A DNA stretch of 57,241 bases, taken from NCBI RefSeq assembly GCF_000153105.1, contig NZ_CH672376.1:2707917-2765157 (forward strand). Direction: 5' to 3'. Numbering within the stretch: the stretch's first letter is position 1; every line of letters begins with the position of its first letter. A program made the translations under genes and the position numbers. Shown here in pieces: positions 1-57,241 of this stretch. The DNA is from Blastopirellula marina DSM 3645 (GTDB lineage: Bacteria > Planctomycetota > Planctomycetia > Pirellulales > Pirellulaceae). A model generated the notes under the pieces. That model did not search any database. It was not told where the DNA came from and saw only the letters and a list, made by a program, of their open reading frames with translations.

Positions 1-122
1 GCAGCGGGCTAGTGTTGCGGTTTTTTCTCGCTTTATCCGCGGCGTTGCCGTGTTCGATGCTTCACTTCCATCCTATATCGCAACCCTCAAAATGCGATAG
101 CTCGCTACGAGTCGGCCGCTGC

Positions 123-153
123 GAAAAAAAAGGCCGCCCAAACAGGCGGCCTT
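123..153 (-). terminator. Intrinsic terminator of the 2.8k-residue cadherin/dockerin gene
   Basis: Perfect 9-bp stem (AAGGCCGCC at 130-138 and GGCGGCCTT at 145-153) with a 6-nt loop. On the minus strand it is followed by a run of T (the A run at 124-131). It lies 30 nt beyond the stop codon of the gene ending at 183. Positions 1-122 hold no gene I can support. Confidence 0.85.
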
Positions 154-182
154 CTTCGGTGATAGATAGCTACTTGCGGCGA

Positions 183-3100
183 TTAGGCCATTTCGATCTC
201 GTCCCATTCGGCGAACAGATCGTCGATCGAATCCCCGTCGCTCGAGTCGTCTGCGTCGGAATCGATGTCCGAGATGGTCGATTCGATCAGCGTTGAGTCA
301 TCGAAGTAAGTTTCGACTTCGGTCATCACTTCCGAGACATTGTCAAACTCGGCGGCCGAGTAATTCGACAGCGTCTTGAAGGCGATGCCGCTTTGTTCCA
401 GCGTCCGACGCGTCGATTCTGGCATGACGACAGGAAGGCCGGTGCGACCGCTGACGTCGGCCAGATTGGCGACATTGTCTCCCAGCACAAAGCTGGTCGC
501 CGATTGGATCACGTCGACATCAACCGTCGATGTTTCCGAAACCGGGCTGACGATATTCACCGGTTGTTCCACCGTCGGTTGGCTGCTCGCCGGCTGTTCG
601 GTCAACGCGGCGCCATGGTTGGCGACGGTCGTCGACGAGTCGGCCGAGGAATAGGCGGTCAAGATCATCTGCGTATCCAGGGCCGAGATCTCTTTGCGGA
701 TGCCAGGAGCCAAGTAAGGGCTCATCACATCGCTGGCGTAGGTGTCGACGTCGAGATGCTCGCCGCGCGAATCGAGTTCGACCGAGTACATGTCGCCGAC
801 AAAGATCGTCGAGCCCTCGAAGTCGGTGACATGCTCACCGAACGCCGAGTATTGCGGCATGAAGCCGTACAAGTGACCCAGTTCGTGCAGCATCACCGTG
901 TACAGGTCGTACTGATCGCTGCCGGGGCCATTTTCGAGATCGGTCGACCAGCCGAAGCCGGCGCCGTCGTCGTCAATGGTCAGCACGCCGCGAACCGGCA
1001 GACCCTCGGTATTCAAGCCAACCAGCTTGGCTTCGCCCAATTGAGCTCCACCCAGGTCGGTGACTTCCAAGCGAACGTCCAACGGTTTGTCCAAGCCGAG
1101 CGCTTCGGCCCACGCGTTGTTCGCCGCGGTGAAGATCGACTCGATCGTATCGGGGCCGTTGGTGACCAAGCCCGCTCCGACCCACAGTTGGGTGAACGAA
1201 GTCGGGTATTTGATGTTGGACGCGTTCGTTTTGGAGATGCCGATGTTACGAATCAACTGCGACAGGTCGACGATCGACGTGCGACCGTCGTTGTCAAAGT
1301 CGGTCGCGGCGGTCAGCGCGTCATTCGCGGCGATCGAGGTCGACCCGATCCGGCGGACCAACTGCGATAGATCGATCAGGGAGATCGTACCGTCATCGTC
1401 CAGGTCGTAAGGAACCGCCCAAACGTCGACATTCGGATTGGCGCCGGTCGCCGCTTGGATCAAGCCGCCATCGGACAGTTGAAGTTGTCCACTGAGGATC
1501 TCAAGGCCAAGATCTTGCGGGCCAAACTGCAGGCCTTCTTCGATCGAGAGACCGTCACCAGCCAGTGACTCAAACTTCACGCGACCGAGTAAGACGAAGC
1601 CGTCTTTGCCCAGGTCGCCTGAGAGCGTGCCGCTGCCAAGATTGGTGATCGTGCCGTTGATGTCGTTGATCACGCCGGAATGGGCTTGATCGAACTGTGC
1701 GGCGTATTCGATCTTCGTCGCGGTGAAGAACTGCGAGTTGTACTTCAGGTCGGCCATGCCGGACTGAATACCGTTGGCGTCGGCCGTGTTGGCCCAGATT
1801 TCTACCCAGAAGTTATCCCATTCGCTGACCCACGTTTCATTCACCGGCAATGCGGCGATTTGTCCCGAGTCGTCAAGCTCGGTCGGCTGATCGACGACCG
1901 ACACAAAGACGCCGCTTCCCTCGTCCAGCGTCTGTCCGCCGTTGGCCGAAACCGTACCGGTCAACGCCGGCGACTCAACGCCGCCGTTAAAGTTGGCGAT
2001 AATCTTACCGCTTCCAAAGAACCTGAGCGTCGGCGAAGCCGTGTCTACCAAATAGCGGGCCAAATCGAATGAAAGTGAGATCTGATCATTGCTGAGATCG
2101 TTGTCATTGTTGACATCTTCCGCTTTGATAAAGCTCGTCTCGACGGCGCCTGCTTTGGTATCCACCGCATTTCCAGTGAGGTCTTTTTCGGTGGAGGCGG
2201 GCTCACCAGATCCGCTATCAATATACCCGCGCTGCAATAGACCACTTGTCGTGATCAACCCGAGCGACGCGGAATCGAAGGTACCCATATTATCATCGAA
2301 GAAATCTCCGGTCACCTCAAATTCGACCGGACCATCGATCCCGAGCGACAAATCGCGAATCGCGAAATCACTCGTACCGGCCGAGAAGCCGTAATTGGCT
2401 GGCGCTGTACCAGTTTCATTTCCTTGGGGCGGATCGCCGGGCGAAATATTCGGATTTTCTGAGAACGTCAGATTGGCGCCGACGATCCGGATTCTGGTCG
2501 TAGGTCCTGCCGCATCCAGGATTTGTACGTAGAGATTTCCAGAAAGATTCGCGGTGGCGCCGCCAATCTGATCCTCTATCTCCGTCATTCCAGTGCCAAA
2601 GATGCTTTCAGCCGCATCAATCGTAAAGGCCTGGTCTTCAACGGTAAACGTCATGAAATCAGTGATGATTTCGATCGCTGGCGTTTCGATGTTGTACTGA
2701 GAATTATCGACAACGCCGCCGGTCAGCAAATCGGCGCCCGGCAAGACAGGAGTCGATTCCTGATCTGAGCCAGCCGCGTCTAGCAGCATCGCGGTTGCCC
2801 CGTAATTGCCGGTGATGCCGGAGACATCGCCGAAATTCACCTCAAGCAAGTCTTCGAGGTTGCCGCTGACCGTGACATCGTCAGCCAGTTGGAACGGAAT
2901 CGTCGCGAAGCGAATGTAATCGCCGGCATCGACATTGTCGTAAGCGAACTTGCCGTTTCCAGAGGAGGCTTCTCCCGTTTCGCTATCGATATCAATGTCG
3001 GTATAGATCCCGAACATACCAACGATTTGGCCCGGCTCGCTGGTTTCTCCAGCATTGGAGAGATAGCCAGTGGGAGTCAAGATTGTCGGAGCCAGCAAGT

Positions 3101-6100
3101 TGTTCGTGTTGTTGGGATCCGTCTGCAAACCGAGGGCGTCGGAATTGTAGAGCAGGTTCATCACCATGAAAGCGGGGCCGTCAAAGAAGACCCGACCTGG
3201 AGCCGCTTGATCGGCGCCGTAATTAACCGAGACCCAAATTTCGTAATAGAACGAGTTGTCGAGATCCTCGGCATCGACCAACGTGTTGGCCGTCGACTCT
3301 GGCAGATCGCCAAATTTGACGTCAGCGCCGGCGCCATCAAAGTCCGACAGTTCTTTGACCGCTCGGATCTGAACATCGACGATGCTCTTCACCGCGTATT
3401 CGAAGGTAATGGTTGCGGAACCGACCGATTCCAAGGATCCGTCGGAGGCGGTCACCGTCACGATGGTGTCTCCGCGGCTTAGCCCCGGCTGGTAGTGATA
3501 GAACTTGGCGATGAGTTTGTCATCGTCGATTTCGGGGGTGTTATTGTCATCGATCTCGATCGAGTAAGCCGATTCGCCCAGCGTGGTGTCGCCCATCTGG
3601 ATGGAAAGCGTCAAGTCGCTGCTGTCGACATCGGTGAAGATCGCGTTGCCGTTGTTGTCGATTAGTTCTGACATCGCGAATTCCAGCACAAAGCCGTCGT
3701 CCGCTGACGAGGCCCCGTTACCCGCAAAGTCTTCGTCTCCGACGTAATGCGTGTCGGTTCCGTCGAACTTCGATTCGTCGATGATGATCGTCGCGTTGCT
3801 GCCGGTGGCGACCGGAGCTTCGTTGACATTGGTCACCGTCACGTCGATCGTCGTCGAACCGCTGCCGTTGTTGCCATCGACGGCGGTAAGCGTCACCGTG
3901 AAGGTGTCGGACGAAAACGCGGCTAAGATCGCTTCGTAATCGAGATTGGCCGAACTGGCGACGACCAACCGGTATTGCGATCCCGAAACGTGTTCGACAC
4001 TGAAAATCCCGTCCGCGATTCCAACTGCCGACGCAGTGACCGAATCGATCGTGTCGCCCTCGGGGTCCGTCACGTCAAACATCAAAACCGGACTCGTGAA
4101 GGATCCGGGATCCGAGTTTTCGGCGATTTCAACAACGTTCGCAGAAAAGTTCGAGAAGACGGGGGCCGCGTTCTCAACGATCGTAATCGTAAATTCAATG
4201 GAAGTCGCGCCCAGATCTGTCGAGCTCAACGAATTCGCATTGTCGTCAAAGTAGCTGAACGAGAGGGTAAATGTCTCTTCATCTTCCAGATCATCTAAGA
4301 AGGCGGTGTCGGTGAACGTGATGTCGCCGTTCTCAGCGATCGTGAACTGATCGTTGTTATTCATCGCTTGGATGAATTTGAGGACGTCCCCTTCTGGATC
4401 GGACGTCGGGCCGTCCGGTCCAAAGTTCAAGATCGAGTAGATGTTCGCAAGGCCGGGAACCGCGCCGCCATTGCTGACGTCAGCGAGGTCATTGATGCTG
4501 AGCGTAATGTTGCCCAGGTGAACCACGCCGCTGCCATCGGCCACGATCGGCATGTCCTGGTCGTCAAGCGGTAGCGGCAGTTCATTCCGCTGGGCGATGT
4601 CGATCGTGATCATCCCTTCGATCGCCGCGAATTCGTCGTTCACATCGTCATCGGCAGATACGGTGATGACGAACGAGCCGCTGCCGGCATCGGCGTCAAG
4701 CAGCGCCGCATTCTTGATCACGACCTTGTTGCCGACGATTTCAAACAGGTCGTTTTCGACGATGCTGAACTCGAGAGAATCCATGTCTTCATCCGAGAAG
4801 ACGCTGGTCAAGTCAAAGACCTCATCCCCGTCCGCCGGCGTGCCGTCGGTATCCGGAATCGCGGCGACGTACTCATCGACGCTCGGATTCATGTTGGGAG
4901 CGGTGAACTCCGGCAAGTCATTGACGTTTTCGACGGAAATATCAACGTCGATCGTGTCCGAGACGCCGTTGTTGTCGGTCACGGTAATCGACAATGTGAT
5001 CGTCGGGTTGGCTTCGGTATTGAGCGCGGCCGGGTTGACGACTCGAACATCGTATTCGTATTCGCCGCCCGCCTCTCCGACAAAGACGAGTTCGAAATCG
5101 GACGTCAATCCAGAACTAATTCCGGTGATCACCGCCGATTCGACGGTATCCATCAGTGCGGTGTCGGGATCCGTAAAAGTAACCGAGCCCGCCGAAGTGC
5201 CCATCGGCGAATTTTCGGGGATAGCGAGATCATCGCCTGGGACGAGTACCGGCGCCTGGTTCAAGCGGACTTGGATGGTGATTACTTGCGTGACCGGATT
5301 TGTGCCGTCGGTCAGATCCACCGTGATTGAGTAATCAGCGTCCGCGGTGGGAATCTCTGTCCCGACGAAGAGAATATTCCCGTCGGTATCGACGGTGAAT
5401 TCATCGTCGCCGCCGGTTTTCATGAAAGTAACCGTGCCGTCTTCCGGATCGTCAAACAGAATTGCCTTGCCGGTGCCTTGGTCAGATAGGCTCAATTGGA
5501 CGGTAGAAATCGTATAAGTGGTCGGAGATACTACTGGCGGTTCGTCAATATCGTTGACTTTGACCAGGATCTCGATTTCCTCGCTCATCAACGCGCCATC
5601 TGACACGATGGCTTTGAGGAGAAACTGGTTCGGCATTACCTCAAAGTTCAGCGCTTTGCCGGCCGCCAACGAGATGTTGCCGTCGCTGTCGATCTCAAAC
5701 AGGCCGCCGGCGTCGTCGGTCAACTCATACATGAGCGTCTGATAGTCGGCGTCGCCTGACATCTTGCCGACGTTGTCCGGATCGTGAATGTCGAATTCGA
5801 CATCCAGCGTCACGGCGCCTGCTTCATCGTTTTCGTCGACTGTTCCCGTGGTCGGAGCCACGTCGATGATCGGGGCTTCGTTGACGTTGGACAGCGTGAT
5901 CTTCACGTTCGAAGAGCCGGCGCTTTGCAAGCCGGCGCCGTTCATGTCGGTTACGTGAACTTCGAGATTGAACTCCTTCACCCCTTCAAAGTCCAAGACG
6001 GCGCCAGACGCAACCTTGATCGTGCCGTCGGAGCCGATCTCGAAATTCTCTGAGCCGGTTCCAGTCAGCGTATAGACAAGGCTCGCAAAGTCCGGGTTGG

Positions 6101-8675
6101 TCGCCGTCGGGTCATCGTCAGCCGCGTCAGGATCGGAAGCCAATATGGTTCCGAGTTCCGTAGTGCCGGCGATGGTGGTGCTGCCTGGGGCAAGTTCCTC
6201 AATCGTAAAGCTGTAGGTGGTCGGGGCGTCCATCGTCGGCGCTTCATTGACGTCGGTCACATTGATCGTGACCATCACGACATCATTCTTGGCGGGATCG
6301 CCGGCGTCGGTGACGGTGACTTCGAGGACGATCGATTTCTCGGTCTCAAAGTCAAAAGTGGGTGAGCCGACGATCGTGATCTTGCCGTCGTTGTCGATCG
6401 CAAAACGGCTGTCGACGGTCGACGTGAACGAGTAGCTTAGTTCTGAATTGGGACCCGTCTCGTCGGGGTCGGTGGCGCTGACGGAACCGACCGTACCGCT
6501 CGTTTGCGATTCGAGAATCGAGAACGTGTAAGGGTCTTCGTCGAATGCCGGAGTTTCGTTCAGATCCTCGACTGCAATCGTAAATACGTGCGTGTCAGAG
6601 AGGCCCGGTCCATTGAGTCCGTCAAACTTGTCGTCGGTGACGATGACGCTGAGCTGCACAAAGCGTACGCCGTTTTCATAGTCGAGCACCTTGTTGGGAT
6701 CGGTGATCACGATCGCGCCCGAGGTATTGTTAATCGAGATGATCAGACCGGTCGTATCAAAGTCCATACCCAAGGAAGACATGCCGGCGCCGAGCAATGT
6801 TGTCGTCACTTGATACGAATAGTTCTCACCGGCGTCGGTCGTGCCTGGTAAGAATCCAATGTTAAAGCCCGTCACGGCCGAACCGTTGTAAACTTGATCC
6901 GGGGTCGATTCGCCCAGCGTCAGGCCGGAGAAGCTATCGGGGTCGAGTTCCGGCTTCGTATTGCGAATCACCGTGAGGGTCAACGGCGTCGACGTGGTGT
7001 TACCGGCGATATCGGTCGAAGTGACCTGCAGCGTGTTTTTCCCAATGGTGTCCAAGGGGATCATGCCGAACTGCACCTGGCCGGCGGTCGCATCCAGATC
7101 CTCGGCGCTGCCGTCCACAATCGTGATGCTGTTCACGGTGACGCTGGCGCCGGCTTCGACATTGGTGACCGTCAAGACGGCGTTCTCTTCGTCCGTCAAC
7201 AAAGGCGCCGTCGTCTTGTTGTCGAGCTCGGTGACCACGGGGCTGGCGATCGTGCGGTCGATCTCGACCATCAACTCGCCGCTTTCGTCACTCTCGTTGC
7301 CTGCAATGTCGTAGGAGACGGCCTTGAAAATGTACTTGCCATCTTCGCTCAACTGGGTCGGCAGAACGAACGTGACCTTACCATCTTGATCGGCGTCGTA
7401 GATCTTGCCGAGCGAAGTAAATGTGCCTGCCGATTCTTCCCGATAAAGCAGCTCAACGACCGTGCCGGCTTCGACAGTCACGTCGAACGACGGCGTCGTC
7501 GCATTCGTAATGTTGTCATCCGACAAGAGACCGCTGTCAGTCGTCAGGTCGACCAAGCTCGGCGCAGCCGGGTCGGTTATGTCAACGGTATAGGTGAACT
7601 GGAGCGGAGTCGCGTGAGTGTTCCCCAAATCGTCGACGGCGTTAATCATCAACACGAAGGTGTTGTCTGTCGCGAAGACGTCGGAGCCGAACAGGGTCGT
7701 CAGATCGGCGCGGCTGAGACCGTAGGTCAAGGAACGCGGATTCGAGATATCTTTTTGAGCGATCGCGTCGGCCGAGAGCAGATTGATCGTGCCTGCCGTG
7801 CCGGAGATTGTGGCCGACGTGATATTGCTGAAGTCAGCGATCGTGCCGGTGATCACCACATCGCCGGTGGCGGGGTCGGCGTTGGTGATGCTGTCATTAG
7901 CGAAGCCTGGGCCAGGAAAACCTACCGGCGTCGTATCCAAGCCGGCGGCGAGTTGCGAGGTGATCGTCGGCGGGTCGACGTCGCCGATCAAATCAAGATG
8001 GACGCCGGTCGCCGCTCGGTTGGTCGACACCCAGTTGAGTTCGTGCGCTTCGACCTTGCCGTTTTGATCCAGGTCATATTCATAGTCGTATTGCGATTGA
8101 TTGAAGTCGATTCCCCAGACCGACTTGTAGTACATCGCAGTGTTGGCGTTGCCGGTGCCGGCGCCTTGCATTTGGGCGGCGCTCGCCTTCATGTACTCCG
8201 CTTCGGTGATCGCTCCGTCACCATCGGAGTCGCCGAACAGGAAGATTTCGGCCTGGAAATCACCACCGCCGCTGCCGCCGACTTCGATCGTCAGCGTAGA
8301 GGTTCCCATCTGGAAGAAGACCAGACTGTCGGTGGTGCCGTTCACATTGGCCATCGCGCTGACCAAGGGGATGGTCTGTGAAGGATTGTCCTTCACGTGG
8401 ATCAGCGGAACGCCGGGATCAAAGTTGCCGCTGGTGCCTTTGATTTTGAGACCAACCAGAACCGACGTGGGTCCCGAGATATGGTCGAGCGTGATGTCTC
8501 GGTGCGTACCTTCCGCAATGGTGAGATCTGTCACCAAATCGATGGTCGTTAGCGCCAGCAACTCGCGCAGCTCAAGCTGTTCGCTGGCTAGTTTTCGCTG
8601 CCCCATGCGACGACGATCTCGTCGATGTTTGCGAAGCTTGCGATTATTTTCACGAGTCCAATCTGTATTTTTCAT
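183..8675 (-). CDS. Giant cadherin-repeat/dockerin surface protein with C-terminal HExxH domain
   Basis: About 2830 residues. I chose the ATG at 8675 over a GTG three codons upstream; neither has a clear ribosome binding site. The N-terminus is highly basic (residues 5-30) and then carries the motif LELRELLA, typical of large planctomycete extracellular proteins. An EF-hand-like pair (DSDGDG, DLDQNG) lies near residues 145-220. Ig-like segments follow to about 620, then a long series of cadherin-like repeats to about 1640 with DxNE(A/T)P linkers. Two cohesin-like beta regions precede a dockerin at about 2420-2480 (DLDDDGTISLIDLSQ, DFDNDGRTSIVDLSQ). A metalloprotease-like domain has HELGH at 873-887 (near residue 2597) and a possible Met-turn, SDVMSP. 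The tail is acidic. Likely a secreted, calcium-dependent adhesin or scaffold; protease activity is possible but unproven. Confidence 0.88.
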   Translation of the reverse strand: MKNTDWTRENNRKLRKHRRDRRRMGQRKLASEQLELRELLALTTIDLVTDLTIAEGTHRDITLDHISGPTSVLVGLKIKGTSGNFDPGVPLIHVKDNPSQTIPLVSAMANVNGTTDSLVFFQMGTSTLTIEVGGSGGGDFQAEIFLFGDSDGDGAITEAEYMKASAAQMQGAGTGNANTAMYYKSVWGIDFNQSQYDYEYDLDQNGKVEAHELNWVSTNRAATGVHLDLIGDVDPPTITSQLAAGLDTTPVGFPGPGFANDSITNADPATGDVVITGTIADFSNITSATISGTAGTINLLSADAIAQKDISNPRSLTYGLSRADLTTLFGSDVFATDNTFVLMINAVDDLGNTHATPLQFTYTVDITDPAAPSLVDLTTDSGLLSDDNITNATTPSFDVTVEAGTVVELLYREESAGTFTSLGKIYDADQDGKVTFVLPTQLSEDGKYIFKAVSYDIAGNESDESGELMVEIDRTIASPVVTELDNKTTAPLLTDEENAVLTVTNVEAGASVTVNSITIVDGSAEDLDATAGQVQFGMIPLDTIGKNTLQVTSTDIAGNTTSTPLTLTVIRNTKPELDPDSFSGLTLGESTPDQVYNGSAVTGFNIGFLPGTTDAGENYSYQVTTTLLGAGMSSLGMDFDTTGLIISINNTSGAIVITDPNKVLDYENGVRFVQLSVIVTDDKFDGLNGPGLSDTHVFTIAVEDLNETPAFDEDPYTFSILESQTSGTVGSVSATDPDETGPNSELSYSFTSTVDSRFAIDNDGKITIVGSPTFDFETEKSIVLEVTVTDAGDPAKNDVVMVTINVTDVNEAPTMDAPTTYSFTIEELAPGSTTIAGTTELGTILASDPDAADDDPTATNPDFASLVYTLTGTGSENFEIGSDGTIKVASGAVLDFEGVKEFNLEVHVTDMNGAGLQSAGSSNVKITLSNVNEAPIIDVAPTTGTVDENDEAGAVTLDVEFDIHDPDNVGKMSGDADYQTLMYELTDDAGGLFEIDSDGNISLAAGKALNFEVMPNQFLLKAIVSDGALMSEEIEILVKVNDIDEPPVVSPTTYTISTVQLSLSDQGTGKAILFDDPEDGTVTFMKTGGDDEFTVDTDGNILFVGTEIPTADADYSITVDLTDGTNPVTQVITIQVRLNQAPVLVPGDDLAIPENSPMGTSAGSVTFTDPDTALMDTVESAVITGISSGLTSDFELVFVGEAGGEYEYDVRVVNPAALNTEANPTITLSITVTDNNGVSDTIDVDISVENVNDLPEFTAPNMNPSVDEYVAAIPDTDGTPADGDEVFDLTSVFSDEDMDSLEFSIVENDLFEIVGNKVVIKNAALLDADAGSGSFVITVSADDDVNDEFAAIEGMITIDIAQRNELPLPLDDQDMPIVADGSGVVHLGNITLSINDLADVSNGGAVPGLANIYSILNFGPDGPTSDPEGDVLKFIQAMNNNDQFTIAENGDITFTDTAFLDDLEDEETFTLSFSYFDDNANSLSSTDLGATSIEFTITIVENAAPVFSNFSANVVEIAENSDPGSFTSPVLMFDVTDPEGDTIDSVTASAVGIADGIFSVEHVSGSQYRLVVASSANLDYEAILAAFSSDTFTVTLTAVDGNNGSGSTTIDVTVTNVNEAPVATGSNATIIIDESKFDGTDTHYVGDEDFAGNGASSADDGFVLEFAMSELIDNNGNAIFTDVDSSDLTLSIQMGDTTLGESAYSIEIDDNNTPEIDDDKLIAKFYHYQPGLSRGDTIVTVTASDGSLESVGSATITFEYAVKSIVDVQIRAVKELSDFDGAGADVKFGDLPESTANTLVDAEDLDNSFYYEIWVSVNYGADQAAPGRVFFDGPAFMVMNLLYNSDALGLQTDPNNTNNLLAPTILTPTGYLSNAGETSEPGQIVGMFGIYTDIDIDSETGEASSGNGKFAYDNVDAGDYIRFATIPFQLADDVTVSGNLEDLLEVNFGDVSGITGNYGATAMLLDAAGSDQESTPVLPGADLLTGGVVDNSQYNIETPAIEIITDFMTFTVEDQAFTIDAAESIFGTGMTEIEDQIGGATANLSGNLYVQILDAAGPTTRIRIVGANLTFSENPNISPGDPPQGNETGTAPANYGFSAGTSDFAIRDLSLGIDGPVEFEVTGDFFDDNMGTFDSASLGLITTSGLLQRGYIDSGSGEPASTEKDLTGNAVDTKAGAVETSFIKAEDVNNDNDLSNDQISLSFDLARYLVDTASPTLRFFGSGKIIANFNGGVESPALTGTVSANGGQTLDEGSGVFVSVVDQPTELDDSGQIAALPVNETWVSEWDNFWVEIWANTADANGIQSGMADLKYNSQFFTATKIEYAAQFDQAHSGVINDINGTITNLGSGTLSGDLGKDGFVLLGRVKFESLAGDGLSIEEGLQFGPQDLGLEILSGQLQLSDGGLIQAATGANPNVDVWAVPYDLDDDGTISLIDLSQLVRRIGSTSIAANDALTAATDFDNDGRTSIVDLSQLIRNIGISKTNASNIKYPTSFTQLWVGAGLVTNGPDTIESIFTAANNAWAEALGLDKPLDVRLEVTDLGGAQLGEAKLVGLNTEGLPVRGVLTIDDDGAGFGWSTDLENGPGSDQYDLYTVMLHELGHLYGFMPQYSAFGEHVTDFEGSTIFVGDMYSVELDSRGEHLDVDTYASDVMSPYLAPGIRKEISALDTQMILTAYSSADSSTTVANHGAALTEQPASSQPTVEQPVNIVSPVSETSTVDVDVIQSATSFVLGDNVANLADVSGRTGLPVVMPESTRRTLEQSGIAFKTLSNYSAAEFDNVSEVMTEVETYFDDSTLIESTISDIDSDADDSSDGDSIDDLFAEWDEIEMA

Positions 8676-9213
8676 GCTATGCACCGACCACCCAACTTCA
8701 GGGGGAATCTAGGAGTATGGGGGGTTAAGGGGAGAGTGGGGAACCGAGGAAATTTAGAGAGTTGGAACGAATCTAACCGTCGGGAAAAAATCCTGGGTTA
8801 GAGAGGGGGTATGGATCCTCGGAGTTCCATTTAAATCAGGCGGTTTGGTGATTTCAACGAGAATGCTGGCATCTCCTCCATCTTGTTTTCCTAGATTGCC
8901 CTCTTAGCCTTCCTGTTTTGCCACATGTAAGGGATATGCAAATGAGATCTACGGGGTAGCAAGAATGCATAAGAAGCTGGCGATGCGTCGGATGTGAAGA
9001 TATTCCGGTTAGCGATTCTGTGCGGCCTCCGTTGCAATAATCCCTTTGATACCAATCATTTCGATCAAACTTTAGAAGGAGGTTGTACCGATTGAACTAC
9101 TGCTTACCACACCGATTTGTGTGGCGTCGTCTCGCTGTTGCGTTGCCAATCGCGATGAAGACGCTCCGTGTGCCCCACGGAGAGGAGCGAGTTCTTGGTC
9201 CAAGGAGTGCAGG
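8676..9213. other. Divergent intergenic region
   Basis: This 538-nt gap separates the minus-strand cadherin gene from the plus-strand barrel gene, so it must hold promoters for both. I see no gene with homology. A TTTGAT/ATCAAA dyad (9045-9050 and 9064-9069, 13-nt spacer) sits upstream of the barrel gene and could be an operator. No convincing -35/-10 pair was recognised. Confidence 0.5.
9075..9083 (+). promoter_or_regulatory. Unexplained strong Shine-Dalgarno-like sequence
   Basis: AGAAGGAGG is an almost perfect anti-16S match but lies 130 nt upstream of the chosen ATG at 9214. A TTG at 9092 with good spacing opens a 56-codon frame ending at TAG 9260-9262 and overlapping the start of the barrel gene out of frame. 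It could drive a leader peptide coupled to the barrel gene. An ATT at 9091 is in frame with the barrel. Chance is possible. Confidence 0.35.
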
Positions 9214-10584
9214 ATGCCGCACTACCCAATATGGCGATTTTTCATGCTGGCCGGCGTATTAGCGTTGGGATCTGCATGTTATGCGCAAGACATCGAAGTG
9301 GAACCGGTCGTGTTGGATCCCTCGTTTGAGGTGGCGCCGGTTGCTTTTGAAGACGTAGAAATCCAGACGATTTCTTTGACGGACTCGTCGGCGCAGGCCG
9401 CTGCGTATGGGGACGCGTGCTGCAACTACGATGTCGGGTCTTGTCGCAACTGCTGCGCAGGCGACGGCCTTGCCGGCGGCGGCTGGTTTGTGGATGGCTG
9501 GATTTCGCAAGGCTACACCGCCAACTTTGATCATCCGGCGAACAACTTCAATACGCCGATGACCTTCAATGATCGTGCTGACGAATACCAGATGAACCAG
9601 CTTTATCTGGCGATGGGTAAGAATGTCGAGGAAGAGAGCTGCTGGTCGCTCGGAGGACGCGTCGACCTGCTGTATGGTTCCGACTATTTCTTCACGATGG
9701 CTCGAGGTCTCGAGACGCGTCAAGATCTCACGCGGCACTGGAACGGCGACGGTCCGCGAGCCGCGGGCGAAGCAGCGTTGTACGGCCTGGCGATGCCGCA
9801 GATGTATGGGGAAGTCTATGCCCCGATCGGCAACGGGCTCAAAGTGAAGTTCGGTCACTTTTACACGATCATCGGGTACGAGTCGGTGATGGCGCCGCAG
9901 AACTTCTTTTATTCTCACGCTTACACGATGCAATATGGCGAGCCGTTTACCCATACCGGCGCTCTGGCGAGCTATACCGCTGGCGATCATTTAACCCTGC
10001 ATGGCGGCGTAACCAATGGTTGGGACAACTTTGACAATCCTAACGGTCAGCTGTCGGCGTTGATGGGCTTTCAGTACGCAACCGACACGTCCTCACTCTC
10101 TTATTCGTTTATCAACGGAAAAGAAGATATCGATGGCCTGAACAATCGTTTCCTCCAATCCTTGGTCTATACCCGCAAGCTAGGGAGTCGCTGGACGTAC
10201 GTCTTCCAGAGCGATTTTGGATTGGAAGAGAACGGCAAGCTAGATGCGAACTTTGAATCGGACACCGCCTACTGGTACGGCGTCAACCAATACCTGTTTC
10301 TAAAGTACACCGATACGGTCGACTTGGGCCTGCGGCTCGAGTGGTTCCGCGACGAAGACAACGCTCGCGTCATCGCGGTGCCGATCGAAGCGTTCTCCAC
10401 AGGCGGCAACTACTACGAAGTGTCGCTCGGCGCCAACTGGCGGCCTTACGACTTCGTCAATGTTCGACCGGAACTGCGTTACGACTCGTCAAACATCAAT
10501 CTGTTAGGCGCCCAGGGCCCTTACAACAACTTCATGGACAAGCAGATGTGGACGGCGTCGTTTGACGTGATTTTCAAGTTCTAG
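9214..10584 (+). CDS. BBP2-type outer-membrane beta-barrel protein
   Basis: 456 residues. The ATG at 9214 is chosen because AAGGAG lies 6 nt upstream and the protein then begins with a normal signal peptide (hydrophobic LAGVLALGSA, cleavage expected after CYA). A longer GTG start at 9121 would add 31 residues lacking signal-peptide character. After cleavage comes an acidic segment, then a Cys-rich stretch (CCNYDVGSCRNCC), then alternating aromatic strands ending in FDVIFKF, a typical barrel C-terminus. Motifs such as GWISQGYT, MNQLYLAMG and DLLYGSDYFF match the planctomycete putative beta-barrel porin-2 (BBP2, OmpL-like) family. It is paralogous to the next gene. The probable role is an outer-membrane channel or structural barrel; substrate unknown. 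Confidence 0.85.
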   Translation: MPHYPIWRFFMLAGVLALGSACYAQDIEVEPVVLDPSFEVAPVAFEDVEIQTISLTDSSAQAAAYGDACCNYDVGSCRNCCAGDGLAGGGWFVDGWISQGYTANFDHPANNFNTPMTFNDRADEYQMNQLYLAMGKNVEEESCWSLGGRVDLLYGSDYFFTMARGLETRQDLTRHWNGDGPRAAGEAALYGLAMPQMYGEVYAPIGNGLKVKFGHFYTIIGYESVMAPQNFFYSHAYTMQYGEPFTHTGALASYTAGDHLTLHGGVTNGWDNFDNPNGQLSALMGFQYATDTSSLSYSFINGKEDIDGLNNRFLQSLVYTRKLGSRWTYVFQSDFGLEENGKLDANFESDTAYWYGVNQYLFLKYTDTVDLGLRLEWFRDEDNARVIAVPIEAFSTGGNYYEVSLGANWRPYDFVNVRPELRYDSSNINLLGAQGPYNNFMDKQMWTASFDVIFKF

Positions 10585-10684
10585 AAGACCCGGGGCGCCA
10601 TCATTGCTGTCACGGGGCCCCCGTAAATATCGTTACAACCGTTAGAATCGACTGAAGCGACTTCGGCCGAAGGGCCGATAGGTT

Positions 10685-10736
10685 GACTGTGGCGGCAAAG
10701 TTTACGCGCGAATTTAAACTTTGCCAGATGACAGTC
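10685..10736 (+). promoter_or_regulatory. Strong hairpin between the paired barrel genes
   Basis: A perfect 11-bp inverted repeat (GGCAAAGTTTA at 10694-10704, TAAACTTTGCC at 10715-10725, 10-nt loop) is nested inside a second 6-bp one (GACTGT at 10685-10690, ACAGTC at 10731-10736). It lies 28 nt before the next start codon and has no T-run, so it is not an ordinary terminator. Candidates are a leader-RNA structure, an mRNA-processing site or an operator. Confidence 0.6.
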
Positions 10737-10764
10737 TTCCCCCCTGGACTTCAGGCGATTCAAC

Positions 10765-12165
10765 ATGTCGCGTTACCTATTTTGCGTTGCTCTCCTGTTT
10801 GCGTGTGCGCCGCACGTCGCGTACGGACAGCAGTCGCTATTTTCTTCGGATCGCGTTTACCAACCTTCGCGCGGTCCCGCAGATTCGTCGTCAGCGCTGG
10901 TCGTTGCGCCGGCCGAAGCTTCGTATGTCGAAGCGGAAATGGCTTCGCCCGAAGGCTACGAAGTAGACGCCTATCAGCCCGCTTGCGGAGCTGGTTGCGG
11001 CGGCTGCGAGACGTGTTGTCCGCAATTGTGCTTTGATCGCTTCTTTATCGACGGTTGGCTCGATCAAGGCTTTACCGGCAATCCGAATGCGAGCAGCTCG
11101 AATGGTCCGGTTGGCCAGAATGGGCCGTTGATCTTCAATGACCAAGCCAACGAATACATGATGAATCAGCTTTACGTCTCGATGGGCCGCGCGATCGATC
11201 CGACGAGCGGTTGCTGGGACATCGGCGGGAAGCTCGATCTGCTTTACGGAACGGACTACTACTTCATTCAGGCGAACGGGCTCGAGACCTACTCGGACGG
11301 AAGCCAGAAATGGAATAGCAACAACGGACCGCGCAATGCGGGCACCGCTGGTCTCTATGGATTGGCGATGCCGCAGGCCTATGTCGAAGTCCAGGCGCCG
11401 ATCGCTGGCGGCGTTCGCGTGAAGATGGGGCACTTCTATTCAATACTGGGCTACGAGTCGGTCAAAGCGCCGGAGAACTTTTTCTACTCGCACTCCTATA
11501 TCATGCAGTATGGCGAGCCGTTTACGACGACCGGCGTGCTCGCTAGCTGGGATAGTTCTTGCTGCATGACCTGGACAGCAGGCGTCACGCGCGGCTGGAA
11601 CACGTGGGAACAAGACAACGGCAGCACCGGCTTTATGGGCGGCTTCAACTGGACCTCGCCCGATCAAGCGACAAAGCTGCGTTTGGGCGTCATGTCGGGA
11701 CCAGAGGATCCGGCGGCGGACAACAACCGAACTGTTTTGGACGTCGTGCTGCAACAGCGCCTCACATGCCGCTGGACTTACGTCATGGATGTGAACTATG
11801 GAACCGAAGACAATGTTCGCGTGACCCAAGCGAGTACGCTCGACAGCGCGTCGTGGTACGGCATCGCCAACTATCTCTACTATGAAGTCAATCCCTGCTT
11901 GGACTTGGGATTACGTTTTGAATGGTTTGACGATCGCGATAATGCACGCGTCTTCGCGTTGCCGAATGACAACATTACGACCGGCGGATCTTATTACGAC
12001 CTAACCATCGGCGCCAACTATCATCCCAATGATTGGTTGATCGCGCGACCAGAACTACGGTGGGATTGGTCGGACTTGGAAGCGCCAGGAATCAACGGCG
12101 CCTTTGAAGACGGGAACTCGAAAGAGCAATTTACGCTAGGCTTTGACGTGATCATGGTCTTCTAG
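10765..12165 (+). CDS. BBP2-type outer-membrane beta-barrel protein, second paralogue
   Basis: 466 residues starting at ATG 10765. The signal peptide is clear (SRYLFCVALLFACAPHVAYG, then Q). A Cys-rich segment follows near residues 73-92 (CGAGCGGCETCC), then barrel strands to the terminal FDVIMVF. It aligns along its length with the preceding gene: GWLDQGFTGN, NEYMMNQLYVSMGR, DLLYGTDYYF, FFYSHSYIMQYGEPFTTTG and DLGLRFEWFDDRDNARVFALP all have close counterparts. The two look like a tandem duplication that has diverged. The intergenic distance is 180 nt with a strong hairpin inside, so the second gene may be separately or post-transcriptionally controlled. Probable outer-membrane porin or structural barrel of the BBP2 family; the ligand is unknown. 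Confidence 0.85.
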   Translation: MSRYLFCVALLFACAPHVAYGQQSLFSSDRVYQPSRGPADSSSALVVAPAEASYVEAEMASPEGYEVDAYQPACGAGCGGCETCCPQLCFDRFFIDGWLDQGFTGNPNASSSNGPVGQNGPLIFNDQANEYMMNQLYVSMGRAIDPTSGCWDIGGKLDLLYGTDYYFIQANGLETYSDGSQKWNSNNGPRNAGTAGLYGLAMPQAYVEVQAPIAGGVRVKMGHFYSILGYESVKAPENFFYSHSYIMQYGEPFTTTGVLASWDSSCCMTWTAGVTRGWNTWEQDNGSTGFMGGFNWTSPDQATKLRLGVMSGPEDPAADNNRTVLDVVLQQRLTCRWTYVMDVNYGTEDNVRVTQASTLDSASWYGIANYLYYEVNPCLDLGLRFEWFDDRDNARVFALPNDNITTGGSYYDLTIGANYHPNDWLIARPELRWDWSDLEAPGINGAFEDGNSKEQFTLGFDVIMVF

Positions 12166-12201
12166 CGAATCGTTCTAGAAGCGAGCGATCTAGTCGGCGT
12201 G

Positions 12202-15200
12202 TTAGGCGTCTTCGTCAGCCAACGCTTGATCGACCAACGCAGGATTAAGCAGTTGGAAGATCGGCAGATCCTCGGGAGCGAACAAGAATCGCTTGCCGAC
12301 GTTTAAATGATCGGCGAAGAGGTCGTCTTCGGTCTCGTCCTGATGCGAGATCAGCTCGTGCAAGATCACGGTCAGCAGATCGACCTTGCCGGAAGCGTCC
12401 CCTGCAGACGCATTCCAAGAGTTTTCGCCGCTTGAGCTGAATTCTTCATTCTGCGTCGGCGTGCTATCGACAAACCAGCCATATCCGGCGGCATCGATAT
12501 CCAGATAAAGGATTCCGTTGTTGCGGTAGCTAAGTTGGGATCCGGGCAAATCCACGATTTGGAAATTCGTCGTCACGACGTAATTGAAGATCCCTAGCTG
12601 ACTGTAGGCGTCGGCGATCTTGTCGGCAGCGGCGTCTAGCACCGGTTGCACATCTTCCGGCGTCAGCGAGGTCACCTCGTTGGCCGGCGGAGCGACTCCG
12701 ACAGACAACGGGGTTTGCGAAAGTGCGATGGCCAGATATTGGAAGTCATATTCGATGACATGTCCTTCGACGGCGGCGCTGACGTTGGCTCGCGTTTCAC
12801 CTAGCTCACGGATAAGCAACGAGAAGTCGTAAGTATTCACGACGCCGTTGAGATCAAAGTCGCCTGGGGTCGCGTCAGCCGACGTGTTTCCCAGGTAATC
12901 GTCGCGGAAAATGACAACGTCGGTCAGATCGACTTGGCCGTCATCGTTCAGGTCATAGGTGACCGGCAAGATCTTGGTGGTCGGCAACGCCGTAATTTGG
13001 GCGTCGAGCATTGCGGTGTCGGCCGCTTGAAGCTGAGCGTCGCTTACCGAAAAGAACGCGTCAAACGGAATGCCGTCGCTCTCGACGGATAAGCCGCCGC
13101 CGGCAGACGGTTGAAACCGAATCCGGGCCAGCAAGACGCGCTGGCCAGAGCCGAGTCCCGTGGTTGTCGCAACGGCATTCAGGCCGGTGATCTCGCCGGT
13201 CTCGCCGTTGATTGCGGGTGTGCTGGTGAATTGAAACCCTGCGCCCGGCTCGATCGTGGTTGGATCAAACAGCCCGGGAACAAAGTGCATGTTGAGCGCC
13301 GCGGCGCTGACTCCTTGGGTCGAAATTCGATCGCTGTTGACCCAAACTTCCACCCAGAAAGCGTCCCATTCGTTGAGGTAAGGATCGCTAATCGGCGGCG
13401 GGTCGCCCGCTTCGGTTGGCTCACGCGAGACGGTCACGCCAAAATCTTGGATATCGACGACCGATACCGATACCGTGCCGGTTGCGACCGAAGTACCGTT
13501 GGTGACCGTGTAGATGAACGTGTCGAGACCAGAGAAGCCGGCGGCCGGGATGTAGCGGATTTTTCCGTCTTGGATGGCGATCGCTGCACCGACAGAGGAC
13601 GTGCCGACCGAGGTGATCGACATTCCCATATTGCTGGAGAGAAATTTGTTCAGCCGATCGTTGTTAAGCACGTCGAAGATCGCGACGCCGTCGACATCGA
13701 TCTGGTACGCGTCGGCTCCAGCGACGGCGACCGTGTTGGGTGAAACATTGATCGTGATGGAGGCATAACCTCCGGCGGCGCCGTAGATATTGCTGACTTG
13801 ATAGCCCACCGTGAACGAACCAGAGTAGCCGACCGGTGTGTTGTAGGTGATTACGCCGTCTTGAATGTTCAGCTGAATGCCGGCGGGAATGGAGAGAATC
13901 TCGAGGGTATTCAGATCAAATGCAGGCGCCGACGGATCATCGTTCGCCAAGGGATTAATACTATTGACCGATCCCGCGATCGTATCGAAGGTGTCGTTTA
14001 CCAAGATCGGCGCGACAAAGGCCGAGACGGTGATGACTTGAAAGTCATAGTTCAAGGAACTGGTGCTGAGGAAATCGTAGGCGGCGACGATCACCTGGCC
14101 TTGTCCGCGAAAGCTGGAAGGAACTTGAATCGTCAGCACGCCGGTCGTGTTGTCGACCGAGTAGATCAGCCCGTTGGCGTTGGTGGATTGGATCGGCACC
14201 GGCACCGCCGACAAGCCATCTTTGTCGAGGAATCGAACCGTGTCGCCGTTGGCGTCGTATCCGATCAGACGGTAGGTAAGCACGCTTCCGGGGTGAACGA
14301 TCATGTCAGGAATGTCCCCTAAATAGGCGACCTTGTTCGCCGAAGTGGGGAAATAAGCGACGTTCACTTGTCGACTGAATGTTCGTCCGCTCGCGTCGGT
14401 CGCCGTAATGGTCAACGTGTCGCTACCGGTGACGCCTGCGATGAAGGTGTTTAATTTCACCAACGCATTTTCATAGTCTTGGAAGACCTCGACTTTCTCA
14501 ATAATGACATCCGTCGTGGGATGATCACCGCTGTTGGTCGGGACCTCGCTGATCGCTTCGCGTACGGCGTCTCCCTCGGTCAAATAGCCAAAGATCGTGT
14601 ATTTAAAATCGAGCGATTCTCGTTGCGTCCCTTCGGTGATGAAGAACTGCGAAGAGTTCGTATCGTCATATGATTTGGCCATTCCCAACACGCCGCTGCG
14701 ATTATAGCGCAAATCGAAATCGTACTGGTCGTCGAACTGGGGAATCGTCGGATCGCCGGCGCCGGTTCCCAGCGGATCGCCCCCTTGAATCACGAAGTTG
14801 TCTTTGACGCGATGAAACTTCAAGCCGTCATAGATGCCGGCCTGGGCCAGCGCGATGATTTGATCGGTCGCCAGATTCGCGTAGTCTTCCAGTAGTTGGA
14901 ATTCCATCACGCCAAAGTTTTTGACCGTGATCCGCAAACTGCGAGTCTGTTGGCGGACTTCCGTTAACACGGTGCCGGAACTGCTGGTGACGGTATAGGT
15001 CAGCGCCTCGCCGGTTGGCGAATAGCCGTCGAGAGTCAGAAACAACGGTTCGCCGGCATAGAGCGTGATAGGAGCAATTTCGGCGATGTACGGCGTGGTC
15101 GATGTCGGTACCGTGACGCCGGTATATTGAACCAATTGTTCAATCGTCAGCGTGCCCTCGATTCGCGTATTGTTGGCGAAGATCCAAGTGGGCAGCGCTT

Positions 15201-15624
15201 GAATGCCCAAACTGGAACCGAGATCATTGAGCGTGTGGTCCGCGTTGGTGACTTCGTAGAACGGCAAATAGCTTCCGCCTTCTCCGAAGAATCCCTTTTG
15301 CGCGGTGCAGTGAGGGCACCACGCGGCGCCATAAAATTTGGCGCCAGAGGCCGTGATCGCTTTGGCCAGAGCGACCATGTCGACGTTTTGATAGATGCTG
15401 CCGTTCAGGAAGAGGTCCTCCCCTTCCAGTTCGACGCCAGCGGCATCAAAAACTTCGCGGACTTCAAGCGTTTCGATCAGCCGTTGCGGATGACTGCGAC
15501 GGACTCTACCTGGGGCGGAAACCGGCTGAACTTTGACTCGAGCATGACGCGCGTAGATCATCGCCAGCGCAGAAACGGCGACGAAGCAGACCAAGACAAG
15601 GATGGCGATTTCGGGCGGAAGCAC
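12202..15624 (-). CDS. Thioredoxin-like/cyclophilin/dockerin fusion with degenerate protease domain
   Basis: 1140 residues, GTG start. A membrane segment spans about residues 5-24, then the planctomycete L-E-x-R motif (ETLEVREVFDAAG, about 51-63). A thioredoxin-like domain with WCPHC at 102-106 and a downstream LPTW resembles the domain fused to VKOR homologues. A cyclophilin-type peptidyl-prolyl isomerase follows at about 225-395, with FHR, IQGGDP and SSQFFIT preserved. Ig-like repeats follow (VLNNDRL type). A cohesin-like region (NEWDAFWVEVW) lies near 740-880 and a dockerin near 888-945 (DLNDDGQVDLTD, DFDLNGVVNTYD). The last 150 residues align with the HELGH domain of the gene ending at 183, but here the site reads HELISH (from residue 1089), so zinc protease activity is doubtful. 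Plausibly an envelope-anchored folding factor for exported proteins. That role is inferred. Confidence 0.85.
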   Translation of the reverse strand: MLPPEIAILVLVCFVAVSALAMIYARHARVKVQPVSAPGRVRRSHPQRLIETLEVREVFDAAGVELEGEDLFLNGSIYQNVDMVALAKAITASGAKFYGAAWCPHCTAQKGFFGEGGSYLPFYEVTNADHTLNDLGSSLGIQALPTWIFANNTRIEGTLTIEQLVQYTGVTVPTSTTPYIAEIAPITLYAGEPLFLTLDGYSPTGEALTYTVTSSSGTVLTEVRQQTRSLRITVKNFGVMEFQLLEDYANLATDQIIALAQAGIYDGLKFHRVKDNFVIQGGDPLGTGAGDPTIPQFDDQYDFDLRYNRSGVLGMAKSYDDTNSSQFFITEGTQRESLDFKYTIFGYLTEGDAVREAISEVPTNSGDHPTTDVIIEKVEVFQDYENALVKLNTFIAGVTGSDTLTITATDASGRTFSRQVNVAYFPTSANKVAYLGDIPDMIVHPGSVLTYRLIGYDANGDTVRFLDKDGLSAVPVPIQSTNANGLIYSVDNTTGVLTIQVPSSFRGQGQVIVAAYDFLSTSSLNYDFQVITVSAFVAPILVNDTFDTIAGSVNSINPLANDDPSAPAFDLNTLEILSIPAGIQLNIQDGVITYNTPVGYSGSFTVGYQVSNIYGAAGGYASITINVSPNTVAVAGADAYQIDVDGVAIFDVLNNDRLNKFLSSNMGMSITSVGTSSVGAAIAIQDGKIRYIPAAGFSGLDTFIYTVTNGTSVATGTVSVSVVDIQDFGVTVSREPTEAGDPPPISDPYLNEWDAFWVEVWVNSDRISTQGVSAAALNMHFVPGLFDPTTIEPGAGFQFTSTPAINGETGEITGLNAVATTTGLGSGQRVLLARIRFQPSAGGGLSVESDGIPFDAFFSVSDAQLQAADTAMLDAQITALPTTKILPVTYDLNDDGQVDLTDVVIFRDDYLGNTSADATPGDFDLNGVVNTYDFSLLIRELGETRANVSAAVEGHVIEYDFQYLAIALSQTPLSVGVAPPANEVTSLTPEDVQPVLDAAADKIADAYSQLGIFNYVVTTNFQIVDLPGSQLSYRNNGILYLDIDAAGYGWFVDSTPTQNEEFSSSGENSWNASAGDASGKVDLLTVILHELISHQDETEDDLFADHLNVGKRFLFAPEDLPIFQLLNPALVDQALADEDA

Positions 15625-15808
15625 AGGGGAAACTCTTCGGTACTAAGGCAGTTCGACCCAATGGGGAGGCGAGATAGGTTCCAGATTACTTGGAATACGG
15701 AGACTGTCAAAACTACTTGAACAGATCACTCCACCCTCTTCGACGAGCGGCGGCGGCAAGAAGTTCCGTTGGGGTGAATTGCGGGAATCCCCCTGTTTTT
15801 TGGGCGCG

Positions 15809-15843
15809 CAAAAAGAGCGACAGCCGTTTAAGGCTGTCGCTCT
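15809..15843 (-). terminator. Intrinsic terminator of the DUF3467 gene and the secretion-like cluster
   Basis: Perfect 12-bp stem (AGAGCGACAGCC 15814-15825, GGCTGTCGCTCT 15832-15843), 6-nt loop, followed on the minus strand by TTTTT. It lies 73 nt beyond the stop at 15916. The remaining space to 15624 has nothing else I can assign. Confidence 0.88.
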
Positions 15844-15915
15844 AGGTGGGATCCAAGGGGGAAAACGGGCTTCGCCAGATTTGTGGGCGAAAGACGCTTT
15901 CCGCTTGCGGTGCGA

Positions 15916-16275
15916 TTAGCCCTGCTGGCGAACCGACGGCAGCATTCGTTTTTGGAAGTCGATTTCCAGATTACCGAACGCCGCTTCATGGCGCTGGACA
16001 GAAACCTGGAGCGCCGCCAGCATGCGCTTCGCCGTGTAATAGTTCAGAATAATACGTTGGCTGACCTTAATCGCGCCTTGCTGAACACCGACCGGTTGCG
16101 TGTTCAAAGCGAAGTCGATGATCAGCTCTTCGGGCGTACCGGTAACGCGACAGAAGTTGGCGTACGAAGCGATGAGCGCGCTTTCGTCCAGTTCGACCTG
16201 TTGTCGCTGGGGAGCGGCGGACTTGGCGGCGGCTTCGGGAGTATTCAGTTCTTCTTTTTCAGGGGCGTCGGCCAT
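15916..16275 (-). CDS. DUF3467 family small protein
   Basis: 119 residues from ATG 16275, preferred to an in-frame TTG at 16299 because AGGAG lies 10 nt upstream. It is cytosolic, with no signal peptide. The body (QQVELDESALIASYANFCRVTGTPEELIIDF, then AIKVSQRIILNYYTAKRMLAAL) matches DUF3467, a short family known from planctomycetes and other bacteria, annotated without a function as far as I know. It begins 166 nt after the M50/HlyD gene on the same strand and precedes a strong terminator, so it may be the last gene of that cluster, although the gap leaves room for its own promoter. Whether it assists secretion is unknown. Confidence 0.8.
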   Translation of the reverse strand: MADAPEKEELNTPEAAAKSAAPQRQQVELDESALIASYANFCRVTGTPEELIIDFALNTQPVGVQQGAIKVSQRIILNYYTAKRMLAALQVSVQRHEAAFGNLEIDFQKRMLPSVRQQG

Positions 16276-16441
16276 TGAGATTCGACTCCTTGTGGGCAAA
16301 GCAATTTGAGCGAAGTGAAACAGATAACGATTAGCTTAGTCAGGCAACCGCAGAGTAAACGACCAATACGTCATTTCTGCGACAGCATTTGGGTTTCGGC
16401 GTCGCCATAATCGCTGGAAACGATACAAGCGGAGTCGACAG

Positions 16442-18694
16442 CTACAGTTTGAAATGGAATGTGCGGTTCACGTATCGCCACATTCGAACGCCGAGCGGCT
16501 CCCAGGCGACGAAGATCTTGGCGCGACCGCGAAGTCCGACGGCGGTCATCGCTTCGGCGTCATCAAGCGGCGCTTGTGCTGGGAAGGTCGCGTTTTGCGG
16601 TCGAGCACGTCCTGACAGCGGATCGGTTTCGGCCGCCAGCTCTCCGCCTTGCGCCACTGTGAGGCTCGTCGGAACAAACTCGACCTGCTTATCGCCGATC
16701 TCGGCCAGCTTGGTTTCGAAAGTTCTGCCCGGAAACGCATCTAGCTTAATATAGACCTCTTGTCCCAGGTGGACCAGTTCCACGTAGTCCTGGTCGACGT
16801 AAATGACCGCTTCCATTTGGTCCGACTGGCCAATTTGGCATAGCGCGTCGCTGGTCGTGACATAGGCTCCTTGGTTTTTCAGCTCAAAGGGAGACCCGGA
16901 CCAGGATGGCAACTGACCTGACCCGGCTTGCGGATCACGGCGATCAGGGGACGGGAAAATGAAACCGCTCGTGGGAGCCGGCACATTGATCAATTGTTGT
17001 TCGGTCCGCTTCTTCTTCAATTGCTCGCTGGCCGATTCCAACTGCTGGCGAACTTCCATATAACGCTGCTCAAATGAGCCGCCGGCCGTGTCGCCCAGAC
17101 GCAAGTGTTGTAAGCTGTCACGCAACTTGGTGAGGCGCTTTTCCTCTTCTTCCAGCTCCGCGATCTGCATCAGCAAATCGTAGTTGACGACCCGAGCGAG
17201 TTGGGCGCCTTTTTCGACGCGTTGACCAGGCTGGACGAGCATTTGCTCCAGCACGCCTGGCACGACGACATAAGCGACCTCTGAATTTTCAGGGCGTACT
17301 TCGACCGGGCAATTGACCCATTGCGGCAATGGAATCAGTGCGATTGCGGCGACTACGCCGACGGCCACGGCGACCGTCGCGAAAACGTTCTTGCGTTTCA
17401 CTTGCGACATTCTCCCCGGCACGTACATGAACTTGCCGAACTTCCAAAGGGGCATGACGACCAGGCCCCACAAGCCCATGATCGCGATCGATTGACCGAT
17501 CACCTTCAAGCCCATCGGCTCGAAGACTTGATTGAGAAAATACAGAATCGAAAACATCACAAACCAACGATAAACGTTGGATGCGATCGTAAATAAGCCG
17601 AACCCCAGCAGATTGCGCTGCGGCAGGAACGGATCTTCTGGTTGCTCTAGACCTAAGCACCATTTTGACATGGAACGCTGCAAGATCGAACTTGCCTTTT
17701 GCCGCATGTTCGGCACTTCCATGATGTCCGACAAGATGTAATATCCGTCGTAACGCAGCAGCGGATTGCCGTTGAAAATGATCGTGCTGATCGAGCTGAC
17801 GAACATCACTTGCAGACAGAGATGATTGAGCAGGCCGGGCTCGCTAAACCACCAAATGAACGTCGCTGTTGATGCGAGAAAGATCTCGATATACATCCCC
17901 GCCGCGCCAATCGCGGCGCGATGCCATTTGTTGGGGAGCATCCACGAGTCGGAAACGTTGCAATACAAGCAAGGAGTCAGCACCAGAAACATGACGCCCA
18001 TTTCGTGGCATTCGCCGCCGAATCGCTTGCACGACAGGCCGTGGCCAAACTCATGGCAGACCTTCGTGACCGCCAGAACGCAGCCCAGCAGCATCCAGTT
18101 GGAAAGTTCCGGGCCAAAGAACTCTTGAAATTCTGGCAACCGACTGCGAAACGTGTCGTACTGAACCAGCACCAACAGCAGCGCCGAGAGTGCGTACAAC
18201 AGCACGAAAATCATCGCCGGCATAGTGAACAGCCAACGCGTGTACGGCATCAGAAAGTTCAGGATCCATTCGGGATCGATTCCCTTAAAGCGAATCGACA
18301 GAATGTTCGACGCCGATTGCACCAGTTCATTCCATTTGCGATCATCACGGCGTTTTTTAAGTTGACGCCCCTGCTCTCGCGATTCGGCGATAATCAATCC
18401 GCTGCGATGCAACGTACCGATAAACTGCTGCAAGTCGCGAAAGCCGATTTTTTGCGGCGCGAACTCTTTTTCAAATTTCTCTTTGATCGTTTCGAGCGAA
18501 GTATGCCCATCCAGCATCATCAGGATGGCGTACTCTTCTTCTTGAAAGCGGAAGTAGTTCAGCCCTAGCGGTTCTTTCACAACCCAGTAGGCGCGCCCCT
18601 GATAATAATGCCGTCGAGCGGTCAGGTCGGGGCGAGCGCGCAGCCCCAACGAACGAGAACTGCTGGCGATCAAACTGTCAGTTAGCGTTGCCAA
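16442..18694 (-). CDS. M50-type membrane protein fused to HlyD/lipoyl adaptor domain
   Basis: 750 residues. The start appears to be TTG at 18694, 12 nt after the upstream stop; no in-frame ATG occurs until about residue 58. Residues 20-115 resemble a PqqD-like/winged-helix domain. Membrane segments cover about 130-440. The zinc site of site-2 proteases is visible: HEFGH at 214-218 and N-P-x4-D at 310-316 (NPLLRYDGYY). Residues 450-750 form a biotinyl/lipoyl-like domain (VEKGAQLARV) with a coiled-coil hairpin (about 500-570) and a second half, as in HlyD-type adaptors. This architecture is known as a putative peptide zinc metalloprotease with HlyD domain. Its position between adaptor genes suggests an inner-membrane component of an export machine that may process substrates. 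That is inference. Confidence 0.85.
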   Translation of the reverse strand: MATLTDSLIASSSRSLGLRARPDLTARRHYYQGRAYWVVKEPLGLNYFRFQEEEYAILMMLDGHTSLETIKEKFEKEFAPQKIGFRDLQQFIGTLHRSGLIIAESREQGRQLKKRRDDRKWNELVQSASNILSIRFKGIDPEWILNFLMPYTRWLFTMPAMIFVLLYALSALLLVLVQYDTFRSRLPEFQEFFGPELSNWMLLGCVLAVTKVCHEFGHGLSCKRFGGECHEMGVMFLVLTPCLYCNVSDSWMLPNKWHRAAIGAAGMYIEIFLASTATFIWWFSEPGLLNHLCLQVMFVSSISTIIFNGNPLLRYDGYYILSDIMEVPNMRQKASSILQRSMSKWCLGLEQPEDPFLPQRNLLGFGLFTIASNVYRWFVMFSILYFLNQVFEPMGLKVIGQSIAIMGLWGLVVMPLWKFGKFMYVPGRMSQVKRKNVFATVAVAVGVVAAIALIPLPQWVNCPVEVRPENSEVAYVVVPGVLEQMLVQPGQRVEKGAQLARVVNYDLLMQIAELEEEEKRLTKLRDSLQHLRLGDTAGGSFEQRYMEVRQQLESASEQLKKKRTEQQLINVPAPTSGFIFPSPDRRDPQAGSGQLPSWSGSPFELKNQGAYVTTSDALCQIGQSDQMEAVIYVDQDYVELVHLGQEVYIKLDAFPGRTFETKLAEIGDKQVEFVPTSLTVAQGGELAAETDPLSGRARPQNATFPAQAPLDDAEAMTAVGLRGRAKIFVAWEPLGVRMWRYVNRTFHFKL

Positions 18695-18706
18695 CGTTAT
18701 GCTCGT

Positions 18707-19666
18707 CTAGTTTCCGGTCAATGCGGCGGGCGACTTTTCGTTCCGGTTGCGGAAGCGATCCAGTTCGCGATCCGAAATCTGCGGACGATCCACGTGCACG
18801 GTGAATCCGGCGATGTCGCCAGGCGAGAGCGCCCAATAGCCTTTGCCGCTCACTTTGTTTTCAACAACCGCCGAAATGTCAAAGGCGCCGGTCGCGTCAA
18901 TCTCGGGACTGATGAAGTTGACGAAGCCGGAGAACTGCTGCAGTCCCGAAGCGGTGCGAACCGAGACCGTCACCGGGCGGTGAATCAGTTGCTCTGGCTG
19001 GTGCAGATCGGCGTCGAGAGTTCCTTCTACTTTCAGCCATTGCAGGCCGATGATTCGCATCAGCGGATCGCCGGGACGAACCCACTCCCCTTCCTGGCGA
19101 TAGACCTGAACGACGACGCCGTTGATCGGCGATTCGGTGCGACAGCGATCCATGACCATCTGCGCTCCTTCCATTTCGGCGAGACTTTCCGACGAGGCCA
19201 GCCCGCTGATTTTTTGGTTCATTGCGGCCTGCTCGATTTGCAACACGGCCCGCTGGTAGGCGAGCCAGGCTTTGTCGAGTTGGATCTTGCTGATGGTGCC
19301 GCGGCTGTCTTTGTTGCTTTGCTCAAAGACTTCGTGTTCTTTGAGAGCGACTTCCGCCGCTTTGGTCGCGTAGCGAACGTCGATATCGTTGGCCGCTTCG
19401 GTCATCGCTTTATCATGACGGAACTTGGCGATCTCCGCTTGTTTGGCGGCGGTGCGGTCATCAATCTGAGCGAGCAAATCCCCATCGACAACAATCCGAC
19501 CGCGATAGGCCGGGATGGTGACTAGCATGCCGGTTTCTTGCGCCGGGACGTTCACCTGATCCAACAACGAGACCAAGCAATGGTTGACGACCACGCCGTC
19601 AGGGCTGGCGGCGGCAGCGGGCGCTTGTCCGACGGCGGCGGCGAGTAAGAGAATAGCGAGCGTCAT
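18707..19666 (-). CDS. Periplasmic HlyD-family adaptor (membrane fusion protein)
   Basis: 319 residues with a cleavable signal peptide (MTLAILLLAAAVGQAPAAAA). AGGAA precedes the ATG by about 10 nt. A lipoyl half-motif (ETGMLVTIPAYRGRIVVDGDLLAQIDDR) leads into a helical hairpin at about 70-160 rich in Glu, Lys and Ala, then the second lipoyl half (SPINGVVVQVYRQEGEWVRPGDPLMRI) and a beta-barrel region. This is the standard order for HlyD/RND periplasmic adaptors, although the protein is shorter than most. It lies 72 nt downstream of the GAF-HlyD gene and 12 nt upstream of the M50-HlyD gene, so the three are probably co-transcribed. Likely role: periplasmic link between inner-membrane and outer-membrane components. 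No TolC-like gene is in the window. Confidence 0.85.
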   Translation of the reverse strand: MTLAILLLAAAVGQAPAAAASPDGVVVNHCLVSLLDQVNVPAQETGMLVTIPAYRGRIVVDGDLLAQIDDRTAAKQAEIAKFRHDKAMTEAANDIDVRYATKAAEVALKEHEVFEQSNKDSRGTISKIQLDKAWLAYQRAVLQIEQAAMNQKISGLASSESLAEMEGAQMVMDRCRTESPINGVVVQVYRQEGEWVRPGDPLMRIIGLQWLKVEGTLDADLHQPEQLIHRPVTVSVRTASGLQQFSGFVNFISPEIDATGAFDISAVVENKVSGKGYWALSPGDIAGFTVHVDRPQISDRELDRFRNRNEKSPAALTGN

Positions 19667-19738
19667 TGAATCTTGTTCCTGAGGATTAGCTGTCTTGAGA
19701 TAAGGCGCGCAATGCGAAAGCTGGTCACGCTGCGTGGC

Positions 19739-21808
19739 TTAAAACAGCACGCGAGACTGGATGAACTCCCAAACCTCGTGCAACCAGGTGTACCCAAGCG
19801 GCGCCGTCCCACAATTGATTTTCGCGGTAGCAGTCGCTCCGGTTCGTAGCTGCGGCATCGCGGCCAATAGTTTTTCTTTGTCGATTGCAACTTTGATGCG
19901 GACGATTTGTCCTTCGTCCGGATCGGCTTGGGCAAGTCGCTGAATCTCGACTAACTTCCCTTCGAGCTGCGTTCCTGGGTTACTGGCCATGATGTAGGTC
20001 ACGTCCAACTCATCGCCCAGTTCCTGTTGAGCGCCGACGATGTGCTGTAGACGCTTCTCCGGCATCTTGACTTCCAGAACCCATTCTTGATTGGGGTCGA
20101 CGACCGTCATCAAGATTTGTCCCGGCGAGACAGGGCGTTGCATCAGCGAGTCGCGAACGTCCCAACTGACGATTTCGCCCGCGATCGGACTGCGAACTTC
20201 CAGAAACTGCTGCTTCTGCGCGAGCAACGCCAACTGGTCGGTCAGTTTGGTGATTTCCATTTCGGCAAGCGACAGGTCAATCGCCAGCTGACGCTTTTCG
20301 TCGTCATCTTTGGCGAAATTGCGGCGGTGAATTAAACCGCGCAGCGACTGCTCCGCTTTCGACTGCTCGCCCAGCAAGCGTTCGTACTGCATATCGAGAT
20401 CCCGGTTGCGCAACTTGGCGACCAATTGCCCCGTTTCGATGAATTGACCATGGCTCACCGGAACATCGACCACTTCCCCTTCTTCGCGGACAAAGATGTC
20501 GCGCTTTTCGATCGGGGTCAGCGTCGCCTGACCAGAGAGTCGAAAGGGGACCTGGATCAAGCAGAGCGCCAAGGTCGCCGCAATCACAGCGACGACAACG
20601 CCGACCGTTTTCGGAAGATTGCGAGCTTCGACCAGCAGTCGCGATTTGGCGAGCAAACGCCACAACGGAGTCAACGGGATATTGTTGTAGTCGATCGCAT
20701 TGGCCAGCGCTCGGCAGCTATGCTCCGAGATCAGCTCAACCCCTTTGCGAAATTCGGCCTGGTTCGAGCTGTCTTCGATTTGCTCGACGATCAGAGCGCC
20801 CAGGATTTCACCCTGGAATTCCCGTTCCTCTTCGCCTTCCAGTTTTTCGTTGGCGTCGGTCGCATGTTCGGGACGACGAAGCGGAATGATCGCGATTGTT
20901 TTGGTGTGCGACTCGTCCACGTAGTCGTGTACGGCCGTTTCCAACTGCGGCGAAAGATCGTCGGTTTGCCCGTTGAACCAAAAGGCCTCGCCGGTATCCA
21001 TGACCGTTTTGGTCAAACCGCCCAGCAGCGTGATCTGGTTGGAGCGCGCGTCGAAGACGTCTTGTCCGCTCACCGCTTCGACTTTCCAGCGCCGTCCGCG
21101 CCGCAATGCGACGCTCACGCGGTCACAGCCGATAAGGCGGCGCCCTTCGTTGGCGATGGTGTAAGCCGTTTGACGAAGATCCAAGTTTTCGTGAACCGCG
21201 CGGGAGAACTGCTCGATCTTCGCCCACAACGACTGGCGGTCCGAGTAGTCTTTCAGCTGACGCGTTTTAAACCATTCGGTCGTCAGCCCGCACATTTGTT
21301 CGAGAAAGCGGAGATAGCCGCGCTGACTCGCGGGTTGCGAGTCAGGACGCTGGAAGATCTCGATAACCCCCTCGACCTCTTGTTCTTCGTTTTTGATCGG
21401 AGCGACCACCAGCAGCGAATTGGTCGGGTTGCCGGAAGCGCCTTCTTCAATCGAACCCGATTGAGGAGCCAGCAGTTGGCCGGGAGCGCCTTTGAACATC
21501 TCTTCGATCAAACGCAGATGGCGAATGCCGTCGGCGTCTTCCGGATCGACCAGACTGCGCGTCAGGTTGACCTGATAGATCAACCGCGGACGGCGCTTCT
21601 CATCGTAGATCCAGACGGCGCCGCCGATCGCGGCCAACGCAGAGACAACTTTTGGCAACATCTCGCGGAAATAATCTTCCGGCGGGACATTCTGTTTCGA
21701 AAGCGCAGCGATCTCTTGGATCAGACTTCGAATCTGTCGCTTCGTGCTTTCGAGTGACTCTGGATTAACCGAGGACGATTCGGAGGACATAGCGGATTGT
21801 TGATTCAT
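19739..21808 (-). CDS. GAF-domain protein fused to HlyD-type adaptor
   Basis: 689 residues, ATG at 21808. Residues 15-170 and about 195-375 form GAF-like regions (the second includes ANEGRRLIGCDRVSVALRRG and GALIVEQIED). A single membrane span follows near 400-425 (VGVVVAVIAATLALCLI). Then come a lipoyl half (EGEVVDVPVSHGQFIETGQLVAKL), a coiled-coil hairpin (about 470-540), a second lipoyl half (SPIAGEIVSWDVRDSLMQRPVSPGQILMTV) and a C-terminal barrel. So a cytoplasmic sensor-like module is joined to a periplasmic adaptor arm. GAF domains bind small ligands or mediate dimerisation; the ligand here cannot be read. The gene lies first in the three-gene adaptor run, 293 nt after the SecA-like gene. 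Confidence 0.85.
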   Translation of the reverse strand: MNQQSAMSSESSSVNPESLESTKRQIRSLIQEIAALSKQNVPPEDYFREMLPKVVSALAAIGGAVWIYDEKRRPRLIYQVNLTRSLVDPEDADGIRHLRLIEEMFKGAPGQLLAPQSGSIEEGASGNPTNSLLVVAPIKNEEQEVEGVIEIFQRPDSQPASQRGYLRFLEQMCGLTTEWFKTRQLKDYSDRQSLWAKIEQFSRAVHENLDLRQTAYTIANEGRRLIGCDRVSVALRRGRRWKVEAVSGQDVFDARSNQITLLGGLTKTVMDTGEAFWFNGQTDDLSPQLETAVHDYVDESHTKTIAIIPLRRPEHATDANEKLEGEEEREFQGEILGALIVEQIEDSSNQAEFRKGVELISEHSCRALANAIDYNNIPLTPLWRLLAKSRLLVEARNLPKTVGVVVAVIAATLALCLIQVPFRLSGQATLTPIEKRDIFVREEGEVVDVPVSHGQFIETGQLVAKLRNRDLDMQYERLLGEQSKAEQSLRGLIHRRNFAKDDDEKRQLAIDLSLAEMEITKLTDQLALLAQKQQFLEVRSPIAGEIVSWDVRDSLMQRPVSPGQILMTVVDPNQEWVLEVKMPEKRLQHIVGAQQELGDELDVTYIMASNPGTQLEGKLVEIQRLAQADPDEGQIVRIKVAIDKEKLLAAMPQLRTGATATAKINCGTAPLGYTWLHEVWEFIQSRVLF

Positions 21809-22102
21809 CGAGAACTTGGGAAGGGATTGGGAACCCGGCTTGGGGGCTCCAACATCAGAATCTTACTACCCACCTTACCAACGGCGAGCGAAAACCGAAA
21901 TCGACGTATTTCAAATCCAATTCAGATCTTTGGGTAATCGCCGGCAATCTGCCGCATCAATTTGATTTTGCGGATTGTCGTGATCGTAACGACTAGCGGC
22001 GATTGAAGTTGAATACGAAAGTAGGAGTGCAATCGCCCAAACAATTGAGACGTTCTGGCTGCGGTTTTCGTTCCGAATAGAACGAGTTTGCGGGACGGTG
22101 CG

Positions 22103-24067
22103 TTAGTCTGGGGAGTCTAGGTAAGGGTCCTGCCCCATTTCGCGGTGCATTTTCTTGCGCATCTTTTCGTGATAGAGCAGCACCTTGCGGTCTCCAAAAT
22201 GCTTGCGTTCGATTTTTCGCTGTGCTTTGCGGAAGAGAGAGGCGTAACTATTGAGTTCGCCGGTCGCTCTTTCGCCGATCGCCGCCAGCTTTTTGGCGCG
22301 GATCGGGCCATAGCCGATTCGAAGGCAATCGTCGTCAAGCGACATGTATTGTCGGACCGAACCAGGATCTCCCTGGCGTCCGCAACGACCGACAAGCTGA
22401 CGATCGATCCGAGCCGAATCGTGTAGTTCGGTGCAAATCACATGCAACCCGCCCAACTCTTTGATCTCTTGCGACAGTTTAATGTCGGTACCGCGTCCGG
22501 CCATATTGGTGGCGACGGTCACTTTGCCGGGGGCGCCGGCGCGAGCGACAATTTCAGCTTCGATCGCGACGTGACGCGCGTTGAGAACTTCGTGGGCGAT
22601 CCCTTCGGCCTCTAATAATTGGGCCAAGTGCTCGCTCTTTTCGATGGTTCGCGTGCCGATCAAGATCGGGCGGCCGATCGCGTGGAGTTCGCGAATCTCC
22701 TCGATGATCGCTTCCCATTTGGCCTCTTCGGTGCCAAAAACGCGATCGGACCATATTTTTCGTTGCACCTTACGGTTGGTCGGACAGCGAATGACGTTGA
22801 TCTTGTAAATCTTTTTGAATTCGGCGGCCGAAGTCGATGCGGTGCCGGTCATGCCGCCCAGGTGCGGATAGCGGATGAACATATCCTGCACGGTAATTCG
22901 CGCTGCTTGGCCGGTGGCGACGGTCACTTCGATCTCTTCTTTCGCTTCGATCGCTTGGTGGATGCCGCCGCTCCATTTTCGACCTTCCGCGAGACGGCCG
23001 GTCGACTCGTCGACGATCACGATCTCGCCGTCATTGATGACGTAATGCTGATTGAAGTGGAAGTCGCGGGCGACCTTGATCGCGCGCTCGATGTAGTCAT
23101 ACAGGTCGACCAGGCCGACCGGATCGAGTTCCGGCGGTTTGGCGAGCCGACGAACGAGTAAGCGACCTTCAATGGTCAGCTCGACCGACTTCCGGTCGTG
23201 ATCGTATTCGTATTCGTCGTCCTCGGTGAATTCTTTCGCCATTTCGGCGGCCCAGCGATAGCATGCGACCGCACGTTCTTCGGCTTCGCCGGGGATCGAA
23301 CTGATGATCAGCGGCGTGCGCGCGTCATCAATCAACACGCTGTCGGCTTCGTCCACTAGACAGTAGTAGGCGCCGCGTTGAACGGGGAGTTCGTTTTGCT
23401 CCTCTTCCTTCGACATCAGCGTACCGAGGACGCCGAGCCCTTGCTCGCGAGTCTGGCGAATCAGCAAGCGGTCGCGGAGAAAGTCGAAGCCGAATTCTTT
23501 CGAGGTGCCGTAAGTGATATCGCAGGCATACGCTTTCCGACGAGCGTCCGACGGCATTTGGCCTTCCACGACGCCGATGGACATTCCCAGCATCTCGTAG
23601 AGCGGCGCCATGATCTCGGCGTCACGTTTGGCCAGATAGTCATTGACCGTGGCCAAGTGAGCTCCGTTGCCAGGCAAAGCATACAGATACATCGGCAGCG
23701 TCGCCGTCAGCGTTTTGCCTTCGCCGGTCTCCATCTCCGCAATCGCGCCGTTGAACATGATCATGCCGCCGATGAGCTGCACGTCATAGTGGCGCATGCG
23801 AATGGTGCGGCGGCCTGCTTCGCGGACCAAGGCGAAAGCCTCAGGAAGCAGCCGAGCTAGCGATTCGCCGCTCTTCGCGCGATGACGCAGACCCAGGCTG
23901 TATTTGCGGAGTTCGCGATCCGATTTTGTTTTGAACTGTTCCTCAAAACGCTCGATCTTGGGGAGTTCGGCAACAAAACGCCCCAGGCCGCGTCCGGTGA
24001 CCCAGCTATACGCGTGGGAGACAGGATCGGCTTTGAAAGTGCGTGATTCGGCGATTTGCGTCGACAT
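22103..24067 (-). CDS. Short SecA-like preprotein translocase ATPase
   Basis: 654 residues, about 200-500 fewer than housekeeping SecA. Motifs present: Walker A GEGKT at 115-119, DEAD-type VDEADSVLIDDARTPLI (about 238-254), GMTGTAS, NMAGRGTDI, and QLVGRCGRQGDPGS of nucleotide-binding domain 2. The preprotein cross-linking region lies between them. The helical scaffold stops after its first long helices, and the helical-wing region and the C-terminal zinc-binding (CxCxSGxxxxxC) tail of SecA are missing. The catalytic core is intact, so it should hydrolyse ATP, probably at the membrane with SecYEG. It is transcribed toward the three HlyD-domain genes, which suggests an accessory (SecA2-like) ATPase for a subset of exported proteins. 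The 293-nt gap after it has no gene that I recognise. Orthology to named SecA2 types is not claimed. Confidence 0.88.
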   Translation of the reverse strand: MSTQIAESRTFKADPVSHAYSWVTGRGLGRFVAELPKIERFEEQFKTKSDRELRKYSLGLRHRAKSGESLARLLPEAFALVREAGRRTIRMRHYDVQLIGGMIMFNGAIAEMETGEGKTLTATLPMYLYALPGNGAHLATVNDYLAKRDAEIMAPLYEMLGMSIGVVEGQMPSDARRKAYACDITYGTSKEFGFDFLRDRLLIRQTREQGLGVLGTLMSKEEEQNELPVQRGAYYCLVDEADSVLIDDARTPLIISSIPGEAEERAVACYRWAAEMAKEFTEDDEYEYDHDRKSVELTIEGRLLVRRLAKPPELDPVGLVDLYDYIERAIKVARDFHFNQHYVINDGEIVIVDESTGRLAEGRKWSGGIHQAIEAKEEIEVTVATGQAARITVQDMFIRYPHLGGMTGTASTSAAEFKKIYKINVIRCPTNRKVQRKIWSDRVFGTEEAKWEAIIEEIRELHAIGRPILIGTRTIEKSEHLAQLLEAEGIAHEVLNARHVAIEAEIVARAGAPGKVTVATNMAGRGTDIKLSQEIKELGGLHVICTELHDSARIDRQLVGRCGRQGDPGSVRQYMSLDDDCLRIGYGPIRAKKLAAIGERATGELNSYASLFRKAQRKIERKHFGDRKVLLYHEKMRKKMHREMGQDPYLDSPD

Positions 24068-24533
24068 AGGCTCTTTAAAAAGGGTTTTTCGCAGCTACTT
24101 AGTATGACTTCCAGCCGCGAAGGTTCCCACCGTCTGGTCGCCGGAAACCTTCGGATTGCCGCCGTTAAAATAGGCAAGATCGGAACGGGGTTGGTTTTGG
24201 CGAGGCAAGGCGGCAAAGTTTGCGCAGATATCCTGTTTGCTCAGTGGAGGATCTCCAACAGATCGATAATTCGGTTTATGACAATGGCCGCGTGCTTTTA
24301 CTTAATCGCTACAGGTCGTTTCGCCGACATCTCTAATACGTCCAGAACAACCGCACTACGCTCGGTAAGCGGAGGTGGTTCGGCCAGTGGCGGACAAGCG
24401 AAGCTGGTGATGAAGCTAACCCTTCGTCGCACCTAAACACACTTGAATTCGCCTCATGCTTGCGGCTCACTCCGCATCGCCCCGGCGCATGGCATGAAAC
24501 ACGTTTGGCAGTCGTAGCGTGCGAGCAAAGATC
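24068..24533. other. Divergent intergenic region between secA-like and BBP7 genes
   Basis: 466 nt with no supported gene. An open frame over 24056-24436 has no homology that I recognise and no ribosome binding site. The region contains GGCAAAGTTTGCGC (24212-24225), whose core GCAAA-G-TTTGC is an 11-nt palindrome and resembles the arm of the hairpin at 10694. Promoters for both flanking genes should lie here, but no clear -35/-10 pair is visible. Confidence 0.45.
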
Positions 24534-25955
24534 ATGAAGCCCAATATATTGATTCTATCGACGGCCTTATCCGCCGTCGCGCTATTCTCGACGCAAGTCG
24601 GCGCTCAAACGCCGTACGCACCGGGCTATCCGCCACAAGCGGCTCCGGCGTATGGTGGTCCAAGCGGATATTCGATGCTGGGTGACGGCAATGCAATGCC
24701 GTATGGTCCAATGGGACCTGCGTCTGGCTATGCCGCGTCTCCGGTCGGATACCAGCAAGGCGCTCCACTTGATTATCAAGACCCGAGCATGCAGCCGATT
24801 CCGGCGACCGATTACGGCGACTACGGTCCGCAAGCGGCGTACGACCAAAGCGTTCTCACGGGTTCGCCGTATGCCGAAACTTGTCAGGACGCATCGTGCA
24901 ACAGTTGCGATCTGCCTCCTCGCGTTTACGGTTCAGCCGACCTGCTGGTCATGTGGCGTAAAAATTCGACCTTGCCGGCATTGTTGACGACAAGCGCTCC
25001 CGCAGATGAAGGAGTCATCGGCGCACCGACCACGCAAACGCTGTTTGGCGGAACCGAACAAGGTCACCCGTTGACCGGCGTCCGATTCACCACCGGGCTG
25101 TGGCTCGACAACTACCAAAACTGGTCGGTTGGCGGTCGCTTTCTAGCGCTGGAACGTGAAGTTCTGGGGATCAATACGACATCGGCTCAGTTCTCGACGC
25201 TCGCCTTTCCGTTCTTTAACACCAACACCGGTACGAACGGATCCTTTGTCGTCGCATTGCCGGGCGCCGGCACCAATGCGGCCGACGACACGTCGGTGAA
25301 CATTCGGAAGACGAATAACTTTTATACCGGCGACATCTTCCTCACGAAGCATATCGTGACGAACCATGCGAATCGCGTCGACTTTGTCACCGGCTATAGC
25401 TTTGCTCGGATCGATGATGCATTGGCGATGAACTCGCAGTTTACGGCAAGAAACGGCGGCGGCAGCTTTCCGCTAAATTCAACGGTCACAACTTCGGACA
25501 ACTTCTTAGCCAAGAACGACTTTAACGGTGGTCAGTTCGGTTTGATCTTCGACTTCCAAGATGGCCCGTTCACCTGGCGTGCTCTGACCAAGATCAGCGT
25601 TGGCGGAATGCATCAACGGATGGCGATCAACGGCAGTCAAACGGTAACGGATCCCTTTGGCGGACCGCCGACGACAACGGGCCAAGGCTATTACGCTCGC
25701 AGCTCGAATAATGGCAACTATCAGCGAGACGTCTTCTGCTATATTCCGGAAGCCAACGTCGACCTGATCTACGCTTTGAACGGCAACTTGGACTTGAAGG
25801 TCGGTTGTACTTACATCTATGTCAGCGATGTCGCTTTGGCTCAAAGCGGCGTACCGGGAACGATCAACCCCAACGGCGGCGATCCGGTCTTCCAGTTCGC
25901 CAGCGACGACTATTGGGCGTTGGGCGCCACGTTTGGTCTCGACTTCCACTACTAA
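24534..25955 (+). CDS. BBP7-type outer-membrane beta-barrel protein
   Basis: 473 residues from ATG 24534; a GTG 15 nt upstream is also possible and would add five residues. The signal peptide is KPNILILSTALSAVALFSTQVGA, followed by Q. A Pro/Tyr/Gly-rich low-complexity segment (about 25-105) and a short Cys cluster (CQDASCNSCDLP) precede the barrel. The barrel begins RVYGSADLLVMW and GVRFTTGLWLDN and ends GLDFHY, in keeping with planctomycete BBP7 barrels. It is a diverged relative of the gene at 54312-55886. It faces the giant dockerin gene tail to tail, with an intrinsic terminator 28 nt after its stop. Likely an outer-membrane structural or transport protein; no substrate can be proposed. 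Confidence 0.85.
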   Translation: MKPNILILSTALSAVALFSTQVGAQTPYAPGYPPQAAPAYGGPSGYSMLGDGNAMPYGPMGPASGYAASPVGYQQGAPLDYQDPSMQPIPATDYGDYGPQAAYDQSVLTGSPYAETCQDASCNSCDLPPRVYGSADLLVMWRKNSTLPALLTTSAPADEGVIGAPTTQTLFGGTEQGHPLTGVRFTTGLWLDNYQNWSVGGRFLALEREVLGINTTSAQFSTLAFPFFNTNTGTNGSFVVALPGAGTNAADDTSVNIRKTNNFYTGDIFLTKHIVTNHANRVDFVTGYSFARIDDALAMNSQFTARNGGGSFPLNSTVTTSDNFLAKNDFNGGQFGLIFDFQDGPFTWRALTKISVGGMHQRMAINGSQTVTDPFGGPPTTTGQGYYARSSNNGNYQRDVFCYIPEANVDLIYALNGNLDLKVGCTYIYVSDVALAQSGVPGTINPNGGDPVFQFASDDYWALGATFGLDFHY

Positions 25956-25983
25956 TCGGTGGTTGAGACAGGTCGATGCAATC

Positions 25984-26017
25984 AAGCAGAGCCGGCTCAA
26001 AAGAGCCGGCTCTGCTT
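25984..26017 (+). terminator. Intrinsic terminator between convergent genes
   Basis: Perfect 15-bp stem (arms 25984-25998 and 26003-26017, core GCAGAGCCGGCTC) with an AAAA loop, followed by ATTTCTTG on the plus strand. It serves the BBP7-type gene and might also stop the convergent minus-strand gene ending at 26051, although the T-run there is weak. Confidence 0.85.
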
Positions 26018-26050
26018 ATTTCTTGTCGCTTGGCGATCGTCGTATGACGA

Positions 26051-28525
26051 CTAGAAATCCTCGAACGCAACGTCGACATTCGACAAACGGTCGACGATCG
26101 TTTCGATGTCACCGATTAGTCGGAAGATCACCGCATCGCTAGTGTCGGCGATCAGAAGAAAATTCGGATCATTCAGCGAGAAGGTAATTGGCGCAACCAC
26201 CGGATCGGTGCCAGAGTCGTTGTCGTGGTCGATCCGCAAGAATGCCTGGCCCGTTTTGGTGGCCGTATTGAACAAAAATCCTTCGACCGAAAGCAACTCG
26301 TCCCAGCCTTGGTCAGGCGAGTACCATTCCAATTTGCCCTCGTTGCCCGGCTGCTTCGAGACAGCGAACAGAATTGAGTTTTCGCCCACATTCGAGATCG
26401 AATCGTTGGGACCGCGATAAGCCGGCGTTCGTCCTACAAATCCCAGGCCGAGTGCCGGCGGAGTGAGAGTGCTGGGACTGATCGTGATGTTGGAGATCAT
26501 GATCGTTCCATCGCTCATGACTGACACGTTGGGCGGCAGAGCCCCGCCAAACCCGGTGCCGTACGGATAAACGAATTTGGGAGCCGTGATCTTGACCGTG
26601 TAGGTTCCGGCGTCAATTCCAGCGAAATTGAATGATCCGTCCGCTTGCGAACTGAACGTGGTGCCGACAAGCGCTCCGTTACGGTACAGCCCGACCTGAA
26701 TGCCGCCGATGAATTGCTCGGGGCTGGCGCTGTTCCCGGCGTTGTCGTTCCAGACGCCGTCATAATTGACGTCAAAATAGAACCCGCCCGAGATCAAACT
26801 ATTGAACGGAACGCGGATGGTGACAGTCGCCGTATCGGTATGCACGACGTTTTGGTCATCGGTGTAGCTGATGGTGTAGGTGAAGGAATCAAAGCCTGGA
26901 AGCGCCGCACCCTTGTAGAGGAGCGACTTGTTGTCCGCTGAGATTGCTAGGCGACCCTCGGTTACCGCGTCGCCGTCGATAGCTACGATCGTAATTTCGG
27001 ACGCTGCGACGACGCGGCCGCTTTCGGTAGTGATGTAGTCGTTCGCCAACACTTCCAGCGTCACTTCTTCTCCCGGCAGCACCGTGGCGAAGGGTTCGGC
27101 ATTCTCCAGGTCATCCACTGCGATCACCGTGGGCGAAATATTGACCGTGACGGTCGCCGTGTTCGTATTATTGCTGTCGTTCGGATCCGTCAGCGTGTAT
27201 TCAAATACCTCGGTTCCTGCGCGGTTCGTCGGCAATCGGTAGACGATGTATTCATCGGAAAGATTGGGAAGACCAGCCACTGGATATTCGGCCGTCGTTC
27301 TCACCATCACGCGACTCTCGAGATCGGCGATCGAGGTGAGTGCATCCAGACCGTAGTTAGCACCCAGGGTCAGATCGACGCCGGCGCCCATCACGAGCGG
27401 ATTGCCGCTGAAGTCCGTGTCGTTCGCTTTGACGTCAATGACGAGATACTGCTCGCCATCAATCTCGACAACATGGGGGTCATCAGCGGCGATCTCATCA
27501 ATCAGGTCGGCCGAAACGCCGACGACGTCATTGTTGGCGCCGGGAACTGCTTCGACGGTGATCGTGATCATGGGGAACGCGATGTTCACGACATCCAAGG
27601 GATCCTCATTGTCGGGATCTGGGTTGACCAGATCTTTGAACACGATCGCCGACTGGTTCACGTCTTTCGAATCGGGATCGTTATCGTCGACCGTTGCATC
27701 GGCGAAGAGCCCTTGTAGCGTGAACGTTCCCGTCGAGGTCGGCGTAAAATCAATCGTGTAGAGAACCTGGTCAGCGGTCCAACCGCCTGGCAGGGCATTC
27801 CCGTTACTAATGGCGGAGGTCCCGCCGGCGTTTTTGATGAGGCCTGTGCTGGTGACCCCGATCTGCACAGTGCCGGGACCGAAGTACTCGCCCAAAGTTC
27901 CGGGCTCATTCGGTTGGACGACTAAAGGATCGAATCCAATATCCAGAAAGGCGCCGGTGATATCCGGGGTGTCAAGATCGCCGCCGGTGAGCGCCGAAGT
28001 ATTGCGTACGGTGACGACCAAAGTGAAGACGCTTTGTTCGACATTAATCGAGATCGCCGGTCCGGCGTCCGGATCATTGTTTCCGTCAAAACTGGTGCTG
28101 GTCTTTCCCAGCGACTTACCGTCTTGCAAGATCTCGAAATTAAATGCGGCCGAATAGGAACTGTCCGCATCTTCCGCTTCAATCAAGGACTCTAGCATCC
28201 TAGTGATGTCGAGCGGATTGAAGACCCCATCGTTATTTACATCGAGAAACAGAACCTGCTCCCCTTCGAGACCGCCGGCGGTCTGGGAGGTTTGCATGAA
28301 GGAGCGGTTCCCCTGCTGAATCTGGGCAATCATGATCTCCAGATCGGCATTGTCGACCTTTTGATCGTCGTTCACATCAAGCCCCATGCTGGGGTTATGC
28401 CAGGCGTTCAGATCAGCCGCCAGCATCGCGCGGGGCTCGAGGGCCTCCATATTGGCGCCAACCGTCCGCGAGGAGCGGCGAGTGGATGGGCGGCGGTTCG
28501 AGGCAGATTTATTTCGCTTTTTCAT
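26051..28525 (-). CDS. Dockerin protein with N-terminal dockerin and SdrD-like domain
   Basis: 824 residues from ATG 28525; upstream in-frame residues look like untranslated sequence, since from this ATG the protein begins MKKRNKSASNRR like its relatives. The basic leader ends in the canonical motif MEALEPRAMLAADL (26-39). A dockerin lies directly after it at about 40-110 (DVNDDQKVD, then DVNNDGVFNPLDI), which is an unusual place; its first loop has Gln where Gly is expected. A cohesin-like region follows (about 130-290: FLDIGFDPLVV, ITIDF-type strands), then cadherin-like or VCBS-like repeats (about 310-590) and an SdrD B-like domain (GGFYFDVNYDGVWNDNAG, DGSFNFAGIDAGTYTVKI). The C-terminal region (ILFAVSKQPG) is not recognised. 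Probably an extracellular structural protein. Confidence 0.85.
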   Translation of the reverse strand: MKKRNKSASNRRPSTRRSSRTVGANMEALEPRAMLAADLNAWHNPSMGLDVNDDQKVDNADLEIMIAQIQQGNRSFMQTSQTAGGLEGEQVLFLDVNNDGVFNPLDITRMLESLIEAEDADSSYSAAFNFEILQDGKSLGKTSTSFDGNNDPDAGPAISINVEQSVFTLVVTVRNTSALTGGDLDTPDITGAFLDIGFDPLVVQPNEPGTLGEYFGPGTVQIGVTSTGLIKNAGGTSAISNGNALPGGWTADQVLYTIDFTPTSTGTFTLQGLFADATVDDNDPDSKDVNQSAIVFKDLVNPDPDNEDPLDVVNIAFPMITITVEAVPGANNDVVGVSADLIDEIAADDPHVVEIDGEQYLVIDVKANDTDFSGNPLVMGAGVDLTLGANYGLDALTSIADLESRVMVRTTAEYPVAGLPNLSDEYIVYRLPTNRAGTEVFEYTLTDPNDSNNTNTATVTVNISPTVIAVDDLENAEPFATVLPGEEVTLEVLANDYITTESGRVVAASEITIVAIDGDAVTEGRLAISADNKSLLYKGAALPGFDSFTYTISYTDDQNVVHTDTATVTIRVPFNSLISGGFYFDVNYDGVWNDNAGNSASPEQFIGGIQVGLYRNGALVGTTFSSQADGSFNFAGIDAGTYTVKITAPKFVYPYGTGFGGALPPNVSVMSDGTIMISNITISPSTLTPPALGLGFVGRTPAYRGPNDSISNVGENSILFAVSKQPGNEGKLEWYSPDQGWDELLSVEGFLFNTATKTGQAFLRIDHDNDSGTDPVVAPITFSLNDPNFLLIADTSDAVIFRLIGDIETIVDRLSNVDVAFEDF

Positions 28526-29010
28526 GGCCAGCCAACGGTTCTGGATGTGGGTAGTCAGGAGAATCTGGGGGGAGAGGGTCGTCTGTTGCCCCAGGATAAT
28601 TATGCGATTTGGGCTTCGCAATCAAATTCCTCGAATCGGTGCAATCGCTAAAGCTCTCCTGATCGGAATTTCTTCGGCAGTTCGGCGATTCGCTGCTTTT
28701 GGTCGCGATGCTCGGATGCAAAGTTCCCCCACAACCGACTTTTTTTGCGAAATCGATAGATTCCGTCGGATGTCGGACGCAAAGAAGGAACTTTGCCCCT
28801 ATTAAGCGCATCAGATTCTGACCAAGGGATCTGAATAGCTTGGAATAATCGATACAGCCGATATAGGCGTCGTAATCGCCGTATTAGCGGCAGATTAATT
28901 GTTGTTGCACTTAGGGGGCGCGATTATTGTGAGACTGTCGCATTTCGACATCACTCCAAATTCCGCTCCACCTTGCCGCTACGCACCTTCGCTCCTCGCG
29001 AGAATTGCAA
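28526..29010. other. Divergent intergenic region with long-spaced inverted repeat
   Basis: 485 nt between two divergent dockerin genes, with no gene I can support. GCAAAGTTCC (28718-28727) and GGAACTTTGC (28787-28796) form a perfect 10-bp inverted repeat separated by 59 nt. This spacing suits a looped operator as well as an RNA stem. The rest is AT-richer than the flanking genes, as expected for promoters. Confidence 0.5.
28902..28930 (+). promoter_or_regulatory. Candidate sigma-70-like promoter of the 622-residue dockerin gene
   Basis: TTGTTG at 28902-28907 and TATTGT at 28925-28930 have 17-nt spacing. Transcription would start about 75 nt before the ATG at 29011. The match is moderate, and planctomycete promoter rules are poorly known to me. 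Confidence 0.3.
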
Positions 29011-30879
29011 ATGTCAAATAGCCTGCGTCAACTACGTCCCCGATTTGAGACGTTGGAAGCTCGAGAAGTGCTTACCCAGTTCATGGCGGTCTCGCTGGTT
29101 GCGACTGATCTAACTGGGAGCGAAATCACTTCCGTTGCAGTTGGTCAAGCTTTCAATTTGCAAATTTGGGTCGAAGACTTGCGTGACATGGTGGATCCCT
29201 CGATTACACCGGAGAGGTATGCCGGGGATCCGGATCCAATGGATCTAGATCAGTCAGGGTTATACCAACCGGATCCTAATGGGGTAGCCATCGCTTATGT
29301 CGACCTGCTGTTCGACGGGAGTGCGTTTGATTTTAACGCTGCGTTGGGCCCGCAGACTGGGCCTGGTTCGCCGGCAATTGTATTCTCGCAGTTCAGTTAC
29401 AACGCCGATAAATCGACAGATGGTGTGATCGAAGAGTTGGGCGCGTTCATCGCTGGGAATAAAGCAGGCAACGGTGACCCGCGACTCTGGCTCACGGTCC
29501 CGATGGTGGCCGAGGATACGTCGGGACCATACGAGTTCAAGGTCCAGCATCCGGTGTTGAATGAAGATTTTCCTAACACGCCCGAAGGAATAAAAGCGGC
29601 GTTAGCATTTAGTGGGACGAATTCAAGCACGTTGTATCGGACCGGCGCCACTCCGCTGAACCCGGAAGAAATTAACTATTCGGGTGCGACCATCACCCTG
29701 AATGTGATTGAACCAAGCGATTCGGTTGAAATTGATCTGCGAATCGTAAAAACAGCGACTGCAGTTAATGGTTCCGGCGAAGTCGGCATGTTGCCTGAAA
29801 ACGTCGCTTGGTTGGATGAGTGGGATCAATTTTACGTGGAGATCTATGCGACGGCCCCCGAGGGGGCTTCTCTCCAGTCCGTAAGTGTGACGATTGATTT
29901 CACCGATGCGTTTCATAACGTCCGCGAGATCATCGACGCGAGCGACGATGCGAATATAAAATTCGTCGCGTCGCAAGTTTCTTACGCCAGCACCTCGAAC
30001 AGCGTATCGGCCACGTTCAACACCGCGCTGAACAATATCGGCGACAACAATACGCCGGCGCTGCTGGGTCGGATCTATTTTGGCCCTGACATCAATCCCG
30101 GCGGCGGCGTCGATATCGACGCGTCAGGCGACTATGCCGAAGCGGAGACGACCGGCTTTGTGGTGACCGGCGGAGACGCCAACGTCAGATATAGCGGATC
30201 AGCCGAGCCGGCCGCTGTGACAAGCGGATCGTCCGCTGCGACCGATATTTGGGCCGTTCCCTACGACTTGGATGATGACGGATCGATTTCATTGATCGAT
30301 TTGACGCAAGTCATTCGTAAGATTGGTTCGCCGGTAACGACGGTCAACAATTTGTATGACATGGACTTCAACCGCAATGGCTCCGTGGATCTGGTCGATA
30401 TTTCGTTGCTGATCAGAAATATCGGAATCAGCAAGACGACTCTTTCGCCACGGCTTTATTACTCTGGCTTTCCGTTCGAGGATGACTCGGCCATGGCCAT
30501 GATCGAGGGGGAATCGGTCGGCGCAAGCAGCGCTGTCCTCTTGGAAGGAGAGTCCGTGGCGTCGGAATCGCCCACGCTTTCTTTCGAGGAATCGTCGAAG
30601 GTCAGTGATCCCGTTGCGACTCCGACCTCCTACCCGCTTCTGCTTTCCTCGCCGACGACGAACTCGACCAGCCAATCGGAGTCGGCCCCGGCGGGCGGCG
30701 CATCGTCTCCGAAAGAGTCGGTTGCGACGAACGCACCGACAACCGGCGGCGACGTGCAGACGATGCTGATCCTTGACGCCGCTGAAAACATGGCGTCGGA
30801 GGATTTGGCGACCGACTCTGAAGCGGTCGATGAAGTATTCGCCGATCTAGAAATTGAAGATCTGCATTTGACGATGTAA
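29011..30879 (+). CDS. Cohesin-like/dockerin surface protein
   Basis: 622 residues from ATG 29011 (a TTG two codons earlier is less likely). The N-terminus is MSNSLRQLRPRFETLEAREVLT, a short basic leader with the L-E-x-R motif and no classical hydrophobic signal peptide. Two cohesin-like beta regions follow (about 20-220 and 265-405; the second contains WLDEWDQFYVEIYA and LLGRIYFGP). A dockerin lies at about 413-475 (DLDDDGSISLIDLTQ, DFNRNGSVDLVDISLLIRNIGIS). This block aligns closely with the same region of the gene ending at 183. The remaining 150 residues are Ser/Glu/Thr-rich and end in an acidic tail (VFADLEIEDLHLTM). It is followed after 60 nt by the next gene on the same strand and probably shares a transcript. 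Likely an extracellular assembly protein. Confidence 0.85.
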   Translation: MSNSLRQLRPRFETLEAREVLTQFMAVSLVATDLTGSEITSVAVGQAFNLQIWVEDLRDMVDPSITPERYAGDPDPMDLDQSGLYQPDPNGVAIAYVDLLFDGSAFDFNAALGPQTGPGSPAIVFSQFSYNADKSTDGVIEELGAFIAGNKAGNGDPRLWLTVPMVAEDTSGPYEFKVQHPVLNEDFPNTPEGIKAALAFSGTNSSTLYRTGATPLNPEEINYSGATITLNVIEPSDSVEIDLRIVKTATAVNGSGEVGMLPENVAWLDEWDQFYVEIYATAPEGASLQSVSVTIDFTDAFHNVREIIDASDDANIKFVASQVSYASTSNSVSATFNTALNNIGDNNTPALLGRIYFGPDINPGGGVDIDASGDYAEAETTGFVVTGGDANVRYSGSAEPAAVTSGSSAATDIWAVPYDLDDDGSISLIDLTQVIRKIGSPVTTVNNLYDMDFNRNGSVDLVDISLLIRNIGISKTTLSPRLYYSGFPFEDDSAMAMIEGESVGASSAVLLEGESVASESPTLSFEESSKVSDPVATPTSYPLLLSSPTTNSTSQSESAPAGGASSPKESVATNAPTTGGDVQTMLILDAAENMASEDLATDSEAVDEVFADLEIEDLHLTM

Positions 30880-30939
30880 TCGCAATCGGGCGGCTCTGCC
30901 GCCGATTTCTTTCTCTTCGTAGATACCGAAGCGCAATCC

Positions 30940-33699
30940 ATGACTTCTCATCGCCGATTTCGGAAAGGTCGCCAGCGCCGCGACGCGAAGTCGGCGTTGT
31001 CCACGCTTCGACTCGAAGCGTTGGAGTCGCGCCTCAATTTCTCGGGCGTTCCGCTGGGCGCCGCTCCGACCGATACCGGCGAATTCATGTTGGGTGACGT
31101 TTCGGTCACCGTCGTCTTTCTTGAGTCGATGCAAAGCGGCGGCGTGGATGCGAATTCGGAAGACTGGACGCAGGCGGAGATCAACGCAAGCAAAGCGAAA
31201 GTCGACGAAGCGCTGCAGTGGTGGGTCGATACCCTGGCGCTGCAAAACACGGTCCACGAACTCAACTTTCATATCAACTATCAGTACGCGGATAACCCGG
31301 TCCCGACTCGCTATGAACCGATCAGTCGAGCGGCCGCCGAATTCGACAAGTGGGCTAGCGACTTTCTGGACTATGCCGGCGCCGAGCGGTCGAACGACAT
31401 TATCCAAGACATCCGGCTGTTTAATGACTCACGCCGCGTCGCGGAAGGAACCAACTGGGCGTTCACGATTTTTGTCGCTGACGCTTCCAATGACTCGGAT
31501 GGATATTGGAAAAACCCGGGAGGCATCGCCGGCGGATTTTCGGTCGCCGGAGGCGCGTTCCTCGCGATTCCCAATAGTCGCCCTGCGATTTCCATCGCGC
31601 ATGAGACGGCGCACCAGTTTTGGGCGATGGACGAGTATTTAGGCTCGAAAGGCTACTACGAGCAGCGCGGCTACTACGATACGCAAAATACGAATGCGCT
31701 TGTCGACCGTCCTGCAGATGCGCCGCCGGTGGTCGATAGCTTGATGCTGTCGAACATGGAGATGCAACGCGCCTACGCCAATCACACCAGCTCAACGTCG
31801 ATGTTTGAGTCGATCGGCTGGAAAGACTCGGACGGCGACGGCATCTTTGACGTTCTCGATCAGCCTCTTTCGCTGAAGGGAAGCGGTGCGCTGGACGCTG
31901 ACTCGTTGGAATATCACTTTGTCGGACAAGCGTCGGTCGGCGTCTTGCCAAATTTGAATACCGCCGGAACGCAGCAGTCGTTCAATCAGTTCTTGCACAA
32001 TGACATGACCATCAATACGGTCGCGGCTGTTGAATACCGCATCGATGGTGGCGAATGGCGAATCGCCGAGACGTATGACGAGTATGTCGCCGACATCGAT
32101 ATTCGCATTGAATTGCCCAGTTCGGCGCTGCATGTAGTTGAAATTCGTGCAATCGACGCGACAGGGGCAATCGTTTCTGATGTCTTCGCTGGTTCGACCA
32201 CCGAGATCGCGGCGACCACTGAAATTGGAGCGACAGGGTTTCTGTTTGACGATCAGAATCGAAACGGCGTTTTTGATCCCGGCGAAGTCGGACTCTCTGG
32301 TTGGTCCGTGCAACTGGTCGATTCTCAAAATACGCCGATCGCGACGCAGATCGTCGTCGAACCAGACAACTTTGGCGACGGCGATCAGATTGATGATTTC
32401 GTACCTGGCGCCTCTTTCTCGGCGTTTGGCGAAAACATCATCGGCGCGTTTCCGAACGTTTTTTCGCAGGCCAACGCCGCCGCGACCACCGGCTCTCGAG
32501 TCTTTGGTTACTATCGCTGGATAGACGGTACGGTCGGGCACTTCTCAGAGTGGAACGCGCAGCAACAACTGCGAGTCGACTTGGAGTCGCCTGTGAGCCG
32601 CGTCTCGATCGACGCGATCGGAACCAGCTCCGGCAGCATCGGGCGTCTGGAAGCGTACGATGCACAAAACAACTTAGTTGGTCGCTACACGACTGCCGAG
32701 TTAGCGGGCGGACAAGCGGAAACGATGCTTGTCGAACTCGATTCGCCGCGGATCGCCTACATTGTTGTCGCTGGCCAACTCAGCACGAGCGTTCGGCTTG
32801 ACAATTTTGTCGCCGGCCAGCCTGCCGCGGTCGAAACCGATCCGTTTGGCGCTTTCGCGCTGCCGATCGATGTCGCTGGCGACTATCAGTTGCGAATTAC
32901 GGCGCCTAGCGGAGACGCTCAGACCTATGTCGTATCTGGCTCGACAACAGCGATGTTTGCGCTTCAGCCGCTGGCCGGTTTTCGTTTTGCGATCAAACCC
33001 GATTCGTTGAATTGGCACAATCCATACTTTGGTTCCGACATCAATGACGATGGCCAAGTCGATTCGACTGACTTTGAAATGGTGCTCGCGGAACTATTGG
33101 ATCCGATTTATTCGGACGCCCATCAGTTTGGCGGTGATCACCACTCCCCTGCCCCGTTTATGGACGCCAACGACGATGGCCGCTTCAACGCACTCGATGT
33201 GATTCGAGTTTTGGAAGCGATCTTCGTCGCCGAGAACTCTCTTCCGTCCGAAGAAGAGGCCGTCCTGCTGACCAGCAGCGACGCCGAAGAGAACGACAAA
33301 TCGGTCAAGCCGGAAACGAACTCATCGGCGCCTGATGTGGCTGCGTTGGATGACGTCGCTTCTTCGATCATCGTGTCGAATGCCGCGACGCCGGATGTTG
33401 TTGCGATGAGCACGCCGTCTCAGGCAGACGGTTATGAATCGGCGTCAATCGGCGACGACTGGGGACTGGGTAGTCTTTCGGCAGGCGAACAACCCGCTCT
33501 CCAAGATCACATCAGCGAAGGCGAAGCGGTCGTCAGCGAGGACATCGTTGGCAACGATTCGCCCAGCGCCATGGCCACGAATGATCGCATCTTGGCGAAC
33601 GCGGCGGACGACATCTTTCTGGCGATGTTCAGCGACGAAGAAGAAGAGGAGATCGGTGAGCTTGATTCCTTCTTCGCTCCTTGGGGCTTGCTTGATTAG
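30940..33699 (+). CDS. Metallopeptidase-like dockerin surface protein
   Basis: 919 residues. The basic leader contains LRLEALESRLNFSG, the L-E-x-R motif. An extracellular metallopeptidase-like domain spans about 45-310 with HETAHQFWAMDEY: H221, E222 and H225 form HExxH, and the DEY that follows recalls M64-type peptidases. Family assignment is tentative. A beta domain follows, then an SdrD B-like segment (FLFDDQNRNGVFDPGEVGLSGWSVQLV, about 430-460) that appears to be split by a domain insertion before its closing strand (DPFGAFALPIDVAGDYQLRI, about 630-650). The dockerin is at about 688-765 (WHNPYFGSDINDDGQVDSTD, DANDDGRFNALD). The tail is very acidic (DEEEEEIGELDSFFAPWGLLD). It forms a probable two-gene unit with the preceding dockerin gene. 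Role: secreted, possibly proteolytic, surface protein. Confidence 0.83.
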   Translation: MTSHRRFRKGRQRRDAKSALSTLRLEALESRLNFSGVPLGAAPTDTGEFMLGDVSVTVVFLESMQSGGVDANSEDWTQAEINASKAKVDEALQWWVDTLALQNTVHELNFHINYQYADNPVPTRYEPISRAAAEFDKWASDFLDYAGAERSNDIIQDIRLFNDSRRVAEGTNWAFTIFVADASNDSDGYWKNPGGIAGGFSVAGGAFLAIPNSRPAISIAHETAHQFWAMDEYLGSKGYYEQRGYYDTQNTNALVDRPADAPPVVDSLMLSNMEMQRAYANHTSSTSMFESIGWKDSDGDGIFDVLDQPLSLKGSGALDADSLEYHFVGQASVGVLPNLNTAGTQQSFNQFLHNDMTINTVAAVEYRIDGGEWRIAETYDEYVADIDIRIELPSSALHVVEIRAIDATGAIVSDVFAGSTTEIAATTEIGATGFLFDDQNRNGVFDPGEVGLSGWSVQLVDSQNTPIATQIVVEPDNFGDGDQIDDFVPGASFSAFGENIIGAFPNVFSQANAAATTGSRVFGYYRWIDGTVGHFSEWNAQQQLRVDLESPVSRVSIDAIGTSSGSIGRLEAYDAQNNLVGRYTTAELAGGQAETMLVELDSPRIAYIVVAGQLSTSVRLDNFVAGQPAAVETDPFGAFALPIDVAGDYQLRITAPSGDAQTYVVSGSTTAMFALQPLAGFRFAIKPDSLNWHNPYFGSDINDDGQVDSTDFEMVLAELLDPIYSDAHQFGGDHHSPAPFMDANDDGRFNALDVIRVLEAIFVAENSLPSEEEAVLLTSSDAEENDKSVKPETNSSAPDVAALDDVASSIIVSNAATPDVVAMSTPSQADGYESASIGDDWGLGSLSAGEQPALQDHISEGEAVVSEDIVGNDSPSAMATNDRILANAADDIFLAMFSDEEEEEIGELDSFFAPWGLLD

Positions 33700-33764
33700 C
33701 TCGCTCTTCAGCAAGCGGAACAAATAGCGGCCTTTCGCTCGTCGCTTCTCCGTTCCCAAAATTA

Positions 33765-33850
33765 GCCGCACGACGCCGGTCGCGGTTTCTGAATGGAACT
33801 CTTTGACGACGGAAATCAAAGACAAGAAACCGCGACCGGCGCAGTGCGGC
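33765..33850. repeat. 86-nt imperfect palindrome in the convergent intergenic region
   Basis: The outer arms GCCGCAC (33765-33771) and GTGCGGC (33844-33850) flank a perfect 17-bp pair, CGCCGGTCGCGGTTTCT (33774-33790) and AGAAACCGCGACCGGCG (33825-33841). An inner 6-bp pair, CTTTGA (33801-33806) and TCAAAG (33816-33821), continues the stem. About 30 base pairs in all. It lacks a T-run and lies 65 nt after the stop at 33699, inside the 316-nt gap to 34016. The gap's only other feature is the terminator of the opposite gene. Confidence 0.7.
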
Positions 33851-33961
33851 CGGATGTTGATCGACCGGATGTCGGCGCCTTGGGCGAGCACCTGGTGCTT
33901 GGAAACCACGGCGACTGCTCAATAGGCTTGCTCTGTCCCATTCGCATTGCTGGCTCTCCAC

Positions 33962-33992
33962 AAAAAAAGGCCTCCCCGGGATGGGAGGCCTT
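33962..33992 (-). terminator. Intrinsic terminator of the 14-kb gene
   Basis: Perfect 10-bp stem (AAGGCCTCCC 33967-33976, GGGAGGCCTT 33983-33992) with a 6-nt loop, followed on the minus strand by seven T. It lies 24 nt beyond the stop codon of the gene ending at 34016. Confidence 0.88.
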
Positions 33993-34015
33993 GGGTGATG
34001 GGAGTTGTGATCGAC

Positions 34016-37000
34016 TTATTCTTCGTCCTGAGAAATCATCGCGATCAGATTGTCCAGGTCGTCTTCCCCTTCCGAATCGATTCGCCAGGCGTCATCCACG
34101 TCGTTGGCGACCGATAGCAGTACGGCGTCGAGCGAATCGTCCAGCAAAACTTCATCCGTAAACGATTCGTCGATGTCGTTATAGAAGGTTGTCGCCGCCG
34201 TCGACTGACTGAACTTCGCGACATTCGACTTCGACTGCTGAATGGTGAGGCCGAACAGGTCGATCGTCGGTTGACTCGTCGGATTCGACGAGATGGCCGC
34301 CGACGAAGCGGTCAACGGATTCGATGTCATCGTGTAGGAAGGCGCGTCATTCGTGACGATCTCCACCGAACTAGTCGACGAGTCGATCAGCGGCGTATTC
34401 TCGACCGCCGGATTGATGGTCTCTGAGGACGAAGAGAGCAACGCGTCATTGACCGACTCAGGGTTCAACTGAATCTGGTTGTCCACGAAGTATTCCTGAA
34501 CAGCCAGATAGTCCGAAGCCGTGACGAATCCATCGTTGTTGACATCCAGACGATTCGGAACGTCGCCGACAACTCCGTTTCTGCCCACGAACGGCGTCGT
34601 CGGGTCGAAGGGGTCATATTCTGGTTTGAATTTGCCGGTAGCAGAATCCGTGTAGTTGCGTTCCTGTATTTCACGCAAGATCGCCGCTAGATCGTGTGAC
34701 GAAACGACGTTGTCGCCGATGGTCACCGCCTCTGGCAAAGCTGAGTTGTGCCAAGGGTTGAACGGTGCGGCCTCGATGGTGACTTCGTAGTCTTGAACCT
34801 CACCATCCTCGGCAAAGCCGGTAGCGGCGAGACCACCAGTGCTGCTGTAGCGAAAACGCATGTACGTTTGGCCGGCTATCGCATCGTCCGGAATATCGTC
34901 GAGGGTGAACTTCTGGCCCAAGCCAAAGTTAGCGCCGTTGGTCGCGTTCACATTCAACGCGCGGTTCAAGACCATCTCGTCGTCATCGAAGACGCCGTTG
35001 CCGTCATAGTCCAACCAGGCTTGGAGAAAGCCGTAGTTGGTTTCATTCAACGGAACCGTCGCTTCGACATAGATAACGCTCGATCCTCCGCTTTGGATCA
35101 AGCCGGTCCCAGACGAACTCGTTTCTTCGAAGACGATGCCGTCATCGAAGTTGTCACCATCAGCGCCGTCGCTCGGCTTGCCGTCTAGTTCCGAGTCAAT
35201 CCCGTCGCCCAGGAAGAAGCCTTCGCGGATTCCATGGCGAGCGCCATCGCTAGTGAACAAGGTTCCATAGCTGTCAGGTGCGTCGCCAAAATCGAGCAAA
35301 CCGCCGACGCGAATGAAGAAGCTAGTTTCGTTACCAGTGAACTTGTTCGGTTCGATCGAGTTTCCGGCGTTGTCACGAATCAGATCGGGATGGTTAACGC
35401 CGAGCGCCACGCCGGTGTCGGGATCGATGGTGTATCGATTCTTGAGCGAGATCTTGTAAGTGACCCCTTCTTCAAAGATGCCGGAAACCGGTGTAATCCG
35501 GATGACGTTGTTGGTCGCGTCATAGTCAAAGCGATAATCGACTCCGAGCTTGAGCTTCGTGGTCGTGGTTTCGGTGATTCGTTCCACGATAAACGAGTCG
35601 CTGGTAACGGTCGTGTCGTCGATTCCCGATCCTTGCGGCTGAGTGGACAGTCCGCTGCTGTCGATCAATTGAATCGAGATGTTGGTCAGCGGCCCGGTGA
35701 GCAACTGAACCACATCTTGCGTTTGGTCCAAGTCCAGGTTCGCAGCGTCATTGTCTTGAGGATCAATGAGCGTGCCGCTGGGGCCGCGCGTGTCGGCTCG
35801 GTCCAGGGCGCCGATGTCCTTGAAGCCGCTCACACCTGACCCGCCGCTCGAAACGACCGTCGGGTCGTCGTATCGCAATTGTCCCGATTGATCGCGTGCA
35901 GGCGCGATGACCGGCGAGGTGGCGATTCCTAGGGGACTATTCAACGAGTTAAATTCCGCTCGGTCCGGGACCGAGTCAATCGCCGCATCAATCGCTTGCG
36001 AACCCGAAGCGAGGTAGAAGTTTCCGTTCGCCGCATCCACAAACAGCAAGTCAGCGGCTCCGAGAAGAACCGGCGATTGTCCGGTGTCGCCGGAAGCGCT
36101 ATCGAGGATGTTCCCTTGGAACGCCGTCCGCGAAATTCGGGTCTCCACGGGAGAAACGCCGTCGACGGCGACATCAATGCCGACGCCGAAATTGGCGACG
36201 ATATTGTTGACGATCGATGGACCAGCTTGATTGTCGACTTGGATGCCGACGTCGCCGCCGCCAACGCCATACAACGTATTGTTGATGATTCGACCGACCG
36301 GCACGGCGCCTGGCGCTTGCGACGTGAGAGCCGTATCTCCACTGAAGAGAATGGCGCCGGTTCCGCTGTCATAAATGATGTTGTTGACGATCGTCACACC
36401 GGTCGTCAGACGCTTGGTGTTGATTTCGCGGGTAACGCGAACCGATCCTTGGTGCGGCAGATTGTCGCCGCCGTCGGCAGGCAAACCGCGCGGAGCGGCG
36501 TCGACCAGAACACCCCATTCCGACGAGTGCGAAATGCGATTCGAGCTGATGATGATCTGCCCTTGATCGCGGAAGTTGTTTTGATCGCCGTCGTAATCGT
36601 AGGTGACAAACTCGAATGGATTGGCCGATCCGTTATCGACGCTAACCGACAGGCCGTAAGCGATCTTCTCCATCGAGTAGACACGCATATTAGCCGGGTC
36701 ATCAGCGGGAAGGTTCGGATTGTACGAATCGTTGTCCGCATGGCTAATTGCGATAAAGTAGCGACCAACCAGCAGAGGATCGGTGACCTCATAGCTCAAG
36801 CTCGCGTCGACGCCGGTGACAGCAGTGACAACTTCCGTTCCGTCGAGATAGAAGAGACGAATCAACGAACCTACAGGAGATCCGAGCGATAAGGATTCTA
36901 CGTCGATTTGAATCGTGCTTCCCAGCCCAAGATCGACACGATACATATCGACATCGGCGTGCTTCGTCGGGTCCGTACCGTCGACCGCCAACGGGTTGTC

Positions 37001-40000
37001 GCCGATTTGACCGCGAGCATGGAACTCCATGTAGCCGTTGTACGCGACGCCGTCGAGCTTCGTATTGGTCGCGTTGATGAAGAGGTCGTTGTTGCTTTCG
37101 CGGTACTGGAGCGCCCCAAGGTTGGTCGTTCCCAGCAGACCGACAATAACTTCATCCGAGTAAGGACTCTTCGGCGAAAGGTCAATTTGACCGGAGGTCG
37201 CTTCGCCCGCTAGCGGCGAATTCACGCGGGCGATCACGCCAAAGGTGCGAGTTGATTCGGTCAAGTTACGTGCACGTTGGCCAAACGTATCATTGATTGC
37301 GGCGCTCAGAGCACGTGCGATGTCGCCATCGGTCATTGTCGAACGATAGTTGACCGTGTAGATGCCGGCGAGTTTGTCATTATTGATTTGCGTGAGCGGA
37401 TTAATCGCCACCGCATCTTGATCAAGATCCCGGAAGCGGAAGACGATCGTGTCAACGCCGTCGCTGATTTCCAGAAGCGTGTTGTTCTGAATGTCTTTGC
37501 CGGCCGGTGCGATGATCGAATGCCCTTGCTGCAAGCGATCGTTGGTGTTCCAGGTGAACGTGGCAATACGTTCGCTGCTGTACGAACCCCCTGCAAAGAC
37601 GTACTCGGTTCCTTCTCGCAGTTCGAGCTGGTACTCTCCGAAAAAGACGTCGTTTACGAAGGCGTTGGGATTCGTTTCAAATCCGGTGCCGTTGACCGAG
37701 GCGCTCGTCACCATTTCGCCGCGTTCGGCGAAACCGATGATCAAGTCGTCGATGAAGATGCCTTGATGAGCGTTGTCGACGCCGCGTTCGTTCGATTGAT
37801 TAAAGATCTTTCGGATATCGAAGACGTTCGGCAGGTCATTGTCATCGTTCGGCGTAGTGGGGAAATCCTGCATGACGCCAAAGGTGTCGCTTTGCAGGTT
37901 TTCGTCAAAACCGATGTGCGTAGCGACATCGATATCGCCGTCGACAAATCGCGTGACTTCGTAACCGCCGAGGATGTAGAGGAACTCTTCATGCCGCGGG
38001 ACCACAGTGTAGGTGAGGTCGCGATTCGCATCCACCGTATTGGCGGCCATGACCTCTTGGAACCGGACTTGCATGATTTCCGCGAGTTCGGTGTCGCCGA
38101 TTCGTTGCTGTCCGTCGGCGTTAGGAACCTCCGCTACAACAAGGTCGTCATGGATGTCGATCGTATGGAGATCGTATGTACCGGCGACAAAGTTGTAAAT
38201 CGGCAAGCCCGTAAACGGGTCAATAACGGCGTCGTCCAAATCCGCCAAAGAACTGGTCGAGGCGCGTCCTGCCTCCGTGCCGTCGATTTGCAATCCGTCA
38301 ACACTGCCGCCGCCGTCATTGACGACCGTCAGGCCGTTTGCTCCGGTCGACCGGCCGATGTCTTCGATGTCACGAATCGTGAGTTCGTTGCCATCACGGA
38401 ACGTCCGGACGATCGCCCCGATAACGGTGTCTTCTTTGATTGCCCTACGCAATTTTTCTGCAATCGTAGCCGGCGTATCGCTAATCGAAATGGTGATTGC
38501 GTTGTCAGCGGTCGTGTTCCCATCGCCCTTGTCAAACTCAAACGTGCGAGTCATCCCATTGGCGGTGATTGCAAAGATGTCTCCATCGTCGAACTGGGCG
38601 TAGGATCCGACCGTCAGAGTCTGCCCTTTGTTGATTTCAAAGTAGTAGACCTCTCCTGTGTAGGGATCGGTAATCGAGAAGACTTCGCCATCGTCGTGCT
38701 TGTTAGAATCCAACGCACGGACTTCGGTCGTGTCGGCGGCGAAGTTTGCCCCCGTTTGTTCGTCGACAGCGACGCCGCCGATATTGATTTGGCCGCCCGT
38801 GGCGAAATCAAATCGCAACTTCAGATTGTCTTGACCGGCGAATTGCGAGAGATCAATCCGTGCCTGGCGCCAAGAGTTGGTGTTGTCATACGTTGGTTGC
38901 ACCGTGTTCGTGGCGCCGCTGGTGGTCTCTGTCGTTGCGTTGGCCCTGTCTTCTAACGTCTCTTTGTCTTGGGCGTCAAACTCGTCGTTGTTATCGCCGG
39001 CGATGGTGTAATTATTATTCGTCGAGAGTTGGACCCAGTTGCCGTCGTCGCCGGCGATAAAGACGCGGAAGGTGTCACGCGCCAGGTCGCCGTTAACGTT
39101 GTCCGTGTCGGAGTAGTAGTTGAAATACAACACGGGAAGGTCGGCCGCAGAATAACCATCTAGACTAAAGTCTTCGGTGATGAGCGTGCCGTGGGCGCCT
39201 TGGGGGAAATCATAGTTGTCTGAGGTCGCATTGCCGTAGGCTTCGTTTTCGGCAAACGTGTCTTCTTCGTTACCAAAGTAGAAGCTGACTCCGCCCTCTT
39301 CCGCATCGCGCCAACCGGTGACCGGCACTTCAATACCGTGACCCGCCTCATCGCCGCGAGTATCGGTGATATTCCACAGGTTGCTTGTTAACGTGCCCAT
39401 CGCGATACCGGTAATTGAGCCGGTGACGTTTGGCAGGGTATCCAAAACATTGAGCGCGGTTGCGATACTGGAGCGACCACCGACAAACACAGGGGCCAAG
39501 ACGGCCTCCAGGAATCCTCCCACGTTTTCAATCGTAAACGCATACATCACGCCGGAATCGGACATGCCGAAGAGGACATTGGCGTAGTCGCTGGTGACGC
39601 CCTGCATGAAGGCCGGGCCAGCCTCTAGGCTGACAAAGTTTACCGGGTTGTTGTTCGCATTGAGAATCGTGCCGAGGAAATCGCTTTGAGTCGGGTCGGT
39701 ACGATTAACTTCGAAGACGCCGCCTTCGGAGTCAACGGCATACAATTCCCCGTTCTGGATGGCCAACCCCGTCACGGTTCCGCCGCTGGCCTGACCGCCA
39801 ACCTTGAAGAGCTCTAGCGTATCTTCGACGGTCGCGTTGACGCCGTTGTAGGTGAAATGGACGCGTCCCGGCGTCGAACTATCGGCGGCAAACGTTGGCT
39901 GCAAGTCGACCGCCGCGGCAATCGCGTCGGCGACCTCCTCAGCCGTCCAATCGGCGCCGATCGTGACCATCACATTGGTCGCGTTTGTGGTCGTGTTGGC

Positions 40001-43000
40001 TTGCGGCGTCACAAGGGCGCCAATCCCGGTGAAGTCGGCGGTGGCCGCATCGACCGTAACACGCGTGCCAAATTGACTCGCGGTTCCGGCTGCTTGACCG
40101 TTGATCGCTGCAACGATCGCGCTTGCTACTTCCAACTCGGTTGCGCCGGCGTCAATGTTGACGGCGATATTTGTGCCGACGACGCCGTTTTCGCCGGCGA
40201 TGGCGACGCCGCCGAAGATATCCCCAGTGTCGCTTAAACCAGGCAACATCGTAATGCTGGTGTCATTCGATATGACAATCGTGTTGTTGAGTCGGTAAGC
40301 GGGGCCGACCGTCGCTTCGTTGTCAGTAATCGCTTTCAAAACGGACTGCAACAAGGTCTCGCGCGTCGTCACGTTGGCGGTATATTGAACCGCGACGACG
40401 GTATCGCTGGGGGCGGGGGGAGACATGCTGAAATCAGTGTTGTCGGTCCCGTCCGTCGTGCTGCCATCGGAAATATCTTCGAGGTACAAGTAGAGGCTAT
40501 TGCCGCTAATATCGGTGATTTTGATCGCCGAACCCTCGTTATCCCCAGCCACCAGGGAGTTAACCCCAGCGAAATCGATGTATTGATCGAGATCGAGTTC
40601 GTAGGTCACCCCATCCACGACAAAGGTAGAACCATCGGCAGGAAAGACGCCGCCGTCTCGACGTGTGAGCGTTGTTCCTTGGAAGGTCGTCTCGGTCGTC
40701 TGACGACTGAGCGCGTTGAACGACAGATCAAAGCCCAGGTTGAGCTCGACGGTAATGCGATCACCGGTCGTCGTCGAGAGGCCATCGCCGTCGACGACAA
40801 AGGTGTCGCCGTCGTCGTAGTTGCTGATTACCGTAACGCCGTCCGCATCAAACGTCGAAACGGGATTGACGATAATGGTCGACGATCCGGGAGTAACCGC
40901 GTCAAAGTCGGTCCGGATTTGTCCTACCGCACGAACGTCCGTGCCTGAATCGCGTTCGGCCCGTTGTTCATTCGTATCGTTGTTGGGGCCATCGTTGGGC
41001 GAACCGCCCGCATCGATCGCGACGCCCAGCGGCGTGGTGTTACCATCGGCGTCCGACGCGTCGACGCGGAACAAGATATTGGTGCCGTCCGTGGTGGCGA
41101 ACGCCGGACCGTTGATCCCACCAGCATAATTTCCAACGGCGTAGCCAAGGATGTCATCCGCTTCGGGATTGTCTACAAGATAGCCATAGGCCAACGCGTT
41201 GTAGTAGTAGCCATATCCGACTCTGGCGCCGCCGGGGATGACATGGTCCACGACCGGATTGCCGTTCTTGTCTAACGTATAGGTCTGCACTCCGTCATCA
41301 CGAATGATCGTGGAGGCGCCGGTCCCGGTATCGATCTGGAGGAAATTACCGTTGTCGGCCGCAATGGGAGCATTTCCAAAAGCGGTGTCTAGGCTGTAAG
41401 CGTAGAGACTGCCGTCGGGACGCATTGCGATATCACCCACATCCTGGCCAAATTGCCCAATGTAGGCTTCGACGGCTCCCGTGAATGGATTGACCGCCCA
41501 GACCCGAGTCTGTTCGTTGCCGACGTCGACCGAAACAAACATCACCATATCGCTGAGGTGATAATCCTTCGCCTGTTCGGGGTCTCTTAGGAACGCCGCA
41601 ATGTCAGGAGCATCGGCTGTGCTGAACGTGTTGGTGCCGATATGTTCTTCGACGATTCGTTGGATCGAATCAACCGGCTCGAGACGAACGAGCGAGTTGG
41701 TCGGATCTTCTTCGTAGAACTGCGAGAGCTGATCCGCGATCTGGGCCGTCGACGATACGGCGACGTAGTAGGTCCCTTGCGGGATATGGATCGTGCCAAC
41801 ATGCGGATCATTGGTGCTGAGCGATCCGCGCGTCTGGTCAGCCAGCGGCGTGTAGTCGGCATCGTACGTCGTGTTCGCGACAAATTGCGTTTGCGTTTGA
41901 TCGTCGCCGACACTTGAATCGGAACTGACGATCACCAAGCGACCTTGCTGGTCGTAGACGGCGATTTGAGCGTTGCCGCGGGCGCCGCCCATGTAGTCGA
42001 GGTCGATCATCAAGCTGGCGAACAACGCATCGGCCGAAAAGCCCTCAATCTCCTGAAGGTATTCGCGAGTCAGTTCAAACTGGAACCAATCGACGTCGGT
42101 TTCTGTAGCGATATTGGCGGCGATACTGATCGCGTCGCGGTCGGTGGTCAGCACATTGCCGACGTTGTGAGCGCCGTTTTGCGTATCGTTGGTGTCGTTG
42201 GCATCTTCGGCCGATTCGCCCAGCAGCGGCGAGTGGGCGGGTTGCCCCAGCACTTCGATGCCGTTGGTCGCATAGCGGACGTCCGCTTGCTTGATGGTCG
42301 AGCCGCCGAATTCATCGATTTCACGCAGACGAATTTGCAGTTGGTAAACGCCGGAAGTAAGGCCGCCGGTCAATTGCGTTTGATTGACGAGATAGCTGCC
42401 GCTCGAGTTGGTCGTCGTACCGATATCGTCGCTGTTGCTGCGAATGCGAACATGGTAGGTGCGAATCGACGAAGTGGGATTGCCGGCCAAAACGATCCGC
42501 ATGCTGGCGTCGCGCGGATTGATCGTCCACCGATCTTGGTCGTACGTGCCCGACTTGGGCATCGTATTCATTTGATTCGAAGCGTCGTTGTTGCCGAACA
42601 GCGTGTTGTTATCGATCGAACGCGCGATCACGTTGCCGTTGTCATCGATCAGTTCAATGATCGCGTCCAAGGCCATCGTAGTGCGATCCAGGTCAAGCCA
42701 AACTTCGGTTCCCGGCGTCGCTTGGAAGGAGTAGACGTCGACATCGCTGGGCGAACTGAGATAGCCTTGAATCTCGAAGCCCAAGCGGCGGTTATCGTCG
42801 CCAGCATATTCGTCAGGCGCCAAGATGCCGAGCGATTGGGCCGACTGCGGCGTACCGTTGGTTCCGACCGACACGGCGTTGTTGCTTTCCGCTTCGACAA
42901 TCACTTCAACGTTGCGATCGTTAGCAAACTGGTCAATCAGCAAGCTGCGCCAGTCGCCGGCCGAGGGAGCGATCGTGTCGCCGGTATTGTCGGTGTCGAC

Positions 43001-46000
43001 GGCGGATTTGCCATTTTCATCAAAGCCGGCGCCGACCGTGTCGTCATAGAACGACGTGAATACGACCGGGAAACCAGGTTGGCCGATCACTTGCAACATG
43101 CCGCCGACGCGATCTTCAATGTCAAGCGGCGCGCCTGACGCGGTGATGCCGGCGTTCTCGGCGCCCATTAGCTTGACGACCAGGCTTTCCTTGGTCGAGC
43201 TTTCGATCCGCAAGCCGCCGTACGTGTGCAAGTCGGGAATGACGACTTCACTGAAGAGAACGTGCACGATATCGGTATCGTCCCACACGCTTTGCGTGGT
43301 TAGGACCCCGCCGCGAACCACCATGCCGTTGATGACGTTATTCGTCTGCAAGTTGAAGCGAATCAATGCGCCTTGATTGTCGCCGACGCCGGGAGTGACT
43401 TCGACAAAGCCGGTCGAACGACCCCAGTCCACGACAAGATTCGAGTTCAGCGAATTCACGTTGATATTGATCGACGCGTCGTTGTTGTTCCGGAAACTGT
43501 TGCTGACAATGACCGGTTGGGCGCCTGCGACGAAGATGGTGCCGCCGGCGTTGGCGCTATGACCAGCTCGCGTGGCGCCGGAATCATTGTTCCCCAATCC
43601 GCTTGCGTTTTCTTCCAACAGGCTATGCGCAACGCGTACGCTGGCTTGATGGATTTCGATTGCATTGAAGAAGGCGAGACCGCCGTCCACGCGTGAATTT
43701 CCACCGCCGTACGCCAGGATGACGTTGTCCAGGCTGCCGGATGAGGTTTGCCCAAAGTAGATGCCGCTCCAGTCGCCGGCGTCCGCCGTCGTTTGGGCGC
43801 CGTTGCTGTTGGTGTCGAACGTGCCGCCAAAGCCATAGCGATCATCATGCAGCGAGGTGAAGATGATTTCGTTGCCGTTGGAGCCCTCTGCGATCAGCGA
43901 TGCGCCCATCTGAACTTCAATGCGAGATCCATTCGACTTGATGACGATGTTGGGATCGATCACCAGACCGGCGTCGAGACGCGCGGTAAGCGTGCCGAAG
44001 GGATCGACCAGCAGACCGCCGGGAGTTCCTTCGACGAGCAGATTTTCGAGCAGGATGTGGACGATGTCGGTATCGTCAAAATTAGCCGTAACCGTAAGCT
44101 TTTCGGTCAGATTGCCCGCCGGAGTATTGATGCGAACCAGAATGCCGTTGAGCGAGTTGGTGTCGTATCCCTCGCGAAGAGTTGTCAAAACGTTTCCAGC
44201 GTCGTCGGTCGTCACGAGAGCTCTGGTAACGAAGTCGTTGCCAAAGATCGCCGGGCCAGATCGCGTGTAGTCAGGCGTCGCCTGGTTGAATTGACCGATG
44301 CGATAGCTGTCGGTGGGATTGAAGTCGGACTGCGGGGAGTAAACCTGGAAGTTCGTCTTCTCGAAACTGTTCGGATCGGCCGAAAATGCAGCGCCAGCGC
44401 TGCCGACAACGTTATTGAAGTACAAAGCTGGTCGCGTCTCTTCCATGTAGACCGGAGCCAACGTAAAGTCTTCGCCGTTGATCGAAGCGAGGCCGCCGCC
44501 GTAACGGAAGTCGCCGCCGACGATCGAGTTCAGGAAGATGCCGTTGTCTTGCCAATTACCGGCGCCTTCTTCACGATCGACTTCGTTATTGAAGAATACG
44601 CCGCCCCAGTCGCCGCCCGCGGGCTCGAACTGCGTATTGCTCTTCGTGCCTACTTTGTCTTCGTTGTACGAAGTAAAGATCACACGGCGACCGGAGCGGT
44701 CCGAGTCCTCGACGATCGCGTTGGCGGAATCGACATAGGGATCAAAGCGTTCTGGAATGCCGAGAACTTGCAACGCGGCGAAGCTTCGATCTTCGTTGAC
44801 CGACGTACTGCCGACAACGACGGCCCCGCCGACGCCAAATTTCAAGATGGCGCCTTCGTCGATCATCACCGTTACGTCTTTCGGGATGATCAGCTGTTGA
44901 CCATCTTCCAGGACCTGCTGTTGGGTCGTGTCGTAACCGATGTAGTAGGCGAGATTGTCCTCTAGCGTCGTTGGATCATCGCTATTGCCCGCTAGGCCGA
45001 TGATCCGAATCACGTCTCCCATCCCGCGCTGATCGGCGAGCGTGAGCGCGGCTTGAATGTTGTTGAATGGTCGCTGCAGCGAACCATCTAAGGCCGGGTT
45101 GTTTTGCCCGCCGCGAGTCGAGGTTTTGTCGACGTAGATGACGATTGGCTCATTCGGCGGAGCAGTCGCCGATTCGAGCGGAGTTTCGGCGCGGAACCAG
45201 AAGTTGTAGTTCCCGCCGGCGGCTCCATTCAAATCGCCATCGAGCGCGGCGCCTTCTGAGGCGCCGCCGGTGACGCGCATCGTGTCATTGGCGTCAATCA
45301 GCGAGGAGAAATCAACCGGATTGTTGGACGCCGCATTCGCCAGATCGATCCGATTTCCGACGTTAGTCGCAATGATATTAAAACCGGAGGTTGCGTTGAT
45401 CGCCGCGACCAGGGCGGCGACAATGTCGCTGGCCAATGCCGTTTTGAGGACTTTAACCGGGACGTTGGTCGACTGGACTGTCGCCGGCGCGGTAAGGTCG
45501 TCGACAAAATCAAGTTCGTAGGTTATGTCCGTGCCGGCCGCATCGACGATCGTAATCGTATGCAGGCCGGATTGACTTAGTTGAGCGTCGGTTCCGAAGT
45601 CTTCCGCGGCGTTTCGAACCTGGATCGAAGTGCCCGATTCCAAGACGGCCCCGGTATCGCGAATCGCATTGGTCGAGTCAGGTCGGAAGCGAATCTGCAG
45701 ATCATAATCGCCCTGCGTCTTGCCGCCGAATCCCGAGTCCGCGATCGACGGATCGTAGGCGTTGTTTCCGCTGGCGCTGACGCCGATATAGTAGGTGCCC
45801 TGTTGCAGCAACAGTTCGACAAACGGATCTTCGCTGTAGTAGTCGTCGTTACGTGCGATGACCGTTCGCGTTCCGTCCCCATTCTCTTGGTAGATCGTAA
45901 TCAGCGCGTCGAGACTGCTCGGGTTGACCGGATTCGACGGGTCCAAATTGCTTAGACGCTCGGCCAGAATCTCCGCCGTCAATCGCCCCGTTTCGGTGAT

Positions 46001-48172
46001 CTCCAATTTATAGAGATCGATGTCTTTCGAGTCAGGGTTGTAGAGATACTGCATATGGACGATGTCATTATCGCCCGGGAAGATATTTTCGGCGCCCAAG
46101 CCAAAATTGTTGGCGCCGTCGCTCTGTGTCGTTACCGGCGGAAGTTCGTAAGAGTGACCAAGTCCAAGGAAGTGACCGATTTCATGGATCGCCGTGCGTT
46201 GCCAATCATCGCCATATTCGTCGTCACCTGCATTCTGGTGATCGAAAATGTCCATCACCACCAAATCTCCACCCGCGATACCGGCGACGCCGCCAGGCCC
46301 GGTGGGAACGGTGGGATCGACCGCGCGCAAGTCGCCGGTCACCACGCGGAGGTCGTACGGTTGAAAGAAGGGACTCGTCGATTCGTAATAGGGAACTTCA
46401 ACGAAAGTCACTCCCGCGTAATAGCTGTAGAGCGACATGATTTCGCGAGTCCGCTGTTTTTGCGCCTCGGTAATCTGGTTGAACAGCGGAGCGCCCGTCG
46501 AAGGATCCACACCGTATTGCTGGGGAAACGTATAGCGGAACTCCGTGACGCCGGTATGGTCATCGGCGCCTGCCAGTAAATGTTGTTGTTGTTCCGCATA
46601 GTCTTCACGGTGACCAGGCTCATCACTGGCGCCCGGCAGATCTAACGTGTATTCTTCCCCCGCTTCGTTGATGATTTGTCCATGAATGACAATCGTTTGC
46701 GAGCGGTCGACGATCAAGCCGACGGTCGTATCGCTAACCAGCATGGTCGGACGACCATCAGGGCTGGAAAGCGCAAAACGCGTTCCGCTGACGCTTGAGG
46801 TCGGCTCGTCGACGTTGACCACCAGGCCGTCAGCGGCGAACGCTGCGGTGATCCGCGTGGCGATGCGATCCGCCAGCATGGCGCGGGTGCTCGCCGTGTC
46901 GAGGATCAAATCGGAAATATCAATCGCGGCATACGATAGGTTCGACGTCGTTCCCCCATTGATCAACTGAAACGTGATGGAATTGCCGAGACCGCCGTTG
47001 TCGTCGCTACCGTCGTTGACCGTGAAGATCTGGCCCACGACGTCGTAGACTGTTGCGCCGGTGGAATTTAGATGCGTCGCGTGCGCGGGACGGGTGACTT
47101 CAAATTCGTGATTGCCGTCCAGCAAGCTTTCGTTGTTCGGTCCGACCAGGTCTTTCGCCGTGTCAAACGTGTCACCGGGGTCATTGGGGCCGATCGCATC
47201 AATCGTGTCGACGTCTGGCGTATCGGTCCACTCCTTCGACGTGATTTCTTTGCTGCCGATTTGCAGTCGGAAGACGGTCGCTTTCGTCGAATCGAAACCG
47301 GGCAAGTCATCCGCCAGGGTGTCGAGCGAATCGGCGAAGGTCAGAATGATGAGATCGAGGTCGGAGTCGTAATCGACGCTTGTCGGGAAGAACGCGACTT
47401 CCCCGTTTTGAATATCCGGACTGTCATCGTCCGGATTTATATTAGCGTCGTCAGTTCGCTGGAAGAGGAGTTGGTAGTAGCCGGGGTCCAGCGCCGACGC
47501 CATGTCGAGATCGTCATCATTTAAATAGACGTAGATCTGATCGCGGGCAATTTCCAGATCTCCGGAATCATTGCGCGTGACCGGCTGCGGTACGATCGAC
47601 AGAATCTGGGCGCCCAGATTCAATTCAAAGGTCGAAGAGAACGGCGTCGCTCCAGTCGGCGTCCCGCCGGGAATCGGAACCCCATCTTCGATCGGCGTCC
47701 CTATCAATGCGCTGGTAATTTCGATTCGATACTGATCGTCCGGCAGAGCTTCGCCGAAGCGGATCACAACTTCATTCGCACTGTCGCCGATGCCGATGAA
47801 TCCCCCGAAATCGGCGCCATTCCCCAAAATATCGACATCATCGCCTGTCCCGCCATCCAGAGTGCCGTTCGGTCCTGCGCGATAAATGCGAATCCCGGCA
47901 GCGAGCGTTGCGGGATCCACCGCATGGTTCTCATCAAACCGCAACGTCAGATTTTGCGGCGCACTGTTCAGCACTTCCTGGTCATCCAGTAGATCGCCGG
48001 CATTATTCTGAATGCCAATCAACTGGAAAACGTCCATCGCCATCAGTTGGCGCGATTCCAGTTGCTCATGATTGAGAGAACGTTGGCCCCCTTTACGCTT
48101 GCTACGCAGATGGTTCTTCAGGGCAGCTTTGCGTTCTGCGGATGTACGTCGACGTGTGTAGCGAATGGTCAT
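34016..48172 (-). CDS. 4718-residue metzincin/beta-helix/GEVED/dockerin giant protein
   Basis: One uninterrupted frame of 14 kb; GAGGT lies 7 nt before the ATG. The leader is strongly basic (MTIRYTRRRTSAERKAALKN...) and ends in EQLESRQLMAMD. A metzincin domain shows the full zinc motif HEIGHFLGLGH (H663, H667, H673) with a later possible Met-turn. Pre-peptidase-like beta domains appear (for example DVDVYSFQATPGTEVWLDL near 1815). Right-handed beta-helix regions lie near 1020-1720 and 3870-4050 (GDWSGIYF, NNIIYDSGTGAILF). Repeated modules with ITATR and VAxAIAAAI helices fill 2400-3400. A GEVED-type domain (LDFGDAPDSYGT, about 4290-4460) and a dockerin (about 4475-4565) precede an acidic tail (DDLDNLIAMISQDEE). 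The first dockerin loop is degenerate (IGDNVVSSHD). Probably an extracellular protease or adhesin. Confidence 0.88.
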   Translation of the reverse strand: MTIRYTRRRTSAERKAALKNHLRSKRKGGQRSLNHEQLESRQLMAMDVFQLIGIQNNAGDLLDDQEVLNSAPQNLTLRFDENHAVDPATLAAGIRIYRAGPNGTLDGGTGDDVDILGNGADFGGFIGIGDSANEVVIRFGEALPDDQYRIEITSALIGTPIEDGVPIPGGTPTGATPFSSTFELNLGAQILSIVPQPVTRNDSGDLEIARDQIYVYLNDDDLDMASALDPGYYQLLFQRTDDANINPDDDSPDIQNGEVAFFPTSVDYDSDLDLIILTFADSLDTLADDLPGFDSTKATVFRLQIGSKEITSKEWTDTPDVDTIDAIGPNDPGDTFDTAKDLVGPNNESLLDGNHEFEVTRPAHATHLNSTGATVYDVVGQIFTVNDGSDDNGGLGNSITFQLINGGTTSNLSYAAIDISDLILDTASTRAMLADRIATRITAAFAADGLVVNVDEPTSSVSGTRFALSSPDGRPTMLVSDTTVGLIVDRSQTIVIHGQIINEAGEEYTLDLPGASDEPGHREDYAEQQQHLLAGADDHTGVTEFRYTFPQQYGVDPSTGAPLFNQITEAQKQRTREIMSLYSYYAGVTFVEVPYYESTSPFFQPYDLRVVTGDLRAVDPTVPTGPGGVAGIAGGDLVVMDIFDHQNAGDDEYGDDWQRTAIHEIGHFLGLGHSYELPPVTTQSDGANNFGLGAENIFPGDNDIVHMQYLYNPDSKDIDLYKLEITETGRLTAEILAERLSNLDPSNPVNPSSLDALITIYQENGDGTRTVIARNDDYYSEDPFVELLLQQGTYYIGVSASGNNAYDPSIADSGFGGKTQGDYDLQIRFRPDSTNAIRDTGAVLESGTSIQVRNAAEDFGTDAQLSQSGLHTITIVDAAGTDITYELDFVDDLTAPATVQSTNVPVKVLKTALASDIVAALVAAINATSGFNIIATNVGNRIDLANAASNNPVDFSSLIDANDTMRVTGGASEGAALDGDLNGAAGGNYNFWFRAETPLESATAPPNEPIVIYVDKTSTRGGQNNPALDGSLQRPFNNIQAALTLADQRGMGDVIRIIGLAGNSDDPTTLEDNLAYYIGYDTTQQQVLEDGQQLIIPKDVTVMIDEGAILKFGVGGAVVVGSTSVNEDRSFAALQVLGIPERFDPYVDSANAIVEDSDRSGRRVIFTSYNEDKVGTKSNTQFEPAGGDWGGVFFNNEVDREEGAGNWQDNGIFLNSIVGGDFRYGGGLASINGEDFTLAPVYMEETRPALYFNNVVGSAGAAFSADPNSFEKTNFQVYSPQSDFNPTDSYRIGQFNQATPDYTRSGPAIFGNDFVTRALVTTDDAGNVLTTLREGYDTNSLNGILVRINTPAGNLTEKLTVTANFDDTDIVHILLENLLVEGTPGGLLVDPFGTLTARLDAGLVIDPNIVIKSNGSRIEVQMGASLIAEGSNGNEIIFTSLHDDRYGFGGTFDTNSNGAQTTADAGDWSGIYFGQTSSGSLDNVILAYGGGNSRVDGGLAFFNAIEIHQASVRVAHSLLEENASGLGNNDSGATRAGHSANAGGTIFVAGAQPVIVSNSFRNNNDASININVNSLNSNLVVDWGRSTGFVEVTPGVGDNQGALIRFNLQTNNVINGMVVRGGVLTTQSVWDDTDIVHVLFSEVVIPDLHTYGGLRIESSTKESLVVKLMGAENAGITASGAPLDIEDRVGGMLQVIGQPGFPVVFTSFYDDTVGAGFDENGKSAVDTDNTGDTIAPSAGDWRSLLIDQFANDRNVEVIVEAESNNAVSVGTNGTPQSAQSLGILAPDEYAGDDNRRLGFEIQGYLSSPSDVDVYSFQATPGTEVWLDLDRTTMALDAIIELIDDNGNVIARSIDNNTLFGNNDASNQMNTMPKSGTYDQDRWTINPRDASMRIVLAGNPTSSIRTYHVRIRSNSDDIGTTTNSSGSYLVNQTQLTGGLTSGVYQLQIRLREIDEFGGSTIKQADVRYATNGIEVLGQPAHSPLLGESAEDANDTNDTQNGAHNVGNVLTTDRDAISIAANIATETDVDWFQFELTREYLQEIEGFSADALFASLMIDLDYMGGARGNAQIAVYDQQGRLVIVSSDSSVGDDQTQTQFVANTTYDADYTPLADQTRGSLSTNDPHVGTIHIPQGTYYVAVSSTAQIADQLSQFYEEDPTNSLVRLEPVDSIQRIVEEHIGTNTFSTADAPDIAAFLRDPEQAKDYHLSDMVMFVSVDVGNEQTRVWAVNPFTGAVEAYIGQFGQDVGDIAMRPDGSLYAYSLDTAFGNAPIAADNGNFLQIDTGTGASTIIRDDGVQTYTLDKNGNPVVDHVIPGGARVGYGYYYNALAYGYLVDNPEADDILGYAVGNYAGGINGPAFATTDGTNILFRVDASDADGNTTPLGVAIDAGGSPNDGPNNDTNEQRAERDSGTDVRAVGQIRTDFDAVTPGSSTIIVNPVSTFDADGVTVISNYDDGDTFVVDGDGLSTTTGDRITVELNLGFDLSFNALSRQTTETTFQGTTLTRRDGGVFPADGSTFVVDGVTYELDLDQYIDFAGVNSLVAGDNEGSAIKITDISGNSLYLYLEDISDGSTTDGTDNTDFSMSPPAPSDTVVAVQYTANVTTRETLLQSVLKAITDNEATVGPAYRLNNTIVISNDTSITMLPGLSDTGDIFGGVAIAGENGVVGTNIAVNIDAGATELEVASAIVAAINGQAAGTASQFGTRVTVDAATADFTGIGALVTPQANTTTNATNVMVTIGADWTAEEVADAIAAAVDLQPTFAADSSTPGRVHFTYNGVNATVEDTLELFKVGGQASGGTVTGLAIQNGELYAVDSEGGVFEVNRTDPTQSDFLGTILNANNNPVNFVSLEAGPAFMQGVTSDYANVLFGMSDSGVMYAFTIENVGGFLEAVLAPVFVGGRSSIATALNVLDTLPNVTGSITGIAMGTLTSNLWNITDTRGDEAGHGIEVPVTGWRDAEEGGVSFYFGNEEDTFAENEAYGNATSDNYDFPQGAHGTLITEDFSLDGYSAADLPVLYFNYYSDTDNVNGDLARDTFRVFIAGDDGNWVQLSTNNNYTIAGDNNDEFDAQDKETLEDRANATTETTSGATNTVQPTYDNTNSWRQARIDLSQFAGQDNLKLRFDFATGGQINIGGVAVDEQTGANFAADTTEVRALDSNKHDDGEVFSITDPYTGEVYYFEINKGQTLTVGSYAQFDDGDIFAITANGMTRTFEFDKGDGNTTADNAITISISDTPATIAEKLRRAIKEDTVIGAIVRTFRDGNELTIRDIEDIGRSTGANGLTVVNDGGGSVDGLQIDGTEAGRASTSSLADLDDAVIDPFTGLPIYNFVAGTYDLHTIDIHDDLVVAEVPNADGQQRIGDTELAEIMQVRFQEVMAANTVDANRDLTYTVVPRHEEFLYILGGYEVTRFVDGDIDVATHIGFDENLQSDTFGVMQDFPTTPNDDNDLPNVFDIRKIFNQSNERGVDNAHQGIFIDDLIIGFAERGEMVTSASVNGTGFETNPNAFVNDVFFGEYQLELREGTEYVFAGGSYSSERIATFTWNTNDRLQQGHSIIAPAGKDIQNNTLLEISDGVDTIVFRFRDLDQDAVAINPLTQINNDKLAGIYTVNYRSTMTDGDIARALSAAINDTFGQRARNLTESTRTFGVIARVNSPLAGEATSGQIDLSPKSPYSDEVIVGLLGTTNLGALQYRESNNDLFINATNTKLDGVAYNGYMEFHARGQIGDNPLAVDGTDPTKHADVDMYRVDLGLGSTIQIDVESLSLGSPVGSLIRLFYLDGTEVVTAVTGVDASLSYEVTDPLLVGRYFIAISHADNDSYNPNLPADDPANMRVYSMEKIAYGLSVSVDNGSANPFEFVTYDYDGDQNNFRDQGQIIISSNRISHSSEWGVLVDAAPRGLPADGGDNLPHQGSVRVTREINTKRLTTGVTIVNNIIYDSGTGAILFSGDTALTSQAPGAVPVGRIINNTLYGVGGGDVGIQVDNQAGPSIVNNIVANFGVGIDVAVDGVSPVETRISRTAFQGNILDSASGDTGQSPVLLGAADLLFVDAANGNFYLASGSQAIDAAIDSVPDRAEFNSLNSPLGIATSPVIAPARDQSGQLRYDDPTVVSSGGSGVSGFKDIGALDRADTRGPSGTLIDPQDNDAANLDLDQTQDVVQLLTGPLTNISIQLIDSSGLSTQPQGSGIDDTTVTSDSFIVERITETTTTKLKLGVDYRFDYDATNNVIRITPVSGIFEEGVTYKISLKNRYTIDPDTGVALGVNHPDLIRDNAGNSIEPNKFTGNETSFFIRVGGLLDFGDAPDSYGTLFTSDGARHGIREGFFLGDGIDSELDGKPSDGADGDNFDDGIVFEETSSSGTGLIQSGGSSVIYVEATVPLNETNYGFLQAWLDYDGNGVFDDDEMVLNRALNVNATNGANFGLGQKFTLDDIPDDAIAGQTYMRFRYSSTGGLAATGFAEDGEVQDYEVTIEAAPFNPWHNSALPEAVTIGDNVVSSHDLAAILREIQERNYTDSATGKFKPEYDPFDPTTPFVGRNGVVGDVPNRLDVNNDGFVTASDYLAVQEYFVDNQIQLNPESVNDALLSSSSETINPAVENTPLIDSSTSSVEIVTNDAPSYTMTSNPLTASSAAISSNPTSQPTIDLFGLTIQQSKSNVAKFSQSTAATTFYNDIDESFTDEVLLDDSLDAVLLSVANDVDDAWRIDSEGEDDLDNLIAMISQDEE

Positions 48173-48275
48173 TTAGACGACCTCTATCCTCACTGGAAGG
48201 GTGCGGTAGCTTCTCCGGGGGGAGAACCGCGTAGGACCTGGATTGCTTTTTTGGGTTTCGGCGATCCCCGATCGC

Positions 48276-48291
48276 GTTGCAAAATTGCAAC
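48276..48291 (-). promoter_or_regulatory. 16-nt dyad GTTGCAAAATTGCAAC, candidate operator
   Basis: Perfect 7-bp arms around two A. If transcription starts about 7 nt after the TATAAT box at 48310-48315, the dyad covers roughly +12 to +27 of the transcript of the 14-kb gene, a common place for a repressor site. It lies 104 nt before the start codon. Confidence 0.45.
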
Positions 48292-48309
48292 ATTCAGGGG
48301 GCAAGCCGG

Positions 48310-48315
48310 ATTATA
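48310..48315 (-). promoter_or_regulatory. Consensus -10 box (TATAAT) for the 14-kb gene
   Basis: Plus-strand ATTATA reads TATAAT on the minus strand. Upstream at 17-18 nt there is only a weak -35 (GCGTTT/TGCGTT). The 5' leader would be about 130 nt. Confidence 0.4.
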
Positions 48316-48565
48316 GTTACGCCAAATCTGCGAAACGCACCAAATGTGCTAATCTTCTGCAGTTTGCGTAGACTGCCGTGTTGTGCCAAGTTGGTTTATG
48401 CCGACGAAGTCGATATTAACGAATTCGAGGGCAGTTTCGACGTCGCTTAAATTGCGCAAATCGAATCTTGGTTCGACGTTTGGACGTACAGGCCGAACGG
48501 GAAGTTCCGGTAATTTCGTTCTAACCGGTGAATTTTGCCAACTCCTGTTTACAGAAAAACAGGAT

Positions 48566-49321
48566 TTAGGCTTGGCGCTTCAGCGCGTGACCGCAAACCA
48601 CGTAGCAACGGGGGCCAAAGTCCCAGCTCCAGGGTGGGGTCGTCGTCAAATCGTGTGTCGGAGCCAAGTGGAGAAGTTCGCCCGCGATCACGGCAGGGTT
48701 CAGTCCCATAAACAAGCGTTGTTGTATGGCCAGTTCCACCAAGAGGGGGCCTAGCAAATGGTCGTCGCTGGTCGCGACTTTCGGCTCCGAATCGCTCGAG
48801 ACCGCTTCGTGGGCGAGTACTATGCTGCCGTCGGTTCCGGCCAGATGCGACAGCAGGCCAAAGTGCCGCTTCCGAATCTGTTGAATCTGCGGCAGCGCTT
48901 CCTCTTTTGACATCTCCTGATGCGGAATCGCGTCGATCAATTGCGATAGTACGCAAATCGAAGCGACGACATCAAAGACGCCGATCGATGAAAGCAGAGA
49001 AATCGCATCTGGGTCATCCAGATCGACCGGCGCATGAATGATGATCTTCCCCTGCAGACCGCTGAATTGTCGTTTCAGTCCTTGCTCGACGGCGTCTTTG
49101 TCGAGATCGACCAGGTGAATTTCGCGAAACGTGCGCGATAGCGCGGTCAATTCAATGTCGTTGCAGTTTCCCGCTCCGAGCAAGCAAAGTCGGGACGATT
49201 TGGCGGGAGCGGCGTCCAGGATCAGTCGCGTCGTATGGCGGCGATGCGAAGCGTAGCGTTTCCAATCGCCCGCCGAATCAAGATTGCGTTTCCGCAATTT
49301 GGCCAGTGATTCTTCGTTCAC
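48566..49321 (-). CDS. SAM-dependent methyltransferase-like protein
   Basis: 251 residues starting at GTG 49321, supported by AAGGA 7 nt upstream. Cytosolic, no signal peptide. A Rossmann-type SAM-binding pattern is visible: LCLLGAGNCNDIELTAL (motif I, about 45-61), IHLVDLDKDAVEQG (acidic motif II, about 69-82), a later acidic loop and FDVVASICVLSQLI (motif IV-like, about 115-128). The C-terminal part (PPWSWDFGPRCYVVCGHALKRQ) looks like closing beta strands of such folds. I do not recognise a specific family or substrate. It follows the subtilase-like gene but is separated by an intrinsic terminator and carries none of the surface-protein features around it, so it is probably an independent gene. 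A link to modification of the giant proteins would be speculation. Confidence 0.7.
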   Translation of the reverse strand: MNEESLAKLRKRNLDSAGDWKRYASHRRHTTRLILDAAPAKSSRLCLLGAGNCNDIELTALSRTFREIHLVDLDKDAVEQGLKRQFSGLQGKIIIHAPVDLDDPDAISLLSSIGVFDVVASICVLSQLIDAIPHQEMSKEEALPQIQQIRKRHFGLLSHLAGTDGSIVLAHEAVSSDSEPKVATSDDHLLGPLLVELAIQQRLFMGLNPAVIAGELLHLAPTHDLTTTPPWSWDFGPRCYVVCGHALKRQA

Positions 49322-49342
49322 CTGAATTCCTTCTTCGGCAAA

Positions 49343-49375
49343 TAAAAACGGCGGAGAGACGAGCTGCTCCGCCGT
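49343..49375 (-). terminator. Intrinsic terminator of the subtilase/dockerin gene
   Basis: Perfect 9-bp stem (ACGGCGGAG 49348-49356, CTCCGCCGT 49367-49375) with a 10-nt loop, followed on the minus strand by TTTTATTT. It lies 27 nt after the stop at 49402 and directly before the methyltransferase-like gene. Confidence 0.85.
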
Positions 49376-49401
49376 AGGTGGATGGTTCGCCGCTAGGCGC
49401 G

Positions 49402-52400
49402 TTAGCCGCTGATCAGATCTTCTTCCCAGGCGGCTTCAACGTCAATCGCGATTTCATCGAGGGTCGCTTCCACCTCTTCCGACATCAATGAAGAACTGCT
49501 GGCCGAATCGATCAGTTGCAGTTCAAACGAGTTGTCCGAGAAGAGATGCTCTTCGACTTCCGAATCGGTTTCTGTTTCGTACGCGAGCGTTGTAGATTGC
49601 TGGTTCTGCGGACTGCTTTGCTTGCTCGTTTTTTCAAAGACCCCGGCAAAGTAGCCGCTGATATCGGTCGTCGACAACGGCCTCGACGATTTGGTGGTTG
49701 CGGTCAGTCCCGTAACCATCGGCGTCTGCAAAGTGAGCGGAGCCGCTGGGCTTGTCATGGATGGCGCCGCGGGTTGGTCGTCGACGAAAGCGGCGTCGAC
49801 CGCTTCCCCTTCTTCCTGATACGCGATTTGATTTTGCACCATCTTCTCGAGAATGGAGACGATGTCGCGCGGGTCGAAGCTGTTGTCACCGTTGACGTCG
49901 ATGAATTTGGCGAACCCAGCCCTCGGTGTGCCGAGTTGCGGCAGCGCTCGGGAGCCGAAACGCTCGATTTCACGCAGCACGATGGCCAGATCGTGCGAGG
50001 TAATAAATCCATCATTGTTGACGTCGCCGCCAAAATCGGGATTGTAGAAGGACGCGGTCGCCACGACTGCGAGATTGTCTTCGGCAACTGTCAGCGTAAC
50101 GTCGGCGGTTTCGGTGAACCCTTTCGAATCCATCACCGTGTAGCTGAAGGTAATGTCGGTCCCCAGATCAACGATTCCCGTGGCGTCAAAGACAATCTTG
50201 TTGTCGACGATCGTCAACGCGTCCAAGATGGCCATCGAAGTCGCGTCGGTGATGTCGACGATCGTGAGGGCTCGGTTGTAAAAACTCGAATCGTTCGCCA
50301 GCACGTCAAACGTTTGGTCCGCCGTATCCTCTACGTAGGTAAAAGCATCGTCGTTCAACCGGATGCCCCCATCCGCGTCTTGCGAGATAAAGACTTCGTA
50401 GTCTTCCACCTCACCGGCGAATGCGTCGCCTGTCGGTCCCAAATTCAGCGTGTAATCAACGCGGAATCGAACGTCGAGCGGAATGCGATACGCGGGGTCC
50501 TGAGTCGAGTCGTCGATCACGAAGTCGGGAATCACGAACGTATAATTGTGCGTACCCTCTTGCAGCGTCAGATTATGAAAAATCTGTTCGCCGGGACCGT
50601 TGAACTTGCCATCCTTGTTGAAGTCCATCCATGCTTGCAGAATGCCCGGCGAATAAAGCGAGGAGGAGGAAATCGAGACGACGTTCGTACCTACTTTCAA
50701 GCCAGAGCCAAACACGACGCCGTCATCAACCATCGGCGATTCGCCCAAGTGAAAGCCGTCGACCACCGGGTGGGCGGCGTACGGGTTTCCTGGATCGCCG
50801 TAATCAATCGCGACCACGGCGCCCGAATCGAGTGAAGCGTTGAGCGTAATGCGACTGCCGTTGACCGAGATGACATGTTGGACGTCGTCGGTGCTAAAGT
50901 AGCCAGGCTCCACGACCTGCAGAACGTTGAACGTGCCGCTGTAACGAGGATAAAGCGTGTACATGCCCGAAGCGTCGGTGACGGCCGACGGTTCGCACAA
51001 TCCGATCCGACCATCGCCATCTTCATCAATGAAGAAGGTGAAACCGGCCAGGCCAGCTTCGTCGGCTTGGCGAATTCCGTCGAGATTCGCGTCATTGAAT
51101 TTGTACCCGATCACGCCGTTCAGCATGTAAGAACCGGCTTGGCTCACCGAGACGAGTTCGTCATTCTGAATCGCGATATTCGTCGCGCCAAGCGAAACGA
51201 TCTCGGATAAATCGCGAGTTTCTAGTTCATAGAGATCACTGTCAAAATCGGTGAACTCGAACGAAGCCGCTGCGGCGTTCGCCATCTCATAGGTGATGCC
51301 GATCGCTTGTCCTTCGGTCGTTGCAGCAAACGGCGTCGCGTTCGCCGTCAGGGCTGCGACATCGACGGCGCCGGTCGGCAAGATGTCGTAGTAACCGGTC
51401 GCGGCGCTGCCGGCGTTGGCCCAAACATCGAGCCCGTGGGTGTTGACCGCTGCGGCGATCAGGTCCTTGGCGTCAACAATCGTGTCGATCTGTCCATTGG
51501 TCAAACCGCCGGTGGCGACCGAAGTGATGTCGGACAAGAAGATCAAAGCGTCATTGGAGAGAATCTGAGACCACAGCGCCGGCGTGATGTTGTCGACATC
51601 ATAGAAGGTCGTCGACTCGTAGCCGGTTGCGAGTTGAGTTCCTGTCGAGAAGCCCCAGTCGGCGTCGCTGTTGCCGATCACCGCGATCGAGTATTGCGAC
51701 TTCGGAATCTCTTGGAAGGTGCCGATTCCGCGCAAGAAGTCAAGCACTTCATAGTCGTAGCCTAATTGCCCATTAGCGACGCCGTTGTCCAGCATCGCAT
51801 GGCCCGTGACAAACAGATTGGCGCCCAATGCCGCTTGAACTTCAACCGCCTCAGGACCAAAGTAAACGCCGCAGGAAGGAGGCGTCACATCACCGCCGCC
51901 ATCTTCTCCGCCGCCGCCGCCGCCATTGTCACCACCACCGGGATTCAGGCCAACCGTGTTAAGCGCCAGTTCAATCGCGGCCACGCCGTCGACAAAGCCG
52001 TAGCCGGTTGCAAAGTCAAAACCGATATCGAAGGCTGGGGTCGACTCGTCATCCATGTCTTGAGCCGTGTCGCGCAGGATGTCATTGACTTGCGTCGAAA
52101 TCAGTTCTGGATTGGCCTGGCGAAGCAACGCCGCGAGAGCTGCAACATGCGGCGCGGCGGCCGAAGTGCCGAAGAAATTGGGGAGTCCATTGCCCTCGAC
52201 ATCGACAATGCCATAAGGAGCGAAGAAGGTCGTATCGGCGCCGTCAGGACCGACCACATCGACGTTTTCGCGATACACCGGCGCGATCCGCGCCAAGTTG
52301 CTGTCGAATAAAATCGGACTTCCACCAGGCGACGAAAAATCTTCGAGCACAGCCGGGTTGGCGCCGTAGCCTGGGGTATCGCCATAAAAAGCGGCGCCGA

Positions 52401-53922
52401 CGCTCAATGCAAGATCAGGATTCGCATGGCCCCATGCGGTGCCGCTGTTGGTCGCGTATTCCAGCGCGCCCATCGAGTCATAGCCAACCGTGTTGATGTA
52501 TTTCACATAATTCGGCATCGGGCCTGATTCGACGACGATCAACAGTTCATAGGTAGCGGTGGCGCCGCTGGTGTTTTGATATTCCAGGAACTCAATTGGA
52601 TCACCGCCAATATTGCTGTATGTCGAACCAGAGACAATATTGCCATTCGCGTCAATCAGGTACAAGTCTAAGTCCGATTCCGCACCGAGAGCACCTGCGG
52701 AGTCCGAATAAAAATATTGATCCCATTGAAAGACAAGGGCGATGTTATCACCATCTTCTAGCGTAAACGACTGCCGGTCATCGACGGCTGCGCTAGAATC
52801 AAAGTCCATCGATGTGCCGCCGAAAAATGCGGCCGGAGCATAGGGGTCGCTGGCGTCGACCTGAATGGAGCCGGCCGCCAACACGGCGCCGCTATCTGCG
52901 AACGCTCCTTCCCAGGAAGTTCGAGCGTCATTGCCGGCCGCCGTCGCATAGACGACATTCGCCGTGACTGCGGCGTCGGCCGCTTTGGCAACGACTCCAT
53001 CAAAAAAGAAAGGCTCGTTGCTGAAGCCGATATCGTCGACGATCACGGTCGAGCCAGCCGCGATTAGGTTGTAGATCGCATTGCTAAACTCAAGCGTCGA
53101 GTTGCCAACTCCATGAAACGCGAGCTCAGCGCCCGGTGCAATGTCATGCACCAACTGCAGCATGGCGCGACCCTCGTCCGTGCCGCCAGGTTCATCATAC
53201 AGAACTTGGATCGGCGTCGTGTTTCCCAGCAGGTTGCCGGCGCCCGGCAAGTCGCCAGTCGCGATGTCTAGGGCAGCGCTTCCGTCCGCGTTGTAGGTAT
53301 CGGAGATTACGCCGATTTTCTGACCCGTTCCGTCAACGCCAAATTGGGTTCGAGCCGTATCGGTTTCCATGGCGGCGTCCGCCTGATCGACGACCGAACC
53401 GACCGATTTGACAATCGGTTTGCGCGAAGCTTGAACCATTCCTACATTGGTCAGTGAGACGAGTTCGTCCAGCTTATCGATGTTAATCCAGCCAACGGCC
53501 AATGCACTTTTGGATGCCGAAATGTCCATGCCAATATCGGCTAAGTCCGTCATCAGGGCCGCTGTCGCTTGCGGATCGACCGAAACGCCGACTACTCCGA
53601 CATGGATACGATTCCCCTCAATCACGTAGTCTCCAAACGTGACTCCAGGGACAAACGTCCCGACGCCCCCATCAGGATCTTCGACCTGATTATCGCCAGA
53701 GACGTACTGGTTATAGAGCAACGCCATGTCAAAACCGGCTTTGCCGAAATCGCCGTCTTTCCCGACGAGGTCATCCCCCATGAAGCTGATTTGGGCCGCT
53801 TCATAGACCGCAGCCGCGTCCATGACCATTCGGGCTTCCAGTGATTCGATTTTCGCCTGAGAGCCTCGGAACTTCTTGCGGTTGCTGGTTTTACGTGGGC
53901 GATTTCCAGAGGACCGATTCAT
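49402..53922 (-). CDS. Subtilase/sedolisin-like protease with GEVED and dockerin domains
   Basis: 1506 residues; GGAG lies 9 nt before the ATG. The basic leader contains KIESLEARMVMDAAA. The serine protease domain spans about 195-650: Asp208 in GVISDTY, Ser587 in FGTSAAAPHVAALAAL. At the usual histidine position of the subtilase GHGT motif the sequence reads TDEGRAMLQLVHDIAPGA, giving Glu250, as in S53-like members. A Gly-rich linker (GGGGGGEDGGG, about 670) follows. Then an unrecognised region (690-920), an SdrD B-like domain (930-1020), a GEVED-type domain (1040-1180, ending AGEVEDYEVFI), a cadherin-like segment with VLANDSSF, a dockerin at 1290-1365 (DVNNDGFITSHD, DVNGDNSFDPRD) and an acidic tail. 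Probably a cell-surface protease. Confidence 0.87.
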   Translation of the reverse strand: MNRSSGNRPRKTSNRKKFRGSQAKIESLEARMVMDAAAVYEAAQISFMGDDLVGKDGDFGKAGFDMALLYNQYVSGDNQVEDPDGGVGTFVPGVTFGDYVIEGNRIHVGVVGVSVDPQATAALMTDLADIGMDISASKSALAVGWINIDKLDELVSLTNVGMVQASRKPIVKSVGSVVDQADAAMETDTARTQFGVDGTGQKIGVISDTYNADGSAALDIATGDLPGAGNLLGNTTPIQVLYDEPGGTDEGRAMLQLVHDIAPGAELAFHGVGNSTLEFSNAIYNLIAAGSTVIVDDIGFSNEPFFFDGVVAKAADAAVTANVVYATAAGNDARTSWEGAFADSGAVLAAGSIQVDASDPYAPAAFFGGTSMDFDSSAAVDDRQSFTLEDGDNIALVFQWDQYFYSDSAGALGAESDLDLYLIDANGNIVSGSTYSNIGGDPIEFLEYQNTSGATATYELLIVVESGPMPNYVKYINTVGYDSMGALEYATNSGTAWGHANPDLALSVGAAFYGDTPGYGANPAVLEDFSSPGGSPILFDSNLARIAPVYRENVDVVGPDGADTTFFAPYGIVDVEGNGLPNFFGTSAAAPHVAALAALLRQANPELISTQVNDILRDTAQDMDDESTPAFDIGFDFATGYGFVDGVAAIELALNTVGLNPGGGDNGGGGGGEDGGGDVTPPSCGVYFGPEAVEVQAALGANLFVTGHAMLDNGVANGQLGYDYEVLDFLRGIGTFQEIPKSQYSIAVIGNSDADWGFSTGTQLATGYESTTFYDVDNITPALWSQILSNDALIFLSDITSVATGGLTNGQIDTIVDAKDLIAAAVNTHGLDVWANAGSAATGYYDILPTGAVDVAALTANATPFAATTEGQAIGITYEMANAAAASFEFTDFDSDLYELETRDLSEIVSLGATNIAIQNDELVSVSQAGSYMLNGVIGYKFNDANLDGIRQADEAGLAGFTFFIDEDGDGRIGLCEPSAVTDASGMYTLYPRYSGTFNVLQVVEPGYFSTDDVQHVISVNGSRITLNASLDSGAVVAIDYGDPGNPYAAHPVVDGFHLGESPMVDDGVVFGSGLKVGTNVVSISSSSLYSPGILQAWMDFNKDGKFNGPGEQIFHNLTLQEGTHNYTFVIPDFVIDDSTQDPAYRIPLDVRFRVDYTLNLGPTGDAFAGEVEDYEVFISQDADGGIRLNDDAFTYVEDTADQTFDVLANDSSFYNRALTIVDITDATSMAILDALTIVDNKIVFDATGIVDLGTDITFSYTVMDSKGFTETADVTLTVAEDNLAVVATASFYNPDFGGDVNNDGFITSHDLAIVLREIERFGSRALPQLGTPRAGFAKFIDVNGDNSFDPRDIVSILEKMVQNQIAYQEEGEAVDAAFVDDQPAAPSMTSPAAPLTLQTPMVTGLTATTKSSRPLSTTDISGYFAGVFEKTSKQSSPQNQQSTTLAYETETDSEVEEHLFSDNSFELQLIDSASSSSLMSEEVEATLDEIAIDVEAAWEEDLISG

Positions 53923-54311
53923 GGTGCAAATCTCCGAACGCTCCGCCTGCCGGATAGAAAATAACGGCGAACTGCGGAGCGCTGTGGGGGTCAGGTCTGA
54001 CGGTGGTGACGAGCGGGTGAGTTATTCGGGATCAGCCGGATATCCCGACAACGATAAGTCGATAGAGGGGAGCCCAAGCCGTAGTAACAAAATTAGTTGC
54101 CCGGGAGACCGATTACAACGGACCTCCACGTAGTCTTGCCAAATTACCCAGACATTTAGTATTCGGGGGGATCGGTGAGACTTTGCAACCCGGCTTAGAC
54201 GCGGGCAACTCAGCCGGAGTTCCCCATTTTCTGGTGCGAGAAGCGCAAAAAGAAAAGGCCGGCGAGATTCGCCGACCTTTTTGTAACTTCTTTAATATCA
54301 ACAGTTAACGA
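53923..54311. other. Intergenic region upstream of the subtilase-like gene
   Basis: 389 nt, with no gene. CGCTCCGC (53939-53946) and GCGGAGCG (53974-53981) form an 8-bp inverted repeat just upstream of the ribosome binding site of the subtilase-like gene, so the 5' leader may fold. The far end holds the terminator of the BBP7-type gene. Confidence 0.45.
54243..54281 (-). terminator. Intrinsic terminator of the second BBP7-type gene
   Basis: 13-bp stem (54253-54265 with 54269-54281) and a 3-nt loop. The one mismatch in DNA is a G:U pair only in the minus-strand RNA, which supports that direction. A U-rich run follows. It lies 31 nt past the stop at 54312. Confidence 0.85.
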
Positions 54312-55886
54312 CTACCAGACTAACTCGAATCCACCCGTGAGGCCGTGATACAGAGCCGATCCATTGTCGTCGACCAAGACGGCGCGACTCGCCAAAGCGG
54401 CCGGCGCGGCTCCCAGGCCGGTCGTAAAATTGTAGTTGTCTAGGGCCAATGCGACGCCGTTGACATAAACCACTTGATAGCCAAGCTTTAAGGCCATGTT
54501 GGGCGTGATTTTGAAGTTGCCGTGCACCCCGCCTTCGGTGACCATCGACGCTCGGTTGGCGGCGGCGGTTTCAAACACGGTCGAAGTGCCGCCGGCGTTG
54601 TTTAGCACGATCGTCGTGTCCTGGACGCCGCGGTTGCCATAGATGCCGCATTCCAGGAAGCCGCTCAGGCTCAATCGCGTCGTTAGCCGAGTCGTCAAGT
54701 CGCCACCCAGCTGGGCGCCGTACATGTCGTTGTCGGTGTTCGTCGCGTAGTTCATCGACCCTGACGCGCCTTGCGTGACGTAGTTCGAGTCTTCGCTCAA
54801 GCGGAAGTAACGGAAACCGCCCCACCACGATCCTTGGAACCAGCACCCTGCTCCGGTCCAACCTCGTTTGAGGTTCAGCTCGACCGTGTCAAAGCGATTG
54901 GACATCGACAAGTCAGCCAGATTTGACATGTCCGATTCTGAATAGCCCCCCAGTGGGTCACTACCAAAATTTGAGAGCGGCGAGTAAAGGTCGCCTGCGC
55001 CGGTCGCACGGCTCGAAGCGGCCCAGTTGCCGATACCCATGTAGCTGACTTCCAGCGTCGTACCGGCAAAGCAAATCCAGTTCATCGTAAAGCGGACGCC
55101 GGCTTCATTGTCAAAGTTCAGATCGTTGCTGTTGAGCACCGTAGCGCCCAAGATGTTTTGGGAAGCGAAAGCACGGTTCGGCGTGTTTCCTTCCAGCTTG
55201 AAATAGGTGAACTCGGCGCTGGCGTCGAAGTAACGGGGAGCACAACGGCCTCCGTATTCCGACAAGTCCCAGGCGTTGCCGATGCCGCGGCTAAAGCCGC
55301 AGTATTGACCGCATCCAAGCAGGCCGCTGCAAGCTCCGCACCCTTCGCCGCCGCAACCGCAACCAGAACCGCGGCAGCTATCGCAGCCGTATCCGCCGCA
55401 GGTCGAACAGTTGCCGTTATCGTACGACGCTTGTTGAACGTTGGGGTCTTGCATCGGTGGGCCGCCCAGCGACTGGTTGAAACCTGCCGGGGCAACTCCC
55501 GGCGGCATCGCCGGATAGCGGCCAGGCTGCGGCATCATGCCGGGATAGCCCATCCCTGGCTGCGGCATCATGCTCGGCTGCATGCCGGGTTGAGCCATCA
55601 TGCCGGGATGTCCCATGCCGGGCTGCGGCATCATCGGTTGTTGGTATTGGCCAGGCTGAGGATATTGGCCCTGTTGGGCGTATCTGCTGGCGCTGGCTGG
55701 CGCTGGAGCGTCGTTGACCGTCGGCTCGCGCCACTGGCCGCTCGCCAGGTAGGCGATGCCGGAGGGTTGGCCTGCGGAATCCTGTTGGTCGGAACCGGTC
55801 GCATATGTGGCTTTCTGCGCGACCGCATCCGTGGATGCTGCGAGCATCACCATTAAGGAAACGATCCACAAACTATGGGCTCTCAT
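54312..55886 (-). CDS. BBP7-type outer-membrane beta-barrel protein with Pro/Gly/Met repeats
   Basis: 524 residues; GAGGA lies just before ATG 55886. The signal peptide is MRAHSLWIVSLMVMLAASTDAVA, followed by Q. A low-complexity segment (about 75-135) is made of repeated PQPGMG/PGMM units. A Cys-rich block follows at about 160-200 (CSTCGGYGCDSCRGSGCGCG, then GEGCGACSG), with Cys spacing suggestive of disulfides or metal binding. The barrel starts at ASAEFTYFKLEG, with strands such as GVRFTMNWICFAGTTLEVSYMG and GCWFQGSWWGGFRYFRL, and ends GLTGGFELVW. This matches the planctomycete BBP7 barrel type, as does the gene at 24534-25955. A terminator follows. Probable outer-membrane structural or transport protein; the repeat and Cys-rich segments would lie in the periplasm or at the surface. 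Confidence 0.83.
   Translation of the reverse strand: MRAHSLWIVSLMVMLAASTDAVAQKATYATGSDQQDSAGQPSGIAYLASGQWREPTVNDAPAPASASRYAQQGQYPQPGQYQQPMMPQPGMGHPGMMAQPGMQPSMMPQPGMGYPGMMPQPGRYPAMPPGVAPAGFNQSLGGPPMQDPNVQQASYDNGNCSTCGGYGCDSCRGSGCGCGGEGCGACSGLLGCGQYCGFSRGIGNAWDLSEYGGRCAPRYFDASAEFTYFKLEGNTPNRAFASQNILGATVLNSNDLNFDNEAGVRFTMNWICFAGTTLEVSYMGIGNWAASSRATGAGDLYSPLSNFGSDPLGGYSESDMSNLADLSMSNRFDTVELNLKRGWTGAGCWFQGSWWGGFRYFRLSEDSNYVTQGASGSMNYATNTDNDMYGAQLGGDLTTRLTTRLSLSGFLECGIYGNRGVQDTTIVLNNAGGTSTVFETAAANRASMVTEGGVHGNFKITPNMALKLGYQVVYVNGVALALDNYNFTTGLGAAPAALASRAVLVDDNGSALYHGLTGGFELVW
55524..55635 (-). repeat. Imperfect 30-33-nt tandem repeats coding PQPGM units
   Basis: About three and a half copies of a unit beginning GGCTGCGGCATCATGC on the plus strand encode MPQPGMGHPGM-like units in the BBP7-type protein. 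Repeat number may vary between strains by slippage. Confidence 0.7.
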
Positions 55887-56433
55887 GGGTTCCTCTTTCG
55901 CAGACGAAAGGCTGTCTTATCGTTGTGGAGACGAAGGCGGGCCAAATGCCAGGTCCACGCGCTCCGTTGATTGCCCCCTTCACAGGCGAACAATCGATAC
56001 GATGACTGCGAGGCGTATTTTCGATACCTTCACCACCACCCATCGGCACGAATCGCTCGCATTAACCAGCACTTTCAGAACGAGCCGCACATTTTCGCCA
56101 AAATCGCGCGACTGGAGATTTGGCGCGATCATCAAAGGGACGAAAGGTCCGCCAGAGTTGCCTAAATTGAATGCTAGCGGGCGGCTCGAGCGTTCCCCGC
56201 TACAGGGGCGAAATAATCGACTTAGACAACCCTTGCTTCCCGACGAATTCCCACGAGAGTTGGAGAGTCGTTCAGCTAGAATCAACACGCGGAATGTCCA
56301 GTAGCGGCCCGTGTCTCTGTTGCTGATCGAGCGTTGTGGATTGACTATGATAAAGGGGAGCCGCCGGGGGTTCCCCTCAAGCCTGGCGGCCTGCTTCTTT
56401 CCTCCCTTCACACCGCTTCGCCAGGACTTCTCT
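55887..56433. other. Divergent intergenic region
   Basis: 547 nt between the BBP7-type gene and the phosphoesterase gene. I see no supported gene; a minus-strand open frame at 55980-56411 has no recognisable features. A 7-bp inverted repeat (TAGCGGG 56175-56181, CCCGCTA 56196-56202) with a GC-rich loop looks like a dispersed intergenic element. TATGAT with weak -35 context lies in the 100 nt before the phosphoesterase start. Confidence 0.45.
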
Positions 56434-57241
56434 ATGCCGATTCACCTTCCTTCCGTTAATCGTCGTCAATTTTTGTCGCAATCCGCCGCGGCGCTGGCCG
56501 GGCTGTCGGTCTTGCGAATTGGCTACGCCGCTCCGGCCGCCCAGACGATGACGCTGGCGCTACTATCCGATACGCACATTCCCAAAAATGCCGAAGTCAC
56601 CGCGCGGGAAGTCAACATGACGTCCAATCTGCAGCAGGGCGTCCGCGAGATCAATCAACTGCCGAGCAAGCCGGCCGCCGTTCTCTTTAACGGCGACTGC
56701 GCCTATCTCAGCGGGCTGCCGGCTGATTACGCCAACTTCGCCCAGTGCATTCAGCCGCTGATTGACGCCCAGCAAGAGCTGCACATGACGATGGGCAACC
56801 ATGACAACATCCCCGCGTTTTATGACGCGCTGAAAACGCAGCGCCCCGAGCAACCGCTGGTCGAGTCAAAGCATGTCAGCATTCTGGAAACGCCGTACGT
56901 GAATTTCTTCTTACTCGATTCACTGATGAAGACGAACGTCGTGACCGGCGAGTTGGGGGACGCACAGCTGAAATGGTTAAGCGATGAGCTCGACGCGCGG
57001 GCAGACAAGCCGGCGATCATCATGGCGCACCACACGCTGCAGAAAGTTGCTCCGCCCGAAGGCAAAGCGTGGGGCGGAATTCTCGATACCGCCAAATTCT
57101 TAGAGTTAATGCACGCCAAGAAACAGGTCAAAGCGTACGTCTTCGGCCATTCGCACGTCTGGTCCCACGCGCGAGATGGCGATTTGCACCTGATTAACCT
57201 CCCGGCGTCCGCCTACGTCTTTAATCCAACCCAACCCAACG
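56434..57241 (+). CDS. Calcineurin-like metallophosphoesterase, partial (3' end cut)
   Basis: At least 269 codons from ATG 56434, with AGGA 7 nt upstream; the frame is open at the window end. The N-terminus (VNRRQFLSQSAAALAGLSVL) fits a Tat-type leader, with RR followed by a hydrophobic run. Metallophosphoesterase motifs appear in order: LLSDTHI (D-x-H), FNGDCAY (GD), GNHDN (GNHD), IIMAHHTL (H) and FGHSHVW (GHxH). All five metal-binding blocks are present, so a two-metal phosphoesterase acting outside the cytoplasm is likely. The substrate cannot be predicted; related proteins act on phosphodiesters or phosphomonoesters. It is unrelated in composition to the surface proteins upstream and is divergent from the BBP7-type gene. 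Confidence 0.88.
   Translation, partial: MPIHLPSVNRRQFLSQSAAALAGLSVLRIGYAAPAAQTMTLALLSDTHIPKNAEVTAREVNMTSNLQQGVREINQLPSKPAAVLFNGDCAYLSGLPADYANFAQCIQPLIDAQQELHMTMGNHDNIPAFYDALKTQRPEQPLVESKHVSILETPYVNFFLLDSLMKTNVVTGELGDAQLKWLSDELDARADKPAIIMAHHTLQKVAPPEGKAWGGILDTAKFLELMHAKKQVKAYVFGHSHVWSHARDGDLHLINLPASAYVFNPTQPN

Follow-up and report, generated by a model that had tools for sequence, protein, structure and literature searches.

A five-gene cluster of Blastopirellula marina DSM 3645 probably encodes those parts of a type I-like export route that lie in the inner membrane and the periplasm, and we infer that its cargo is the proteins that carry an N-terminal LEPR-XLL leader. The cluster lies in a 57,241-nt stretch of DNA (the window).

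Gene content of the window

The five machine genes proposed in a sequence-only reading of this DNA were confirmed, all on the minus strand, and the gaps between them were counted as 294, 72, 12 and 142 nt; the 166 nt given earlier for the last gap holds if the DUF3467 protein starts at an internal ATG. The seven proteins with an LExR leader were also recovered (2833, 1140, 856, 624, 919, 4718 and 1506 aa), and the description 'giant' suits some of them but not the 624-aa protein. Their shared leader appears to be the LEPR-XLL motif.

183..8684, minus strand: leader protein LELRELL, 2833 aa; cadherins, dockerin
12202..15624, minus strand: leader protein LEVREVF, 1140 aa; thioredoxin-like (weak), cyclophilin, Ig-like repeats, dockerin
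15814..15843, minus strand: terminator-like hairpin of 12 pairs, then five U (−27.9 kcal/mol, z −5.0)
15916..16299, minus strand: DUF3467 protein, 127 aa, or 119 aa from the internal ATG; 75.7 bits
16442..18694, minus strand: PqqD/RRE-like + M50 + HlyD protein (M50-HlyD), 750 aa
18707..19666, minus strand: periplasmic adaptor (HlyD/RND_mfp), 319 aa; hydrophobic N-terminus
19739..21808, minus strand: GAF-HlyD protein, 689 aa
22103..24067, minus strand: short (wing-less) SecA, 654 aa; SecA_DEAD 361 bits, preprotein cross-linking domain 89 bits
26051..28621, minus strand: leader protein LEPRAML, 856 aa; dockerin; top LEPR-XLL model score in the window
29005..30879, plus strand: leader protein LEAREVL, 624 aa; dockerin
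30940..33699, plus strand: leader protein LESRLNF, 919 aa; dockerin
34016..48172, minus strand: leader protein LESRQLM, 4718 aa; GEVED, PPC (just below cut-off), dockerin
49402..53922, minus strand: leader protein LEARMVM, 1506 aa; subtilase, GEVED, dockerin

A strong hairpin lies 3′ of DUF3467, so the machine transcript probably ends there and the next leader gene is probably separate. The hairpin had no entry in the consensus scan. A single operon of the five machine genes and the leader genes was rejected because of this hairpin and the 294 nt that separate SecA from its neighbour. Promoter-like sites were no more frequent than in shuffled sequence.

As the earlier reading had it, no ABC transporter was seen: a Pfam search of 17 window proteins listed no ABC domain. 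As in type I secretion, HlyD-type membrane fusion proteins are present, three window proteins having HlyD domains, and the GAF-HlyD protein has a single strongly hydrophobic segment between its GAF and HlyD parts (19-residue windows starting at 397–408). No TolC-type protein was seen in the window. The genome contains a second M50-HlyD gene; among 19 OEP domain matches in the genome, the one nearest to a cluster is 7 kb from this gene. The DUF3467 model (pLDDT 71) consists of three strands and a long helix; it had no PDB match at E ≤ 0.001 and hence no confident structural relative, and the sequence matched no solved structure. On the basis of this model and these searches, a SecB-like chaperone was set aside for DUF3467 and is no more than a guess.

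The leader often takes the form of a basic stretch followed by LExRx and two hydrophobic residues. The NCBIfam model NF012209 (cut-off 17 bits) scored 17.4 on the 856-aa protein in the genome search and 15.5 when it was searched as a fragment; the corresponding scores for the 1506-aa protein were 16.2 and 14.4, and fragments of the other five leader proteins of the window gave no match. By hydropathy, a crude stand-in for a signal-peptide predictor, a Sec-type hydrophobic core is absent from 14 of 15 leader N-termini (best 11-residue Kyte-Doolittle mean ≤1.64, against 2.35–2.87 in five window controls). The exception is the 1140-aa protein, which has a hydrophobic segment (3.46) upstream of the leader.

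The M50-HlyD protein and the short SecA

The M50-HlyD protein consists of a PqqD/RRE-like domain (residues ~25–103), an M50 site-2 protease and an HlyD half (~450–735). The protease motifs are HEFGH at 214 and NPLLRYDG at 310, and residues H214, E215, H218, N310, P311 and D316 are invariant in all 30 M50-HlyD proteins compared. The Pfam M50 score of the window protein (25.0 bits) is just under the cut-off of 27.2, and M50 was matched at E ≤ 0.01 in 29 of the 30. The match to Pfam PqqD is weak (18.5 bits, cut-off 23.4); at E ≤ 0.05, it was found in 20 of 32 M50-HlyD N-termini. When the N-terminal profile was compared with solved structures, the best match was PqqD 3g2b (E = 0.0012) and the third was TfuB1 6jx3 (0.013); other matches were PqqC/D 5sxy (0.022) and the DNA-binding winged helices of FurB (0.0068) and MarR (0.025). 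The AlphaFold model of this domain has the order βββ-ααα-β. PqqD/RRE-like domains bind leader peptides in peptide biosynthesis. The profile and the model together point to such a domain at the M50-HlyD N-terminus, which may likewise bind a leader. A Foldseek search with the whole model returned adaptors of the MacA/MexA kind, and nothing for the PqqD or M50 parts, among the matches listed.

The closest M50 model is daptide_HExxH (NF041824), which scored the window protein at 176.8 bits, under its cut-off of 300; YydH/LiaK gave 44 bits. Of the models for M50 proteases of daptide and epipeptide systems (NF041824, NF058609), the daptide model can be aligned with residues 31–414, which include the PqqD-like part, but the window protein is fused to an HlyD half and its proposed cargo is giant proteins rather than small peptides. 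These scores, the PqqD/RRE domain and the presence of HlyD would also suit a RiPP-like system that matures and exports a small peptide, with the giant proteins as mere neighbours. We regard this as very improbable, given that the daptide score is far under the cut-off, that one weak methyltransferase is the sole modifying enzyme among the 17 window proteins, in a scan aimed at protein domains rather than small-ORF precursors, and that the recurring operon partner is a giant leader gene.

The short SecA comprises NBD1, the preprotein cross-linking domain and NBD2, with the motifs GEGKT, DEAD, GRGTD and GRCGRQGD. It is matched by PF07517, PF01043 and PF21090, with no wing/scaffold (SecA_SW) domain listed. 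The final aligned position of the family profile corresponds to residue ~608 of B. subtilis SecA; by the usual SecA domain limits, the protein stops near the start of the scaffold helix and is missing the helical wing, the two-helix finger and the C-terminal linker. The genome also encodes a canonical full-length SecA, within a 1240-aa frame. A second SecA is likewise present in the accessory SecA2 systems of Gram-positives. The short SecA, however, falls far under all SecA2 cut-offs (score/cut-off: TIGR03714, 552/930; TIGR04221, 452/725; TIGR04397, 625/1085; NF012136, 439/1100), lacks the wing and finger, and has HlyD and M50 proteins as partners.

Association of leader genes with machine genes

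Synteny in relatives was found for most machine genes and was least for SecA. In the same-strand sequence up to 8 kb from each of 80 fetched planctomycete M50-HlyD genes, GAF-HlyD was present at 54, HlyD at 65, DUF3467 at 26 and short SecA at 6 (one further short SecA lay on the opposite strand); in the 48 loci whose upstream sequence extends for 6 kb or more, the counts were 40, 42, 20 and 6. This clustering exceeds chance.

We surveyed 149 Planctomycetota genomes, 32 with M50-HlyD and 117 without. NF012209, which without its cut-off is of no use (122 genomes at E ≤ 10), exceeded that cut-off in 16 genomes, of which all but one (G044) have M50-HlyD, compared with 17 of the other 133 (p = 5 × 10⁻¹¹). 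It did so in one of 14 named control genomes. Our leader profile A3 matched 25 genomes at E ≤ 10⁻³ (69 at E ≤ 0.1), 23 of them with M50-HlyD, an association (p = 10⁻¹⁷) that is partly circular because 19 of the 29 rows of the profile, including the seven of the window, were picked beside M50-HlyD genes. Leader proteins were rare where the earlier reading expected them to be: A3 found them in 2 of 117 genomes without the gene (G003 and G118) and in 23 of 32 with it, leaving nine M50-HlyD genomes without an A3 leader. A ten-row profile built from NF012209 matches alone hit 19 genomes, 16 of them with M50-HlyD (p = 3 × 10⁻¹⁰); in the exceptions (G039, G050 and G118), the matches lay mostly over the stretch before the motif. 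When the comparison was confined to the seven families in which both kinds of genome occur, 8 of the 10 genomes with M50-HlyD had an A3 leader and none of the 9 lacking it did (p = 7 × 10⁻⁴); for NF012209, the counts were 6 of 10 and 0 of 9. PF07595 was rejected as a leader counter: it exceeded its cut-off in two genomes, both with M50-HlyD, and at E ≤ 0.1 was too loose (38 genomes, 14 with M50-HlyD by hand count).

Physical linkage showed the same tendency. Of 24 genomes, 11 had a leader match and a machine gene within 15 kb of each other (1.2 expected); this was the case in 6 of 19 after removal of the five genomes with A3 rows picked beside M50-HlyD (1.1 expected, p = 2 × 10⁻⁴), and in 4 of 17 after additional removal of the genus of the window (0.7 expected, p = 0.004). 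By their listed coordinates, 53 of the 76 leader matches in the 24 genomes were not within this distance. In G137 and G087, a leader and a short SecA are 1.5–1.7 kb apart on a contig without an M50-HlyD match.

The system had been called planctomycete, but the same operons occur in Alpha-, Beta- and Gammaproteobacteria. On proteobacterial plasmids, a leader protein of 2,347–16,239 residues is encoded directly upstream of the machine genes and co-directionally with them, with gaps of −4 to 116 nt. Such a giant leader gene was upstream of the machine in all eight annotated plasmid loci whose N-terminus was fetched, the loci having been picked as M50 or SecA matches (16 regions of 80 and 131 records). 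The giants of Rhizobium, Ensifer and Cupriavidus also carry the leader, that of Pseudohalocynthiibacter has a YEPR variant, and the 492-aa neighbour of the Magnetospirillum machine is without it. Short SecA shares operons with a giant leader gene on plasmids, in one case together with TolC; TolC is present in the loci of Methylosinus, Thalassospira, Azospirillum, Kosakonia, Magnetospirillum and Variovorax.

The residue after LExRxLL is S or N in 8 of 9 leaders of the SecA branch, the exception being LDAV in G107, and D in 9 of 10 leaders of the SecA-less branch (p = 0.001). In these sequences, leader subtype appears to follow machine branch across phyla; the seven leaders of the window mix both subtypes (LAAD, MDAA, FDAA and others). 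That the association reflects common descent and surface loci rich in genes, without any functional link, seems most improbable. The relatedness of the genomes and the grouping of leader genes with one another would suit this explanation, but the contrast persists within families, the pairing recurs on proteobacterial plasmids, and the subtype tracks the branch across phyla.

SecA had been put forward as the possible ATPase of the machine. It is linked in just 6 of 80 close planctomycete loci, and it was rejected as the universal motor because one machine branch beside leader genes has no SecA nearby. In G005, G094 and G126, no hit of the short-SecA profile was better than 10⁻⁹⁷ to 10⁻¹⁰², the level of canonical SecA. 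Judging from its motifs, short SecA is probably the motor in one branch.

It is unlikely that the leader proteins instead cross by the canonical SecA-SecYEG or another route and that the cluster acts later, with the protease trimming their leaders or releasing the proteins and HlyD anchoring or assembling them at the surface. The machine has no obvious translocase pore, one of its branches is SecA-less, leader genes are often unlinked to it, one leader protein has a membrane segment, and the genome has a full canonical SecA, all of which accord with such a later role. Nearly all leader N-termini examined, however, are without a Sec-type core, and short SecA shares operons with giant leader genes, one of them with TolC. 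Adaptors of the HlyD/MacA type, moreover, normally form conduits.

Known systems and the proposed route

The sequence-only reading held with regard to synteny and the rarity of leaders in genomes without M50-HlyD, and was not supported with regard to planctomycete confinement, SecA as the general ATPase and the 'undescribed' status; the locus had already been reported by Kamneva, Poudel and Ward in 2015 (PMC4452313). In the available text of that paper, loci with a wing-less second SecA, M50/HlyD, HlyD and GAF-HlyD are described in Planctomycetes, Proteobacteria and others, with SecA proposed as a stand-in ATPase and M50 as the membrane part. The window agrees with these loci in its second SecA_DEAD protein without SecA_SW, its linked M50 + HlyD, HlyD and GAF-HlyD genes, the conserved neighbourhood of these four protein kinds, and the lack of an ABC transporter; some of the 2015 loci contain OEP (TolC-type) proteins, and some have partner genes elsewhere in the genome. 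The available text proposes no cargo and nowhere uses the words DUF3467, PqqD, leader or giant. Relative to that text, we add the link to the leader and the SecA-less branch beside leader genes. The motif itself is named by NF012209 (LEPR-XLL domain) and Planc_extracel PF07595; a published passage on LEPR-XLL gives no export route, and our literature search found no paper on leader proteins as cargo of this machine. Type I secretion (ABC + HlyD + TolC) is similar in its HlyD adaptors, in the TolC of the proteobacterial operons and in its very large adhesin-like cargo. It differs in its ABC transporter, which none of the 17 scanned window proteins provides, and in its C-terminal signal, where the present cargo has an N-terminal leader, the comparison covering the N-terminus alone.

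In the export route that we favour, unfolded cargo would be presented in the cytoplasm, where DUF3467 might, as a guess, serve as a small chaperone or adaptor. The leader would dock on the PqqD/RRE-like domain of M50-HlyD, the M50 membrane domain would gate or form the entry, and the intact HExxH/NPxxxxDG site may clip the leader. The HlyD half, GAF-HlyD and free HlyD would together build a conduit across the periplasm to an outer membrane channel of the TolC type, which for the machine of the window would be encoded elsewhere in the genome. In one branch, short SecA, with its motor motifs, could feed the chain by ATP hydrolysis; the SecA-less branch would draw on another energy source.

A bolder and more tentative version is that the system is SecYEG-independent. 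Proteins as large as ~16,000 residues would be selected through their N-terminal LEPR-XLL leader, which would be recognised by a RiPP-type domain joined in one polypeptide to a membrane protease and a periplasmic adaptor. One branch would have a finger-less SecA derivative as its motor and the second a different energy source, and two codes (LLSAD and xFDAA) would have arisen as leader and recognition domain diverged together.

Since 2015, there has been a published machine without a cargo, and giant surface proteins of planctomycetes and proteobacteria with a named leader domain have been without a route. Linking the two makes both questions accessible to one gene deletion and one leader-reporter fusion, for which Rhizobium, Ensifer and Azospirillum offer culturable hosts besides the planctomycetes. 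If the RRE reading is true, the leader recognition of peptide biosynthesis would have been reused for protein secretion.

Gene cluster and its neighbours

All five genes of the cluster (minus strand, 15916–24067), which encode a short SecA, a GAF-HlyD protein, a periplasmic HlyD adaptor, a PqqD/M50/HlyD fusion (M50-HlyD) and a DUF3467 protein, were found at the positions and with the domains assigned to them by the sequence-only reading. The short SecA carries the ATP-binding motor motifs (GEGKT at 115, DEAD at 239, GRGTD at 524 and GRCGRQGD at 560) together with the cross-linking domain. Comparison of the family profile placed its end at about position 608 of the B. subtilis protein, so that, by the domain limits we assume for SecA, the family lacks the helical wing, the two-helix finger and the C-terminal linker. 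The other SecA of this genome lies within a 1240-residue frame. Immediately 3′ of the DUF3467 gene there is a hairpin of 12 pairs and then a run of five U, suggesting that the cluster and the leader gene at 12202–15624 are probably transcribed separately.

Seven neighbouring proteins of 624–4718 residues share an N-terminal LExR motif, preceded in most by a basic stretch. In all seven (within 183–33699 and 34016–53922) a dockerin type I domain scores above the Pfam cut-off; no cohesin was listed among the 17 window proteins scanned with Pfam. Two kinds of neighbour are referred to below.

12202–15624, minus strand: 1140-aa leader protein whose domains are thioredoxin-like (WCPHC; matched weakly by Pfam), cyclophilin, Ig-like and dockerin
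9121–12165, 24519–25955 and 54312–55886: four porin-like proteins (two BBP2, two BBP7; one just under the cut-off)

Judging from its domains, the 1140-aa protein may possibly catalyse folding of the exported giants at the surface; in a genome of the same genus (G121) the equivalent position is occupied by a leader protein that resembles it in length and in its leader. The porin-like genes, whose products have ordinary hydrophobic signals, are scattered among the leader genes. By a crude signal-peptide check (11-residue Kyte-Doolittle mean), 14 of 15 leader N-termini, taken from the start to just beyond the motif, scored 1.64 or less, and the five window controls (the porin-like proteins and the periplasmic HlyD) scored 2.35–2.87; the exception was the 1140-aa protein (3.46).

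The site-2 protease signature of M50-HlyD is intact (HEFGH and NPLLRYDG), and all 30 aligned relatives share H214, E215, H218, N310, P311 and D316 without exception. Residues 25–103 are modelled as three strands and three helices plus one short strand (mean pLDDT 85). Against solved structures, a profile of 32 N-termini matched PqqD (3g2b, E 0.0012), PqqC/D (5sxy, 0.022) and, over positions 8 to 100, TfuB1 (6jx3, 0.013), a lasso-peptide leader binder, as well as two DNA-binding proteins, FurB (0.0068) and a MarR (0.025). Pfam PqqD was found in 20 of the 32 at E ≤ 0.05, and other Pfam winged helices in one each. PqqD-like domains bind leader peptides. The daptide protease model aligned to residues 31 to 414, and MacA/MexA adaptors were structural relatives of the C-terminal half among the Foldseek matches listed.

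Conservation of the gene set

Eighty planctomycete M50-HlyD genes were fetched with an alignment of this protein. On the same strand and no more than 8 kb away, GAF-HlyD accompanied 54, HlyD 65, DUF3467 26 and short SecA 6 (40, 42, 20 and 6 when only the 48 loci with 6 kb or more of upstream sequence are counted). Gene orders were read in the direction of transcription in 40 stretches from this and other genomes of the phylum. DUF3467-GAF-M50-SecA occurred in three (L053, L058 and L049, the latter two continuing with HlyD) and M50-SecA-HlyD-GAF in one (L071); the window's order, SecA-GAF-HlyD-M50-DUF3467, recurred only in G121. A second cluster in the own genome comprises GAF-HlyD, HlyD and M50-HlyD, without SecA, and is followed by a leader protein. 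Far from both clusters, this genome also has leader matches in open frames of 9116 (C2:3676610, E 0.0015) and 6121 residues (C1:184533, E 0.0026).

Sixteen regions were read on proteobacterial plasmids; for Rhizobium johnstonii the reading covered the locus up to the record start, beyond which its upstream side lies. The usual order, with variations, is giant protein, DUF3467, GAF-type HlyD, PqqD-M50-HlyD, short SecA, HlyD and, in some, TolC (Methylosinus, Pontibrevibacter, Mesorhizobium, Pseudosulfitobacter, Pseudohalocynthiibacter, and Thalassospira, whose stretch has no SecA). Another form, without SecA, runs giant protein, TolC, HlyD, HlyD, M50-HlyD (Azospirillum, Kosakonia, Variovorax); Magnetospirillum has this form with a small protein, which lacks the leader, in place of the giant. 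The giants carry the leader in all eight annotated regions whose N-terminus was fetched (LEPR or LEAR in six, IEPR in Thalassospira, MEPR in Pontibrevibacter), and these giant genes are co-directional with the next gene at −4 to 116 nt. In five further records the leader is present on giants of Rhizobium, Ensifer and Cupriavidus, as YEPRLLLSAD in Pseudohalocynthiibacter, and in Indioceanicola on the ORF preceding the adjacent one. The leader gene of Tistrella lies downstream of the machine.

The Variovorax leader gene (CP063167.1, 19413–68132), directly upstream of TolC-HlyD-HlyD-M50, spans 48.7 kb and encodes a tandem-95 repeat protein of 16,239 residues with the leader LEARYMFDAAA. In Pseudosulfitobacter, a SapC-family gene (16179–17000 of stretch L187) forms part of the operon, between M50-HlyD and short SecA. 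Plasmid short SecA proteins are recorded as 'prepilin peptidase', 'DEAD/DEAH box helicase' or hypothetical, the first name hiding the family in NZ_AP022333.1 and NZ_CP085155.1.

Co-occurrence and linkage of machine and leader

Of the 149 genomes compared within the phylum, 32 were scored as having M50-HlyD (E below 1e-30, ten genomes with weaker matches counting as lacking it). The NCBIfam LEPR-XLL model NF012209 exceeded its cut-off in 16 genomes, 15 of them among the 32 (p 5e-11), and in one of 14 named control genomes. With a 29-row leader profile (A3), 23 of 25 leader genomes at E ≤ 1e-3 (p 1e-17) and 24 of 31 at E ≤ 0.01 (p 5e-15) had M50-HlyD, but this profile is partly circular, 19 rows having been chosen beside M50-HlyD genes, seven of them the window's. 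The comparison was therefore repeated with ten rows derived solely from NF012209 matches, giving 16 of 19 genomes at E ≤ 0.01 (p 3e-10); in the exceptions (G039, G050 and G118) the match lies mostly ahead of the motif. Within the seven families holding both kinds of genome, A3 found leaders in 8 of 10 M50-HlyD genomes versus 0 of 9 that lack the gene (p 7e-4), and NF012209 in 6 of 10 versus 0 of 9. At 1e-3, A3 found no leader in nine M50-HlyD genomes (G023, G024, G026, G031, G075, G081, G090, G093 and G130), and two genomes (G003 and G118) had an A3 leader but no M50-HlyD.

Among leader matches at E ≤ 0.01 in 24 M50-HlyD genomes, 23 of 76 had a machine gene no more than 15 kb away, spread over 11 genomes versus 1.2 expected. 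When the five circular genomes (G107, G094, G005, G126 and G037) were excluded, 6 of 19 genomes showed linkage versus 1.1 expected (p 2e-4), and with the window's genus also removed 4 of 17 versus 0.7 (p 0.004). Rechecking the circularity of A3 lowered our confidence in the claim of LEPR-XLL cargo by a very small amount, and the claim is carried by the non-circular tests.

Machine branches, leader subtype and the role of SecA

Short SecA was scored in 21 genomes, all but one (G071) with M50-HlyD. In a tree built from the N-terminal parts of 57 M50-HlyD proteins, 21 of 23 rows of one branch had SecA in the stretch, and a separate branch (support 100/100) had it in none of 12. This SecA-less branch unites planctomycetes of three families (f33, f7 and f36) with the proteobacterial TolC-HlyD-HlyD-M50 loci. 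The protein of the window belongs to a third group, which has 14 rows and SecA alongside only in the window's own genus; family f2 of this group has a short SecA elsewhere in the genome in five of six sampled genomes (G048 by search, outside the tree), none being found in that of G024. The remaining SecA-less rows form small groups. Where a contig end cuts a stretch, a SecA may be concealed.

The residue after LExRxLL is S or N in eight of nine leaders beside SecA-branch machines (exception G107) and D in nine of ten beside the SecA-less branch (p 0.001), and an AD ending occurs in 8 of 9 versus 0 of 10 (p 1e-4); the window's seven leaders mix both patterns. Because the leader varies with the M50-HlyD branch and persists without SecA, these results suggest that the leader is read by M50-HlyD. 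The earlier suggestion that SecA is the motor is not supported as a general rule, since leaders persist beside the SecA-less branch. In G137 and G087, a leader lies 1.5–1.7 kb from short SecA on a contig without an M50-HlyD match, and this links SecA itself with the cargo.

The interpretation of the cluster as an export machine is supported in part. It holds as regards the conserved gene set but not as regards novelty, the machine having been in print since 2015: Kamneva et al. (PMC4452313) proposed SecA as ATPase and M50 as membrane part for this locus and called its broader role unknown. The main text of that paper mentions neither DUF3467 nor PqqD and uses neither 'giant' nor 'leader', and our literature search, covering chiefly open-access journal papers, found none tying the locus to LEPR-XLL proteins. 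The link between the machine and LEPR-XLL proteins is the well-supported new part, and we consider it fairly probable that the cluster is an export route for these proteins.
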